In this document: piece by piece, positions 1 to 64,000 of the stretch
Numbering within the stretch: the stretch's first letter is position 1
Layout of the letters: the number at the start of each line of letters is the position of its first letter
From: Candidatus Geocrenenecus dongiae
GTDB taxonomy: Archaea; Thermoproteota; Nitrososphaeria_A; Caldarchaeales; Wolframiiraptoraceae
DNA length: 64,000 bases
Assembly (NCBI GenBank): GCA_023267855.1
Contig: JALNLN010000007.1
Coordinates: 1 to 64,000, forward strand
Direction: 5' to 3'
Notes under the pieces: model-generated
What the model saw: only the letters and a program-made list of their open reading frames with translations
Told to the model about the DNA's origin: nothing
Databases searched by the model: none
Translations under genes and position numbers: made by a program

Positions 1-2
1 AC

Positions 3-251
3 ACGGTATTAGAGAAGCTGTCTGGAGAGTTGAGTAGCATCAACATACCTATCTATGCATACGTTATGGTTGAAACCCAGAAGAATAGAGGAACTATAAA
101 TAGAATTGGGTGGAAACCTACGACCACGATAGAAAATATAGGAAACACTATAGAGAGACTGGAAAAAATTGCGGAAGGAGTCGTAATTGCATGTGCAGGT
201 GATGATGAAGGAGGAGTAGAAGTTTTAAGAAGACTAAAGAAACATACATAA
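3..251 (+). CDS. Hypothetical protein, 5'-truncated by window edge
   Basis: Open frame continues to the window start without a stop; ends ...GDDEGGVEVLRRLKKHT*. Confidence 0.55.
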   Translation, partial: TVLEKLSGELSSINIPIYAYVMVETQKNRGTINRIGWKPTTTIENIGNTIERLEKIAEGVVIACAGDDEGGVEVLRRLKKHT

Positions 252-703
252 GATTATCAAAGAGATGACTACACGTTGAATTTGCTATAAAAGGAAAAGA
301 ATTTACAAGATTCTCTAAATCTCTAACATAATCTTAATGGAATCTCCTAAACATAATCTAAATCTATACAAAGCTTATCTGTTTTCTCAACTACTCTTTC
401 TTAGGGATCTTCTCATTATGAATCCCTAAATCAGGGATTTTACAAGCATTAGAACTCTGAATGTTTGAATAAAAACAACCAGAACTAAGAAGAAGAGAAT
501 TAAAAGGCAATTTTCTTGATTGATGCTTTAGCGACGCTTGAGAAAAGAACAAACACTCAAGTAAAAATGTAGATAATTTCCATATGGAGAAGAGATATTC
601 AACTGGATTAAACTGTTGCAGGCTAACTCTACTTCCATCGTTCTCTATGGTCTTTTGACTCATGTGTTTTAGATTTAAGTCTAAGATAATCGCTATTTCC
701 AGT

Positions 704-1480
704 GTGGTTGAGGGGCCGACAGCTAAAGCATATGCCATTGAGATTTGCAAAAAGTTCTCAAACGAAAGAATTAAAGGGATTTTTGTGAGGTCTAGGAAGG
801 TTTTCGCTCCTGTTGAAGAGATCGTTGGAAGAAAGTTCGTTAAATCAGATTCAATCGGCAAAAATATCTTATTCTTCTTTGACTGCCACATAGTCATCAG
901 AGTTCATTTAATGATGTATGGCGTAATACATGTCTACAAGGCAGACGAACCTCTTCTCAAACCTATGGATAGGGTTAGATTGATGCTTATCGGGGATAGC
1001 AGGAAAATTGTCATCTATAATGCACCGATAGTGGAGATCGGGCTACGGGATCAAGTATTGGGGCGGCTGAAGACAGAGCTTGGTCCAGATCCACTAAGCG
1101 ATGAATGGGATGAGGAGCGCGTATACGAGAACATCACAAAGTTTCGGGAGGAGAAGATCGGGATCGTGCTACTTAATCAGTCAGTTATAGCAGGGATAGG
1201 GAATATTCTGAGAAATGAAATCCTTTTCAGAGTAGGCGTCAATCCTGAGAGAAAAGTAGGGGACTTATCTCCAGAAGAGATACATAAGATAATTTATTAT
1301 GCGAAAGAGTTAAGTAGGCAATATCTAGAACTCAAAATTCAAGGGAAGAGGATAAAGGACATATTACGGGTCTATAATAGGTTCAGCAGCATTTGCGAGA
1401 TCTGTGGGCATCCTATTAAATTCTATAGACAGAAACCTATAAACAGGAAAACATTCGTCTGCGAAAATTGTCAAAGATAA
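704..1480 (+). CDS. Fpg/Nei-family DNA glycosylase (start probably GTG at 704; ORF track start 662)
   Basis: VEGPTAKAYA N-terminus, GKNILFFF, NQSVIAGIGNILRNEILF helix-two-turn-helix, C-terminal zinc finger CEICGHPI...RKTFVCENCQR. Confidence 0.88.
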   Translation: MVEGPTAKAYAIEICKKFSNERIKGIFVRSRKVFAPVEEIVGRKFVKSDSIGKNILFFFDCHIVIRVHLMMYGVIHVYKADEPLLKPMDRVRLMLIGDSRKIVIYNAPIVEIGLRDQVLGRLKTELGPDPLSDEWDEERVYENITKFREEKIGIVLLNQSVIAGIGNILRNEILFRVGVNPERKVGDLSPEEIHKIIYYAKELSRQYLELKIQGKRIKDILRVYNRFSSICEICGHPIKFYRQKPINRKTFVCENCQR

Positions 1481-1513
1481 GTCACGGGAAAATCAGAGAC
1501 TTCAATCATATGT

Positions 1514-2461
1514 CTATTCATTCACATGCATCTGATCTAGCTCCTCAGGGTATGGGTCTATGAATCTCTGCTCTGCTAGATACTCGTTTCCTAGTCTGTA
1601 TATAAATCCCCTGAAGTATGCTATGAGTGTCTTTAGGAGAACTTTCTGCGTCCTATATCCTTCTATAAGGGCTAAGATGTATTTTCTCTCCTTTTCAACT
1701 AAATCTTCTTTGATGTGGCTATAGAGATGCACGAAGACGTTTGCGTATGATCCTCTTCCCGGATTTCTAGAAAGAGCCTCTAGAAAAGTTCTACTATATT
1801 CTCTCTTTAACTCCCACGTTTCTCTTAGATCTCTTTCAGCTATAAGTCTGCCAAGCTTCTTGAGAAGATGCGGACTGTGTAACATTAGTATGTACTTGTT
1901 CCTACGATGAAACGCTACGAGCTCCTTCGACCCGGCCCCTAAAAGGGTTTCTCTAAGATCGGCTATAGAAAAGATCTTCGTAAAGAAGTTTCTTCTCATC
2001 TCATATTTAAGTAGACGTTTCTCGCTTTCAATTGGTAAAAGTGGGAAGAATTCCCTCATAAGCTTCGTAAAAACACCGTCAGACCTGCCGATCACGGCCC
2101 GATCCTTTCCATATATCTTCGCATCGCCGACACCGCAAGATGGACTCTTAGACTTCATAAGGAAGCCGTCAATATCATTGAGGTAGCTTATGAATGAGTG
2201 AGCAAACTCCTTCATACGGTGTGAAAAATTCTCCCCGGTCTTCGTATCCAATAGGTAGATCTCATTCATATTTCTTGTAAGCACTAGTGGGTTCCTAGGG
2301 ATTCCCAGCCCTATTCTAACCTCGGGGCACACTGGTATAAAATCAGTAAATTTTTTCATGGTTTCAACAGTCTCATCGTAAATTATGTTACCATCATATC
2401 TGGTGGGTCTGAAGCCAAGACACTCGCTTACAACCACTCTAGGTCTGGGGTATCTCACCAT
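1514..2461 (-). CDS. DUF523-DUF1722 (YbgA-like) protein
   Basis: RPRVVVSECLGFRPTRYDG (DUF523), KSPSCGVGDAK, C-terminal DUF1722-like region; beside a photolyase as in E. coli ybgA-phr. Confidence 0.82.
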   Translation of the reverse strand: MVRYPRPRVVVSECLGFRPTRYDGNIIYDETVETMKKFTDFIPVCPEVRIGLGIPRNPLVLTRNMNEIYLLDTKTGENFSHRMKEFAHSFISYLNDIDGFLMKSKSPSCGVGDAKIYGKDRAVIGRSDGVFTKLMREFFPLLPIESEKRLLKYEMRRNFFTKIFSIADLRETLLGAGSKELVAFHRRNKYILMLHSPHLLKKLGRLIAERDLRETWELKREYSRTFLEALSRNPGRGSYANVFVHLYSHIKEDLVEKERKYILALIEGYRTQKVLLKTLIAYFRGFIYRLGNEYLAEQRFIDPYPEELDQMHVNE

Positions 2462-2539
2462 TTCTAATCCATCTTTAATGAATTCAAACGCTTAACTTTT
2501 AAGATTGCTCTTTAAACATAGAGAACATAGTGTGTTGAG

Positions 2540-3466
2540 TTGAAAGTGGGGCTCGGATTCTTCTGCTCGACGAGCGATAACAGTCTATCCACGAATCATA
2601 GGATAAAGCTCCGTAGCCTGAGAGAGGATAAGTTGCTGGAGGTTTTCAAGAAGAACTTGGATGATCTTATGAAGCTCTTAGACCTATCTAGGAGAATGGG
2701 TTTGACGATATTTAGACTGGGCTCCAATTTCATTCCATTTGCATCTCATCCACGCTTCAATCGAGAATGGTTTAAGAAGATCGAGAGAATCTTGAGAGAA
2801 GCTGCAGATAGGGTGAGAGGCTACGGCATCAGGATAACTATGCATCCGGGGCAATACGTGGTGCTCAATAGTCCAAACGAAAACGTCGTAATGAGATCTT
2901 TAGCGGAGTTGAGGTATCATTTCTGGGTGCTAGACACTCTAGGTCTGGGAGATGAGAGCCTCGTGGTAGTGCATGTCGGTGGAGTTTACGATGATAAAAT
3001 GAGAGCCCTCAAAAGATTTGAGGAAACGGTAGAGAACAATGAGTGGCTTACAAGAAGGCTTGCACTGGAAAATGATGAGAGACATTACACGATGTCCGAG
3101 GTGATAGAGATATCCGAGTCGCTCGGCCTCCCAGCGGTCCTCGATTATTACCATCACACACTAAACCCGTCAAAATTCAGCATAGATAGATTGATCTCCA
3201 CTTGGAGGAACATAGTCCCAGAGACTCATCTGTCATCAGCACCGCAACGAGCTCACCGATTTGGCGAGCACGGAGATTACGTAGACATAAAAGACTTCAA
3301 AAACCTGATTTCCTTATTTCTCGGCGAGCGAGCGATAGACATAATCGTTGAGGCAAAGAAAAAGGAGAAAGCTATTTCAAGACTGCTTGAAGAGCTTAAA
3401 AAAGATGAGATAATGCACTTGATAACCTTGGGGAGGTTGGGTGATGAGGGTTCTATACTGGTTTAG
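2540..3466 (+). CDS. uvsE: UV damage endonuclease UvsE/UVDE
   Basis: TIM-barrel motifs: FRLGSNFIPFASHP, TMHPGQYVVLNSPN, VVHVGGVYDDK, LALENDERHYT, DYYHHTLNP. Confidence 0.92.
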   Translation: MKVGLGFFCSTSDNSLSTNHRIKLRSLREDKLLEVFKKNLDDLMKLLDLSRRMGLTIFRLGSNFIPFASHPRFNREWFKKIERILREAADRVRGYGIRITMHPGQYVVLNSPNENVVMRSLAELRYHFWVLDTLGLGDESLVVVHVGGVYDDKMRALKRFEETVENNEWLTRRLALENDERHYTMSEVIEISESLGLPAVLDYYHHTLNPSKFSIDRLISTWRNIVPETHLSSAPQRAHRFGEHGDYVDIKDFKNLISLFLGERAIDIIVEAKKKEKAISRLLEELKKDEIMHLITLGRLGDEGSILV

Positions 3467-4769
3467 ACGCGATCTCAGGATAAGAGATAACAAAGCGCTA
3501 ATCAAGGCGGTATCTAAGGCCGATAAAGTAGTAGCTGTCTTTGTAATAGATCCTGAAGCCCTGAGAGATCGAAAGATAAACTTCGACGACCCGCGCTTCA
3601 TATTCCTTCTAGACGCCCTGAAAAACTTAAGTTCCAAAATAAGGTTGCATGTACTCTACGATAGGACACGTGAAGCATTTGAACACTTATTGGGGAGATA
3701 TAAGTTTGATGCAATCTACACTGCATCACCTCTGTCCTGGCATGAAGACACATTAATTCAGGAGGTTAAGGATATCTGTGGAAGAAGCGGCGTAAGACTC
3801 ATCGAGGTGGTTGACAATCTACTGGCCGACCCCTCTTCCGTAGGCTCTCCCATAAATTTCACAATGTTTTATAGAAGATGGAGAAAACTCGTCAACGCTA
3901 AAACTGTTGGAGAAATTCCATCCGATAACATCGTCGAGATAGATGAAACGGATCTTAATGAGCTGTGTAGGAAAAATGGTTGGAGAATCCCTGAGAAGCG
4001 AATGTGGAGAGCCGACTGGTACCATCATAGACTTCAATCATTCAACTACAGAAAATACGCCGTAAGCAAGGATTACCCTTACCTGGATGGGACCTCAAAG
4101 CTGTCCCCATACATAAGCCTCGGCATAGTCTCTGTGAGGGAGGTATTCAACCAGGCAGTGAAACTCTCTGAAGAGTTTGTGAGGCAGTTGGCTTGGAGAG
4201 AGTTTTACTACTATCTAAAATATAGATACCCTCATATGAAAAATTTGGAGCTTAATCCTCATAGAAGGGGAATCGCATGGGAGAATGACAAGTATCTAAT
4301 TAGCGTCTTTAAAGAGGGAAAGACTGGTTATCCAATCGTGGATGCTGGTATTAGGCAGCTGAAGACTGAAAAGTGGATGCATAACAGGGTAAGGTTAATA
4401 GTAGCCAACTTTTTGGTTAAAGATCTCCTCGTAGATTGGAGAATTGGAGAAGAATTCTTCAAAGAACATCTCATAGATTACGACGAGGTTCTTAACATTG
4501 GCAACTGGCAGTGGTCCGCCTCGGTGGGCATAGACCCTATACCGATCAGAATATTCAACCCAACAACACAGGCAGAAAAATATGACCCATCATGTCACTA
4601 CATAAAGAGATATATCCCCGAGTTAAGAGACTATGAGTGCGAGAAGATCCTCAACCCTATAAAATACAAGATAAGTAATTATTATGAGCCCATAGTAGAC
4701 CACTATGAGCGAATAAGAAAGTTTAAAGATATAGTGAGTCGCGCTAGGGAAAACAGCACTTATCACTAA
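3441..4769 (+). CDS. phr: Deoxyribodipyrimidine photolyase (class I/cryptochrome family)
   Basis: VLYWFRRDLRIRDNKAL N-terminus; QLAWREFYYYL, GYPIVDAGIRQLKTEKWMHNRVRLIVANFLVKDLLVDWRIGEEFF, NIGNWQW. Confidence 0.95.
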   Translation: MMRVLYWFRRDLRIRDNKALIKAVSKADKVVAVFVIDPEALRDRKINFDDPRFIFLLDALKNLSSKIRLHVLYDRTREAFEHLLGRYKFDAIYTASPLSWHEDTLIQEVKDICGRSGVRLIEVVDNLLADPSSVGSPINFTMFYRRWRKLVNAKTVGEIPSDNIVEIDETDLNELCRKNGWRIPEKRMWRADWYHHRLQSFNYRKYAVSKDYPYLDGTSKLSPYISLGIVSVREVFNQAVKLSEEFVRQLAWREFYYYLKYRYPHMKNLELNPHRRGIAWENDKYLISVFKEGKTGYPIVDAGIRQLKTEKWMHNRVRLIVANFLVKDLLVDWRIGEEFFKEHLIDYDEVLNIGNWQWSASVGIDPIPIRIFNPTTQAEKYDPSCHYIKRYIPELRDYECEKILNPIKYKISNYYEPIVDHYERIRKFKDIVSRARENSTYH

Positions 4770-4894
4770 TACCGCGAGCAAGCTCTGCATCTTCACTCAG
4801 CATTCTAGGCCTTCTCTGTTATTGTAAGCTTTAATGTCTGGGGTTTTAAGAAGAGGATTGAAGGAGATTTTTTAGTTTTTAGCTTGGGTAGTGG

Positions 4895-5614
4895 TTAGGA
4901 TTTTTCTTCAAGTAGGTTCTTCATGGTTAAAGCATTTTCAAGCATTCCATGATCATTATTAAAGTATATGTACTTCTTTTCTGCATCTATTCTTCTAATT
5001 TTTTCTGCGAGATCAATTAATTCTTCATAACTATACTCGTATGCATACCATTCAGTTCTGCCATGTAGTCTAAGATAAACTATGTTGTTAGATGAAATTA
5101 TATCATTTGGTAGTTCTGGTGCATCTATAGAACAGAATACAGCTCCAGCTTCTTCTACATATCTCCTATTCTTCCACCAACCTGGATCTCTAAACTCCAT
5201 CACAATACTACCTATACTCTCAGCTTCTCTAAGAAAAGATTTAATTCTAAAGATGTTCTCATGGGTAGGTTTAAAATATTCTGGAAATTGGAAGAGCCAG
5301 AAAACTATCTTCTTCTCAAGAGGTTTAAATAATTCTCTAAACTTTATCCACAGATCTATAGATCTCGGTCCAAGCCTAGACATATGTGTAATACTTCTAT
5401 GGACTTTTATACTAAAATCGAATTCTCTTGGAGAATGTGTAGTCCATGCTTTCACCCAGCTTCTTCTTGGAAAAGAATAGAATGAAGCATTAATTTCAAC
5501 AGTTTTAAAGCCTTTCGATACATACCACTTAAAAGGATTCTTCTTATCTGGATTCCAGAAATAACTATACCCAGACGTACCAACCTTAACGATAACCATA
5601 ACTTCTCTAGACAA
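4895..5614 (-). CDS. DUF72 (YecE-like) protein
   Basis: VGTSGYSYFWNP, FKTVEINASFYSFP, YLRLHGR, YIYFNNDHG. Confidence 0.9.
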   Translation of the reverse strand: MSREVMVIVKVGTSGYSYFWNPDKKNPFKWYVSKGFKTVEINASFYSFPRRSWVKAWTTHSPREFDFSIKVHRSITHMSRLGPRSIDLWIKFRELFKPLEKKIVFWLFQFPEYFKPTHENIFRIKSFLREAESIGSIVMEFRDPGWWKNRRYVEEAGAVFCSIDAPELPNDIISSNNIVYLRLHGRTEWYAYEYSYEELIDLAEKIRRIDAEKKYIYFNNDHGMLENALTMKNLLEEKS

Positions 5615-5654
5615 CTATGCGTCCTGCCAGTTATAATTATTCTCCTAGATTATT

Positions 5655-6119
5655 TTACTCATACATTGGAAGTCTACGGGTAGCAGCACTCACATAGATC
5701 TCTATCAACTCTATCTTCTTCAGTAGAGCTTTCGCTAAATCAGATATCGTTACTATTCCAACCAATGTCTTATCTTTTATTACTGCAAGCCTCCTAACCT
5801 TATTCTCAAACATAGCTCTTAAAGCATCTTCTACAGATGCATCTGGATCTATAGCAATCAATGGTTTAGACATTATCTCCGAGACTTTTACTTTATCTGG
5901 ATCAAGCTTGTTCGCAACAACCCTCCTAACTATATCTCTTTCAGTAACTATCCCTAAAACTTTCCCATCAGACTCAACGAATATTGCTCCAACACCCCTC
6001 TCAGCCATCTTTACAGCAGCCTCTCTTATAGTAGCATTCTCACTTATAGTTAAAGGATTAGTGGACATAAACATCTTAACTGTAAGTATACCGTTCTCTC
6101 CTTCTACCTCAAGACCCAT
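5655..6119 (-). CDS. CBS-pair domain protein
   Basis: Two CBS motifs: KVLGIVTERDIVRRV and TLVGIVTISDLAKAL. Confidence 0.9.
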   Translation of the reverse strand: MGLEVEGENGILTVKMFMSTNPLTISENATIREAAVKMAERGVGAIFVESDGKVLGIVTERDIVRRVVANKLDPDKVKVSEIMSKPLIAIDPDASVEDALRAMFENKVRRLAVIKDKTLVGIVTISDLAKALLKKIELIEIYVSAATRRLPMYE

Positions 6120-6253
6120 AAATCAAGAAGAATCTCTTGGAGGTTAAAAAATTTAACTCTTTTCAAAAAGAACATCACATGTAATTGTTGAAAAATGTGT
6201 TTATTCAGAATCTTTTTATCTTGGTAGTTCAATTGATATTTGTGGTTTATAGT

Positions 6254-7057
6254 ATGTTAGCGCAGATAGGTGTTGGAACTCTTTTTCTCGCATTCTTCAT
6301 AACACTTTTCATAATAATTATATTAGCATCATCGATAAAGATAGTTACAGAGTACGAGAGAGTTGTGATATTTAGAGTTGGGAGGCTTAAAGGTGCTAAG
6401 GGTCCAGGACTAGTAATAATACTACCGATAATAGATAGAAAGAAAGTAATAGATCTTAGACTTCTAACTCTAGATGTACCTAAACAGAGGATAATAACTA
6501 AAGATAACGTAACTGTAGATGTAGATGCAGTAGTCTACTTCAGAGTTAGCGATCCAGTTGCAGCAGCCGTAAAAGTAAGAGATTATGTTATGGCCTCCAG
6601 TCTACTGGCTCAAACAACTCTAAGAGATGTTATAGGTCAAGTTGAATTAGATGAATTACTCAGTAAAAGAGAAGAATTAAGTAAAAGGATACAATCTATA
6701 CTAGATGAAGCTACAGAAGCCTGGGGCGTGAAAGTAACAGCTGTCGCTATTAGAGATGTCGTAATTCCAGAATCTATGCAGAGGGCTATGGCTAAGCAAG
6801 CTGAAGCAGAAAGAGAGAGGAGGAGTAGAGTAATAATGGCTGAAGGAGAGCTGGAGGCAGCGAAGAAGATGGCTGAAGCTGCAAGCTACTATGCTGAGAG
6901 ACCTATAGCCTTAAGATTGAGAGAACTACAAACATGGAGTGAGATAGCTCGAGAAAAGAACATGATAGTTGTAACGGAAAGCGCATTCTCCCAGCAATTC
7001 GGAGCACTGCTCGGATTAATTAAGAGTAGTCAGAGAGAAAGTAGTCAGAAAGAATGA
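6254..7057 (+). CDS. Stomatin/slipin (SPFH) membrane protein; likely ATG at 6254 (ORF track 6185)
   Basis: N-terminal TM, ERVVIFRVGRLKGAKGPGLVIILPIID, RDVIGQVELDELLSKRE; 3' end overlaps nfeD. Confidence 0.93.
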   Translation: MLAQIGVGTLFLAFFITLFIIIILASSIKIVTEYERVVIFRVGRLKGAKGPGLVIILPIIDRKKVIDLRLLTLDVPKQRIITKDNVTVDVDAVVYFRVSDPVAAAVKVRDYVMASSLLAQTTLRDVIGQVELDELLSKREELSKRIQSILDEATEAWGVKVTAVAIRDVVIPESMQRAMAKQAEAERERRSRVIMAEGELEAAKKMAEAASYYAERPIALRLRELQTWSEIAREKNMIVVTESAFSQQFGALLGLIKSSQRESSQKE

Positions 7058-8352
7058 AGAATATGGTCATAGTACTCATAACTATAGCTTTAATCTCTAC
7101 ACTCCTACAGTTCAGTATTGTCGATGGAGAACAAGTTAAAGTAGCTTGGATTAAGATTACAGGCTACATATCTCCCGCAACATTAGAATATGTCAGATCA
7201 GCTTTTTCAGAAAATGTTGAAGAATACGATGTCTTCTTAATCACGTTAGATACTCTCGGTGGAGATGCTTCATCAACGCTTGAGATCATAAAGATAATAC
7301 AGCTTTCTGAGAAACCAGTCCTATGCTTAGTGTATCCAGAGGGCGCAGATGCGATGTCCGCTGGAACATTCATACTCATGGCATGCCACTTATCAGGAAT
7401 GGCCCCCAACACATTGATAGGTGCATGTCAGCCGGTAGTAGGCGGCGCACCATCAAATGATACAAAACTAATCAACTTCCTAGTAGAGAAGATGATATCA
7501 CTCGCACGTACACAAGGTAGGAATGAGACAGCTGCAAGAGACTTTGTTACAAAAAACCTTGTCTTAAATCATGAAGAAGCTCTAAGATATAAAGTAGTAG
7601 AAGTAGTAGCGAGAGATCCTAGAGAATTCCTAGAGAAGGTAGATGGTATGAATGTGAAAGTTTCTGGAAGAGATTTAATTCTAAATACACGTGGAAGTAT
7701 CTTGATAGAGTATGGTAAACCTGTAAAAGTGTTACTGATGGAAGTCTTGTCAGATCCACTGATTTCTTCTATACTACTTGCAGTAGGTATAATGACTCTT
7801 CTACTAGGCTTAACATCACCTGGATTCGGCGCAGAGATTGCTGGAGGAATAATGATACTACTCGGATTAATAGGACAAGGGTTCAATGTAAATCTCGTAG
7901 GATTACTTCTAGTAGTTATCGGAGCAGGACTACTTGTCTACGAAATCTTCACTCAAAGTTTTGGAGCTATGGCTATCGGAGGAATAATATCTCTAAGCAT
8001 AGGAATAATACTCATAGCAGGTTCTCCTCCCAGACCGATCTACGTTTCCCAAGCATGGTTCAACGAAATAATAACAAACGTAACAATAGCTATGATAATC
8101 ATAGCAGCATTCTTCGGATTCCTAATATACAAAACAATAAAAGCCATAAGAATGAAACCATATCTAAAAGAGATTCCAGGAGAGTATGGAAAAGCTGTAG
8201 ATCATATAACCCCAAGCTCAGAGGGATACGTTATGATTGAAGGAGAACTTTGGAGAGCTACATCTAGAGAAGAGATAAAACCTGGGGATAAGATAAAAGT
8301 TGTTGGAAGATCTGGCAGAACATTAATAGTAGAAAAAATTGAACAAGAATAG
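7054..8352 (+). CDS. NfeD membrane-bound serine protease (ClpP-class)
   Basis: LDTLGGDASS, MSAGTFILMA with catalytic Ser, NDTKLINFLVEKM Lys region, multi-TM, C-terminal OB fold; coupled to stomatin. Confidence 0.93.
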   Translation: MKNMVIVLITIALISTLLQFSIVDGEQVKVAWIKITGYISPATLEYVRSAFSENVEEYDVFLITLDTLGGDASSTLEIIKIIQLSEKPVLCLVYPEGADAMSAGTFILMACHLSGMAPNTLIGACQPVVGGAPSNDTKLINFLVEKMISLARTQGRNETAARDFVTKNLVLNHEEALRYKVVEVVARDPREFLEKVDGMNVKVSGRDLILNTRGSILIEYGKPVKVLLMEVLSDPLISSILLAVGIMTLLLGLTSPGFGAEIAGGIMILLGLIGQGFNVNLVGLLLVVIGAGLLVYEIFTQSFGAMAIGGIISLSIGIILIAGSPPRPIYVSQAWFNEIITNVTIAMIIIAAFFGFLIYKTIKAIRMKPYLKEIPGEYGKAVDHITPSSEGYVMIEGELWRATSREEIKPGDKIKVVGRSGRTLIVEKIEQE

Positions 8353-9063
8353 ATGAAGATAATTGAAGATGAATCTCTTAGAGAGAAGGTAAATGTTTTT
8401 AGAGATAGAATTGATGCTGGAGAACGTTTAGCAGAGAAGCTTAAAGAATATGCTGGTAGAGAAGACGTAGTAATTCTAGCTATACCGTCGGGAGGGGTGC
8501 CAGTCGGTCTAACAATAGCCTCAAAACTAAACTGTAGATTCAACTTACTCCCGGTAAGAAAGCTACATTTACCCTGGGATCCAGAGGCAGGGTTTGGAGC
8601 AGTAAGCTGGGATGGAACATACATATTAAACGAGAAACTTGTGAAAACATTAAGATTTTCCAAAAAAGATGTTGAGGAGATCGTTAAACTAGAGTTGAAC
8701 GAGTTAAAGAGACGTTTAAAATACTGGGGGATATCTGACTATAAGCCATATGTTAAAGACATGATAGCAGTAATTGTAGACGACGGATTAGCATCTGGCT
8801 ATACAATGAAAGCAGGCATAGAATCTTTAAAGAAATATGGTCCCAAGGAAATAGTCGTATCTGTTCCAACAGCTTCAGTAGACTCTATAAAACTATTAGA
8901 AAACAGAGTAGACAAGATCGTCTGTTTAAACATAAGATCAAGCTTAATCTTCGCAGTTGCTGATGCGTACACAGAATGGAGAGATATTTCAGAGAGAGAA
9001 GTTAAGAAGTTACTAGAAGAATACAGAGAACATGTAAGAAGGACTTCGATTTCAACGGGATGA
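8353..9063 (+). CDS. Phosphoribosyltransferase-domain protein
   Basis: VVILAIPSGGVPVGLTIA, IVDDGLASGYTMKAGIESLKK (PRPP loop). Confidence 0.82.
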   Translation: MKIIEDESLREKVNVFRDRIDAGERLAEKLKEYAGREDVVILAIPSGGVPVGLTIASKLNCRFNLLPVRKLHLPWDPEAGFGAVSWDGTYILNEKLVKTLRFSKKDVEEIVKLELNELKRRLKYWGISDYKPYVKDMIAVIVDDGLASGYTMKAGIESLKKYGPKEIVVSVPTASVDSIKLLENRVDKIVCLNIRSSLIFAVADAYTEWRDISEREVKKLLEEYREHVRRTSISTG

Positions 9064-9124
9064 ATAGAAATCTAAGCTGGTAACTGGATAAGATTCTAAT
9101 ACTATTCTTCGAGTTAGTAGTATA

Positions 9125-9964
9125 GTGAATTTGCATATGGAGTTTAGGAGGCTTGGGAAAACCGATACATACATACCTATACTAGGATTTGGAACATGGG
9201 AGATAGGGGGAAGATTTGAGCCAGACTATTCCAAAGATAAAGAAGCAGTAGAGATAATTAGGTTAGCTATAAAGAAGGGGATGAAGCTGATAGATACAGC
9301 TGAAATATATGGTGGCGGTCATGCAGAAGAGATTGTAGGAGAAGCAGTAAAAGAATTTGATAGAAATGAAGTCTTCATAGCTACCAAAGTATGGTCGTCA
9401 AATCTTAGATACAATGACGTTCTGAAAGCGTTAGAAAGAAGTTTAAAGAGGCTTGGATTAGAATATGTTGACCTTTACCAAATACATTGGCCTAATCCTG
9501 GAATACCTCTACGAGAAACTATGAAAGCTATGGAGAAGCTAGTACTAGAAGGGAAGACTAGGTACATAGGTGTAAGCAATTTCAATATAAAAGATCTAGA
9601 AGATGCTATGTCGTATCTATCTCATGTAGACATAGTTTCAAATCAGGTCTTATACAATGTTATAGATAAAGCAATAGAAGACGAAATACTACCATTCTGC
9701 AAAAAGAATAATATTACGGTTATAGCTTATAGACCTCTAGCTAAAGGATTGATTGTCCGTGAGCCATATAAGAGTAAACTAGAAAGTATAGGAATGAATT
9801 ATGGAAGGACTGCTGTACAAGTAGCCTTGAATTGGGTTCTGAGACATGAAAATGTAGTAGCTTTAGTAAAGACTATGGATAAACAGCATCTAGAAGAAAT
9901 TCTCGGTTCGATAGGATGGAGTATGAGGAAAGAAGATTACGATAAAATTTCTAAAATGTTTTAA
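9125..9964 (+). CDS. Aldo/keto reductase
   Basis: FGTWEIGG, IDTAEIYGGGHAEEIVGEA, VDLYQIHWPN, RYIGVSNFN, ALNWVL. Confidence 0.93.
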   Translation: MNLHMEFRRLGKTDTYIPILGFGTWEIGGRFEPDYSKDKEAVEIIRLAIKKGMKLIDTAEIYGGGHAEEIVGEAVKEFDRNEVFIATKVWSSNLRYNDVLKALERSLKRLGLEYVDLYQIHWPNPGIPLRETMKAMEKLVLEGKTRYIGVSNFNIKDLEDAMSYLSHVDIVSNQVLYNVIDKAIEDEILPFCKKNNITVIAYRPLAKGLIVREPYKSKLESIGMNYGRTAVQVALNWVLRHENVVALVKTMDKQHLEEILGSIGWSMRKEDYDKISKMF

Positions 9965-10028
9965 GTTTTCAGACTGTCCCGTATACATCATCCCTTTCTC
10001 AGAGGACTGATTATACATCATCCTAAAC
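9965..10028 (-). ncRNA. Candidate C/D-box sRNA, distal copy
   Basis: Minus strand reads GTTT-AGG-ATGATGT-(12 nt ataatcagtcct)-CTGA-gaaaggg-ATGATGT-(12 nt atacgggacagt)-CTGA-AAAC; both guides exactly 12 nt; terminal stem GTTT/AAAC. Confidence 0.72.
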
Positions 10029-10100
10029 ATTATTAACAATCTCTTCTATTTATCTTCTCTCAAATTGAGGAAACTAATATTTTAAAGATTGTAGGGTATG

Positions 10101-10160
10101 GGGTTCAGAGCTTTTGACCATCTTCATATAGGATCTGACAGCCAGGATTCATCATTACCC
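10101..10160 (-). ncRNA. Candidate C/D-box sRNA, proximal copy
   Basis: Minus strand reads GGGT-A-ATGATGA-(11 nt atcctggctgt)-CAGA-tcctat-ATGAAGA-(12 nt tggtcaaaagct)-CTGA-ACCC; consensus C and D boxes, degenerate C'/D', terminal stem GGGT/ACCC. Confidence 0.75.
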
Positions 10161-10216
10161 TCAATAATCTTACATAGTAGCTTTTTCTCATAAATTTATC
10201 TCTTAGAATCTAGGTT

Positions 10217-11599
10217 TCATGACCTTAGCTCTTTTATAGTTTTGATTATCAGTTCTCTTCCATAGTTTACGATTTGTTTTAATCTTTCTTCAGATGATGC
10301 TTCTGCTGACATTTTTATTTGAGGCATAGTGTTAGATGGTCTTATCAGAATCCATCCATCTTTAAAGTAAGCTTTAACACCATCTATCCTATTTATGTTT
10401 AAAGCTTCTTTCTCAAGTTTCTCAGCGATAAGGTCTACAACTTTCCATTTAACCTCGTCTGGACAATCGAATACTATTATAGGTGTAGATGGATATTTAG
10501 GGATCTCGTCAACTATTTCTGAGAGCTTCCTACCACTTTTCGATAAAATCTCAGCCATCTTTAGTAAAGCGTATATAGCATCATCGAAACCCCATAATTC
10601 TGAGAAGTATATATGATTACTTTTTTCTCCAGCTATTACTCCATTCATCTCTCTAATAGCTCTTAGAAAGAATGCTCTCCCAACCCTCATCTCTACGGGT
10701 TCGCATCCACATGAAAGTATGACTTCTCGTAGAGCTGAACTTGAATTCACATCGTATAATACGCGCCCTTTCTTCTCTAGATATTTAACGAATACTGCTA
10801 GCGTTATGTCTCCAGCTAGGAGCCTTCCTTTTTCATCTACAAACACTACTCTATCTCCATCTCCATCAAAACCTGCTCCAAGATCTGCTTTAACCTCAAT
10901 AACTTTTTTCTGAAGATCTTTTAAAGTTTCTTCATTAGGTTCGGGTAGATGTCCAGGGAATAAACCATTCGGTTCTTTATTCAATTCTATGAGTTCTAAT
11001 CCAAGTTGTTCAGCGATCTTAGGGAAGACGATACTCACAGCACCGTTGGAATAATCTACAACTATTCTTAGCTTCCTATCACCTATCTTAACTTTCGATA
11101 AGAGAAATTCTACATAATCTTTGATTAAATCTCTAGAAATCTCAACACCAATTCTATCTACCTTAATGATTTTTGATTCTAATGCTATCTTCTTTAATTC
11201 CTCCATCCCAGCTCCCTCAGAGATTGTTCCACCATCTTCTGTTATCAACTTCATCCCATTCCATTCTGGCGGGTTGTGACTAGCAGTTATCTGTACACCT
11301 CCTTTCAGCTTCCAGTAGACTACTCCAAAGTATGCTCCAGGTGTTGGTACAATTCCTACATCAACTACATCGCATCCAGATTCTCTGAGACCAGTAGATA
11401 CAGCTTTAGCTAAACTTTCTCCACTTAATCTCACATCTCTACCAACTAGCACAGTTCCACTATTCCCCAACATAGTAGCAAAAGAAGACGCAATCACCTT
11501 CACCGATTCTTCTCTTAAATCTCTACCATAAACTCCTCTAATATCATAAGCTCTAAATATGTGGGGAGGTATAGACAGTTCTCCTACCACCACATCCAC
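10217..11599 (-). CDS. Phosphomannomutase/phosphoglucomutase
   Basis: FRAYDIRGVYG, ITASHNPPEWNGMKL active-site loop, DGDGDRVVFVDE, RPSNTMPQIKMSAEA. Confidence 0.95.
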   Translation of the reverse strand: MDVVVGELSIPPHIFRAYDIRGVYGRDLREESVKVIASSFATMLGNSGTVLVGRDVRLSGESLAKAVSTGLRESGCDVVDVGIVPTPGAYFGVVYWKLKGGVQITASHNPPEWNGMKLITEDGGTISEGAGMEELKKIALESKIIKVDRIGVEISRDLIKDYVEFLLSKVKIGDRKLRIVVDYSNGAVSIVFPKIAEQLGLELIELNKEPNGLFPGHLPEPNEETLKDLQKKVIEVKADLGAGFDGDGDRVVFVDEKGRLLAGDITLAVFVKYLEKKGRVLYDVNSSSALREVILSCGCEPVEMRVGRAFFLRAIREMNGVIAGEKSNHIYFSELWGFDDAIYALLKMAEILSKSGRKLSEIVDEIPKYPSTPIIVFDCPDEVKWKVVDLIAEKLEKEALNINRIDGVKAYFKDGWILIRPSNTMPQIKMSAEASSEERLKQIVNYGRELIIKTIKELRS

Positions 11600-11940
11600 C
11601 TAGAATAATATTGATCTGGAAGTAGAAAAACGTAAAACTACTTTTCTCTAAAAAGATGATTCAAAATTCTTAAAGCATTTCTGGCCAAAATTTTCATAAG
11701 AATTCTTCATAAAGAATCTATTGAAAGGATACCGTATAACGAGATCTGGATAAATAAGAGTGAACGTACTCGTAAGTTCTACCTCATATATCTTTCTGTA
11801 GCTACATAATCGAGAAACATCTCCTAGAAATGAATCCTAACATATATAATATGTATGTAATACTCGATGAATCCTTCTCTCTACACATCTAGAAAAACTA
11901 AATTACCTGGATTTACTAAATATTTCCTAGTGAATTGAGT

Positions 11941-12117
11941 ATGGCGAGAGAACGCATAGTAGTTGAGTCAAAAGTGAGAGAGTTGCTACCTGAAGGTATC
12001 AGGCTATCGGCAGATGCTCTAGATGGACTAGATTCAGTTGTAAGAGAGATAATTAAGAAAGCTGTCCAAAGATGTCAAGCAAATGGAAGAAAAACAATCA
12101 TTAAAGAAGACTTCTAG
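11941..12117 (+). CDS. Small histone-fold protein (ATG at 11941; ORF track TTG 11935)
   Basis: 58 aa; VESKVRELLPEGIRLSADALDGLDSVVREIIKKAVQRCQANGRKTIIKEDF, with RKTI-x-x-ED histone-fold motif. Confidence 0.72.
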   Translation: MARERIVVESKVRELLPEGIRLSADALDGLDSVVREIIKKAVQRCQANGRKTIIKEDF

Positions 12118-12264
12118 AAATAAAACTCAAAAATATATCACCAAATTTTTATCCACAAAACCAAAAGTTTTCATATTGGTTATTTAGAAGAATCTCGTAT
12201 TTTTATCTTTAATCTGTAAAGACACTTATAGAAGTATGAAGTAGAAAATCTCGGAGGGGAAGAT

Positions 12265-13236
12265 ATGTCGGTTGAGACTCGTAGAGGAGATGTGAGGATA
12301 TCTCTTATAAAGCTTAGGTTGTCTATGATAGGTGTTTGGGCGATAATAACATCTCTAGCAACACTCATACTTATCGTCGTACTATCAATTTTAGGAATAC
12401 CGTACTTTGGTTTATATGGAATACTCGGTTTTGTGATCTTCTTCCACTTCTTCCAGTGGCTGATCGGACCATACATTATAAATGCTGTTTACAGAGTTAG
12501 AGAACTTAAGCTAGATGAATATCCATGGCTTCATGAAATCGTTGAGAGGCTCTCTAGAAATAGCGGTATGGATAAACCTCCTAAATTGATGTTAGCTGAG
12601 ATAGATATTCCTAATGCTTTTGCTTATGGTAGTCCACTTACCGGCAACATGGTTGCTGTCACAAGAGGGTTGCTGAGAACATTAGATAGAGATGAGATCG
12701 AAGCTGTAATTGGACACGAGCTTGGACACCTAAAACACAAAGACGTAGTCGTAATGATGATGATAAGCATTATACCTGCGTTGATATACTACCTAGGATA
12801 CACATTATATATCTCTGGATGGGTTGGCGATAGTAGAAGGAACAATACAGCTTTAGCAGTATTAATGGGGCTTGGTTTAATGGTGTTGAGCTTCATCTTC
12901 AATCTCTTCGTCTTCTACATGAGTAGGCTTAGAGAATACTATTCAGATGCTCATTCAGCTATGACTGCTAGGAATGGTGCTAGAAATCTGCAAAGAGCAC
13001 TTGTAAGGATAATGGCAGCTTCTGGAAGAATAAGTAGAAAGATTAGAGGAGAATATGAACAGTTTAAAGCATTCTTCATCTCAGACCCAGAAGTCACAAT
13101 AAAAACATATGATAGAGATGTAGATAGATTGATAGATGAATTGAAGAACCAGAAACCAAGCATATTCGAAGAACTATTCAGCACCCATCCACATCCAGCT
13201 AAAAGACTAAGATTCCTAGATCAGTTCATAACCTAA
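12265..13236 (+). CDS. htpX: HtpX-like M48 zinc metalloprotease
   Basis: IEAVIGHELGHLKHKD (HEXXH), TMs, LREYYSDAHSA, FSTHPHPAKRLRFL. Confidence 0.93.
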   Translation: MSVETRRGDVRISLIKLRLSMIGVWAIITSLATLILIVVLSILGIPYFGLYGILGFVIFFHFFQWLIGPYIINAVYRVRELKLDEYPWLHEIVERLSRNSGMDKPPKLMLAEIDIPNAFAYGSPLTGNMVAVTRGLLRTLDRDEIEAVIGHELGHLKHKDVVVMMMISIIPALIYYLGYTLYISGWVGDSRRNNTALAVLMGLGLMVLSFIFNLFVFYMSRLREYYSDAHSAMTARNGARNLQRALVRIMAASGRISRKIRGEYEQFKAFFISDPEVTIKTYDRDVDRLIDELKNQKPSIFEELFSTHPHPAKRLRFLDQFIT

Positions 13237-13317
13237 ATTATTTCATTTCTATGTGAGGATTTTTGAATAGAATACACTTATCTAGAAGAAGTAGAAACAA
13301 TCTCAGGTGGATAGAAT

Positions 13318-14634
13318 ATGGTTACTCCTATAAAGATCCTCGAAGAATTAAGGCTTAGTAGATTCCACTATATCTTACTCACTATAACGTCTCTTGTTTA
13401 TGCTTTAGCTGCGATGAATGTTATGCTTATAGGCGCTCTGCTTCCAGCTATCCAGAAAGAATGGAAGTTAACACCTTCAGAAGCAGGATACATGTTAAGC
13501 TTCGGCTATCTTGGAATGTTCTTCGGAGCTATACTTAGCGGTAGAATCTCTGATAAGATTGGTAGAAAGTATACCATGATTTTGATGCTCTCCATAGCAT
13601 CTATCTTCACTGGTTTATGTGGAATTGCATGGGATTTCTGGAGTATGTCAATTATGAGAATTATAGCGGGAATAGGGTTGGGCGGGACCCTACCATTACC
13701 AGGTGTCTATATTTCTGAATATCCTCCAGCAAGATATAGGGGAAGATTTGTAGGACTTGTTGAAACAGCATGGGTTTACGGAGTAATATTATCAATAATA
13801 TTCGCAAGAATAATAATGCCTACGGTGGGATGGAGAACAGTCTTCGTAGCATCCTACATACCTCTCTTACTCATACCATTCATAATCTTCTACATACCGG
13901 AATCCATAAGATTTTTAGAGAAGAAGAATAAGCCAGATGAGATTAAACAGATATTTAAGAAATATGGTTTGGTAGAAGATGTAGAGAAGATAGAATTAAG
14001 TTTGGGAAAACATGAGGAGACACGTATACTAGAATTGTTTACAAGAGATTATATGAAAAGAACGATTCTGCTCTGGGTGCTGTGGGCTGTCTTAGTTTAC
14101 ACGTATCATGGAATATTCATCTGGCTTCCATCAATATACGCTAGCCTATTCCAGTACGAAATTGTGAAAAGTCTAGAATGGGTTTTAATAATAACTCTGG
14201 CACAGATTCCAGGATACTATAGCGCTACATTTCTACTTGATAAGATCGGAAGGAAACTTGTTCTGGAAATATATTTGACGGTAGCCGGGGTTGCTTGCCT
14301 ACTACTTGCGACAACAATTGACATCAACATGATACTCATGTACAGCATCGTTATCTCATTCTTTAATCTAGGTGCTTGGGCTGGACTATACACATATACT
14401 CCAGAACTCTATCCAACTAGGATAAGAGGGACTGGGACAGGTGTGGCAGCAAGTATAGGTAGACTGGCCGGCATACTAGCTCCATCTATCACAGGATACT
14501 TATTTGAAGTTGGTGGCGGATCACTACTACACGCATTCATAATATTTGCTCTAGCACACATAATTGCAGCATTATCAACATTGATAATTGGAGAAGAGAC
14601 TAAGGAGAAGATGTTGGAAGAAATTGCGAGATAG
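13318..14634 (+). CDS. MFS transporter
   Basis: 12-TM pattern, GRISDKIGRKYTM, YPTRIRGTGTGVAASIGRLAGI. Confidence 0.92.
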   Translation: MVTPIKILEELRLSRFHYILLTITSLVYALAAMNVMLIGALLPAIQKEWKLTPSEAGYMLSFGYLGMFFGAILSGRISDKIGRKYTMILMLSIASIFTGLCGIAWDFWSMSIMRIIAGIGLGGTLPLPGVYISEYPPARYRGRFVGLVETAWVYGVILSIIFARIIMPTVGWRTVFVASYIPLLLIPFIIFYIPESIRFLEKKNKPDEIKQIFKKYGLVEDVEKIELSLGKHEETRILELFTRDYMKRTILLWVLWAVLVYTYHGIFIWLPSIYASLFQYEIVKSLEWVLIITLAQIPGYYSATFLLDKIGRKLVLEIYLTVAGVACLLLATTIDINMILMYSIVISFFNLGAWAGLYTYTPELYPTRIRGTGTGVAASIGRLAGILAPSITGYLFEVGGGSLLHAFIIFALAHIIAALSTLIIGEETKEKMLEEIAR

Positions 14635-14649
14635 AGATCCATACATTCA

Positions 14650-16632
14650 TTATTGTTCTACTCTAGATACGCCCTCACTATCCTTGTAGACCTTTATGAT
14701 ATTATCTGCTTCTTCTACACCATATCCGTGATGAGTTACTAGAATTACTTGTTTCATGTATTTCTTGAGTTTAGAGAAGTAGTTTAAGAGTATTTCTAAG
14801 TTCTCCTGATCTACCCCGTATGTTGGTTCATCTAGGATTATTAAGTTTCTGAACCCTATGTATTCGAGGATGGCTAATCTGAGTGCGAGTGATATTAATG
14901 TTTGATGTCCACCTCCAACATATACTGCTGGTATGGGTTCTATCAAACCTACTGGATGAACATACACTGAATAGTTTTCAGGGTCTATCAATATCGCTCG
15001 GTATACTTTTTGATCCGTTAGAGAATCTAGTATCTGGAGAGATCTATAGGAGATGGACTCTAACATTGCTTTACGTTCTTCTTCGATAGATTCAGTAAGC
15101 TTCTCCAAGAACTTTCTACTCAAGCTTAATGCTTTAACTCTTTTCTCTACTTCTCTTAACCTATTCTTCTCTCTTTCAAGTTTTCTAGCAATTTCATATC
15201 TCAACTTCATCTTTTCTTTCAACTTCTGTTCAAGCTCGGTTTTCTTAGCCTTTTTTAATTCTACTTCTTCCCGTGAAGCGATAAGTCTACCCACTTTTTC
15301 CATAAGCCTCTCCCCCCTTAAATCTATATCTATTTTGAGAGAATTAGCTAAGCCTTCAACTTCATTCTCCAACATTTTTATAATTTTCATTATCTTCATC
15401 TCTCTTTCATCAAGTTCTTTAAAAGTCTCGACGAGAGCTGAGAGTCTTTCTTTCCTTTCTCTCACACGTCTTTCTTCTTGCTTTTTCTCTTCAAGCTTCT
15501 TCTCAAGTTCCGATATCTCTACATTAATACGTGATTCTTCTTCCCTAAGTCTCTTTAATTCATTTTCTTCATCTATTATGAGACTGTGAATTATTAATGG
15601 GCTGATGGGTTGACCGCAGGTTGGACAGGTAGCTTTCCCAGATTGTAAGAGTTTCATTTGGTTTTCTAAGAGTTCTTTTAAGTTTAAGATCTTGCTTGAG
15701 ATTGATGTGCTTTCAGACAATCTTCTACGTAGCTCCATCTCCATTAACGGGATCTCTCTAGCCAGGTCTTCAAGTTCTTTCTTCAATCTACTTTCTTCTC
15801 TCTTTACACTATCTATGCTCTCCAAACCGTATTTGGATAACAGTTCCCTTCTAGTGTTTTTGATTTCCTGGTTCATGTTTCTATACTTCTCTAGTTCTGA
15901 GATTTTGTTTATGAGTATCTGTATTGTTGGAGACTCCATTATCGAAATCTCTTTCTCAAGTTGCTTCAATTCTTCTGAGAGAGATGATAAGTCTTCTTCT
16001 ACTTCTTTTAATCTTTCTTCGTAGATTGGAATCACGTTCATTATGAGGTTCCTGTATTCTGCTTCTACATCTAATCCATCTATCTTCGACAATCTTCTAC
16101 CTGCTTGTTCTATCTGTTCACATATCTCTCTGAGGAGAGTTATACCAAACACGGTATCCATTTCTTCTTTCTTAGGCTCAATTATTTCTGTCAGCTTTCC
16201 TTGACGTATATAGACGAGCCAGTTAAACGATCTATAACCTACGCCTAGAAGTAGAGTTATCTTTCTTCTAAGATCTTCCTGACTTTCTAGAGGAATCTCC
16301 TTACTGTTTATGAAAAGCCTTATACTAGAAGTGTAAGCTCTACCATACCTGTATTCTAGAGTTCTATAGACTTCTACAATACTTGAGTCTCTTGGGCTCT
16401 TAAATTTAATATAGACTTGTAGGTTTCTTGCATCTTTCTTCTTAGAGAATAGTAGCCTTTGATCTATTCCAGGAATGGCGCCATACAATCCATAGAGTAT
16501 GCTTTCAAGTATAGCTGTCTTTCCAGTAGAGTTTCTACCTGTAATCAAGTTTAATCCTTCAGTGAACCTTACTTCAGCGTACTCGTATCCTAAAAAGTTC
16601 TTTAATCTAACTTCTTCTATCATTCTTCTCAC
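14650..16632 (-). CDS. rad50: Rad50 ATPase
   Basis: Walker A GRNSTGKTAILE, coiled coil with zinc hook CPTCGQP, signature YVGGGHQTLISLALRLA, Walker B NLIILDEPTYGVD. Confidence 0.95.
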   Translation of the reverse strand: MRRMIEEVRLKNFLGYEYAEVRFTEGLNLITGRNSTGKTAILESILYGLYGAIPGIDQRLLFSKKKDARNLQVYIKFKSPRDSSIVEVYRTLEYRYGRAYTSSIRLFINSKEIPLESQEDLRRKITLLLGVGYRSFNWLVYIRQGKLTEIIEPKKEEMDTVFGITLLREICEQIEQAGRRLSKIDGLDVEAEYRNLIMNVIPIYEERLKEVEEDLSSLSEELKQLEKEISIMESPTIQILINKISELEKYRNMNQEIKNTRRELLSKYGLESIDSVKREESRLKKELEDLAREIPLMEMELRRRLSESTSISSKILNLKELLENQMKLLQSGKATCPTCGQPISPLIIHSLIIDEENELKRLREEESRINVEISELEKKLEEKKQEERRVRERKERLSALVETFKELDEREMKIMKIIKMLENEVEGLANSLKIDIDLRGERLMEKVGRLIASREEVELKKAKKTELEQKLKEKMKLRYEIARKLEREKNRLREVEKRVKALSLSRKFLEKLTESIEEERKAMLESISYRSLQILDSLTDQKVYRAILIDPENYSVYVHPVGLIEPIPAVYVGGGHQTLISLALRLAILEYIGFRNLIILDEPTYGVDQENLEILLNYFSKLKKYMKQVILVTHHGYGVEEADNIIKVYKDSEGVSRVEQ

Positions 16633-17941
16633 CCTTCAATCTCTCCGCTTCCATAATCTTCTCAGCTTTCTCCAAGAATATCTTAACCCACTTATCTACA
16701 AAAATAGATCTATCGGAATCTTTCAACAATCCTGTTCTCTCACTACCTTTTTCTTCAAGAGCCACTGTCGTTTCTTCAACTATCTCTGCTACAGATTCTT
16801 CTTCAACATCTTTAAAGACACTTCTGATTAATTCTTCTCTAGAGAATCTCTTAAAAGCTGTATATTCAGCAGGAGAAACGATTGATTTAAGATTTTCCTC
16901 AATATCTATGAATAGTAGTAGAGGGTTCTCTTTCATAATTTTCTCCAACTCATTTTCATGGAATATCTTTGACACATATTTTTCTTCGAGAAGTGTTCCC
17001 TGAAGTTTTATCTTTAAGATTCCTTGAATTCTCTCCTCATATAATTTTGCCGCAAATCTTAAAATTTCTTCTACAGCTCTTTTCTTATACCATTCTATAG
17101 ATTGAGGTTTCTCTGAATATATTTTAACTATTTCTATTTTTTGGAGAGGTTTGATAGGTATAAATCTAGAATCCAGGTTCTTTTCTTCATCTACATCAAT
17201 TATGTATACTCCGAATGGTCCCTTCTCATCTAAATCTATTGCTTCGGTAGCTCCAGGAATAATTATCTTAATGCCTCTACCTACATTTATTATGTTATCT
17301 CTTTCATGGTAGTGTCCTGCAACCACTATGTCTAGATTGAGTTTCATTACATCGTCTAAGTCTATCAACGTATGTTGAGGCGAGGGAGGAACGTTAGAAA
17401 TACTCTCAATGTAGTTGTGGATTAAAAGTATCCTAGTTAAATCACTCTCCAATGAAGAGAATACTGAGTTGATATCGTCCAGCATATTCTTAAACCTACT
17501 TCTTATATGTGGATAGTACCCCACTCCAATCACGGCCACATTACTATCTATATAATATCCTTCTAAACCAGTTTCTTTATCGAACTCTAGTACTCTGAAG
17601 TAGTCTGCCAATGGGTGTGTTACATAATCTAGTACTGAGTTTAAAAATGTCCCATCATGATTACCTCTGATAATTAGTATGTTTACATCTTTAACCGATC
17701 TTTCCTTAACGTTCTTGACGAGTCTGTAAAACTCATCCTTAACGAATACTGCATCCTCACTTCTCATACTCTTCTTCTCAAATAAGTCTCCTGCATGTAA
17801 AACCAAGTCTACATCTGAGTTTATGAGTATATTTACAGCTTCTCTAAATGCATGTCTAAATGCTTTTCTCCTTGCTTCTCCAACAATCTTCGGTATATCT
17901 CTACCTACATGTGTATCACTTAAAATTCCGATCCTAACCAT
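16607..17941 (-). CDS. mre11: Mre11 nuclease
   Basis: ILSDTHVGR, LHAGDLFEKKS, IIRGNHDG, LLIHNYI, VAGHYHERD; overlaps rad50. Confidence 0.94.
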   Translation of the reverse strand: MVRIGILSDTHVGRDIPKIVGEARRKAFRHAFREAVNILINSDVDLVLHAGDLFEKKSMRSEDAVFVKDEFYRLVKNVKERSVKDVNILIIRGNHDGTFLNSVLDYVTHPLADYFRVLEFDKETGLEGYYIDSNVAVIGVGYYPHIRSRFKNMLDDINSVFSSLESDLTRILLIHNYIESISNVPPSPQHTLIDLDDVMKLNLDIVVAGHYHERDNIINVGRGIKIIIPGATEAIDLDEKGPFGVYIIDVDEEKNLDSRFIPIKPLQKIEIVKIYSEKPQSIEWYKKRAVEEILRFAAKLYEERIQGILKIKLQGTLLEEKYVSKIFHENELEKIMKENPLLLFIDIEENLKSIVSPAEYTAFKRFSREELIRSVFKDVEEESVAEIVEETTVALEEKGSERTGLLKDSDRSIFVDKWVKIFLEKAEKIMEAERLKGEKNDRRS

Positions 17942-18010
17942 TTCAATACTCTATGTAAAAGAATTGAGGGGTGGTTGATAAAATATGTAATGTAGATCTT
18001 ATATTAAATC

Positions 18011-18445
18011 TTACCTAGATATTCTCAACAGATTTACAAGCTCATCGAGTTTACGTGTAACTTCTTCAAGCATGTTCTTTAAAGTTGTTATCTGACTACT
18101 TACCTCGCTGAGCTTTTCTTCTAAAACATACTGGATAGGTCCAAATCCTTCATGTAATTCATCTCCTATAGTTCCATATTTTACCATAAATGATTTTAGT
18201 TTAGAATCAGGTTTCGTTTCTTCTATGGAAAGTTCTTTTACATATACATGTGGAGGCAATGTTTTCAGTTTATCCACAAATTCTTCTACAGATTTATCTT
18301 CTCCTTGAATATGTATTAGTAGATCTCCGTTTTCCGTAAACTCTACTGTACCTTGTAGTTTGAGATTTCTAGCAAGTTCTACTATAAGCCATCTATAACC
18401 TGTTCTCTGAATTCTTCCAGAGATTTTTATCTTAAGAGCTTTCAT
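18011..18445 (-). CDS. Acylphosphatase-domain protein with C-terminal coiled coil
   Basis: KISGRIQRTGYRWLIVELARNLKLQGTVEFTENGDLLIHIQG; C-terminal heptad-like region. Confidence 0.82.
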   Translation of the reverse strand: MKALKIKISGRIQRTGYRWLIVELARNLKLQGTVEFTENGDLLIHIQGEDKSVEEFVDKLKTLPPHVYVKELSIEETKPDSKLKSFMVKYGTIGDELHEGFGPIQYVLEEKLSEVSSQITTLKNMLEEVTRKLDELVNLLRISR

Positions 18446-18480
18446 AGAAATTTATGTAATAGAAGATGTATTTAATCTTG

Positions 18481-19932
18481 TTAGTAAGCTCTTGCAACAT
18501 AGACGATTGTTCTTGCTTCTTTTCCACATGCTATGCAAGGTCTATCAGGTCTTTCCGCTATATCGTATCTCTCCCCCCTAATCTCTCCTCCAACATTTTC
18601 TCTAATCTTCTGAGCACATTCGAGAGACCCACACCAAGCCACTCTAACTATATTCTTATCGTCCACGGCCTTCGTTGCTTCCTCCATACTTCTAGCATCA
18701 ACAATCAATTTATGTAACATTCTTTCACTTCTCTCTCTGAGATTACGTAAAATATCATCCATAAGAAATGTTATCTTATCTATAAGCTTATCTTTACTAC
18801 ACTGTATTCTCTCTAAAGTATCTCTTCTAGTTAATGTTACAGTACCTTCGATTACTTCTTTTGGACCAACCTCGATTCTTATAGGTGTGCCCATCAATTC
18901 CCAGTGATAGAATTTCTCTCCAGGTGTTACGTCTTCTCTATCGTCTAGTACTGTTCTCCATCTATCTTTGACTTCTCTGTATATTTCTTCAGCATACTTC
19001 ATTACTTCTTTTTCCTGACCTTTGAACAGTATTGGTATGATTACTATCTGTGTAGGTGCAACTGCTGGTGGGAGCACCAATCCTCTATCATCTCCATGTT
19101 GCGAGATAATTGCTGCAAGCACTCTGCTATACCCAAAACCATAACATAATTGATAAACGTATCCTCTAGAACCATCTTTCTTCTCAAACGTTATATCATA
19201 TGCTTTAGCGAAATTCCTACCTAGATTGTGAACTGTCGCAACTTGATTTACTCTCCCATCGGGGTTCCAAGCATCAAATGCTATAGAGTAAACTGCTCCA
19301 GCAAATTTATCGAAATCCGGTCTTTTTAATAGTAGGAAACTTATGCCGAGTTCTTTGAGGACTTGTGAGTATATTTCTATTGCTTCTCTTACTTGTCTCT
19401 CAGCATCTGTTGGAGACTCATGAGCTGTATGTGCTTCATTCCACGGTATCTCTCTAACTCTATAGAGAGGTCTAGTGGCCTTAGTCTCATACCTGTAGAC
19501 GTTAACACTTTGGTGGACTTTTAACGGTAAGTCTGCGTGGCTTCTAATCCATAGCTTAAACATTGGATATATTATAGTTTCAGAGGTGGGTCGGATAATT
19601 AGAGTACGCTGAGATTCTTTATCACCTTTCAGTTCTATTTTAAAGACTTCTCCAGAGAATCCTTTAATATGTTCAGCTTCTTTAGCGAAGAGTTCATCAG
19701 TTGTAACTAGTGGGAAAAGCATAAGCTTATGCCCAGTCTTCTCAAGTTTTTCTTCAAGCATTTTCCGGATTTTATCCATTATATACGCTCCATTCTCTAA
19801 GTAAACTAGAAACCCCTTCACTGGAAATCTATTATCAACTATTTTTGCGTTTAGGAGTATTTCATCAAACCACACCGTAAAATTCGTAAACTTCTTTAAA
19901 CATGAAGCAGATTGCTGTTTCTCTGAAGTCAT
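18481..19932 (-). CDS. proS: Prolyl-tRNA synthetase (archaeal/eukaryotic type)
   Basis: LIIRPTSETIIYPMFKLWIRSHADLPLKVHQSVNVYRYE, REIPWNEAHTAH, C-terminal CIACGKEARTIVYVARAY. Confidence 0.95.
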   Translation of the reverse strand: MTSEKQQSASCLKKFTNFTVWFDEILLNAKIVDNRFPVKGFLVYLENGAYIMDKIRKMLEEKLEKTGHKLMLFPLVTTDELFAKEAEHIKGFSGEVFKIELKGDKESQRTLIIRPTSETIIYPMFKLWIRSHADLPLKVHQSVNVYRYETKATRPLYRVREIPWNEAHTAHESPTDAERQVREAIEIYSQVLKELGISFLLLKRPDFDKFAGAVYSIAFDAWNPDGRVNQVATVHNLGRNFAKAYDITFEKKDGSRGYVYQLCYGFGYSRVLAAIISQHGDDRGLVLPPAVAPTQIVIIPILFKGQEKEVMKYAEEIYREVKDRWRTVLDDREDVTPGEKFYHWELMGTPIRIEVGPKEVIEGTVTLTRRDTLERIQCSKDKLIDKITFLMDDILRNLRERSERMLHKLIVDARSMEEATKAVDDKNIVRVAWCGSLECAQKIRENVGGEIRGERYDIAERPDRPCIACGKEARTIVYVARAY

Positions 19933-20020
19933 TTCTTCTCAAGCCCTAAATTCTAAAAAGATATTATTAATCTTTCCGTTTAGTTTGATGAGATATATGT
20001 ATCACTTTGTATAAATTGAG

Positions 20021-20404
20021 ATGGACTTGAAAGTTATAGTAAAGAGAGAGGTATTGGAAGCTTTACTAGAAGTTGCTTCTAGAGTTTATCCTAGAGAGAT
20101 GCTGACTCTTCTAAGAGGTAGGAAGAGGAAAGACGTGGTAGAGATTTATGAAGTACTTATAGCTCCTCTTTCTACACATGGCTTAGATTCAGCTCATTTT
20201 AGACTCGACCTCCTACCTCTCGACTTTACTATAGTAGGTTTAGCTCACTCTCATCCTTCTGGAGATCCTAGACCATCTATAGAAGATCTCCACAATTTTA
20301 TAGGGCTCGTTATGTTAATACTCACACCACCCTACAAGACTTCTAGAGATGTCCATGCATACAATTCTAGTGGAGACCATTTAGACCTAGAAGTTAAAGA
20401 CTAA
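20021..20404 (+). CDS. JAB1/MPN/Mov34 (JAMM) metalloprotease-like protein
   Basis: HSHPSGDPRPSIEDL matches HxHx7Sx2D; upstream Glu in YPREML. Confidence 0.87.
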   Translation: MDLKVIVKREVLEALLEVASRVYPREMLTLLRGRKRKDVVEIYEVLIAPLSTHGLDSAHFRLDLLPLDFTIVGLAHSHPSGDPRPSIEDLHNFIGLVMLILTPPYKTSRDVHAYNSSGDHLDLEVKD

Positions 20405-20492
20405 GTAAACTCCCTCTTTGCTGACTTTCAAGGAGACTGTGGAGAGTTTAGATTTTCGTAAATATTTATTATATGCTAGATTCTAAGTATTC

Positions 20493-22844
20493 GTGATGTC
20501 TTCTATCACTTATCTTGAATCTCAGAAAGATGAATATAGAATCTTGGATCAATGGTTGAAGGCTAGAGAATATGTCTATGTTGGTAAAGATGTTAAGAGG
20601 ATAGACGCTCTAGATAAAGTAACTGGTAGAGCGAGGTATGTTGAGGATTTTCTTGTTGAAGGCTTGACATACGCAAGGATAGTGAAGAGCGATATCCCGC
20701 ATGGTGTTATAGAATGGATCAGACCTGGAAGAGCTGTAGAACATCCAGATTTCATAGCTTTAGTAACGTGTGAAGATATTCCAGGACTTAACCAGGTAGG
20801 ATACTATATTCCAGATCAACCTGCTCTAGCTGAGAAGAAAGTGAGGTTTCACGGAGAGCCTGTCGCACTGATCGTTTCTTCTAAACCTGATTCACTTGAA
20901 GAATTAAGAAATCTTGTAGAAGTTGAGATCAAGCCTTTGAAAGCTGTTTATGATCCTCTTGAAGCTTTAAAGGACAAGGTTTTGGTACATGAAGAACATG
21001 GAAGTAATATTGTTCTAAGAACTAAGGTTAAGAAGGGGGATGTTTCTAAAGCTTTAGAAAACACTGACTACGTTGTTGAGAATGTTTACAAGACAGGTTA
21101 CCAGGAACATGCATATCTAGAACCAGAAGGTGCTTTAGCGATACCGATGGATGGAGGGATGACTATTATCCTTCCCGCTCAGTATCCTCATTTAGCCCAA
21201 TCTATCATAGCACGTGTCTTAGGATATCCACAAAGTAAGATTAGGATAATACAACCAGTTATAGGTGGAGGATTTGGTGGAAAAGACGATATGGGCCCAA
21301 TCATAGGTGCACAAGCAGCTATAGCAGCCTACAAAGTTCGTAGACCAGTCCTCCTAGTATACACTAGAGAAGATAGTTTTACAAGTCATTGTAAACGTGA
21401 TCCAGCATACATAAGATATAAAAGTGGTGCAAATAGAGATGGAAAACTAACATTTGTAGATGTTGAGATAATATTTGATGCAGGTGCTTATGCTAATCGG
21501 GGGCCATTCACTCTTTGGAGAGCTACAGCACATGCTACAGGTCCCTACGAAGTACCTAACGTTGATGTAAGAGGGATCTTGGTGTACACGAATAAGGTTT
21601 ATCAAGGAAGTTTTAGAGGTTTCGGCAATCCTCAGGTTCAGTTTGCAGCAGAGAGGCAGATGGATGAGTTAGCAGATAAAATAGGAATAGACCCGCTAGA
21701 ATTTAGGTTAAAGAATATTCTGAGAATCGGTAGTAGGATTTCTACAGACCAGGTACTAGAAGATAGTGTTGGAGTAGGTGAAGCATTAGTGAGAGTTGCT
21801 GAAAAATGTGGATGGTTTGAGAAAAGGAAGAAATATGGTAAGATTGTAGATGGAAAAGCTAGAGGAATAGGATTGGCATGTGCATGGCATGGTATAAGTA
21901 CGAGTAGAGGTGTGCCAGACTGGTGTAATGCATACATTAATGTTTCAAAAGATGGAAGTGTCTCAATATATACTGGAATCGTTGAGATAGGTCAAGGAAC
22001 ACACACAGGTTTAATACAGATAGCTGCAGAAGCTTTAGGAATCCCAGTAGAAAAAATAAACTTGATCGGAGGAACAACCGATGCACCTGATACTGGTGCG
22101 ACCCATGGATCTAGAGGTTTATCTTTTGGTGGAGTAGCTATATTACTAGCTGCGAGTAAGATTAGAGAAAAAGTTCAGAAAGTTGCATCAAGAATATTTG
22201 AATGTAAGCCAGAGGATGTTGAGATTAGAGATGGATGGGTTTTTGAAAAGATTAAACCTGAGAAGAGAATTTCTTGGGAAGAGGCTGTAAAGAGATGTTA
22301 TGCTGAAGGTGAAGAACTATCTGCTACAGGCTACTTCTTTATGCCTAAAGGTAAATTTGATGAAGAGAAGGGACAGGGATTTGCATACATAGTCTTCAGC
22401 TACATGGTTTCAGCTGTAGAAGTAGAAGTAGATTTGGAAACAGGTTTAACTAGAATTCTAAAAGTATGGCCTGCAATATGTGCTGGGAAGATAGTAAACC
22501 CGAAGCTTGCAGTAACCCAGATACATGGAGCAACAGTACAAGGAATAGGATATACATTGATGGAGGAAGTTGTAATCGAAGATGGAAAGATAGTAAATAC
22601 GAATTATACAGACTATCTAATCCCAACAATCTCAGACATACCAGAAATAGATGAACCAATATTTGTTGAAGATTACTTTAAGTTTGGTCCTATGGGTGCG
22701 AAAGGTTTAGCGGAGATGGCTCTTATACCGATCCCAGCAGCAATCACTAACGCTATTAAGCATGCGGTAGGTGTGAAGCCAAGCGAGATACCATATACTC
22801 CAGAGAAATTGTACAGAGATCTATTAAGAAGGATGAGAGAATGA
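20493..22844 (+). CDS. Xanthine dehydrogenase/aldehyde oxidase family Mo-binding large subunit
   Basis: RIDALDKVTGRARYVEDF, QPVIGGGFGGKDD, YQGSFRGFGNPQVQFAAERQMDELA, GATHGSRGLSFGG, GPMGAKGLAE. Confidence 0.94.
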   Translation: MMSSITYLESQKDEYRILDQWLKAREYVYVGKDVKRIDALDKVTGRARYVEDFLVEGLTYARIVKSDIPHGVIEWIRPGRAVEHPDFIALVTCEDIPGLNQVGYYIPDQPALAEKKVRFHGEPVALIVSSKPDSLEELRNLVEVEIKPLKAVYDPLEALKDKVLVHEEHGSNIVLRTKVKKGDVSKALENTDYVVENVYKTGYQEHAYLEPEGALAIPMDGGMTIILPAQYPHLAQSIIARVLGYPQSKIRIIQPVIGGGFGGKDDMGPIIGAQAAIAAYKVRRPVLLVYTREDSFTSHCKRDPAYIRYKSGANRDGKLTFVDVEIIFDAGAYANRGPFTLWRATAHATGPYEVPNVDVRGILVYTNKVYQGSFRGFGNPQVQFAAERQMDELADKIGIDPLEFRLKNILRIGSRISTDQVLEDSVGVGEALVRVAEKCGWFEKRKKYGKIVDGKARGIGLACAWHGISTSRGVPDWCNAYINVSKDGSVSIYTGIVEIGQGTHTGLIQIAAEALGIPVEKINLIGGTTDAPDTGATHGSRGLSFGGVAILLAASKIREKVQKVASRIFECKPEDVEIRDGWVFEKIKPEKRISWEEAVKRCYAEGEELSATGYFFMPKGKFDEEKGQGFAYIVFSYMVSAVEVEVDLETGLTRILKVWPAICAGKIVNPKLAVTQIHGATVQGIGYTLMEEVVIEDGKIVNTNYTDYLIPTISDIPEIDEPIFVEDYFKFGPMGAKGLAEMALIPIPAAITNAIKHAVGVKPSEIPYTPEKLYRDLLRRMRE

Positions 22845-23695
22845 TACCTGAAATAGAATATCACAGATTTAGTAGACTTGAAGATGCATTGAGATTCTTA
22901 TCAGAGAATCCTGATTCGAAAATAATTGCAGGTGGGACAGATCTTCTAGTACAATTAAGAGCTAGAAAGATTAATGTAAAAAAGCTTGTAGATATATACA
23001 ATATAGGAGAATTAAGATACATATCTGAAGATTCTGGAGAAGTGAAGATTGGTGCTTTAACAACAATAGAAGAATTGAAAAATAGCAAGATCGTTGAAAA
23101 ATATGTCCAACCTCTTCATATAGCTTCAAGATCATTTGCAACATGGCAGGTAAGAAATATAGCAACTATAGGTGGGAATCTTTGTAATGCTTCTCCAGCA
23201 GCAGATACAGCACCACCACTAATAGTTGCTGGAGCACGATTAAGGCTGAAAAGTATTAGAAGAGAAAGAATAGTGCCGATAGAAGAATTCTTTAGAGGTC
23301 CAGGTCAAACAATACTTAACCCAGATGAAGTCTTGGTAGAAGTAAATATACCTAAGCATTCTGGACAATGGTTCTTTAATTTTATGAAGTTGGGGAGAAG
23401 GGTTAGCCATATTCTAAGCATAGTGAATGTAGCTGTAGCTGTAAAACTTGATGGAGGCAGGATAGAAGATGTAAAGATAGCTTTAGGTAGCGTAGCACCA
23501 ACACCTATTAGAGCTAAAAGTGTAGAAGAATACTTAAAAAATCGTGAAGCTACACTAGAAAATATAGAGAAATCATCTCTAGAAGTTGTAAAAGATATTA
23601 AGCCGATCTCAGATGTGAGAGCATCTGCAGAGTATAGGATAGAGATGTCTAAGGTGATGGTTAAGAGATGTTTGAGAGAAGCTTTAAAACTCTAG
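22841..23695 (+). CDS. FAD-binding medium subunit of molybdenum hydroxylase
   Basis: KIIAGGTDLLVQLRARK, ATIGGNLCNASPAADTAPPLI; overlaps large-subunit gene. Confidence 0.94.
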   Translation: MIPEIEYHRFSRLEDALRFLSENPDSKIIAGGTDLLVQLRARKINVKKLVDIYNIGELRYISEDSGEVKIGALTTIEELKNSKIVEKYVQPLHIASRSFATWQVRNIATIGGNLCNASPAADTAPPLIVAGARLRLKSIRRERIVPIEEFFRGPGQTILNPDEVLVEVNIPKHSGQWFFNFMKLGRRVSHILSIVNVAVAVKLDGGRIEDVKIALGSVAPTPIRAKSVEEYLKNREATLENIEKSSLEVVKDIKPISDVRASAEYRIEMSKVMVKRCLREALKL

Positions 23696-23716
23696 CAAGA
23701 GAATGTTGAGCTAGAA

Positions 23717-24805
23717 TTATATCTTTACAATATTGTATCCACTTGCTTTACGCAACCTATTCATTATCGTTAACCCTAAGCCTCTTTCTTCAAATCCTTC
23801 CACTACTGCTAAATCTACACCAAGTTCATCAATAGATCTCAGGATGGGGAAAAGATTTTTAGCAATTTCAAATAGGTTCTTCCTGGAACCTAAAACTAAA
23901 ACATTAGCATCTAGACCTCGATACAAGTTTTCTGTTTCTCTAGAAGCGAGTACGAGAATCTTTTTTCCAGAACTCTTCAAAACACTAATATACTCTAAGA
24001 TCTTTTCAACATAACCCTGGAGATTAGAGTAGTCTTCAGCCTCTAAAACTATCAATGGTGTATTAGGTGCATAGTGTCTATACTTCATACCTGGAGAAAG
24101 AGGTTCAGGTGCTTCAGCAATACCTCTTGCAAAATCAGGTACAACTATCTTCTTTTGTAAATATTTTTCAACTTCTTCTACTGGTACTGCTCCAGGTCTG
24201 AGAAGTATTGGTGGATCTCTAGTTAAATCTATTATAGTAGATTCTACACCGTACAATGTTTCTCCAGAATCTAATATTACATCTACTCTACCCATCATAT
24301 CTTTTATAACATGTTCTGGAAGTGTGGGAGATGGTTTACCAGAGAGATTAGCGCTAGGAGCTGCGATAGGAGTTCTACTTAACTCGATGAGTTTTAATGC
24401 TACTGGATGTGCAGGCATTCTAACAGCTACAGTATTTTTCCCAGCTGTAACTTCATATGGAACATGCTGAGCCTTCGGAAGAATGAATGTTAAAGGTCCA
24501 GGCCAGAATTTCTCCATCAACCTATAGACGTCCAGCTTAACGAATTTTAAATCTACTACTTCTTCTAGTTGATCAGTAGAAGCTATGTGGATTATTAGAG
24601 GGTTGTCTAAAGGTCTACCCTTAGCTTCAAAGATTTTTACTATAGCTCCTCTATTAAAGGTGTCTGCTCCGAGACCATAAACAGTTTCTGTGGGAAAAAC
24701 TACTAAACCCCCATCTCTAATTACTTTTACAGCTTCTTCAATAAATCTTATCTCGATATGGTCTGGACCTACTTTAAACACCTTGGTATTCAAGATTCTA
24801 TGCAT
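23717..24805 (-). CDS. Threonylcarbamoyl-AMP synthase (Sua5/YrdC)
   Basis: GGLVVFPTETVYGLGADTFN, KGRPLDNPLIIHI, PSANLSGKPSPT, SPGMKYRHYAPNTP (Sua5 C-domain). Confidence 0.95.
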   Translation of the reverse strand: MHRILNTKVFKVGPDHIEIRFIEEAVKVIRDGGLVVFPTETVYGLGADTFNRGAIVKIFEAKGRPLDNPLIIHIASTDQLEEVVDLKFVKLDVYRLMEKFWPGPLTFILPKAQHVPYEVTAGKNTVAVRMPAHPVALKLIELSRTPIAAPSANLSGKPSPTLPEHVIKDMMGRVDVILDSGETLYGVESTIIDLTRDPPILLRPGAVPVEEVEKYLQKKIVVPDFARGIAEAPEPLSPGMKYRHYAPNTPLIVLEAEDYSNLQGYVEKILEYISVLKSSGKKILVLASRETENLYRGLDANVLVLGSRKNLFEIAKNLFPILRSIDELGVDLAVVEGFEERGLGLTIMNRLRKASGYNIVKI

Positions 24806-24874
24806 CAGCCCAATACTACCTAATAATCTAGCAGTCTTTAAGTCTTACAGAAATATAAACTAAAATGTAATGCT

Positions 24875-25618
24875 CTAATCCAGCAACTCTGAGAAATATT
24901 TTTCAATAGTTTGATGGTCTAACTTTTCGTACTTTTCTATCGAACCCACATCATACCAGAATGAATCGTATATGTATGCTCTAACATTTCTATTACTTTC
25001 TATGAGATACGGTATGAAGTGTGACATTATATCTAAGGTCTGGTTTTTCTCCGCAAGTTTTATAAATTCTCTAATAAGTTGAATTTTCATTATGAGTATT
25101 CCTATGCTTACATAGATATTTATCTTAGGTTTTTCTCTGAATGCTTTAACTCTACCTTCTTCATCTACTTCTGCAACACCTACAGGTAGCTCGTAGGAAG
25201 GTGCCAAGACTATAGTGACGTCTGCAGAACTCCTTCTATGTTTAGCTATAAGATCAGATAGATCCATGGCTGATAAGATATCTCCATAGTGGATTAGTAG
25301 ATCGCCAGAATTTCCAAGTAGATCTTTCATGTAAGCATTAAGTAGTGAGCCGCCAGTTCCTCTAAGATTGGGATCATCGTGAACGTATCTAATCTTTAAA
25401 CCAATTCTTGAACCATCTCCAAAATAATTAATTATCTGCTCAGCCTTATACCCAACACCTATAACTACATCTCTAATACCATGTTTCTTAAAGTTTAGTA
25501 AGATATACTCTAAGAGAGGCTTCTGGTTCATTCCTATTGGAACCATACACTTCTGTATATAATACGTTATAGGTCTGAATCTAGTACCCTCACCACCTGC
25601 TAAGATAAACCCCAACAT
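24875..25618 (-). CDS. Nucleotidyltransferase (sugar-1-phosphate type)
   Basis: FILAGGEGTRFRPITYYIQKCMVPI, IGVGYKAEQIINYFGDGS, YGDILSAMDL. Confidence 0.92.
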   Translation of the reverse strand: MLGFILAGGEGTRFRPITYYIQKCMVPIGMNQKPLLEYILLNFKKHGIRDVVIGVGYKAEQIINYFGDGSRIGLKIRYVHDDPNLRGTGGSLLNAYMKDLLGNSGDLLIHYGDILSAMDLSDLIAKHRRSSADVTIVLAPSYELPVGVAEVDEEGRVKAFREKPKINIYVSIGILIMKIQLIREFIKLAEKNQTLDIMSHFIPYLIESNRNVRAYIYDSFWYDVGSIEKYEKLDHQTIEKYFSELLD

Positions 25619-25717
25619 AGCTAATACTATAAATCTAAAAGAAGAAACCTAGAAATATAGATTTCTATTTCTTAGAATATTCTTTCGATTTTCATCTGGA
25701 AAACTTTTTACAGATTA

Positions 25718-26401
25718 TTATTCTTTTAGCCATTCATCTTTAATTAACGTTTGGTTTATAGCGTCTCCTAAAGCCATGAATACTGAAGACCATGAATTAT
25801 ATCCATCTTCTCCCTTCATCATGTCTATGTGTAGTGTTGCTCCAAGACCTTTCACGAATTCATTAAAGAATATTTTTAGATTTTCTTCTGAAATATCTCC
25901 AATCTTTCCAAATATTTTTACCCTAGGATCTCTGTAGAAGATCAACTTCGGCTTGTTATTTATGACTACACCGACAGATGTAAAAGATTCTTCAATGATG
26001 CCGTGGCCAGCACCGTATCCCTTTATCCCATCTATCTTCTTTATGTTTTCTCCAAGCATTGAGATGGCTTTGCCGAGAACCCATCCAACATCTTCAAAAA
26101 TATTCTTCATAGATTTATTTTTCTGCTTAAACTCGATTTTTAAAGTAATATTAAGTCTTGCATAGTATGCGAATGTATTTAGTAATTTGTCTAGTAGAGA
26201 AATCTTTGTATCGATATATGTAGGTTTCTTAGGTCCTCTCTCAATTTCACATTCTATAGTGTAGCTTTCTCTTTCAAATAATAGAGATATTAGGGAAACT
26301 TCTTTCTTCAATATTTTCAGATTCTTCTCACTAATAGTTTTTAAACTAGAAGTTACAGACTCTTTTGTCACGTAGCCTTCAGCAGTTGGTTTTAGCCCCA
26401 A
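25718..26401 (-). CDS. HisB (imidazoleglycerol-phosphate dehydratase)-fold protein, probably non-catalytic
   Basis: IDTKISLLDKLLNTFAYYARLNITLKI, FEDVGWVLGKAI, GDISEENLKIFFNEFVKGLGATLHIDMMKG follow the IGPD repeat pattern, but the HH motifs are absent. Confidence 0.65.
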   Translation of the reverse strand: MGLKPTAEGYVTKESVTSSLKTISEKNLKILKKEVSLISLLFERESYTIECEIERGPKKPTYIDTKISLLDKLLNTFAYYARLNITLKIEFKQKNKSMKNIFEDVGWVLGKAISMLGENIKKIDGIKGYGAGHGIIEESFTSVGVVINNKPKLIFYRDPRVKIFGKIGDISEENLKIFFNEFVKGLGATLHIDMMKGEDGYNSWSSVFMALGDAINQTLIKDEWLKE

Positions 26402-26515
26402 ACCTAATTTATATACGTTAAACGTGGTATTTTTATTTTTCTATAATGTTCAAGAAATAGCGTATTAAAATAAAATAAATACTGCTTTTCATGGATTAGA
26501 AGATTTTTGTTTCTA

Positions 26516-27250
26516 CTAAATTTCTTCAACTTCTATCAAACCTTTCTTTTCTAGCGATTCTATTATCTGTCTTATTTCTCGTATATCTAGATTCAATTCT
26601 CTTGAACATTTTCTTAAATCTATCTCTCCTCCGCTATTCGAGATGTATGTGTAGACTCTTTTTTCATACTCTGTAAGCGATGGGATTTCTGGAAATCTGT
26701 TTTTGATAACTTCTATTGCATGTTTTTGAGCTTCTACTAGTATTGTCTCTGCTTCTTTACTTAATTCTTGATATTTTACTGGTTCTATTTCTTGACTCAC
26801 CATAGTAGATGTAAACTCTTCTATACATATTGATAGTTCACGTAGGTTCTGTACTACTTCAGGTGCTACAACCTTTAGATCATCTTCTACTTCTGTTATG
26901 AGTGATGTTAGAGGTGTTATGAGACCTATAACTTCTGTTATTTCTATAATTGTTTCAAGTCTTATCTTTACTTGGAGTAGTAGGAGTTGGCTCTTCTTAA
27001 CGATCTCTGCAAGTTTCCTTATCTCTGCTATTTCTTCAGCATATATCTTAGCTCTTTCTTCATCCATGTTTACAAGACATTCTATTACTTTCTCAAAGTA
27101 TTCTTTACTTCTCATCTCCATCTCAGCATACCTATTTTTAAGTTTCTCAATCTGTACGTTAAGTATGCTTAATGATTTTTCAAGTCTACTTCTAAAATCT
27201 ATTCTAGAATTTTCATCCATAAACTCTAAGTGATCCATACCGTCTATCAT
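26516..27250 (-). CDS. CdvB/ESCRT-III (Snf7-like) protein with C-terminal winged helix
   Basis: FEKVIECLVNMDEERAKIYAEEIAEIRKL...VKIRLETIIEITEVI...ITEVEDDLKVVAPEV; wH EYEKRVYTYISNSGGEIDLRKCSRELNLDIREIRQIIESLEKKGLI. Confidence 0.8.
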   Translation of the reverse strand: MIDGMDHLEFMDENSRIDFRSRLEKSLSILNVQIEKLKNRYAEMEMRSKEYFEKVIECLVNMDEERAKIYAEEIAEIRKLAEIVKKSQLLLLQVKIRLETIIEITEVIGLITPLTSLITEVEDDLKVVAPEVVQNLRELSICIEEFTSTMVSQEIEPVKYQELSKEAETILVEAQKHAIEVIKNRFPEIPSLTEYEKRVYTYISNSGGEIDLRKCSRELNLDIREIRQIIESLEKKGLIEVEEI

Positions 27251-27451
27251 CTAGAAGCATAGAAAATACAGAAGATTTAATTCTTATCTGAGAGAAGACT
27301 ATTGTAGATTCTTTAGAGATTACCATGGAAATATCTAGTAGATATCTCTAGATTGGCCATCGAGATTCTAGATATCAGAATACGGCTATCTATCTTTCTA
27401 GAAAGAATATTTTTAAAATGTGGTTGGCCAACATATCTTAAGGTAGTCTAG

Positions 27452-29272
27452 ATGTGCGGTATAGCTGGATGTATCTCTAAGCATGGAGCTGTCTCAAAGA
27501 TACTTTTCAATGCTTTAAAAAGATTAGAGTATAGAGGTTATGATTCAGCAGGTATGTGTACTATTAATAATGGATATTTACAGATAAAGAAAGATCAAGG
27601 CAAGATTGATGAAATAAACGCTAGACTGAACTTCTTAAGTTTAGAGGGGAATATTGGGATAGCTCATACTAGGTGGGCTACACATGGCGCCCCCTCTCAA
27701 GTTAACGCTCACCCACATGTAGATTGTGAGAAAAAGATAGCTGTTGTACATAATGGAGTTCTAGAAAATTTCCTTGAAATTAAACAAGAACTAGAAGCTA
27801 GAAAACATGTATTCTTATCGAAAACAGACACGGAGGTGATACCACACCTTATAGAAGAATATCTAAAACTTGGATTAAGTTTTAAGGATGCTGTTAGAGA
27901 GGCATGCAAAAAACTTCGTGGAAGCTACGCTATAGCTGTAATATGTGTTGAAGAGCCAGATAAGATAGTAATTGCAAGGAATGAGTCTCCTCTAGTTGTT
28001 GGGTTGAGGGATGATATAAAGTTCGTGGCGAGTGATGTAGCGGCAATAATAGAGTATACGAATAAAGTGATTTTTCTCGAGAATGGTGATATGGCAGTGG
28101 TAACTCCTGAGATTGTTGAGATTATGAGGATAGATTCAGGAGTACTTGTTGAGAGAAGAATAACAGAATTAAACTGGACTGTAGAGATGGCGTCTAAAGG
28201 CGGCTACCTCCACTACTTCATAAAAGAGATCTATGAACAACCTCACACAATTAAAGAAGCCTTAAGAGTTCAAGAAAAATATCTCGATCTACTTACAGAA
28301 TTTCTAGATAGAGGTAAAGAAATATTCTTACTTGCTTCAGGAACATCTTATAATGCTTGTATCGCTGGATCTTATATGTTTTCGAAACTTGCAAGACTTA
28401 CAACGTTTCCTGTAATTGCTTCAGAGTTCATAGAAAATTACGGTAGATCAATAAGCATAGATACTGTCATACTTGCTGTAAGCCAATCAGGTGAAACGGC
28501 AGATGTGCTAACTGCTCTAGACTACGCGAGATATAGAGCTGCAACGATAATTGCTATAACTAACGTTCTTGGATCTACCTTAACGAGAATAGCTAGAGCT
28601 TACGTTCTCCAGAATGCTGGACCTGAGATAGGTGTAGCAGCGTCGAAAACATTTACCTCCCAGTTGATGGTACTAGCATTACTTGCACTCAGATTGGCTA
28701 GAAAGAGAGGCAAGATATCACAATTCGAAATAGATGATTTCTCAGATAAGCTGAATAGTATGCCTTCACTTGTTAAGAAGGTTTTAGAGATTTCAGATAA
28801 ACCAGTAAAAGAACTATCTAAAGAAGTCGCCAAATTTAACAGTATCTTCTTTCTGGGAAGAGGGATAAGTTATGCAACAGCTTTAGAAGCTAGATTAAAA
28901 GTTATGGAGTTAACATATATTCCATGTATAGCTTATCCAGCTGGTGAGAGTAAGCATGGTCCCATAAGTGTTATCGAAGATGGTTATCCTGTATTTTTCA
29001 TAGCTCCGAATGATGAAACACGCAAACACGTAATAGGGAATATTATGGAGATGAAAGCTAGAGGAGCAAAGATATACTGTGTAGGTTCTGAAGATGATAG
29101 AGAACTTATAGAATTGTCAGACTGGTATCTTGGCCTACCCCACGTCCATGAACTACTATCCCCGGTAATTTATGTGATCCCATTCCAGCTACTGGCATAC
29201 TACACAGCTTTAGAGAAGAAACTGGATCCAGATAAACCTAGAAATCTAGCGAAAAGTGTAACTGTACTTTAA
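27452..29272 (+). CDS. glmS: Glutamine-fructose-6-phosphate aminotransferase
   Basis: MCGIAGCIS N-terminal Cys, RLEYRGYDSAGM, HTRWATHGAPSQVNAHPH, SQSGETADVL, LAKSVTVL C-terminus. Confidence 0.97.
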   Translation: MCGIAGCISKHGAVSKILFNALKRLEYRGYDSAGMCTINNGYLQIKKDQGKIDEINARLNFLSLEGNIGIAHTRWATHGAPSQVNAHPHVDCEKKIAVVHNGVLENFLEIKQELEARKHVFLSKTDTEVIPHLIEEYLKLGLSFKDAVREACKKLRGSYAIAVICVEEPDKIVIARNESPLVVGLRDDIKFVASDVAAIIEYTNKVIFLENGDMAVVTPEIVEIMRIDSGVLVERRITELNWTVEMASKGGYLHYFIKEIYEQPHTIKEALRVQEKYLDLLTEFLDRGKEIFLLASGTSYNACIAGSYMFSKLARLTTFPVIASEFIENYGRSISIDTVILAVSQSGETADVLTALDYARYRAATIIAITNVLGSTLTRIARAYVLQNAGPEIGVAASKTFTSQLMVLALLALRLARKRGKISQFEIDDFSDKLNSMPSLVKKVLEISDKPVKELSKEVAKFNSIFFLGRGISYATALEARLKVMELTYIPCIAYPAGESKHGPISVIEDGYPVFFIAPNDETRKHVIGNIMEMKARGAKIYCVGSEDDRELIELSDWYLGLPHVHELLSPVIYVIPFQLLAYYTALEKKLDPDKPRNLAKSVTVL

Positions 29273-30735
29273 TCTCTCAAACTAAGATAGGTCTTCTCTA
29301 CATTAAAGTACAGCTTTGTTTCTCCCATAGTAACTAGCGGTAGGCTTCTTGTCTTCACGACTATTGGTAAATCATTTACAACTTTTCCAATAACTAGACA
29401 TCTTCTAGGTGGAAGATTCTTCACAATCTTCTTCACAGTTTCTGCATCAACTCTAGAAGCTTTTGCAAGATAATCTAGATCAGAATCATTTGTAAAATTG
29501 AAGATGAAGATATTGTCTGCCTGTCTATACACTGAGTCTGGAATCATGTCGGGCTGGTTTGTAACAAATATTGGGAAGACGCCTATGTGTCTCATTCTAG
29601 TTACTAGATCATCCCAGTAGGTTTCTCTAAGATATAGATGAGCTTCTTCAGCTACTAGAAAAAGTGGAGGAATAGATTCATCTTTCAACATACTTGAAAG
29701 CTTGCTGAGAAGATACTCTACAACAACCCTCCTCCCCTGGGGCGAAGTTTTCGATAAATCTATTATTAATGCTGCACCGTAAGAAAGCTTGCTTAAAAAT
29801 TCTTGAAGAGAGAAATCTCCAGAATCATTAAAGAATTCTAGAGATTCTATTGATTGTAGTCTACTTAGGAGAGCGTCTCTAATAGATTCATTCATCTGGA
29901 TTTTTGAGATAGCTTCCACTAATCCTCTTAAAGATATTTTCCCATTAAGTTTCTCAACAATATACCATGCTCTAGAGAATTCTCTTAAGCTAGCTGTAGG
30001 GGTCTCATAAACATATTTCAATATATCTAACATAGTTCTTAAACCTGTTTCAGATAGAGAGACTCTAAAATTCTCTCCAGGAGTAAGTATGAATAGTTTT
30101 CTAGAAATTTCACTTTCACCTCCATCTATTTTTCTAGACAATCCTACATACTCGCCATTGATATCTAGAACCATTACTTTTGCACCATACTCGACTAGGT
30201 TTACGACAAGCATTTTAGCTAGATGGGATTTCCCCATCTCTTTCTTACCAGTTATTATTGTGAGGGCACCGTCTAGAGCTTCAGCTGTTATCGAAATCCA
30301 TCCACCCATACATTCTCCAATCAAAATATTCCTTCTACCAATACTTTTAGATAGCTCCATTATTAGAGAAGGTGGAGTCTTGCTGATCTTTGATCTAAAT
30401 CTAGATGGAAGCCAGAGAACGTCATTTCTAAGCTCACCGTTCATCACGACACCTCTAACCTTCGCTATCACTAATCTTGCATCTCTAATATTAGCTATTA
30501 CGGAACCTAGAGAATATGGATCAATAGAACTAGAATCTACGAAATCTTCACTTGAGAGTTCTCTTAAAGCATCTTCAAGTACACCTGGTACATCAGCGTA
30601 TTCTATATCTATCACTTGAGCTAAAAGCGTCTTTCCACCATCTTCTATCGTTAAGTAGTCTCCTCTCTCAAGTATCTCTTCTTCAGGGTTAGCGAGTATT
30701 TCTAGTGTATCTCCATTCTTCGCCAAGATCTTCAT
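29269..30735 (-). CDS. herA: HerA helicase/translocase
   Basis: ITGKKEMGKSHLAKMLV Walker A, KVMVLDINGEY, LFLVAEEAHLY, FPIFVTNQPDMIPDSVYRQADNIFIFNFTND. Confidence 0.92.
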   Translation of the reverse strand: MKILAKNGDTLEILANPEEEILERGDYLTIEDGGKTLLAQVIDIEYADVPGVLEDALRELSSEDFVDSSSIDPYSLGSVIANIRDARLVIAKVRGVVMNGELRNDVLWLPSRFRSKISKTPPSLIMELSKSIGRRNILIGECMGGWISITAEALDGALTIITGKKEMGKSHLAKMLVVNLVEYGAKVMVLDINGEYVGLSRKIDGGESEISRKLFILTPGENFRVSLSETGLRTMLDILKYVYETPTASLREFSRAWYIVEKLNGKISLRGLVEAISKIQMNESIRDALLSRLQSIESLEFFNDSGDFSLQEFLSKLSYGAALIIDLSKTSPQGRRVVVEYLLSKLSSMLKDESIPPLFLVAEEAHLYLRETYWDDLVTRMRHIGVFPIFVTNQPDMIPDSVYRQADNIFIFNFTNDSDLDYLAKASRVDAETVKKIVKNLPPRRCLVIGKVVNDLPIVVKTRSLPLVTMGETKLYFNVEKTYLSLRD

Positions 30736-31841
30736 ACAACATCACCATCTATAGGATTGAAGAGTAAATCTCGAGTGGAAGTTGGCGAAACTATTTCTAT
30801 ATCCATCTTCCTAAGTAATGTGTGGATTGTTATTACATCCATCTTTGTAAATGTAGAGTAATCGTGAGCGAGTATAAGTGTCTCTGGATAACCGTAGATA
30901 AGTGGATCATTACCAACAAGAATGCCGACCAACATGCTTGGATCACTTACATTTAATGGAGCATCAACTCTATAACCTGGACATCTATTTGTTAAGTGTG
31001 CGAGGAAAACTCTTCCAAGAAGACGTATTCCACTAAAATTTCTAAGAAAGACGTGTGTAAGATCTACTAGATATGGAGGCTTAAAGTTTTCAAGATTCAA
31101 CTGTTTAATCAGAATCTCCAAATCTATTGAAGTTGTCTTGGAGAATGCTAGTACATCATTACCATTCTCTAAACATTTCTTTAATATTTCTTCAAGAATA
31201 CTGGGTGAATATACTCTATCGCTTACCGTTAATGAGCCGTCGAAAAGAATTAGAGTATTCTTAAATATCTCCGCAACGTATTTTTGTATCTTTCTCTCTA
31301 AAATTTCTGCAAAAATCTTCTGAGAATATCTATAGAATTCGTATCTATCTCTACTGTATATGGGTTTATAATGTTCTCCAAGAAGTTTTCTGAAATTCTT
31401 CTTTGTAACATAGAATAAAAATGGACCTATAACGGTACACTTAATTTTTTTATTAGTCCTCTTATGAATTACCGCTCCTTTAACAGCTATGATTACTCCT
31501 CTAGATGATTCAGCAATTCTTATAGAAGATGTATCTACAGCCACTATCTCTTTCTTATCTTTTATCGGGTTTACTTTATAGATGCTGGGTGAGATATAGT
31601 CGTCTAAAGTTAGATTAGTTCTTGACTCATCTAGATACTCTATCATGAGATCTTCAGATGGAATTGTGTACATTTTGAGATCAATATTATCTTTTAAACT
31701 CTGTCTACTAAGTTCATAGAAAGCCTTAAAATAATCTTCAACTAATTGTAATTGGGGTTGGGATTGGATCAATTCGCAGTTTCCCCTAATATTATAGTTG
31801 AATATTTGTTTATAAATGTTGCTCAAATTGAGCATGATCAA
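30732..31841 (-). CDS. nurA: NurA 5'-3' nuclease
   Basis: EIVAVDTSSIRIAESSRGVIIAVKGAV, LILFDGSLT; overlaps herA. Confidence 0.9.
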   Translation of the reverse strand: MIMLNLSNIYKQIFNYNIRGNCELIQSQPQLQLVEDYFKAFYELSRQSLKDNIDLKMYTIPSEDLMIEYLDESRTNLTLDDYISPSIYKVNPIKDKKEIVAVDTSSIRIAESSRGVIIAVKGAVIHKRTNKKIKCTVIGPFLFYVTKKNFRKLLGEHYKPIYSRDRYEFYRYSQKIFAEILERKIQKYVAEIFKNTLILFDGSLTVSDRVYSPSILEEILKKCLENGNDVLAFSKTTSIDLEILIKQLNLENFKPPYLVDLTHVFLRNFSGIRLLGRVFLAHLTNRCPGYRVDAPLNVSDPSMLVGILVGNDPLIYGYPETLILAHDYSTFTKMDVITIHTLLRKMDIEIVSPTSTRDLLFNPIDGDVV

Positions 31842-31843
31842 AA

Positions 31844-32254
31844 ATGAATGAAAAAGAAAAAATTAAAATAGAAGTAACCGTAGGACCTGCAACAGTTAGA
31901 ATAGAAGCTCCTCCAGATAAATTAGAAGAAGCTCTAAGACAAGTAATAATGGTTTTAAAAGAGACTTTACCACAAAGCGGGTTAAAAGAAGAGATTGTTG
32001 AAAAGAAATCTAGTGGAAAAGTTTCACCAACTTGTTCAACATTATTGAAGAATCTTGTTGAAGAAGGATGGTTTGATAAACCTAGAAGTCTTTCTGAAAC
32101 TGTTCAAGAATTGGCCAAAAGAGGATATAATTATGATTCAACTGCTGTCTCCCATTCTCTACTAGATTTAGTAAGAGAAAAAGTACTTGCAAGAGAGGGC
32201 ACTCCTAGAAGATACATCTACTATAGTATTCAGAAGAAGATCCAATCTGAATAA
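31844..32254 (+). CDS. Winged-helix protein with N-terminal beta/alpha domain
   Basis: EVTVGPATVRIEAPPDKLEEALRQVIMVLKETLP + wH-like C-terminus; diverges from nurA. Confidence 0.65.
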   Translation: MNEKEKIKIEVTVGPATVRIEAPPDKLEEALRQVIMVLKETLPQSGLKEEIVEKKSSGKVSPTCSTLLKNLVEEGWFDKPRSLSETVQELAKRGYNYDSTAVSHSLLDLVREKVLAREGTPRRYIYYSIQKKIQSE

Positions 32255-32302
32255 GTATAGGATCACGATTATGTAGGTAGCTTCGAGACTTAATTAATCT
32301 GA

Positions 32303-32809
32303 CTAGGATTCTCTTCTTACTCCATATTTTTCTACTAGATACTTTACTCCAGTTACTGTTATCACGTAATCTCCTCTATCTAATCTTCTCAAGAAACCTT
32401 GTTTAATTAATTCACTTAATCTTCCCGAAATTGTCTTTTCTTTTTTCTGTAAGTTCTTTGACAAGTCTACTATAGATATGGCTGGGTCTTCTCTCCTCCC
32501 AATCTTATGCTCAATATGATTTTTTAATGCAAAGAATAGTATCGCATCTTGGGAAGGTAGATCTACTAGATTCTTTAAGAATATTATGCCTTCCTCACTA
32601 TTATACGCTATGCTATCTGAAAGCTTTTCGAAAATTTCTTCTAAACCAATTTCTAGAATTATCTTAGAAGCTAAAGTATATGTGGGAATAACCTTTTCCA
32701 TAAATTTTACAACTTGCATATAGACTTCTCTCGGCTCTCCTGCAAATTGAGCTTCAATATCTCGGTATCTTATAGTAACCTTCATTTCATTTTCCAACAT
32801 ACATACCAC
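32303..32809 (-). CDS. Winged-helix protein with similar N-terminal domain
   Basis: VTIRYRDIEAQFAGEPREVYMQVVKFMEKVIPTY...ISGRLSELIKQGFLRRLDRGDYVITVTGVKYLVE. Confidence 0.7.
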   Translation of the reverse strand: MVCMLENEMKVTIRYRDIEAQFAGEPREVYMQVVKFMEKVIPTYTLASKIILEIGLEEIFEKLSDSIAYNSEEGIIFLKNLVDLPSQDAILFFALKNHIEHKIGRREDPAISIVDLSKNLQKKEKTISGRLSELIKQGFLRRLDRGDYVITVTGVKYLVEKYGVRRES

Positions 32810-32904
32810 TATAAAGTAGAAGTTAGAGATAGCTCATAAATATTAATCTACCTATTCCATACTTCTACAGATTGTAAATATTCATATTCATCCTGAAAGT
32901 AGTT

Positions 32905-33453
32905 TTGGTTATGATAGATAAGATTCTAGATGAGGAAGTTGAGAAATATGTTCAGAAAGAGTTTATTATAGTAGATTCTAAGATGAGTGTGGTTGATGCT
33001 GTTAGAATAATGAGAGAAAAGAAGATTGATTGTGTAATAGTTTATGAAGATAATAAGCCTGTAGGTATGCTTACTTTGAGAGATATAGTGTATAAGGTTC
33101 TCGCTGAGAATAGAGATCCATCTAAAACAAAGATTGGAGATGTTGCTTCAAAACCATTGATCTACGTTCTTCCCGATACGAAGGTTAGAGATGCTTTAAA
33201 GATAATGATGGAGAAAGATATTAGAAGACTTCCAGTAATAGATAGAGATAAGATTATAGGTGTACTTGTCTTAAGAATGGTGGTAGGAAATCTTGCTGAA
33301 AGATCTATACCTATTCTAGATCTAGAACCTCCAGAAGGTTATAAGTGTCCATACTGTGGTTCAGTATTCAAGACTAGTGATGAATTATCTAAACATATAG
33401 ATAGAGTTCACATAGGACACGGACTACTTGAAGGAATAACTCGGAAAGAATGA
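32905..33453 (+). CDS. CBS-pair protein with C-terminal C2H2 zinc finger
   Basis: KPVGMLTLRDIVYKV, KIIGVLVLRMVV, then YKCPYCGSVFKTSDELSKHIDRVHIGH (C-x2-C-x12-H-x4-H). Confidence 0.88.
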   Translation: MVMIDKILDEEVEKYVQKEFIIVDSKMSVVDAVRIMREKKIDCVIVYEDNKPVGMLTLRDIVYKVLAENRDPSKTKIGDVASKPLIYVLPDTKVRDALKIMMEKDIRRLPVIDRDKIIGVLVLRMVVGNLAERSIPILDLEPPEGYKCPYCGSVFKTSDELSKHIDRVHIGHGLLEGITRKE

Positions 33454-33493
33454 ATAGAGCCGGGGAAAGAGACATTAAAGTGGCTGGTGCTAG

Positions 33494-34399
33494 ATGTCTT
33501 CAGAGATATCTGTAGTAGGTCATCTAACTATCGACGAAATCATATATCCTAGTGGAGAGAAGAGGATAGCTCCTGGTGGTTCTTCATTTTATGTCTCCGT
33601 AGTTGCTAGACTCTTGGATTCAAGTGTTAAAGTATATTCTAAAATTGGGTTCGATTATCCTAGAGAGTACGTTGAATTTTTAGAGAAGATTGGAGTTGAT
33701 TTAAGTGGAGTTGTGAGAGAGACAAGTTCTAAAACCACCCATTATAGGATAGAGTATATTGGAGATGAGAGAAATATGTATCTTTTATCGAAGTGTTCTA
33801 AAATAGATATTCCCAGTAAATTAGATTCTGAGTTAGTGTATCTTGGTCCAGTTGCTTTAGAGATAGATCAAGTTCAAGTTGAGAAGATATCCCTCAACTA
33901 TAAGTGTGTTCTAGACCCCCAGGGTCTAGTTAGAGATGTAGATGAATATGGTAGAGTTAGATTGGAGAAGAAACTCGCCTTAGATGTGTTGAAGAACCTA
34001 TGGATTTTGAGATTGTCTGAAGATGAAGGGAGAATTCTAACAGGCATAGATGATGTTTTTAAGATTTGTAGTTGTCTTAGCGGACTAGGTGTTGAGTATG
34101 TGGTTCTCAGTATGGGTTCAAGAGGTACTATTATCTCCAGTAGTAGGAGATCAATCTACATTCCATCCTACAGAGATGTGAATGTAGTAGATACTACTGG
34201 AGCTGGAGATGTACTTGGAGCAGTATTCTCGATAATGCTTCATAGATCAAATGATTTAGAATGGTCTTCTAGTATGGCTGTTTCAGCAGCTTCCATAGCT
34301 ATTGAAGGTTACTGTGTAGATGCATTAATGTCAAGGAACTTTATGAAAAGACTTATGGAAAGAGCGGAAAAGATAAATGAAACAATAGTTAGACTTTGA
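33494..34399 (+). CDS. PfkB-family carbohydrate kinase
   Basis: APGGSSFYVSVVARLL, VDTTGAGDVLGAVFS. Confidence 0.9.
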   Translation: MSSEISVVGHLTIDEIIYPSGEKRIAPGGSSFYVSVVARLLDSSVKVYSKIGFDYPREYVEFLEKIGVDLSGVVRETSSKTTHYRIEYIGDERNMYLLSKCSKIDIPSKLDSELVYLGPVALEIDQVQVEKISLNYKCVLDPQGLVRDVDEYGRVRLEKKLALDVLKNLWILRLSEDEGRILTGIDDVFKICSCLSGLGVEYVVLSMGSRGTIISSSRRSIYIPSYRDVNVVDTTGAGDVLGAVFSIMLHRSNDLEWSSSMAVSAASIAIEGYCVDALMSRNFMKRLMERAEKINETIVRL

Positions 34400-34443
34400 G
34401 ATATGGGTAAGCTAGCAATCATACATTACTGGAGGGGGTAAGA

Positions 34444-34884
34444 TTGTTAGAGCATTATAAACCAGGTGTTTACGAGAAGAGTGAAATCGATTTTAGAGAA
34501 ATCTTTAGAGAAATCTTATCGAAGAATTTTAATGGAGGGTTAGGAGCGGTAGCTATCTTTTTAGGTAAAGTGAAAGGTGTTGGAAGAGATGGGAAGTCAG
34601 TCTCATATTTAGAGATAGAATCTTACAAACAGCATGCAGATAAAACTCTACACAAAATATGTGATGAAGTTAAAGTAAAATATGGATTATCTTTTGCAGG
34701 TATATGGCATCTTATTGGAAGATTTGAAATAGGTGAACCGTTAGTTTTTGTTATTGCTTCTGGCAGAAGCCGTAGTCAAGTTTTTAGAGCTCTAGAAGAA
34801 CTTGTAGAGAGGTATAAGAGAGAGCCAGCTATATTTAAGAAAGAAGTTTATGTAGACGGATCTTACACTTGGATTGAAGAATAG
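34444..34884 (+). CDS. moaE: Molybdopterin synthase catalytic subunit MoaE
   Basis: GAVAIFLGKVKGVGRDGKSVSYLEIESYKQHADKTL, HLIGRFEIGEPLVFVIASGRSRSQVFRALEELVERYK, PAIFKKEVYVDGSYTWIE. Confidence 0.93.
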   Translation: MLEHYKPGVYEKSEIDFREIFREILSKNFNGGLGAVAIFLGKVKGVGRDGKSVSYLEIESYKQHADKTLHKICDEVKVKYGLSFAGIWHLIGRFEIGEPLVFVIASGRSRSQVFRALEELVERYKREPAIFKKEVYVDGSYTWIEE

Positions 34885-35169
34885 TTATCCACCTGCGATC
34901 GGTGGAATTATAACTACTTCATCCCCATCTCTTAGTAGTGTCTGCTCATATCTACTTCTAGGAACAACATCACCATTTACAGCTACATTTATACCATCTC
35001 TAAGCTTACCATCATTAGACAACAAGTACTTTTTAGCTTCTGGATATCTCTTAAGAATTTCTTCGATATAAGTTGTTATAGTAGCATTTTCAGGTAATTC
35101 TATCTCTTCTCCAGGTTTCTCAGTAAACTCTCTCATAGCCGCCAGGTATTTTGTTCTAACTTTTGTCAT
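34885..35169 (-). CDS. moaD: MoaD/ThiS ubiquitin-like sulfur carrier
   Basis: Beta-grasp pattern, VAVNGDVV, DGDEVVIIPPIAGG with C-terminal GG. Confidence 0.92.
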   Translation of the reverse strand: MTKVRTKYLAAMREFTEKPGEEIELPENATITTYIEEILKRYPEAKKYLLSNDGKLRDGINVAVNGDVVPRSRYEQTLLRDGDEVVIIPPIAGG

Positions 35170-35225
35170 CTCAATCTATTTCTTTGATTTTCGAGATATT
35201 AACTTTTAATCTTCTATTTTTTCTC

Positions 35226-35348
35226 TTAATCTATTTCTATACCGTGTTTTCTCAGAGCTTCTTTAATCTTAGCTATCTCCATCTTAAGTGCTTGAATCTC
35301 TCTTATCAACATCTCTATGTCTGATGGAAAAATAGTTGAAGGTATCAT
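35226..35348 (-). CDS. Small ORF, 40 aa, helical/coiled-coil
   Basis: Hand-translated MIPSTIFPSDIEMLIREIQALKMEIAKIKEALRKHGIEID*; below ORF-track cutoff; fills an otherwise empty 229-bp gap. Confidence 0.5.
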   Translation of the reverse strand: MIPSTIFPSDIEMLIREIQALKMEIAKIKEALRKHGIEID

Positions 35349-35398
35349 AGTTGATATTCTGCATTTCTTCCCTATTAACTTTCAATACAGCTAATTCG

Positions 35399-36508
35399 TT
35401 AGGCTTCCTTCATTCTATGTGGGACAATTGGGTTTAATGTTATCTCTATTTCTCTCTCTTTATCTTTTACTTTCAGTTTTAGTCTTTCTCCTTCTCTTGC
35501 ATAATCTGATTTTACATAACATAACCCTATACCTATTCCTAATGTGAATGAGAATCCTCCACTCGTTACTTCTCCTACCAATCTTCCATTCATATCTAAT
35601 ATCTGGTAACCTCTACGAGGTATTGCTCTTTCAATACATTTAAAGTATACTAAGAATCTTTTAGGACCTTCTTCTCTCAGAATTTTCTCTATGGATTCTT
35701 TTCCAGTAAATTTCTGTTTAGACATATCAACAGCGAACATTAATCTAGCTTCAACAGGGTTTGTTTCTTCATCTATGTCCTGTCCATAGAGTGGGTAGCC
35801 GGATTCGAGCCTTAGGCTATCTCTGGCTGCCAGCCCGCACGGTGTTACGCCAAGCTTTACGATATCATTCCATATCTTCTTCAACTTCTCTATATCCCAA
35901 CTCCATAAAAGTAGCTCGTACCCATTCTCACCCGTATATCCACTCCTGATCAATAATGTTTCTACACCTTCTATGTTTGTTTCGATTGATGTAAACCACT
36001 TTAAGTTTTTTAGATCAAGGTTCGTGAATTTAGAGACAACTTCAAGAGATCTTGGACCTTGAATTGCGAATAAACATGTCTTGAAAGTTATGTCTTCTAT
36101 CTCAACGTTTAGATTCTGGGAACTTGATTTAAGTATTCTCAAAACTTTGTCATGTGTTACAGCGTTAGATGTGATGATGTATCTTTCAGGTATTGATGGA
36201 TGTTTCAAGATTGTTAGATCGTCTATTATTCCACCTGCCTCGTTACACATTAGAGAATACTTCATCTTACCTGACTTAATCTTCTGGACATCTATGGTTA
36301 GTTTTTCTTGGAGAAGTTTTTCTGCATCTCTACCTTCTACCAGTATTCTAGTCATGTGTGTTACGTCGAAGATCCCAGCGCTTGATCTAACAGCTATATG
36401 TTCTTCTCTATTACTAGTAAACCAGAGAGGTGTTCTCCAATTTGCAAACTCTCCTATCTCTGCTCCTATCTCAGAGTAATGTTGGAGGAGGGGTGTTGAT
36501 TTACTCAT
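35399..36508 (-). CDS. gcvT: Glycine cleavage system T protein
   Basis: SSAGIFDVTHMTRILVEGRDA, RSGYTGENGYELLL, CGLAARDSLRLESGYPLYGQDI. Confidence 0.95.
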   Translation of the reverse strand: MSKSTPLLQHYSEIGAEIGEFANWRTPLWFTSNREEHIAVRSSAGIFDVTHMTRILVEGRDAEKLLQEKLTIDVQKIKSGKMKYSLMCNEAGGIIDDLTILKHPSIPERYIITSNAVTHDKVLRILKSSSQNLNVEIEDITFKTCLFAIQGPRSLEVVSKFTNLDLKNLKWFTSIETNIEGVETLLIRSGYTGENGYELLLWSWDIEKLKKIWNDIVKLGVTPCGLAARDSLRLESGYPLYGQDIDEETNPVEARLMFAVDMSKQKFTGKESIEKILREEGPKRFLVYFKCIERAIPRRGYQILDMNGRLVGEVTSGGFSFTLGIGIGLCYVKSDYAREGERLKLKVKDKEREIEITLNPIVPHRMKEA

Positions 36509-38040
36509 ACTCTCTCCCTAGTTTTGTATATTCTCCATGAAGGTATCATAGTTTTAGGATGAGAAGCCCTAAATTCATCTACTCTACCTACAGAAGTATT
36601 GTGGGGCGCCGTCTTAATTTTCTCAGGATCTTCATACGCTTCTTCAATAATCTTTGATAACACGTTATAGAAATTATCTATTTCCTTCTTAGATTCTGAT
36701 TCTGTAGGTTCTATCATGAATGCTTCTTCAACTATCGTTGGAAAGTATATTGTAGGTGCATGATAACCATAGTCTAGAAGTCTCTTAGCAACATCTTTAG
36801 CTGAGATCCCTGTCTCTTTATAGAGTTTAGAGAGGCTAACAACGAATTCATGTTTCCTGGGAGATTCTGGAGCGTACGGTAGAGTAATACCTTTAAGCTT
36901 CCTGATTTTATGGAGTAGGTAGTTGGATGCTAAAACACTTGTCTCAGCTACTTTTACAAGACCTTCTCCACCTATTCTAAGAAGATATACGTAAGCTTTC
37001 ACTAAAACTGAGAAGTTTCCATAAAACATCTTAATCTTTCCTACAGATTTCGGTCTATTGTAATCTAGATAAAAGATGTCTTCTTTCTCATCGTATTCAA
37101 CTAAAGGTGGAGGAAGATAATCCACCAGTTTCTCCACAACTCCTACAGGTCCAGATCCAGGCCCACCTCCCCCGTGAGGTGTTGAGAACGTTTTATGTAA
37201 ATTCAAGTGTACTATATCAAAACCCATGTCAGCTGGTCTAACCTTCCCCAGTAATGCATTTAGATTCGCACCATCATAGTAGAGTAAACCATCAACTCCA
37301 TGTATTATATCAACTATCTTATCTATATTCTTCTCAAAGACCCCCAAAGTATTTGGATTAGTTAACATTATGCCTGCAACATTTTCATCAACGATTTTTT
37401 CAAGCATCTCTATATCTACACATCCATCCTTATCACTCTTCACAACTCTTACTTCATACCCGGCCATGGCTGCACTAGCTGGATTTGTTCCATGGGCAGA
37501 ATCTGGAACTATCATGACATTCTTATGCAACATGCCTTTATCTCTATGGTATGCTCTTATTATGAGGCATCCTAAGAATTCTCCATGGGCTCCTGCAGCA
37601 GGCTGGAAGCTGAATCTAGCCATCCCAGTAATTTCTTTCAAGATCTGTTCAAGCCTCCACATAATTTCTAAACATCCTTGAATAGTCTCTAATGGTTGGA
37701 GTGGATGTATATATGTGATTCTTTCATCATCTACTAATTCTTCTGAGATTGCTGGATTATATTTCATAGTACAGCTTCCTAGGGGATACATTCCAGAATT
37801 TACACCATAATTCATCTGGCTTAAACGTGTAAAGTGTCTAACAACTTCCAGTTCTGAGAGTTCCGGTAAACCTAGATCATTTCTCTTAAGATCTTCTGGA
37901 ATTTCTTTAAAAGCATTTTTAAGAGATTTTTCTAATTCAGGGTCGAGTTCTGGAAAATCTACACCAACGGCTCCACTCCTACTCAACTCGAAGACTGTGG
38001 GCTCCAACCATCTAGCTTGTCTATAACCATTACTGATCAC
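36505..38040 (-). CDS. gcvPB: Glycine dehydrogenase subunit 2
   Basis: MYPLGSCTMKYNP, FQPAAGAHGEF, DSAHGTNPASAAMAGY, LNLHKTFSTPHGGGGPGSGPVGV. Confidence 0.96.
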   Translation of the reverse strand: MISNGYRQARWLEPTVFELSRSGAVGVDFPELDPELEKSLKNAFKEIPEDLKRNDLGLPELSELEVVRHFTRLSQMNYGVNSGMYPLGSCTMKYNPAISEELVDDERITYIHPLQPLETIQGCLEIMWRLEQILKEITGMARFSFQPAAGAHGEFLGCLIIRAYHRDKGMLHKNVMIVPDSAHGTNPASAAMAGYEVRVVKSDKDGCVDIEMLEKIVDENVAGIMLTNPNTLGVFEKNIDKIVDIIHGVDGLLYYDGANLNALLGKVRPADMGFDIVHLNLHKTFSTPHGGGGPGSGPVGVVEKLVDYLPPPLVEYDEKEDIFYLDYNRPKSVGKIKMFYGNFSVLVKAYVYLLRIGGEGLVKVAETSVLASNYLLHKIRKLKGITLPYAPESPRKHEFVVSLSKLYKETGISAKDVAKRLLDYGYHAPTIYFPTIVEEAFMIEPTESESKKEIDNFYNVLSKIIEEAYEDPEKIKTAPHNTSVGRVDEFRASHPKTMIPSWRIYKTRERV

Positions 38041-39410
38041 TTCTCCAACACCTCTCTTAGAGATTTAACATAATGATCTATGTCTTCTTTAGAATGTACT
38101 TCTGTTGTACAAGTTAAGATGCTTTCTCCAAGTTCCTTAAACCATTTTCCAACACATATTCCAGCCATAATACCTTTCTCCATCATTTCTAAAATTACTT
38201 TTGAAGAATTCTTGCCCTTCACCCTATATGTAAATTCTTTGAAATGTATCGTCTTGAATAATGGAGCTTCTACACCATCTATCCTAGATAACTGTTCCAT
38301 CATGTATTTTGTTCTAGCGAGTATCTGTTCTCCAAGCTTCTTAAACCCATTCTTACCTAGTAGTGAGAGGTAGATTGCAGTAGCTATAGCGCAGAGAGCT
38401 TGATTAGTACAGATGTTACTCGTAGCTTTCTCTCTCTTTATATGTTGTTCTCTTGCTTGTAAGATCATTGTGAAAGCTCTTTCACCTTTAATAGTGCTGG
38501 TCATGCCTATCAATCTACCTGGAAGTTGATGGATTAACTTGATATCCATTCTACACCCCATAATGCCTAGAAGAGGACCACCGAAGTTCATCGGCAATCC
38601 GAGTGGCTGTCCTTCTCCAACAACTATATCTGCTCCAAGTTTTCCCGGAGATTGGAATATTCCTAGAATTGTTGGATCAACACCAATAATAAATAAAGCT
38701 CCATGATCATGCGCTATCTCACCAGCCTTCTTAATATTTAACGGTATGAAGCCTAGGTATGATGGATACTCTACGTAGACTGCAGCTACATCTTCCCCAA
38801 TCTTCTCTTCTAGATCACCTATATCTATCCTACCATCATTAATGTTTTGAGCATATTCTTCTAGTTTTATCTTAGATGGTTCAGTATAGGTTTCAGCTAT
38901 CTCTAATCTTTCTGGAGATATGTAGTGGGGGTAGAGTATCTTATTTCTGCCAGTTACTCTTTTAGCCATTCTGAAAGCTTCTCCGAGAGCTGTACCCCAA
39001 TCATACATAGATGCATTAACAACTTCTACGTCGAGTAGTTCTGCCATTAGGCTTTGGTATTCGAATAAAGCTTGTAGTACTCCTTGAGAAACTTCTGGCT
39101 GGTAGGGGGTGTACGAAGAATAAAACTCACCCCTCTTTAAGAGTTCTCTAACTATTGATGGTACTACGTGAGGCCAAACCCCACCTCCGATAAACAATCT
39201 TCCATAAAATAGCACTCTATTCTTACTGAGAATATTCTTAATATGGGTTCTTACTTCCCATTCAGAAAGAGGTTTGGAATACTTAGAACTCTTCTTCAAG
39301 AAGTATCTTGATGGAATATCTTCAAACAACTTGTCAATTGAATCTAACCCCATCTCTTGTAGCATCAACTTTACTTCTTCTTCTGTTAAACCAATATACG
39401 GATGAATCAT
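38037..39410 (-). CDS. gcvPA: Glycine dehydrogenase subunit 1
   Basis: YSSYTPYQPEVSQGVLQALFEYQSLMAELL, NASMYDWGTALGEA, GEGQPLGLPMNFGGPLLGI. Confidence 0.96.
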   Translation of the reverse strand: MIHPYIGLTEEEVKLMLQEMGLDSIDKLFEDIPSRYFLKKSSKYSKPLSEWEVRTHIKNILSKNRVLFYGRLFIGGGVWPHVVPSIVRELLKRGEFYSSYTPYQPEVSQGVLQALFEYQSLMAELLDVEVVNASMYDWGTALGEAFRMAKRVTGRNKILYPHYISPERLEIAETYTEPSKIKLEEYAQNINDGRIDIGDLEEKIGEDVAAVYVEYPSYLGFIPLNIKKAGEIAHDHGALFIIGVDPTILGIFQSPGKLGADIVVGEGQPLGLPMNFGGPLLGIMGCRMDIKLIHQLPGRLIGMTSTIKGERAFTMILQAREQHIKREKATSNICTNQALCAIATAIYLSLLGKNGFKKLGEQILARTKYMMEQLSRIDGVEAPLFKTIHFKEFTYRVKGKNSSKVILEMMEKGIMAGICVGKWFKELGESILTCTTEVHSKEDIDHYVKSLREVLEK

Positions 39411-39495
39411 ACTAAATTAATAACTTAATAAAACTGTATTATTACTTTTCCTATTCTCACACAATGTCCAGGTTTAGTCTTTGGCAGATATCTAA

Positions 39496-40245
39496 ATGTT
39501 AAGGTTTATTTCTATGATGATTATTGGAGAAGGCATGATAAGTTATCCTTTGATAATTCTAAACTTTAAAGTTTACAGAGAATCTATTGGGAAGAATGCT
39601 GTAAGATTGGCTAAGTACGCTGAAGAAGTTTCTAGAGAACTCGGTATCTCTATTGCTGTGGCCCCTGCTTTTACGGATTTGAAGATGGTTGTTGATTCTG
39701 TTAGTATACCTGTTCTTTCCCAACATGTTGATCCTTATCCTCCCGGCAGCTGGACAGGATCTATAGTTGTAGAGATGTTGAGAGAAGTAGGTGTAGTAGG
39801 TTCTATCGTAAACCATTCTGAGAAGAGGTTGATCTTAGCAGATATACCAGTAGTGTTGAGTAGGTTGAGAGAGCATGGATTAATATCAGTACTCTGTACA
39901 GATACTGTTGAGACTACTAAAGCTGGAGCAACACTGTCTCCAGATATAATAGCTATAGAACCACCAGAACTAATAGGGACAGGCATATCTGTATCTAAAG
40001 CTAAACCAGAAGTAGTCACTAAAGCTGTTGAGATTGTTAAAGAAGTAAACCCTCATGTACATGTACTTTGTGGAGCAGGGATATCTTTAGGAGAAGATGT
40101 TAGGAGAGCTATAGAACTGGGTGCGGAAGGAGTTCTCTTAGCCAGCGCATATGTTAAAGCTAAAGATCCAAAAGAACTCCTCAAATCTATGGCTGAAGAT
40201 GCCTTAAAAGCTTGGGAAAGAAGAAAACATCATCTGAATTTATAG
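39496..40245 (+). CDS. tpiA: Triosephosphate isomerase, archaeal type
   Basis: PLIILNFKVYRESIG, LSQHVDPYPPGSWTGSIVVEMLREVGVVGSIVNHSEKR, IAIEPPELIGTGISVSKAKPEVV, LCGAGISLGEDVRRAIELGAEGVLLASAYVKAKDP. Confidence 0.96.
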   Translation: MLRFISMMIIGEGMISYPLIILNFKVYRESIGKNAVRLAKYAEEVSRELGISIAVAPAFTDLKMVVDSVSIPVLSQHVDPYPPGSWTGSIVVEMLREVGVVGSIVNHSEKRLILADIPVVLSRLREHGLISVLCTDTVETTKAGATLSPDIIAIEPPELIGTGISVSKAKPEVVTKAVEIVKEVNPHVHVLCGAGISLGEDVRRAIELGAEGVLLASAYVKAKDPKELLKSMAEDALKAWERRKHHLNL

Positions 40246-40257
40246 CATACTATTACT

Positions 40258-40839
40258 CTATAGTTTTAATCCCAGTCTAAAAGCTTCTATCGCTTTTTCA
40301 GCTTTTGCCCCTAGAACTATCTTTATTGCTTCTTCAATCTTTTCTATAGGCAGCACTCTTTCTATACTTATTAGTTTACCTAGGAGAAGAATGTTGGCAG
40401 ACATTCTGGCATTAATTTTTTCAGCTTCTCTTCTAGCTTCTACAATATGTAGCCTACTTGTTTTATTCTTTAATATCTCTAATAATTTTTCAACTTCTGG
40501 ATATTTTTCTATTCCAACTAGATTATAGATTGTTGGTATTGGTTCTGGGTCTAGTACTATAATCGTTTGTGGACCTATGTAGCGGAGAGCTCTAACTGTT
40601 TCCAGAGGCTCCATACCTATGAGAGCATTAGCTGAACCATTCTTCACCAACGGGCTCCATACATTTCTACCTATTTTTACATAGCTCTGAACACTGCCAC
40701 CTCTCTGAGACATTCCTAGGGTTTCACCTATCTTTACGCTTAAACCTGAAGAGATAGATGCATGGGCAATGATTCTAGATAATGTTAATCCTCCTTGTCC
40801 TCCTACTCCAGCGATAACTATAGAATATTCTTTAATCAT
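40258..40839 (-). CDS. iorB: Indolepyruvate ferredoxin oxidoreductase beta subunit
   Basis: IAGVGGQGGLTLSRIIAHA, KIGETLGMSQRGGSVQSYVKIG. Confidence 0.93.
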   Translation of the reverse strand: MIKEYSIVIAGVGGQGGLTLSRIIAHASISSGLSVKIGETLGMSQRGGSVQSYVKIGRNVWSPLVKNGSANALIGMEPLETVRALRYIGPQTIIVLDPEPIPTIYNLVGIEKYPEVEKLLEILKNKTSRLHIVEARREAEKINARMSANILLLGKLISIERVLPIEKIEEAIKIVLGAKAEKAIEAFRLGLKL

Positions 40840-40843
40840 AAGC

Positions 40844-42685
40844 TTACCTCTCCTTAATCTTTTCCACGATTATAGCGTCATATGGGCAGACCTGCATGCA
40901 TAGTGTACATCCATTACAATTGTCTTCAATTATTTCAACTCTATTTTCAGTAGGTTTCAGAGCGGGACATCCAGTAAGTTTTATACATGCAAGACAGTTG
41001 GTACATTTTTCTTTATCTACTATACAAATCTGCGTTAAACCTTTCCTTCTAGTTAAGATTGCACATAAACCTCTAGATACTATTACTTTTACTCCAGGCT
41101 CTCTAAGAAACTTTCTTACTTTTTCTGCAACTTCTCTATAATTGTATGCATTAACTATGGCTAGCTTCTCTACGCCGAGTCCTTCTAATACCGATTCTAT
41201 CTTTAATGCTTTCAAGATTTTTCCACTCTGACTTAGATTATTTTCAGGTGTTGTTTGATGTCCAGTCATGGCTACTGTAGAGTTATCCATGATTACAACT
41301 AGTATATCCACGTTTTTGTGTAATGCTTCTATTAGAGATGTTATTCCTGAGTGGAAAAATGTACTATCACCGATAACAGCTATCACAGGCTTATGGTATC
41401 CAGCTACCTTTAAGCCCATGGCCATAGATATACTTGCACCCATACTATGTTCTGTCCATATACTTTCGAATGGAGGATTGAGGCCGAGAGCATAGCAACC
41501 TATGTCTCCCATTAGGGGTATCTCACCCCACTTGTACCCAGCTTTAGATACGCCAAGCCTTAAACCCATGTATGTTCCAATATGTGGGCAACCAGGACAG
41601 AAAGGAGGAGGGCGTCTCGGAAGTGGATAAGTGGGCTCAGAGTTTAAGATATTCTTCTTGCCTAAGATCCAAGACTCTACGTCATCTAATGTTAATTCAC
41701 CTGCTTTTGGGAATATTTCTTCTCTTCCTTCTATCTTTACATCTAATTCTAGTTCATGGGCTAAGGCTTTCAACTTTAACTCAATGTATGGATCTATCTC
41801 TTCTACGACGATAACTTTCTCAACGTTTTCCAAGAATTTTCTAAGAAGCTTCTTAGGTAATGGGTGGATTAGACCGAGTTTTAGTAACTTATAATCTTGT
41901 AAAAGATTATTCTTTTCCAAGGTTTCTAGAACGTAGAGATATGATGGACCTGAACAGACTATGCCGATCTTTCCAGATCCTAAGATCTTATTTAACTCTA
42001 GGTTTTCTGAAACTTCTTCTACTTTAGCTAAAGTCTCTAAGACTTCTAAGTGTCTCTCTCTATTCCAATACATTACAGCTCTTAGATATCTCTTAGGATT
42101 CTTAGAGAAATTTGGAGCATACTTGTACTCGTTAAATTCTCCAACTTCTACATCACTTACAGTATGGTTTACTCTTGTAGTTGTTCTAAGTATTACTGGG
42201 AGCTTCAATTTCTCACTAAGCTCATAACCTTTAATCGTAAACTCGTATGCTTCCTGAGGATCTGAAGGCTCGATTACTGGGAGTTTCGCTAACTCTCCAT
42301 ACCATCTACTATCTTGCTCTGTTTGGGTAGTATGGGGACCTGGATCATCTGCTACAAGTACAAGCATTCCAGCCTCAACACCAGAGTAAGCTGAAGATAA
42401 TAAGGGGTCTGAGGCAACGTTTAATCCAGGAGCTTTCATGGTAACTAGAGAACGTGCACCAGCTAGAGACGCACCTAAACATATTTCAAATGCTACTCTC
42501 TCATTTACAGCCCATTCCACATAAGGTATCTTAACATGTCCAGACTTAACCATCTCGAGCAACGTTTCTATAACCTCACTACTAGGGGTACCTGGATAAC
42601 CGGAGACAACAGCTACACCAACGGTAAGAGCACCGTAAGCTATGGCCTCATTACCCATCAAAATAAGTCTCCTAGAATTATGCAT
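40844..42685 (-). CDS. iorA: Indolepyruvate ferredoxin oxidoreductase alpha subunit
   Basis: LMGNEAIAYGALTVGVAVVSGYPGTPSSEV, VADDPGPHTTQTEQDSRWYG, PPFCPGCPHIGTY, TPP motif region, C-terminal 2x[4Fe-4S]. Confidence 0.95.
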   Translation of the reverse strand: MHNSRRLILMGNEAIAYGALTVGVAVVSGYPGTPSSEVIETLLEMVKSGHVKIPYVEWAVNERVAFEICLGASLAGARSLVTMKAPGLNVASDPLLSSAYSGVEAGMLVLVADDPGPHTTQTEQDSRWYGELAKLPVIEPSDPQEAYEFTIKGYELSEKLKLPVILRTTTRVNHTVSDVEVGEFNEYKYAPNFSKNPKRYLRAVMYWNRERHLEVLETLAKVEEVSENLELNKILGSGKIGIVCSGPSYLYVLETLEKNNLLQDYKLLKLGLIHPLPKKLLRKFLENVEKVIVVEEIDPYIELKLKALAHELELDVKIEGREEIFPKAGELTLDDVESWILGKKNILNSEPTYPLPRRPPPFCPGCPHIGTYMGLRLGVSKAGYKWGEIPLMGDIGCYALGLNPPFESIWTEHSMGASISMAMGLKVAGYHKPVIAVIGDSTFFHSGITSLIEALHKNVDILVVIMDNSTVAMTGHQTTPENNLSQSGKILKALKIESVLEGLGVEKLAIVNAYNYREVAEKVRKFLREPGVKVIVSRGLCAILTRRKGLTQICIVDKEKCTNCLACIKLTGCPALKPTENRVEIIEDNCNGCTLCMQVCPYDAIIVEKIKER

Positions 42686-42837
42686 ACCTCAAACTATTCT
42701 TCAACAATCCTCTTAATAAATTGGAATCCACTACAAAGAATATCAGCTCAATTTTCTTTCTTAAAATATTGAAATTTTGCTTCTAGAAATTAATTAAGAA
42801 TATGCATATTGTAAAAACTCGGAGAATGTTTTAGCGG

Positions 42838-43494
42838 CTACACAATCTCTAGTCCAGGTATTTTTAATCTTTCTTCAAGTTTCTTAAAGAAAAATGTAGC
42901 TACTGTTGCCATAAAAGCATAGATTAACGCTGTCGTAGAGAAGATTTCTATTGGTCTGAATTGTAGAGAATTGAAATGTTTAGCTGTTGCAAATATCTCT
43001 TGTACACCTATTATGTATGCTAGAGATGAATACAATATAAGGTATATTATCTCGTTTGAAATACCTGGTAAAGCTCTTCTAAACGCTTGTGGAAGAATTA
43101 TATGTACTACTTCTTGTAGTTTCGTCATTCCGAGAGCTTGTGCTGCAAGTGATTGACCTACATCTATAGATTGTATAGCTGCTCTAACATATTCTGATTG
43201 ATAAGCTCCACTACACATTATAAACGCTATTACAGCTGACCAGAACGGGTCAAAGTATAAGCCTATTCTAGGTAAAGCAAAAAACACTATTAACAATGTA
43301 ACCACTAACGGCAGACCTCTCAATAAAGCAACAAACCCAGCGGCTATAAGTGATACTACTTTATTTCCGTAAACTCTGGCGGTGGCCAGAGCTAGACCGA
43401 GCAGTATGCTGAGAGGTATAGATAGCGCTAAGAGCTCGACTGTCATGATCCAGCCTCTCATCAAATATGCTATGAATTCTTCCCAGAAACTCAT
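42838..43494 (-). CDS. Polar amino-acid ABC transporter permease
   Basis: HisM/GlnP family TM pattern; AQALGMTKLQEVVHIILPQAFRRALPG EAA loop. Confidence 0.93.
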   Translation of the reverse strand: MSFWEEFIAYLMRGWIMTVELLALSIPLSILLGLALATARVYGNKVVSLIAAGFVALLRGLPLVVTLLIVFFALPRIGLYFDPFWSAVIAFIMCSGAYQSEYVRAAIQSIDVGQSLAAQALGMTKLQEVVHIILPQAFRRALPGISNEIIYLILYSSLAYIIGVQEIFATAKHFNSLQFRPIEIFSTTALIYAFMATVATFFFKKLEERLKIPGLEIV

Positions 43495-44273
43495 CTTTTC
43501 TCCCTTCCATAAAGTTCCTGTATTCTTTCAAAGAACTTTTTAGCTATTTCAGTCTTAGGATTGTGGATAACTTCTTCAGGTGGTCCACGTTCAATTATCT
43601 TACCATCATACATAAACAACATTTCATCTCCCACAGATTGTGCAAACCCCATCTCATGTGTTACGACTATACTTGTAACTTTTTCTCTAGCAAGAGCTTT
43701 CATAACTTCAAGTACTTCTCCTATTAACTGTGGATCCAGAGCAGAGGTAGGCTCATCGTACAAAATTATCGATGGGTTCATAGCGAGCGCTCTTGCTATA
43801 GCTACTCTCTGCTTCTGTCCTCCCGATAATTCTGCAGGATATTTGTGAGCGTGTTCTTCTAAACCTACTTTTCTTAATACCTCCATAGCTCTCTTGTAGG
43901 CTTCTTCTCTTTTCATTTTCTTAACAACTTCCAGACCTATGCTAACATTCCTGAGAGCTGTTAGATGATTGAAAAGATTAAATTCTTGAAAAACGAAACC
44001 TATCTTCTGTCTAACTTTATTTATGTTGATAGATCGGGTTGTTAATTCTTCTCCTTCAAGCCAGATCATTCCTTTATCAGGTTTTGTTAAAAGATTTATA
44101 CATCTTAAGAGAGTACTCTTACCAGAACCTGAAGGTCCACATATTATCTTTGTTTCACCTCTACGAACTTCGAAGGAAATCCCCTTCAAAACAATTACAT
44201 TATTATAACTTTTGTATAGATCTTCAACTTTGAGAACGATTTCATCTTCAACCATAGACTCTACATCCTCCAT
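43491..44273 (-). CDS. Polar amino-acid ABC transporter ATPase
   Basis: GPSGSGKSTLLRCIN, LSGGQKQRVAIARALAMNPSIILYDEPTSALDPQ. Confidence 0.96.
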   Translation of the reverse strand: MEDVESMVEDEIVLKVEDLYKSYNNVIVLKGISFEVRRGETKIICGPSGSGKSTLLRCINLLTKPDKGMIWLEGEELTTRSININKVRQKIGFVFQEFNLFNHLTALRNVSIGLEVVKKMKREEAYKRAMEVLRKVGLEEHAHKYPAELSGGQKQRVAIARALAMNPSIILYDEPTSALDPQLIGEVLEVMKALAREKVTSIVVTHEMGFAQSVGDEMLFMYDGKIIERGPPEEVIHNPKTEIAKKFFERIQELYGREKR

Positions 44274-44923
44274 ATTAATCCAGGTATCTTCAACTTATCA
44301 TATATGGTGTTTAGTATTTTAGTTCCACTATATGTTAAAACTATGAAGAGTGCTCCTGCTATGAAGTACGGTATAAGAGGTTCTAGCGTAGCCATTACCA
44401 CGTATCTGGTTCTAGTCAAAATCTCCATAACGCCTAGCGTAAAACATATTGCTGAGTCTTTTAATATTATTGCATACTCGTTCGCCCATCCTGGTATTGA
44501 GATTCTTAAAGCCTGCGGTAGTACTATATGATATATTGCTCTCATCTTACTCATACCGAGAGTTCTAGCAGCTATGTACTGTCCTTCACCTACAGATGTA
44601 ATCGCACCACGAAATATCTGAGATTGATATGCTCCACTCCTTATACCGAGTACTAGAATACTACAGGTAAGTGGATCTAGTTTAAAACCTAGAGCTGGAA
44701 AGATGCCCCAGTAAAATAAGAAGAGTAGAACTAGTAGTGGTACGCTTCTAAAAAACCATGCATAAACTTCTACCATAATCTTTAAGAAACGATGTCCGTA
44801 GACCTGAGCTATTGCAGATGGCAAACCTACTATGAATCCTATTAATAATCCTCCACCTACAAGTCCTAGAGTCCACAGAACACCTTCAAGAATATATGGA
44901 ACATAGTCTACTACTGAAACCAT
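44261..44923 (-). CDS. Polar amino-acid ABC transporter permease
   Basis: ARTLGMSKMRAIYHIVLPQALRISIPGWANEY EAA loop, multi-TM. Confidence 0.94.
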   Translation of the reverse strand: MVSVVDYVPYILEGVLWTLGLVGGGLLIGFIVGLPSAIAQVYGHRFLKIMVEVYAWFFRSVPLLVLLFLFYWGIFPALGFKLDPLTCSILVLGIRSGAYQSQIFRGAITSVGEGQYIAARTLGMSKMRAIYHIVLPQALRISIPGWANEYAIILKDSAICFTLGVMEILTRTRYVVMATLEPLIPYFIAGALFIVLTYSGTKILNTIYDKLKIPGLIWRM

Positions 44924-45067
44924 GCATCTTCAAGAAGATGAAACAGAAAGCCTACTATAAAGTTATTTCTTATTCTTAAGCCCGGAATATTAAAAATTAA
45001 AATTTTTCTATTTCTGATAAATATTTTCTTAAAAGTTTATCTATACGTTTTCTCTAAAATCTTAGTA

Positions 45068-45976
45068 ATGAGTAGGAAGTCAGTTAATAAAAGTTTTCAG
45101 AGTAGAAGATTTTCTAGAAGAGAAGCTGTAAGTACTGCTGCTAAAGTTGCTGGTTCTGCTGTTGCTGGATTAGTTATTGGTGGTGTAGCAGGATATGTGC
45201 TTAAACCAGCGGCTCCGGCTGAAGTAAAAACGACAACCATAGTTACTGAGAAGAAAGGAAAATTCACAGATCCACCTCCACCTGGAACAAAAATTGTAAT
45301 AATACATGGGTTTGATGCAGCCTACCCGCCTTTCACAGAAGTTACACCAACAGGTGAAGTACAGGGATTTGATATAGATGTCATAAAATGGATAGCTAAT
45401 AAGTATGGCTGGGAGGTTGTTCCAAAACCATGGGATTGGGCTACGATAATTACAGCTCTACTTAATGGAGATATAGATATTATAGCTTCAGGAATGACCC
45501 ATACAGCTGCTAGAGCAGAGAAAGTATGGTACTCGATACCCTACTACGTCTACTATCATCATCTACTAACTCTGAAAGAAGATACTAGAAGTATGGAGGA
45601 AATACTAAACTCTGGAGAATATATTTCATGCCAACTTGGAGCTACAAGTGATGAATGGGCTGAGAAACTCTTAAAACAAGGATACAAATTCAAGAAATTA
45701 GCATTAGATTCTTATGCACTCGCATTTCAAGCAGTATTGGAAGGAAGAGCCATAGCAGTAATAAGTGATAGTGCTTTTACAGAACCATACTTTAAAGAGA
45801 AGCCAGAGGTAGGACAGAGATTTAGAGAAGTTGGTAGACTAGGAGGAATAAAGACATATGCAATAGCCACCAGACCAGAAGATTATTGGTTAAGAAATAT
45901 GATAAACCATGCGCTTACAGAATTAATGGATAGCCCATTATGGAATGAACTACTAACTAAATGGAACCTAAGATAG
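45068..45976 (+). CDS. Amino-acid ABC transporter substrate-binding protein with Tat-like signal
   Basis: SRRFSRREAVSTAAKVAGSAVAGLVIGG signal; GEVQGFDIDVIKWIANKYGWEV, DIIASGMTHTAARAEKVWYSIPY. Confidence 0.92.
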   Translation: MSRKSVNKSFQSRRFSRREAVSTAAKVAGSAVAGLVIGGVAGYVLKPAAPAEVKTTTIVTEKKGKFTDPPPPGTKIVIIHGFDAAYPPFTEVTPTGEVQGFDIDVIKWIANKYGWEVVPKPWDWATIITALLNGDIDIIASGMTHTAARAEKVWYSIPYYVYYHHLLTLKEDTRSMEEILNSGEYISCQLGATSDEWAEKLLKQGYKFKKLALDSYALAFQAVLEGRAIAVISDSAFTEPYFKEKPEVGQRFREVGRLGGIKTYAIATRPEDYWLRNMINHALTELMDSPLWNELLTKWNLR

Positions 45977-46103
45977 AACTTCCAACCTCCTCATTTTTAT
46001 TTTCGCTATTAGGATGGTATCGTCTCTAGTATATGGAACCATCTAATTTGATCTAACTGAGAAACAAAGATAAAATATGGGATTGATAAGTGTATAGGCG
46101 ACG

Positions 46104-47117
46104 ATGAGGAGTATTAAGTTTGCAGTTTATGGTTTAGGTCCTATCGGCTCTTTAATTGTTAAGTATGGCTTGGAGAGAAGCTGGATGGAGCTTGTAGCTG
46201 CCTTCGATATTGATCCCCTAAAGGTTGGAAGAGACGTAGGAGAAGTTGTAGGTTTAGATGAGAAAGTAGGTGTAATCGTTGAGAAGAATGTTAAGGAGGT
46301 TCTGGATAAGACTAGACCTGATATAGTCTTACATGCTACTGGAAGTTATCTGGATAAGATTTATACTCAGATACTTGATGCTGTGAAAGTAGGGGCAGAC
46401 ATTATTTCAACATGCGAAACCCTCTCCTACCCGTACTATAGATACCCGGAAATCTCTAAGAAGCTTGATGAAGAAGCTAAGAAGAATAGTTCAACTATTC
46501 TGGGTACAGGCATAAATCCGGGCTTCCTCCTAGATCTGCTTCCAGCAGTAATGACTACACCATGTCTTAAAGTTGAGAAGATCATAGCTAGGAGGATTAT
46601 AGATGCTTCGAAGAGGAGAGAATCGTTTAGGAAGAAGATAGGGCTTGGACTCGATAAAAAAATGTTTGATGAGAAGATTAAGAGTGGAGAGATTACAGCA
46701 CATGTAGGCTACGCTGAATCAGTATGCTTAATATCACATGCATTAAGATTAAAATTAGATTCTGTCAAAGAATATCAAGAAGCAATAATAGCAGAGAAGG
46801 AGATAGAGCTAGGCGGAATCAAGATAAATTCTGGAAAAGTTCGAGGTGTTAGAGGTTTCGGTATAGGTTTAAAGAATGGTGAAGAAATTGTAAAGATAGA
46901 GTTTACTGCAGCTGTAGGTATAGAAGAAGAGTTCGAAGAAATAATTATTGAAGGTCTCCCAAAACTTGTTTGGAGAAATCTTAACGGAACGCCCGGAGAT
47001 ACAGCCACAGTAGCTGTAGTCTTAAATTATGTACCAGTAGTCTTAGAATCAGAACCAGGTCTCAAGATAATCACACAATTAAAACCTCCATCATATTGTA
47101 CTTACTTCGAACAATAA
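46104..47117 (+). CDS. DapB-like / 2,4-diaminopentanoate dehydrogenase-like oxidoreductase
   Basis: KFAVYGLGPIGSLIVKYGLER Rossmann, STCETLSYPYYRYPEISKKLDEEAKKNSSTILGTGINPGFLLDLLPAVM. Confidence 0.72.
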   Translation: MRSIKFAVYGLGPIGSLIVKYGLERSWMELVAAFDIDPLKVGRDVGEVVGLDEKVGVIVEKNVKEVLDKTRPDIVLHATGSYLDKIYTQILDAVKVGADIISTCETLSYPYYRYPEISKKLDEEAKKNSSTILGTGINPGFLLDLLPAVMTTPCLKVEKIIARRIIDASKRRESFRKKIGLGLDKKMFDEKIKSGEITAHVGYAESVCLISHALRLKLDSVKEYQEAIIAEKEIELGGIKINSGKVRGVRGFGIGLKNGEEIVKIEFTAAVGIEEEFEEIIIEGLPKLVWRNLNGTPGDTATVAVVLNYVPVVLESEPGLKIITQLKPPSYCTYFEQ

Positions 47118-47351
47118 AACTACGATCATATACTCCTAAACTTAACAGCTTCTGAAACCATTCTTATAGTTCATGTCTACTCTTTTCCTTTAATCTAAAA
47201 CTCTTTTAAATACTTCAACAAATTCTTCATGCATTTTTAAGAATTTTCTCATTTCATCCGCCCTAGAGAAGATTTTCATTTCAATCTTTCCATGTTTTAC
47301 AAAAGAAAGATGTTTGAATAATTTTTCTAGATTTCTTGGAAGGGAAACCTT

Positions 47352-48632
47352 TTATCTGCATGGATGTGATTTTTCAGATTCTGTTTCAGACATTAGTGTG
47401 TATTCGTATTCTTCTTCTCTCGCATATGCTTCTGTTGCTATATCTATTGCTCCTGCTCTTAGTAGCATGGCTTTTCTAACTCTGTTCTTAGCTATCTCTA
47501 AGGCTATTTCACGTGGCCACTTACCTGTCTCAAATGTTTTCATTAAGACTTGGCGTACATTGCTAGTGATTTTATAGTGTATGTAGTCGAATGCTTGTTT
47601 TACTGTGCCTCCAATGTATTCGATGTATGATCCGATAACTCCACCTGCATTAACTAGAAAATCTGGCATAACCCAGACACCGTTCTCTTTAAGAATCTTC
47701 TCTGCAGTTGGGGTAGTCGGTATATTTGCAGCTTCAATAACTAGTTTAACACCAGAATCTATCAAATGCTTAACGGTTTCTTCATTTATCGTGAAGGAGC
47801 CGGCTGCAGGTATAAAGATATCTGCAGGTATATGGTATATCTTATCTCTTGGCTCTTTACTGTAACCTTCGAGGTCTACGAGTTCAGGGTACTTTACTTT
47901 TCTTCTCAGATTCCTCAACTCTTTCATCATTTTAGGTATGTCAAGCCCTTTCTCATCATATATGCATGCAGAAATATCGTTTATAGCAACTATCTTGTAA
48001 CCCATCTCATCTAGGAACTTAGCTGTATAGCTTCCAACATTCCCAAATCCTTGTATAGCTATCCTAACATTTTTCGGATCTATTTTGAGAACATTGAATT
48101 TTGTCAAAAGTTTCAAAGTCGTGTCTAATGCTATTGCAACACCATACCCTGTTGTTCCAAGTTCATGTGGTATCCCACCTAGCTCGAGAGGCTTACCAGT
48201 ACATGCTTTCATATCTCCAATCTCGTGTGCAAATACAGCCATATCCATCTCATTCGTTCCCATATCTGTTGCAGCTACATATTGTAAAGGTACGTATGGT
48301 TTTATTGCTTTAGCATAAGCTTTGATCCAAGCAACTCTATCAACTTTTGTTGGATCTCCAATGATGCCGCCTTTTGCACCACCGAAAGGTAGACCTGCGA
48401 GAGCACATTTCCAAGTCATAGCTCTAGCCAGCAAGAATACTTCATAAGGAGTTACATTTGGCTGGAATCTTATACCTCCCTTCCCAGGACCCATAGCTGT
48501 ATTATCGATTACGAGGATGCCACGCATCTTTACGTCTGGATCGTATGTTAAGATTATCTTTTCCGGACCCCATTCATCTGCTACACTCCAAAAATCTTGA
48601 GTTTCAAGTTTAATCATAGATGTGTGACTCAT
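47352..48632 (-). CDS. gdhA: Glutamate dehydrogenase
   Basis: GPGKGGIRFQPNVTPYEVFLLARAMTWKCALAGLPFGGAKGGI, AATDMGTNEMDMAVFAHEIG, IQGFGNVGSYTAKFLDEMG. Confidence 0.97.
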   Translation of the reverse strand: MSHTSMIKLETQDFWSVADEWGPEKIILTYDPDVKMRGILVIDNTAMGPGKGGIRFQPNVTPYEVFLLARAMTWKCALAGLPFGGAKGGIIGDPTKVDRVAWIKAYAKAIKPYVPLQYVAATDMGTNEMDMAVFAHEIGDMKACTGKPLELGGIPHELGTTGYGVAIALDTTLKLLTKFNVLKIDPKNVRIAIQGFGNVGSYTAKFLDEMGYKIVAINDISACIYDEKGLDIPKMMKELRNLRRKVKYPELVDLEGYSKEPRDKIYHIPADIFIPAAGSFTINEETVKHLIDSGVKLVIEAANIPTTPTAEKILKENGVWVMPDFLVNAGGVIGSYIEYIGGTVKQAFDYIHYKITSNVRQVLMKTFETGKWPREIALEIAKNRVRKAMLLRAGAIDIATEAYAREEEYEYTLMSETESEKSHPCR

Positions 48633-48716
48633 ACAAATCCTACACTCTGATTTACTATCTAGCGTTATTTATGTTTATAAATTTAACAAAAATTTATGAT
48701 TAGGGTGGTGGATCTT

Positions 48717-50234
48717 TTAGTAGCCTATTAATTTTACACCTGTGATTGTTGCAACATTAATGTTTAGAGCTCTTAGATCTTCTTTTGATAATTCTCTAAT
48801 ATCATTATGACCTGAAAGCATGGTCAACATCTTGACTTCTTCTGTCATTGCTTTAAGGAAGTTTACTAATCTGTCAGCTGCTTTTTCAGGTTGGAGTCTT
48901 CTTCTTAGTTCTGGGTCTTGTGACGTGATACCGTAGGGACATTTACCTTTCAAACACTGTGTACATACTCTGCATCCCATAGCTATTAAAGCTGCGGAGG
49001 CTATTGCTACACAATCCGCTCCTAGTGCTATAGCTTTTACAACGTCTGCTCCATTGCGTATCCCACCCATAACTATTAATTTAACTTCTCCACGTAATCC
49101 TACATCTTCTAGTGCTTTAACTGCAGGCGGTATGCATCCTATTGTTGGGATTCCCGCATGCTGGATAGATATCTCTGGAGATGTTCCCGTACCTCCTTGT
49201 GAACCATCAATTGCAATTGCATCTGCACCTGCTTTCGCCGCTATCTCTACATCTTTGTAAACTCTTCCAGGTCCAAGTTTAACTATTATTGGTTTTTCGT
49301 AATTGGTTATGTTTCTCAGTAGGTCGATCTGTTTCTTTAGATCTTTCTCTACATCTTGTATATCGTAATGTCTAGCTGGCGATAGACAATCTGTGCCTAC
49401 AGGTATACCTCTTATCTTAGCTATTTCTTCTGTAACCTTCTCTCCGAGTAGATGTCCACCCATGCCTGGTTTCGCTCCCTGACCTATCTTAATCTCAACA
49501 GCATCTGATCTCTCTAGATAATCTATTGAAACTCCCCATCTACCACTAGCCCACTGTACTATCAGATATCCTCCAGGTTCATACGTCTTCCTACCACTCT
49601 TAAATTCTTCTTCATTCTTAAAGCCGTGTGCTAGATAGTATTCTTCAGGGAAAGATCCACCCTCACCTGTACACACTGCTGTCCCAAGTCTTGCAGTCGC
49701 TATAGCTAGAGCTATCTTAGCTTCTCTCGAGATTGCACCATAAGACATCGCTGCAAATATTATGGGTATCTTAAGCTTCAGAGGTTTATCAACTCTCCCT
49801 TCTCCAATCACAACCTCTACATTACATTCTTCTCTATACTTATCTTTAGGTTCAGGTGGGTAGAGTTGGGCTGGAACTACGACTAGATCATCGAAGTGTG
49901 GTAGTGAACGCATCGCACCGTACCCTCTCAGAATATACTTACCTGTTTGAGCTTTGTAATGTATTTCATCTACTGTCTGGAATGTCCATAATCCTTTTGT
50001 AAATGTTTCAGGCTCAGCAGGTCTGATATGGATCACATTGTTTGGACAGTATTCTATGCAGATTCTACATCCTACACATGCTAGATCATTCATAACGTAT
50101 GCTCTACCTACTTCATCTACAGCGAAGACAGAGTTTGGGCAAACTTCTACACATGTTGAACATTTCCAAGGCATCTTCCAGCTAATACATCTTTCTTTAT
50201 CCATTGTAACACAAAATGCACCTGAGATAGGCAT
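48717..50234 (-). CDS. Glutamate synthase-like FMN domain protein with N-terminal ferredoxin domain
   Basis: Two 4Fe-4S motifs (CSTCVEVCPN, CVGCRICIEYCPN), IKIGQGAKPGMGGHLLGEKV, IAIDGSQGGTGTSPE, ALGADCVAIASAALIAMGCRVCTQCLKGKCPYGI. Confidence 0.93.
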   Translation of the reverse strand: MPISGAFCVTMDKERCISWKMPWKCSTCVEVCPNSVFAVDEVGRAYVMNDLACVGCRICIEYCPNNVIHIRPAEPETFTKGLWTFQTVDEIHYKAQTGKYILRGYGAMRSLPHFDDLVVVPAQLYPPEPKDKYREECNVEVVIGEGRVDKPLKLKIPIIFAAMSYGAISREAKIALAIATARLGTAVCTGEGGSFPEEYYLAHGFKNEEEFKSGRKTYEPGGYLIVQWASGRWGVSIDYLERSDAVEIKIGQGAKPGMGGHLLGEKVTEEIAKIRGIPVGTDCLSPARHYDIQDVEKDLKKQIDLLRNITNYEKPIIVKLGPGRVYKDVEIAAKAGADAIAIDGSQGGTGTSPEISIQHAGIPTIGCIPPAVKALEDVGLRGEVKLIVMGGIRNGADVVKAIALGADCVAIASAALIAMGCRVCTQCLKGKCPYGITSQDPELRRRLQPEKAADRLVNFLKAMTEEVKMLTMLSGHNDIRELSKEDLRALNINVATITGVKLIGY

Positions 50235-50240
50235 GTTTAC

Positions 50241-50918
50241 TCACCTCCCGTAGAATGGTCTAAGTGATATAGGAGTAAGCTTCTTCATATTTCTAGGATC
50301 AGCATCTACTCTAAAAGCATCAAAGTAGTTCTTTAATCTCCTTATGTCTTCGGTTCCGATAGGTGTTTCTTTACAATTGTGGCCCAGACTCTTGTATTTC
50401 CCATCTATGAATATGTTGCCACGTATGATCCAGTCTCCAACTTTCTCACCTACGTCTCCTAAAATTATGATTTCACCTCCAACCATATATGTTCCTACAT
50501 TATCTCCACAATCTCCTGTTACTATGATTACTGCACCTTTGTTTAAAGCTCCTAAGAAGTCTCCAGAATCTCCATCTACGAATATTATTCCTCCGTAACA
50601 ATATACTCCACAACCATATCCTACATCTCCATTCACAATTACAACACCCTTAGTCATATTATCTGCTAAGAATCTTCCCGCATCTCCATTTATTGTTATT
50701 GATGCACCATCATTCAAAGCCGCCGTATAGTCTCCCGTATCACTATTCACTATTATATTTCCTTGTTTTAATCCAGATGCGAGACCGTGGAGATGGGAAG
50801 CATTATCTATCAAGATTTTGGATGCACCATTCTGTAATGCTTTCCTAATTTCAGAATTCACAAATCTTAAATCTTTATTACTTGCATCTATCCTATACTC
50901 CACGTTCTTCACCTCCAA
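50241..50918 (-). CDS. GXGXG (glutamate synthase C-terminal domain-like) protein
   Basis: Repeated NGDAGRFLADNM / NGDVGYGCGVYCYGG / DGDSGDFLGALNKG / GDCGDNVGTYMVGG beta-helix pattern. Confidence 0.93.
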   Translation of the reverse strand: MEVKNVEYRIDASNKDLRFVNSEIRKALQNGASKILIDNASHLHGLASGLKQGNIIVNSDTGDYTAALNDGASITINGDAGRFLADNMTKGVVIVNGDVGYGCGVYCYGGIIFVDGDSGDFLGALNKGAVIIVTGDCGDNVGTYMVGGEIIILGDVGEKVGDWIIRGNIFIDGKYKSLGHNCKETPIGTEDIRRLKNYFDAFRVDADPRNMKKLTPISLRPFYGR

Positions 50919-52018
50919 GCTATCTTTAACTTCTCTCTAACTTCATCTCTACTCTTTTTACCGAGTAGGCTTTCTAGCATAAGTGATGTTAGAGAATCTA
51001 TTTCTTGTGCACGTTTTCTCCTCTCCTTATCTATAACAAGCTTCTGTATTTCTTCTAAGCTGATGGATGTTTCTGAAGGTTTCAGAGTTTTTTCCATGAA
51101 AGCGTATTTTAGACTTCTCTCCCCTAAAGGTGTTCTCACGATGACCATAGTTCCTTTTTCTTCTAAACCTATTGTTCCAACAGATATGTCTGCGCACTCA
51201 GCTGTAAAATCTGTACAACGTGCACATCCCTGCTTCATGTATCTTCGTATTTCTGGTAGTGGGATACCCTTCATCAACCCTTCCTGCATAACGATTCTAA
51301 GAACCTTATTCTTAATGTCCATTATCAACCTATTTAGTTCATATGGATTAATATCAAATCTATCCACAATCTCTTGTACTAGTTGTTGAGTATATGCTCC
51401 TTCGCAGAAAACCCCTATCATCAAGTATATTGAGTTTTTGTAAACTTTGAGTTTATTGTTATTAGATGTACGTATGGCTTTTACTGCTTGTGCTATACAT
51501 GGGGGGCCGACCACTGCTATCTTCTTTAATCCCTTCTTATATATTGCATCATTTAAAACCTCTAAGATGGGATGCCATAGATACTGGTATCCGCTCGTAG
51601 TTAGTATTTCTTCTTCTCTTGTAACTATCTTTGGTATTGGTTTGAATGTTTCCCTATCTATATCCCATGTAACTGCTCCATCTACTAGTTTTCTTCTTAT
51701 CGAAGCTATTAGGAGAGCATTCACAATACTGGTATCTGGAAGTCTTGAAGTTACTGTAACTGTATGTAGTATTTGTCCTTTCTCCCATTCTCTTAGTCTA
51801 GGACAACTATCTTCACAAGGTTTTTCACAAAAGAAGCATGTATCTACAACTATGTGTGATGATCCTATACGTTTCTCTCTAACTTCTAGTTCAGGATGAT
51901 CTCCATCTCTTGGAGATCTTAGAATATTCTTTGAACAAGTTGATATACATGCACCACATTCACAACATCTACCAACGTACCATACATCTTTCTTTAATCT
52001 ATAAACCATGTTCCTCAC
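50909..52018 (-). CDS. FrhB/FdhB-like coenzyme F420-type Fe-S flavoprotein subunit
   Basis: CCECGACISTC N-terminal cluster; VVGPPCIAQAVKAIR; GVFCEGAYTQQL; GCARCTDFTAECADISVGTIG. Confidence 0.85.
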   Translation of the reverse strand: MRNMVYRLKKDVWYVGRCCECGACISTCSKNILRSPRDGDHPELEVREKRIGSSHIVVDTCFFCEKPCEDSCPRLREWEKGQILHTVTVTSRLPDTSIVNALLIASIRRKLVDGAVTWDIDRETFKPIPKIVTREEEILTTSGYQYLWHPILEVLNDAIYKKGLKKIAVVGPPCIAQAVKAIRTSNNNKLKVYKNSIYLMIGVFCEGAYTQQLVQEIVDRFDINPYELNRLIMDIKNKVLRIVMQEGLMKGIPLPEIRRYMKQGCARCTDFTAECADISVGTIGLEEKGTMVIVRTPLGERSLKYAFMEKTLKPSETSISLEEIQKLVIDKERRKRAQEIDSLTSLMLESLLGKKSRDEVREKLKIAWR

Positions 52019-52901
52019 CCCAAATAGTTTTCAAAGTTTCTAAGAATTTATCTATACCAGTCTTGTTGAGGTGTAGACCTACTTCTTCAGGTTTAAGCCC
52101 TATGGAGAGTCCGAGAAGCTGTGGATAAAGGATTACGGGTATATCGTATCTTTCTCCACTAATCCTAGAAGCTTCATTCTGCATAAAGTCGAATTGGAGT
52201 TGGCATGAAGGACATATAACTACAATACAATCAGCTTCAGAATCTTTAGCACTTTTCAATTTCGCACATGTTAATGACAGGCTTAAATCTCTATCTATAG
52301 CAAGTATTGGAGAACCACAGCACCATAGTTTTAACATCCAGTATATACTTTTAGCTTCAGTAACTTCTATCAATTCATCGAGGATTTTGGGATTCTCAGG
52401 ATTATCAGACTTTAATTTATTTGAGGGTCTCAAGATGTGGCAACCGTAATGTGCAGCAACTCTTAAACCTTTTAGAGAACGTTTTATCTTACCCCTAATA
52501 TTCTTAAGTCCAAGATCTTCGTAAAGAACATGTATGAGATGCTTAACTTCCACTTCTCCACTATATGTAAGACCATCTAACTTCTTCAATATCGTGTTGA
52601 CTTCTTCTTTAAAACTAGTATTGTTATGGAATGTTTCCTGAGCTTCTTTAAGAGATTCGTAACATCCTGGGCAGGTGACAAGTAAGTTTAGATTCTTATT
52701 CTCTGCTAATGCGAGTATTCTTGTACTCATTACTAGATTTGTTTTAGCGTCTACTGAACGTGTAATTACTGTACCACAGCATCCTGCATCTTCTAGATCT
52801 ACAAGTTCTACTCCAAGTTCTTTTAGTACATTTCGTACTGCTAGATCATATTGATTTAATCTTGAAGGTACCACACATCCCATATAGTATGCATACCTCA
52901 T
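51999..52901 (-). CDS. hdrB: HdrB-like heterodisulfide reductase subunit B
   Basis: YYMGCVVPSRLNQYDLA, two CCG-type motifs (AGCCGTVI...CPGC; HYGCH...WCCGSP...CPSCQ). Confidence 0.93.
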   Translation of the reverse strand: MRYAYYMGCVVPSRLNQYDLAVRNVLKELGVELVDLEDAGCCGTVITRSVDAKTNLVMSTRILALAENKNLNLLVTCPGCYESLKEAQETFHNNTSFKEEVNTILKKLDGLTYSGEVEVKHLIHVLYEDLGLKNIRGKIKRSLKGLRVAAHYGCHILRPSNKLKSDNPENPKILDELIEVTEAKSIYWMLKLWCCGSPILAIDRDLSLSLTCAKLKSAKDSEADCIVVICPSCQLQFDFMQNEASRISGERYDIPVILYPQLLGLSIGLKPEEVGLHLNKTGIDKFLETLKTIWGEEHGL

Positions 52902-53422
52902 TTCACAGTACCTCCAATAATCTTTAAGAATCCTACTTCTTCCAGCATCTTCCTAATCTTCTCAGCATCTACTGGAGGTGCTTTCGGAAGCCCGAGTTTC
53001 TCCCTCTCTTTTTCTCGTCCAGCACTGATTTTAATAATTCTACCATCTTTAACTATATTCATACAGATCTCTACCAACTCTCTCGGTACATATCCAAGTT
53101 TTGATGCAGTATTTCTTAAAGTGAAGAGTATGTTCGCTGGATCAACTTCCTGAGGGCATCTCTCAGAACATGTGAAACAAGTTGTACACAACCATATTTC
53201 TCTAGAACTTATCAATTGTTCTACTAAACCTAGATTGACCATCTTGACTATTCTGTGAGGTTTGATTATGTATCCTAGAGGGCATCCAGAGGTACATATT
53301 CCACACTGAACGCATTTAGATGGATCACCGCTCACTATATTGTTTAGAATTTCAGATCTCAGAGCCGGATCCATTTTAATATTTTTTAGAGAGATTGTTT
53401 GTACACTCATTTCTACATACAC
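52898..53422 (-). CDS. hdrC: HdrC-like heterodisulfide reductase subunit C
   Basis: CVQCGICTSGCPLG and CTTCFTCSERCPQEVDP 4Fe-4S motifs. Confidence 0.93.
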   Translation of the reverse strand: MYVEMSVQTISLKNIKMDPALRSEILNNIVSGDPSKCVQCGICTSGCPLGYIIKPHRIVKMVNLGLVEQLISSREIWLCTTCFTCSERCPQEVDPANILFTLRNTASKLGYVPRELVEICMNIVKDGRIIKISAGREKEREKLGLPKAPPVDAEKIRKMLEEVGFLKIIGGTVK

Positions 53423-56400
53423 CTCCTCAAGGGGTTGTAACCAACCTCTTCAATCTTATGTGTAAATTCCTTGATGATCTTACTTAACCTAAATCCTTCA
53501 CCTGCTGAAGCCCATTCTATCCTAACCCTTTCCGGATTCAAGCCTAATGCACCAATTAATTCTCTGAGTCTAGTTACTCTATCTTCTGCTCTAAGATTTC
53601 CTGAAAGATAGTGGCAGTCTCCTGGATGACATCCAACAATAAGTATACCATCAGCACCTAGAAGTAGAGCGTATAGTATGTAGAGGGGGTCAACTCTAGC
53701 ACTACACATTACTCTAATTATCTCTACTGTTGGGGGATACTCGTAGCGGCTTATCCCAGCCATGTCTGCAGCAGCGTAACCACACCAATTACAGAAGAAA
53801 GCTATTATCTTCGGCCTATCTTTAGGAGATGGTTTTCTGAAAGCTGCTTCTATCATAGCTAGTAATTGGTCATTTCTAAATTGGTGTACTGTTATTGCTT
53901 TCGAGGGGCACTCAACGGCACATGAGCCACATCCTTTGCATAGAAATGGATTAATCTTCGCTACCAAGATATTCTCAGGTCTAGTTTCTAGCTGGATAGC
54001 TTTGAATTCACATACATTTAAGCATCTTCCACAACCTGTACAGGTTAGTGGGTTGACTTCAGCGACGATAGGTTCTGTAACAATCTTACCATGCATGAGT
54101 AATGTTAATGCACGTGAAGCTGAAGCTAATCCTTGAAATATATTCTCCTCTAATCTTTGAGGACCGTAAGCCAGTCCACATAGATAAATCCCATTAACTG
54201 AGAAATCTACAGGTCTAAGTTTTGGATGAGCTTCTATAAAGAATCCATAACTATTTAGTGGAACTTTCAATCTAGAAGAAATTTCATGGTTTTCTAATGA
54301 AGGTAGGATAGGTGTAGCCAAGACTATTGTATTGACAGGTATTTCAAACACAACGTTTAGTGTGGTATCATAGGTGTTTAAGAAAAGCTCGCCATCTTTA
54401 CTGTAGACTTCTGGCGGTCTACTTAAAGAATATCTTAGAAAGTGTATTCCTGATTTACGTGCTTCCCGATAAATCTTCTCCCCATTAACTGGTAGCCTCA
54501 TATCTCTGTATAGAACATAGACATTGGACTCTGGATTCTTACGTTTAAAGTTAAGTGCTTCTAAGAGTACTTCTTCGCAACATATAGCAGAACAGTACAT
54601 ACGTCCCTCTATCTCTCTAGCACCAGTACATAAGATGAAAGCTATGTTCCCACCACCAGCACCATTAAGCTTCTTCCTGAATTCTGTTAAAGTGTAGATT
54701 CTATTATCTTCTCCATAACCATAAATTCTCAGTGGTTTAAATTCTCCTCCACCTGAAGCTACAATTATTGTTCCAACATTAATCTCTTTGATTAAACCAT
54801 TCTTACTTAGTTTAATGTTGAAAGCCCCGGCAGATCCTTTAACATCTTCTACCTTTGTTGATAAATGTATTTCCACGTTATCATGTTGTTTAAGAGATTT
54901 GATAATGTTTAGAACCCACTCTGCAACTCTACCGTCATGTTTATAGAATTCGAGATCACTTCCAAGATTTTCCCCCCGCTCAACAACATACACTTTAAAA
55001 CCATTATCAGCTATAGTTTTAGCGGCCACTAACCCACTGACTGTCCCACCAATTATAAGTGTAGATGGAGTAACAGGTGTTTCTGCTCTCTCTAATGGTT
55101 CAAGAAGTCTAGCTTTCGCAATAGCCATTTCAATAAGTTCTCTTGCTTTCTCGGTTGCTTCGTGAGGATATTTTCTATGAACCCAAGAAACATGTTCTCT
55201 AATATTCACCATCTCGAATAGGTATGGGTTCAGGCCTGCCTCCTCACAAACATCTCTAAACAATTTTTCATGAGTACTTGGAGTACATGAAGCTACTACA
55301 ACCCTATTTATTCTATACTTCTTGATAGCTTCCTTAATACGTTCTGTCCCATCCTTAGAACATGCAAACATTAAATCTTCACAGTAAACAACGTCTGGAA
55401 TTCTTGAAACATCTTCCACCACCTTCTTAACATCTACAACAGCAGCTATATTCAATCCACAGTGACATACGAATACCCCTATTCTAGGTTCTTGAACAAC
55501 CTCACCAACCCATATACTACTCCTAGCTTCACTTTTCTGTACCGGCATTTCTACATATTTCTTTAAACTTAAGATTCTCTCTGCTGCTTTAACGGAAGCT
55601 GCCAGAGCTTGCATTACACTATGAGAGATGTCTTTAGGGTTTTGGCACGCTCCACAAACATACACTCCAGGAACATTAGTATCAATAGATGTAATATCTG
55701 TAGATTTGAAGAATCCATGATCATCTAACTCTAAACCAATTATCTTAGCAAGTTTTAGAGAGTCTTCTCGTGGGACTACTGCTGGGCAAAGTACAACTAG
55801 ATCAACTTCTACTGTTTTTACTTCTTCAGAAGATAAGTCAACGTATCTTATAATCAACTTATTCGTCTTCTCATCCCACATAACTTCGCTTGGTAAACTC
55901 TTAACATATTTGATGCCGAATTCCTCAACAGCTCTTCTTATAAGTTCTTCATGACCTTTACCAACAGCATTCAAATCATTATAGAACACTATCACATCTA
56001 TTCTTGGATCATGTTCTTTTGTAACTATAGCTTGTTTCGTAGCATACATACAACATATCTGTGAACAGTAATCTTTCAGCTTCTTATTTCTCGACCCCAC
56101 ACACTGAATTATTGCAATTTTTTCAGGGCTCTTCTTGTCTGAAGGCCTAATGATTTCTCCTCCTGTAGGTCCAGCAGCATTCATGAGACGCTCATACTGT
56201 ATTGATGTTAAGACGTTTGGAAATCTACCGTAGCCATACTGTGGAAGAATAGTTGGATCTAGGAGGGAGAATCCTGTGGCCACGATTATAGAGTATACAT
56301 CCAGATCAACTTCTTCTATTTTTTGTTCAAAATTGATGGCGCCTGAGGGGCAGATTTTTTCACATACTCTACATACACCTTTCGTAAAGTATAGGCAGTG

Positions 56401-56856
56401 TTCTTGATCTATAACTGCGATCTTTGGAACAGCTTGGGGGAAAGGTATGTAGATTGCTTTTCTAAAACCTATGCTTTCTTCAAATTCGCTTGGAACCTTA
56501 ACAGGACACTTCTCCTCACATCTACGACATCCCGTACATTTTACTTCATCTACATATCTTGGCTTCCTAATGATCTTCACATTAAATCTCGATCCATCTT
56601 GAGAACGCTGTACTTCTTTTACCTCCGAATATGTGAATAGATTTATATTAGGATGTCTGGAAACTTCAACCATTTTTGGTCCAAGAATACATATGGAACA
56701 ATCGAGCGTAGGGAAAGTTTTATCAAGCTTAGCCATGTAACCTCCTATCGAAGGTTCTTTCTCAACTAGATACACTTTAAATCCTTTATCTGCAAGTTCT
56801 AAAGATGCTGTGATACCAGCTACACCACCGCCAATTACGAGAACATCACCTTCCAA
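53413..56856 (-). CDS. hdrA: Tandem HdrA-HdrA-MvhD fusion (1147 aa)
   Basis: First FAD motif VIGGGVAGITASLELADKGFKVYLVEKEPSIGG; second HdrA unit from GVFVCHCGLNIA; CTGCGRCLNVC and CKGCGSCAVEC; MvhD-like IIAFFCNWCGYAAADMAG...GCHPGDCHYLSGN. Confidence 0.93.
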   Translation of the reverse strand: MEGDVLVIGGGVAGITASLELADKGFKVYLVEKEPSIGGYMAKLDKTFPTLDCSICILGPKMVEVSRHPNINLFTYSEVKEVQRSQDGSRFNVKIIRKPRYVDEVKCTGCRRCEEKCPVKVPSEFEESIGFRKAIYIPFPQAVPKIAVIDQEHCLYFTKGVCRVCEKICPSGAINFEQKIEEVDLDVYSIIVATGFSLLDPTILPQYGYGRFPNVLTSIQYERLMNAAGPTGGEIIRPSDKKSPEKIAIIQCVGSRNKKLKDYCSQICCMYATKQAIVTKEHDPRIDVIVFYNDLNAVGKGHEELIRRAVEEFGIKYVKSLPSEVMWDEKTNKLIIRYVDLSSEEVKTVEVDLVVLCPAVVPREDSLKLAKIIGLELDDHGFFKSTDITSIDTNVPGVYVCGACQNPKDISHSVMQALAASVKAAERILSLKKYVEMPVQKSEARSSIWVGEVVQEPRIGVFVCHCGLNIAAVVDVKKVVEDVSRIPDVVYCEDLMFACSKDGTERIKEAIKKYRINRVVVASCTPSTHEKLFRDVCEEAGLNPYLFEMVNIREHVSWVHRKYPHEATEKARELIEMAIAKARLLEPLERAETPVTPSTLIIGGTVSGLVAAKTIADNGFKVYVVERGENLGSDLEFYKHDGRVAEWVLNIIKSLKQHDNVEIHLSTKVEDVKGSAGAFNIKLSKNGLIKEINVGTIIVASGGGEFKPLRIYGYGEDNRIYTLTEFRKKLNGAGGGNIAFILCTGAREIEGRMYCSAICCEEVLLEALNFKRKNPESNVYVLYRDMRLPVNGEKIYREARKSGIHFLRYSLSRPPEVYSKDGELFLNTYDTTLNVVFEIPVNTIVLATPILPSLENHEISSRLKVPLNSYGFFIEAHPKLRPVDFSVNGIYLCGLAYGPQRLEENIFQGLASASRALTLLMHGKIVTEPIVAEVNPLTCTGCGRCLNVCEFKAIQLETRPENILVAKINPFLCKGCGSCAVECPSKAITVHQFRNDQLLAMIEAAFRKPSPKDRPKIIAFFCNWCGYAAADMAGISRYEYPPTVEIIRVMCSARVDPLYILYALLLGADGILIVGCHPGDCHYLSGNLRAEDRVTRLRELIGALGLNPERVRIEWASAGEGFRLSKIIKEFTHKIEEVGYNPLRRCM

Positions 56857-57128
56857 AAACTAAACTCACCTCCATGAACACTAAACCAAATACTCGAAAT
56901 TAGTGCATTATGAACAACATCAATCATAGAATTCATTTCACAATAGACTATAAGATACTCAAAATTAGGCACAAAATAATAAATTCTCAAAGTGGTATTT
57001 AACTGAAACTTCTAATTATGAAGACACTTAACTTATTTAGTAGGTGTAAGAAAGTGTTTATCGGTAGTGTGTCATTAGTTAAGCAGTATTGTCCATTATT
57101 GATATTGTAGAGTTTTCATATGACGCAG

Positions 57129-58562
57129 TTATATTACTTCCTCTATCTTTGAGTATGATTCTACATGTATTTCTGGTTCATTGAATGGGTTTAGTTTAAT
57201 TGTTATCCATTTAAGTCTAATGCGTTTTCCTTCAGGTATCTGAGCTATCTCCGATGCTTTCATTCTCCACGCTATTCCTTGAATTGCTACGTCTCCATCT
57301 CTAATCCAGAATAGTATCTTTTCCCTTAATCCATACCTTGTCTCAATTGTTAGTAAATTGGTTTTTGTGTACAGTATGCCTTCAGTTATAATGTTTCCTG
57401 TGAATGGTTCTCTCTCTTTAACGATTTCTTCCAGACTTATAGTTCTATTTGGTACAGGTATCTCCATAGGGGTTTGATCAGCTTTCTTCAAATTCTCTAC
57501 TCTACATTTTATCACTCTTCCCTCGTATAATTCCTCTTTATTTATACCAGAAAGTTCTATGTAATCTCCTTCCTTGAGATCTATTTTCGGGGAGCCTAGA
57601 GATAGTATGTGGATTATCTTTTCACCATCTGTTACTGTTATATAGGTGTATGTTTGCATAGGCTGGATATCAACCACTCTCAACAATATCTTCGTCTTTC
57701 TTCTATCTTCAACAATCTTTAATAATTCTTCTTTAAGTTCTCTGAAAATTATTGTGCTTTGAGATGTTAGATTTAAACGGTCTCCATCAAATCTTACATC
57801 TGTTATGTATATTTCTTCGCCAATCTTTACATCTTTAATTAACTGGGTTTTTTCACCCCACGCAGTCATCTCAATTTCTTTCTGACCATCTGATACGAGT
57901 AGATCCACCACCAATACTTCTCCACGTTTAGTAGTTACTGTCCTCTCTCCGATGATAGAGATAACCAGCATTTTAATATCGTATATTCCTTCACCTCTTT
58001 CTAAAACTTCTCCAATTGTTTTATAGAATTGGCGGAAATCTGGTAAAGATGGATCTTTCAAAATCTTCTTGACAATACTCGTCTTTTTTAAATGTATCTC
58101 AATTGCTCCTGTTTCTAGTTTTTCTTTAGTGTAGCCGTTTACTATTGCTATGTGGTCTCCCATCTTTACAGATAAGTTTTCAACTTCCTCTATCTTATCT
58201 TCCCACACATATACCTCTGCTGTACCAGTATTATCTCCAATCTTCAATTTAAGTAATCTATAATCTCTACCTACAATAGGTCCTATTACCGCATATACAA
58301 CCCCCTTCACTGAAATATTGCTTAAACCTGGAACAAGGTCTCCTATCTTAGTGTAAGAAAATTCTTCGAGAACTTCCTCTGGCACCTTTTCTCTTATATC
58401 GAATACTCCTAGTTCTTCTGCGACTAGTAGTATTGCTCCAATCTTGTTTAGATAGGGGTTTTCCTTCAACTTGATTTCTACTAATTCTTCGATATCTCTG
58501 CTAGATATTCCTGGAACAGCTTTCAGTATTTTCGACATCAGTCTACTGTATTCTTCACTCAT
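57129..58562 (-). CDS. Replication protein A-like ssDNA-binding protein, multiple OB folds
   Basis: KIGDLVPGLSNISVKGVVYAVIGPI...LKIGDNTGTAEVYVWEDK and further OB-fold repeats. Confidence 0.87.
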   Translation of the reverse strand: MSEEYSRLMSKILKAVPGISSRDIEELVEIKLKENPYLNKIGAILLVAEELGVFDIREKVPEEVLEEFSYTKIGDLVPGLSNISVKGVVYAVIGPIVGRDYRLLKLKIGDNTGTAEVYVWEDKIEEVENLSVKMGDHIAIVNGYTKEKLETGAIEIHLKKTSIVKKILKDPSLPDFRQFYKTIGEVLERGEGIYDIKMLVISIIGERTVTTKRGEVLVVDLLVSDGQKEIEMTAWGEKTQLIKDVKIGEEIYITDVRFDGDRLNLTSQSTIIFRELKEELLKIVEDRRKTKILLRVVDIQPMQTYTYITVTDGEKIIHILSLGSPKIDLKEGDYIELSGINKEELYEGRVIKCRVENLKKADQTPMEIPVPNRTISLEEIVKEREPFTGNIITEGILYTKTNLLTIETRYGLREKILFWIRDGDVAIQGIAWRMKASEIAQIPEGKRIRLKWITIKLNPFNEPEIHVESYSKIEEVI

Positions 58563-58642
58563 CTTATCTATAGATATCTTAGTAGTGGTGGTTAAAGAAC
58601 ATGCTCCTACCCATACCAGATTAATCTTTTCTAGTTCTCATC

Positions 58643-59221
58643 TTACTGCCCACTATTCTTCATGCTCCATTCTCTTTCCACGTAGTTGTTCTTTCTATTT
58701 ACGTATCTCCCTAAGATGAATAAGAGTGTAGATAACCTGTTTATGTATGCTAAGATATTCGGTTCGACATCGTACTTCTTTGATAGAGAGACTATTCTTC
58801 TCTCAACTCTCCTAGCAACAGCTCTAGCATAGAAGATGAATGTGGCCACAGGCACACCTGTTAAGAATATGAACTTCTTTAATGGTGGAAGACGTGGCTC
58901 ATATCTAGCTATAACATCTTCGAGATATTTTAATGATTTAAGAACTTCCTCACTGTTTTTCAGATCATGTCTTCCCAGTGAAGCTATATGGTACCCTATG
59001 ATAAATAAGTGTTCTTGTATAGACATCAGGATTTCTGAGATATCTTTATCTTCAATATTTAGATGTGAAATTACAATTCCTATGAGTGAGGAGAGTTCAT
59101 CTATCTGTCCAAGCACTTCCAGTCTTTCATCATCTTTTGAAACTTTCTCACCTGTAAGTAGGAACGTTTCTCCAGAGTCTCCTAAACCATGTCTCCCCAT
59201 AGCCATATCCAGCCCCCACAT
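58643..59221 (-). CDS. PduO-type cob(I)alamin adenosyltransferase
   Basis: GDSGETFLLTGEKVSKDDERLEVLGQIDELSSLIGI, HIASLGRHD, YARAVARRVERRIVSL, YINRLSTLLFILGRYVN. Confidence 0.93.
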   Translation of the reverse strand: MWGLDMAMGRHGLGDSGETFLLTGEKVSKDDERLEVLGQIDELSSLIGIVISHLNIEDKDISEILMSIQEHLFIIGYHIASLGRHDLKNSEEVLKSLKYLEDVIARYEPRLPPLKKFIFLTGVPVATFIFYARAVARRVERRIVSLSKKYDVEPNILAYINRLSTLLFILGRYVNRKNNYVEREWSMKNSGQ

Positions 59222-59411
59222 ACACTTCCTCTAGATTTCAATCTTACCATCAAGCACTCTATTAATAAGGCTTCATTAGATCGTTTAAGAAATTTCTACC
59301 AATTCAAGATACGTTAACAGTTTCAATCTCAGGAAAGAATTTTCAATTCTCAGAAAGATAAATAGTTTAATAAGTGTATGTAGAGCTATTGCATGTATGT
59401 TAATTACGATT

Positions 59412-61496
59412 TTACAGTGGTTGTATTAGTTCGAGTACGTGTTTTACTGGTAGATGTTTCGAGAGGTTGCTGAATTGTATGTAGCATGCTGTACATTCTG
59501 TTACTATCATTTCTCCTCTAAGCTTCTCGTACATGTCTAGAGTCCATTTACCGATCTCTATACCAATATCGTATCCATGACCATTCTTCTTCATCCCCCA
59601 GGTACCTGCCAAACCACAGCAACCAGCATTCCTAAACATGACGTTAGCATTAAGTTTTTCAATAAAATCTATTACAGGTATGGATCCGTTCTCCATTAAT
59701 GTGTGACATGGTTTATGATAAATCAAACTCATGTTGTCAAGTTTCTTAACAATATTCTCTAATTCACTCCATCCAATAGTTTTCAGTAGACTATAAAAGG
59801 TATACGTATTCTCGGAGACTTTTATTGATTCACGTGTTTGTAGAATTTTCGGATAATATCTTGAAATACAGAGGTAAGATGTAGGTTCAAGGGTAACTAC
59901 TTTGTACCCTCTATCTACAAGTTTATACAAACTACTTACATTATATAACGCTACTTCTCTTGCCTCATTTATGAAACCATTTTGAATGAGAGGCATCCCG
60001 CTACTCTTCTGTTTGGGTAGAATTATCTTGAATCCCAGTTTAGATAAGATATCAACTGCTTTGAGAGCGAGTTCAGGTAGAAAGTAGTATAGCATAGAGT
60101 CTGTAAATAATGCTATCTTCCCCCTCTCACCTCCACCTATTTCTTTAAATATTTCTCCAAGACTTTTAGAAGAAAATCTTGGTAAAGAGATTCTTCTATC
60201 TATTCCAACGTATTCTTCAATAAGCTTCTTGAATAATCTTTGATTCATTATAGTGTTTGAGAATGATGGTAGCTTGCTTCCAAGATCTATTAACTTCTCA
60301 TATCTCTTTATCTTTCTATTTATGCTAGGATAACCATAGGCTTCACCATACATTTTCTTTACAAGTATGTTGAGGTATGGTAGATCAATATCTACGGGGC
60401 ATTCTTCTTTACATAATCCACATATGTTACATAGTTGAGCGAATTCCGTATTTTTCAAGCCATGTGTTATCATAGTCCAAGGTATACCCATGGGGCCACT
60501 GTATATGTATCCAAAGACGTGGCCGCCCAGCATATTGTATGGGGGGCAGACCTCGAGGCATGAAGCACATCTTATACAGTATAATGCTTCTCTAAAATCT
60601 TCATCTCTTCTAGCATTCATTCTACCATTATCTATTAGTATGTAGATTGTTTTACGAATCTTTTTCATACCGTCTTTAGGATATGCAAGAGAGGAGGGAA
60701 CGTTAAACGATACATAAGAACTTAAACGTTGCCCCGTGGCCTTCCTACAAAGTACTTTCAAAATTCTTAGTGCATCTTTGGTTGATGGTACAATTTTCTC
60801 TACGCCAGCTATAACAACATGTATGGGAGCGAATGCTAATGATAATCTATCGTTTCCCTCATTTGTTACCAGTACTATAGCGCCGTTCTCCGCTATAATG
60901 AGATTTGCTCCAGTAATTACCATATCTGCTCTTTGATACTTTTCTCTAAACTCTCTCCTAACTTCTAGAACTATTTCTCTAGGATCTGGTAGAATTTTTC
61001 TTCCATAATATTTGGAGAGTATCTCAGCTACCTCATACCTCGTCATGTGGAGTGCTGGTCCTAAAATGTGTGAAGGCTTCTGTCCCGCAAGCTGTATTAG
61101 TCTTTCTCCAAGATCCGTTTCGATAACTTCTATTCCTTCAGATTCCAGAAACTTATTTAATTCTATTTCTTCCGTAGTTAAAGACTTCGATTTAACGATA
61201 AGCTTAACGTTATTCTCTTTACATATCTTGATAACGATCTTGGATGCTTCAACTCCGTCTCTAGCTATGTATAATTCTGCTCCTTTTTCTTCTAGTACTC
61301 TCTTTAATCTTTCAATATTCTCTTCAAGTTCTTGGATTGCTTTCTCTCTAATACTTCTAACGTTCCTTAAATCTTCCATGCTTATCTCTGGAAGAACTTT
61401 TTCTTTTCTCTCCTTCTTCCTAAGACTACTCTGTAAGATAGGCCACTTCCCTCTAAATGATGAAAGTTTTTCTAAAACTCTCTCTTCCAGCTTCAT
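59412..61496 (-). CDS. LutB-LutA-like fusion: LUD domain, two [4Fe-4S], C-terminal CCG domain
   Basis: LUD-like N-half (GANLIIAENGAIVLVTNEGNDRL), CIRCASCLEVCPPYNMLGG, CNICGLCKEECPVDIDLP, HKPCHT...AGCCGLAGTWGMK...CTACYIQF. Confidence 0.9.
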   Translation of the reverse strand: MKLEERVLEKLSSFRGKWPILQSSLRKKERKEKVLPEISMEDLRNVRSIREKAIQELEENIERLKRVLEEKGAELYIARDGVEASKIVIKICKENNVKLIVKSKSLTTEEIELNKFLESEGIEVIETDLGERLIQLAGQKPSHILGPALHMTRYEVAEILSKYYGRKILPDPREIVLEVRREFREKYQRADMVITGANLIIAENGAIVLVTNEGNDRLSLAFAPIHVVIAGVEKIVPSTKDALRILKVLCRKATGQRLSSYVSFNVPSSLAYPKDGMKKIRKTIYILIDNGRMNARRDEDFREALYCIRCASCLEVCPPYNMLGGHVFGYIYSGPMGIPWTMITHGLKNTEFAQLCNICGLCKEECPVDIDLPYLNILVKKMYGEAYGYPSINRKIKRYEKLIDLGSKLPSFSNTIMNQRLFKKLIEEYVGIDRRISLPRFSSKSLGEIFKEIGGGERGKIALFTDSMLYYFLPELALKAVDILSKLGFKIILPKQKSSGMPLIQNGFINEAREVALYNVSSLYKLVDRGYKVVTLEPTSYLCISRYYPKILQTRESIKVSENTYTFYSLLKTIGWSELENIVKKLDNMSLIYHKPCHTLMENGSIPVIDFIEKLNANVMFRNAGCCGLAGTWGMKKNGHGYDIGIEIGKWTLDMYEKLRGEMIVTECTACYIQFSNLSKHLPVKHVLELIQPL

Positions 61497-62053
61497 CTAG
61501 CCTCCTCCAGTACGAATACATAGAGTACTCTAGGACCGTGTACACCTCTAATTATCTCACCTTCAATATCTGCAGTACTACTTGAACCTGTAATTAGTAA
61601 TAATGATTCTCCTCTCTCCAAAATATTTTCTACAGATAGTTTTTCAAGATCTTCTAGATCATATATGATTCTATCCTTAGAGATTATTGAAATATGTTTT
61701 TCAGGGAAATATAATGAAACTTCTTCTATACTGGAAGAAGCTTTATACACCAGTGTACCTGTATTTGCTAAACCATACTCTGGGAAGCCTATCGAGAGTT
61801 CTATATCTGAGAAAGGTTCTAGAAGATCTGGAACCATGATCCTGAACTTCAACCCATCTTTAAGCATTTTCTTAATTAGTTCTCTACGATAATCTGTACC
61901 GTTTCCAACGATAGGTATAGGTGTCTCCACGTTCTCAACCAAACCTTTAAGATTATCATACAACTCGTCTACGTTTTTACATAAATGTGTGTCTACATCT
62001 ATTTCTCTTAATCTTGTTACAAAAAGTTTTAAGAAATCTCTATTCTCTAACAA
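61493..62053 (-). CDS. LutC-like LUD-domain protein
   Basis: FPEYGLANTGTLVYKASSSIEEVSLYFPEKHISII, LLLITGSSSTADIEGEIIRGVHGPRVLYVFVLE. Confidence 0.88.
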   Translation of the reverse strand: MLENRDFLKLFVTRLREIDVDTHLCKNVDELYDNLKGLVENVETPIPIVGNGTDYRRELIKKMLKDGLKFRIMVPDLLEPFSDIELSIGFPEYGLANTGTLVYKASSSIEEVSLYFPEKHISIISKDRIIYDLEDLEKLSVENILERGESLLLITGSSSTADIEGEIIRGVHGPRVLYVFVLEEAR

Positions 62054-62119
62054 TTAACGCCACTTCCTACATTAAGTATGCTGGAAATAAATTTATCTCA
62101 TTAACAATTCTAGGGAATT

Positions 62120-62383
62120 CTATTTACTTGTTCCTCCAATAGTTGTCTTAACATAGTAGGCTACACATTTCCTATTCTCCAGTATGTGTATTATTAGTAC
62201 TACGGTGAGTATTATTGATAAGTTCATGTGTATGTCTCTCCAATCATCTTTTCTGAATCCTAGGATTTCTATTCTTCCAGATTGGGGTCCTTTCGGCCAT
62301 AAGTATAGTAGTACGCCTGTAAACATTACGAGTATACTGAGTATAACCATTACGTAAAAGATTACAGCTCTAGTGGTCAACAT
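62120..62383 (-). CDS. DUF4405-like small membrane protein
   Basis: Two TM segments; DIHMNLSIILTVVLIIHIL with spaced histidines. Confidence 0.65.
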   Translation of the reverse strand: MLTTRAVIFYVMVILSILVMFTGVLLYLWPKGPQSGRIEILGFRKDDWRDIHMNLSIILTVVLIIHILENRKCVAYYVKTTIGGTSK

Positions 62384-62421
62384 AGAGAAAGTTATATTTA
62401 TGTTATTAAAAAATTTTTACT

Positions 62422-63633
62422 TTAGATTGCTTCTCTCCTGTAAAGGATTGAGAGGATTATCGGTGCAATTATAGATGTCAACATTACCATTCCAATAGAT
62501 TCTACATATATATTTTGATCTATCACCATTTCTTTTAAAGCTAGAGCTGCTATAACCAATCCAAGTTCACCTCTTGGAACCATTCCTACTCCAAGTCTAA
62601 CACTTTTCATTATATTCTTCAATTTTGGGAGCGCAGCAATAAAGGAGCCAGCGAATTTTGAGATAAAAGCCATGGCGGTGAAGAGGAGTGTTCCAAAGAC
62701 CACATGTCCTCCAACAACCGTAATATTCATTTTTGCACCTACAACTGTGAAGAATAGGGGGCTGAATATCTGGTTCAAATGTCTTACGAAATCTTTTACT
62801 CTTACAAGTGCTCTAGATTCAGCTATTGCTAATCCAGCTGCATATGATCCTATAATTGGAGATAAGCCGAGACCTGCAGCTATAGCCGACATTATGAATG
62901 CAATACCTACCGCTGCGGCCTCCACAGCACCTTCAGCTTTAATCAACATTACATGTTCTAGAAATCTTGGAACAAAGTAAGCTCCAATCCCAAGCATTAA
63001 AAGCCATATAATAAAGAATATTGAGACTGTTTCTAGAGCCGTAAATATGTTTAATCCTTGTCCAGGTTTTTCTATTGCAGAAGATATTACAGCTAGTACT
63101 GAAACTCCTATGACATCATCAATAACTGCAGCATTAACTAGTAATTCTCCCTCGATTGTTTTTAATGCATCGAAGTCTTCTAGAACTCTAGTAGTTATAG
63201 CGAGGCTTGTAGCAACCATTATCGATCCAATCATGGATGCTGTTTCCTGAGAATATCCAAGCCACATAGATAGATAATATCCACCTATGAATGGTAGTAA
63301 TGCTCCAAGCGAAGCTATGAGGAATGACCATACACCTGTTTTCCTTAAGCTGGTCATTCCCATCTCTAATCCAGATGAAAACAGTATCATTATTGCTCCA
63401 ATTTCTGCGAAAGCATCAACATACTCATTCAACACCACTAAAGGTTCCTTAAAGATTATTATGGATCCGCCTAGAAGAGTAGGTGATAGAAGGAGCCCAG
63501 CTAGAAGCTCACCTACAATAGGAGGCAGCTTAAAATTTGAGAATATTCCTCCAAATATTTTTGCAAAGAATACCAATACACTTATACTTACAATAGCTCT
63601 AAGTATAGGTTCCATGACTACTCCGCTAACCAA
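62422..63633 (-). CDS. CPA2/Kef-type cation:proton antiporter
   Basis: ~12 TM; PPIVGELLAGLLLSPTLLGG, NAAVIDDVIGVSVLAV, GSYAAGLAIAES, GMVPRGELGLVIAALAL. Confidence 0.93.
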   Translation of the reverse strand: MVSGVVMEPILRAIVSISVLVFFAKIFGGIFSNFKLPPIVGELLAGLLLSPTLLGGSIIIFKEPLVVLNEYVDAFAEIGAIMILFSSGLEMGMTSLRKTGVWSFLIASLGALLPFIGGYYLSMWLGYSQETASMIGSIMVATSLAITTRVLEDFDALKTIEGELLVNAAVIDDVIGVSVLAVISSAIEKPGQGLNIFTALETVSIFFIIWLLMLGIGAYFVPRFLEHVMLIKAEGAVEAAAVGIAFIMSAIAAGLGLSPIIGSYAAGLAIAESRALVRVKDFVRHLNQIFSPLFFTVVGAKMNITVVGGHVVFGTLLFTAMAFISKFAGSFIAALPKLKNIMKSVRLGVGMVPRGELGLVIAALALKEMVIDQNIYVESIGMVMLTSIIAPIILSILYRREAI

Positions 63634-63742
63634 TATACATAAGTTAGTTTTGAAAAACTTTTCTTAGAACAAGCTCATTCCAGTGTACGGTCTATCTGAA
63701 TTTGAGAAAGATACTTTAAGTATCTTTAGAATTTTATTAGAT

Positions 63743-64000
63743 GTGTGCCCATCTAGAAAGATAGAAGCAGTAGTCTTTGATATAGATGGTACCCTCTATA
63801 GATCTGAAAGTTACGAAATACATTTAAGAGATGAGATTTACAAGCTTGTCGCAGAAGTATTAGGTTTAGAATTGGATAAAGCTGTAGAGAAGCTTGAAAG
63901 TATAAAGAAGGTTACGAGAACAGTTACTTTAAGTATAGAGTTGATGGGCATAGATAGAAGAGAATTTTATGATAAGCTTTCTAGAAAGGTGGATCCACGT
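63743..64000 (+). CDS. HAD-superfamily hydrolase, 3'-truncated by window edge
   Basis: Probable GTG start; CPSRKIEAVVFDIDGTLYRSESYEIH with DxDGTL motif I. Confidence 0.82.
   Translation, partial: MCPSRKIEAVVFDIDGTLYRSESYEIHLRDEIYKLVAEVLGLELDKAVEKLESIKKVTRTVTLSIELMGIDRREFYDKLSRKVDPR

Follow-up and report, generated by a model that had tools for sequence, protein, structure and literature searches.

Bifurcating enzymes have been described with disulfides, CoA thioesters, pyridine nucleotides, H2, formate, quinones and similar compounds as partners, and no amino-acid couple was found among them in the portions of the literature available. FrhB-type flavoproteins paired with glutamate synthase (GltS) subunits in methanogens and ANME were earlier proposed to be F420-dependent glutamate synthases (FGltS). 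HdrABC-type complexes (HdrABC-MvhAGD, HdrABC-Fdh, HdrA2B2C2 and MetFV-Hdr) are described as combining a HdrA that bears the bifurcating FAD and an inserted ferredoxin with HdrBC, MvhD and an FrhB/FdhB-type partner; type II HdrA clusters with FdhB contain two fused HdrA halves with complementary losses of cysteines and N-domain (PMC12054007, PMC9012536). The Bfu family, including Bam-Bfu, is built on NuoE/NuoF/NuoG-N-like BfuCBA subunits with a C-terminal ferredoxin domain in BfuB, and the Bam complexes contain a HdrA-type subunit; the main text of the corresponding paper does not mention glutamate (PMC9304861). CODH-zeta and FwdI, the F420-reductase adaptors of ethane-oxidising archaea, use two N-terminal [4Fe-4S] clusters and an FrhB domain to bridge an oxidoreductase (8RIU, 8RJA; PMC11493965). 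A published legend mentions a Desulfobacterium protein, 'HdrL', in which heterodisulfide reductase and glutamate synthase are fused. The passages returned by a main-text term search of literature on HdrA diversity, Culexarchaeia, ANME and Bfu contained no description of a HdrA+FrhB+GltS cluster, nor was literature found that links Baldrarchaeota with Hdr and glutamate. We take HdrL to be a GltD-type (NADPH-domain) fusion.

The window, i.e. the whole stretch of 64,000 nucleotides analysed here, stems from an archaeal metagenome-assembled genome (MAG; 1.44 Mb, 39 contigs, 98% complete) and contains an operon in which such elements are joined (Table 1). Like ferredoxin- or NAD(P)H-dependent GOGAT, it encodes an FMN domain, the 3Fe-4S cysteines and a GXGXG domain; unlike GOGAT, it lacks a class-II glutaminase, the glutamate that couples to the glutaminase is relaxed, and electrons would come from Hdr, Bfu or FrhB subunits. 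With FGltS it shares the pairing of an FrhB-type flavoprotein with GltS subunits, and the FrhB of FGltS(I) also has two extra N-terminal [4Fe-4S] clusters. However, FGltS is proposed to use glutamine and F420H2, whereas the operon has no glutaminase and its family adds HdrA-MvhD plus either HdrBC or BfuABC. Its partner module is GltS and GXGXG where HdrABC-type complexes have a hydrogenase, formate dehydrogenase, molybdopterin protein or MetFV, and GltS with HdrA in place of the oxidoreductases bridged by CODH-zeta and FwdI. To the Bfu family, which the relatives in Chloroflexota resemble, GltS/FrhB would add a novel third-substrate module, and the archaeal form in the window lacks Bfu subunits.

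Table 1 Features of the operon and its downstream neighbour in the window.
Feature	Coordinates	Strand	Description
hdrA	53413..56856	-	permuted double HdrA with MvhD/FlpD fused to it; proposed to be the bifurcating subunit (Pfam/NCBIfam, residue comparison)
hdrC	52898..53422	-	two [4Fe-4S] motifs; 8 Cys kept in 8/8; likely start ATG 53410
hdrB	51999..52901	-	two CCG (non-cubane cluster) motifs; 10 Cys kept in 7-8 of 8
frhB-like flavoprotein	50909..52018	-	N-terminus with two additional [4Fe-4S] motifs; likely start ATG 52009
gxgxg	50241..50918	-	beta-helix subunit, GltB3/FwdC-like; likely start GTG 50903
gltS	48717..50234	-	glutamate synthase FMN domain, 3Fe-4S Cys, N-terminal 2x[4Fe-4S]; without glutaminase domain
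glutamate dehydrogenase (GDH), divergent, ELFV family	47352..48632	-	possibly separate transcript

The first-pass annotation of this DNA had described six Hdr and GltS genes on one strand, which Pfam and NCBIfam matches confirmed: HdrA with a C-terminal FlpD/MvhD, HdrC, HdrB, FrhB_FdhB N and C, GXGXG, and Glu_synthase with a 4Fe-4S dicluster. The genes are tightly packed, neighbours overlapping or being separated by a few bases. Shine-Dalgarno-like sites precede the refined starts of hdrC, frhB and gxgxg as well as the called starts of hdrB (52901) and gltS (50234); upstream of the TTG start of hdrA at 56856 lies GGAGGTGA. The GDH gene noted earlier as lying 85 bp downstream on the same strand is indeed there, with a recomputed gap of 84 bp. 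As no obvious Shine-Dalgarno site was found upstream of it in the window sequence, GDH may be transcribed separately from the operon. Elsewhere in the window, inspection of positions 35399-45976 by eye revealed genes for glycine cleavage, for a paired indolepyruvate oxidoreductase and for an ABC transporter of amino acids, a gene content that suggests an amino-acid fermenter.

We then asked how widely this gene set occurs. A first search, within the phylum, returned the operon from two genomes, those of Culexmicrobium profundum and of Bathyarchaeota bin30. Further carriers emerged when genome contigs were scanned with the GltS alignment: Baldrarchaeota, additional Bathyarchaeota, one MAG each of Methanomassiliicoccales and Methanosarcinales, and many Chloroflexota, among them the named strain Longilinea arvoryzae KOME-1. 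The core of hdrA(MvhD), frhB, gxgxg and gltS is thus present in the window, in seven other archaeal loci and in about 12 Chloroflexota loci, and since these genes are kept together across archaeal phyla and in Chloroflexota, their linkage is not due to chance. The usual archaeal order is hdrA-hdrC-hdrB-frhB-gxgxg-gltS, with gxgxg moved upstream of hdrA in L055 and L057 and HdrBC missing from the archaeal locus L061. In the Bathyarchaeota chromosome G470, another frhB-like gene, hdrC and hdrB come after hdrA-frhB-gxgxg-gltS, with GDH genes on both sides. Chloroflexota have the order nuoE-nuoF-nuoG(N)-hdrA-frhB-gxgxg-gltS; one of their loci, L067 (6839-11503), retains only the C-terminal/MvhD part of HdrA, and nuoEFG was not found in its 10 kb flank. 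GDH adjoins the operon in the window, in G470 (two genes) and in several Chloroflexota loci, downstream in L059, L062, L064 and L066 and upstream of nuoE in L065, L069 and L078. The operon is rare: five of 251 genomes of the Bathyarchaeota class sample matched, one of which (G511) falls outside the GltS clade and has no hdr genes, leaving four of 251; in the Chloroflexota sample, 1 of 301 genomes exceeded 50% identity, namely the centre genome of the sample.

In the tree, operon-linked GltS proteins formed one clade of 28 rows (support 90/81), in which the window GltS grouped with Baldrarchaeota and Culexarchaeota (99/98), and the pairwise distances of the four core proteins were correlated with one another (r 0.78-0.96). 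The GltS of L055, the Methanosarcinales MAG, is nearly identical to that of the Bathyarchaeota locus L056, which L116 also matches. L055 was therefore discounted as independent evidence; the near-identity points to one mis-binned contig, likely that of the Methanosarcinales MAG. Among the viral contigs searched, no GltS homologue was found. Some loci showed further peculiarities. Both Baldrarchaeota carry two Lrp/AsnC-like genes divergent to hdrA (by eye). In L032 (17499-19568; the same locus as L057), hdrA is preceded by two gxgxg genes and by the gene for a 252-aa protein that matched no Pfam family, and L117 (G470, 819-12443) forms a more extended cluster, with a second FrhB-like gene, HdrC, HdrB, GDH and another HdrA downstream of gltS.

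The first-pass annotation had seen no GltB1 in view. This extends to the whole genome, in which the class-II glutaminase family (PF00310, GATase_2) had no match and no standalone GltB1 was found, with 12 of 14 control genomes positive. GATase_2 was likewise not found in 16 of the 18 operon genomes; the exceptions, G308 and G317, possess a second, ordinary GltS beside a GATase or in one frame with it. Fifteen of the 18 encode no strong PF01645 protein besides the operon GltS. Outside the operon clade, a GATase-like gene was adjacent to gltS in three of four loci inspected by eye. For the active site we used the residue numbering of ferredoxin-dependent GltS. The equivalents of E903, K966, Q969, K972 and R992 and the three 3Fe-4S cysteines were invariant in the alignment of 28/28 operon GltS. 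E1013, which in known enzymes connects the synthase and glutaminase sites, is E, K or D in the operon clade vs E in 17/17 GATase-type relatives, and some archaeal members have a one-residue insertion in this region. At the 2-oxoglutarate site, the Q978 position is occupied by His, as also found in ordinary archaeal GltS, and E975 by Met. The five invariant 2-oxoglutarate/FMN-site residues and the cluster cysteines make it unlikely that the operon GltS is a mere electron-transfer module, one of the roles offered for it earlier beside that of an enzyme using ammonia or another substrate.

Alignment to M. wolfeii HdrA revealed that the window HdrA is permuted: residues 5-382 align to 146-517, 455-604 to 2-151 and 872-1008 to 517-652, giving the order N-half (FAD/TrxR with inserted ferredoxin), N-domain, second TrxR, C-terminal ferredoxin and MvhD. 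Across the inserted ferredoxin, the C-terminal ferredoxin and MvhD, the cysteines at 108-118, 155-170, 940-984 and 1023-1082 are conserved, and an FlpD match is present. As in the type II clusters, two HdrA halves are fused whose losses of cysteines and N-domain complement each other. In the N-half, E356, K409 and the cluster cysteines C386, C399, C403 and C404 are kept in 8/8 archaeal sequences, which supports the bifurcating character ascribed to the gene set in the first-pass annotation; the roles of E356 and K409 are given in PMC12054007. In the C-half, K409 is retained in only one of eight, so that, unlike in HdrABC-type complexes, this TrxR mostly lacks K409 and MvhD is fused. E356, K409 and the cluster cysteines are variable in Chloroflexota HdrA. 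The NuoF-like protein of Longilinea found its best solved matches, nearly full length, among bifurcating-type enzymes (7T2R, 7Q4V, 8A6T and others; E down to 1e-256 vs 1e-114 for complex I NuoF), and in Chloroflexota the NuoF-like protein keeps its C-terminal ferredoxin cysteines. A NuoE/F/G-like gene (the BfuBC core) was not found in the window operon, and a BfuB with C-terminal ferredoxin occurred only in the Chloroflexota relatives. From these sequence features, a NADH/ferredoxin BfuABC-like module appears to take over bifurcation from a decayed HdrA in Chloroflexota, and archaeal and Chloroflexota operons seem to differ by a swap of the bifurcation engine. The complete HdrABC-like module reported earlier is present in the window, and archaeal relatives with HdrBC keep both CCG motifs of HdrB and both [4Fe-4S] motifs of HdrC; HdrBC is optional, being absent from L061 and from beside hdrA in Chloroflexota operons. 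In L051 (6815-8205), HdrBC are more diverged from the window than the other subunits, as if swapped.

F420 had been considered as a likely carrier, for which we found no support in the window's genome: the marker search detected neither cofD nor cofG, and cofE (contig C13, 73855-74581; L092 ~11800-12580, outside the window) is fragmented, with stops, over three frames. Judged by these markers, F420 biosynthesis is absent or broken there, setting the operon apart from FGltS and the CODH-zeta/FwdI adaptors, and for this genome we rejected F420 as a universal carrier. Across the 18 operon genomes, CofE was present in 13 (counting this broken copy), with CofD over the cut-off in seven and CofG in one. 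Of the FrhB cysteines, 12 recur in 22 or more of 24 sequences. The window FrhB resembles the F420 adaptors of 8RJA/8RIU, chain 8RJA_E being among its best solved matches (E 3e-28). Methanogenesis genes, not in view in the first-pass annotation, were represented by mcrA in our search; it was not found in the window's genome, and 9/9 genomes tested lacked it.

The most economical reading of these sequences is a glutaminase-free, ammonia-dependent and reversible glutamate/2-oxoglutarate module joined to bifurcation machinery. Quite possibly, its product is a soluble complex: the glutaminase-less GltS and GXGXG would act on free ammonia and be coupled to bifurcation or confurcation by HdrA-MvhD or Bfu. 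We infer complex formation, ammonia use, electron path and direction as follows. GltS and GXGXG would catalyze 2-oxoglutarate + NH4+ + 2e- <=> glutamate, exchanging electrons with HdrA-MvhD through the 2x[4Fe-4S] domain of GltS and the FrhB-like flavoprotein, with GltS replacing HdrBC in archaeal operons that lack the latter. The bifurcating site would be the FAD of the HdrA N-half with its inserted ferredoxin domain in archaea, and BfuABC, with NADH and ferredoxin, in Chloroflexota. In one direction, reductive amination would drive ferredoxin reduction; in the other, towards which we lean, glutamate and reduced ferredoxin would be confurcated to a mid-potential carrier (about -0.3 V) during amino-acid fermentation, which would suit amino-acid fermenters. 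That this is a true bifurcating or confurcating glutamate dehydrogenase/synthase, with glutamate/2-oxoglutarate plus ammonia as high-potential partner and HdrA FAD or BfuBC as interchangeable engines on a GltS-FrhB-HdrA(MvhD) core in archaea and bacteria, is a possibility that we put forward with reserve. The glutamate couple, at about -0.13 V, lies near the -140 mV of the heterodisulfide couple and could therefore serve in this role. The heterodisulfide value is taken from PMC9304861, and reported potentials are about -500 mV for ferredoxin and about -280 mV for NADH.

Several observations speak against a glutamate-bifurcating enzyme. In Bfu enzymes as described, electrons pass between the third substrate and each of NAD(H) and ferredoxin; a couple at -0.13 V matches this topology badly unless HdrA/FrhB alter the route. 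The partner of FrhB is unaccounted for where F420 is not made, L067 has only the C-terminal/MvhD part of HdrA and no nuoEFG in its 10 kb flank, and the operon is rare, with genus-mates that lack it. Glutamate bifurcation leaves unexplained the disulfide or other acceptor to which the intact HdrB points, and the exchanges Q978 to His and E975 to Met weaken the case for 2-oxoglutarate specificity. These exchanges, together with the cluster motifs that HdrB retains in 7-8 of 8 archaeal homologues and the relaxed E1013 position, would agree with a GltS that takes a different 2-oxo acid or an imine as substrate, or serves as FMN electron-transfer module, within a Hdr complex that reduces a disulfide via HdrB. 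We consider this quite improbable, as L061 and the Chloroflexota operons dispense with HdrBC, all other checked site residues and the 3Fe-4S cysteines are invariant in 28 sequences, and GDH genes recur beside the operon.

The intact synthase site, the position of the operon GltS as sole strong PF01645 protein in most operon genomes and the precedent of FGltS would also suit an ordinary assimilatory, ammonia-dependent glutamate synthase, to which FrhB, HdrA and Hdr/Bfu merely feed electrons from ferredoxin, NADH or F420H2 without true bifurcation. Yet two different bifurcation modules with conserved residues or architecture exceed what an electron feed needs, and a GDH already adjoins the operon, which renders this explanation unlikely. 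Very unlikely, in our estimate, is that the Hdr and GltS units only share a transcript. HdrBC do diverge on their own (43/52% identity to the window in L051 vs 59/65% in L052, with GltS at 84% in both), so that modules can move, but hdrA(MvhD), frhB, gxgxg and gltS stay joined in archaea and Chloroflexota and their products diverge in a correlated fashion. The gene set hence suggests, as a glutamate-synthase-like enzyme minus its glutamine-using part and joined to bifurcating machinery, that some anaerobes couple glutamate/2-oxoglutarate to ferredoxin-level energy conservation. If so, amino-acid-fermenting anaerobes could link glutamate turnover with the ferredoxin pool and possibly oxidise glutamate along with reduced ferredoxin; both the HdrA and Bfu families would gain a third-substrate class, and bifurcation engines would be naturally swapped on one enzyme core. 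As L. arvoryzae KOME-1 carries the operon, the question is accessible to experiment.

The conservation of gene order across archaeal phyla and Chloroflexota does not extend to the window's own genus, in the other genomes of which the operon was not found. Missing linkage in relatives, which the first-pass annotation had named as grounds for refutation, thus applies inside the genus but not at wider taxonomic range. Two of the genus-mates, G098 and G152, have LutC-LutB-adenosyltransferase-OB-fold gene-GDH-DapDH-like in unbroken order and no operon, and the GDH at this site is only 33-34% identical to the window GDH. This comparison indicates that the operon entered or was exchanged at this site, probably together with its GDH. 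Chimerism of the MAG was considered and is unlikely, as both operon flanks are syntenic with the two genomes; the GC content of the operon is not aberrant. On contig C27 of the window's genome (9638-10750), we observed a GDH 94% identical to the one at the syntenic site of G098, compared to about 50-72% for the genes flanking that site; the C27 gene may be displaced, transferred or located on a foreign contig.
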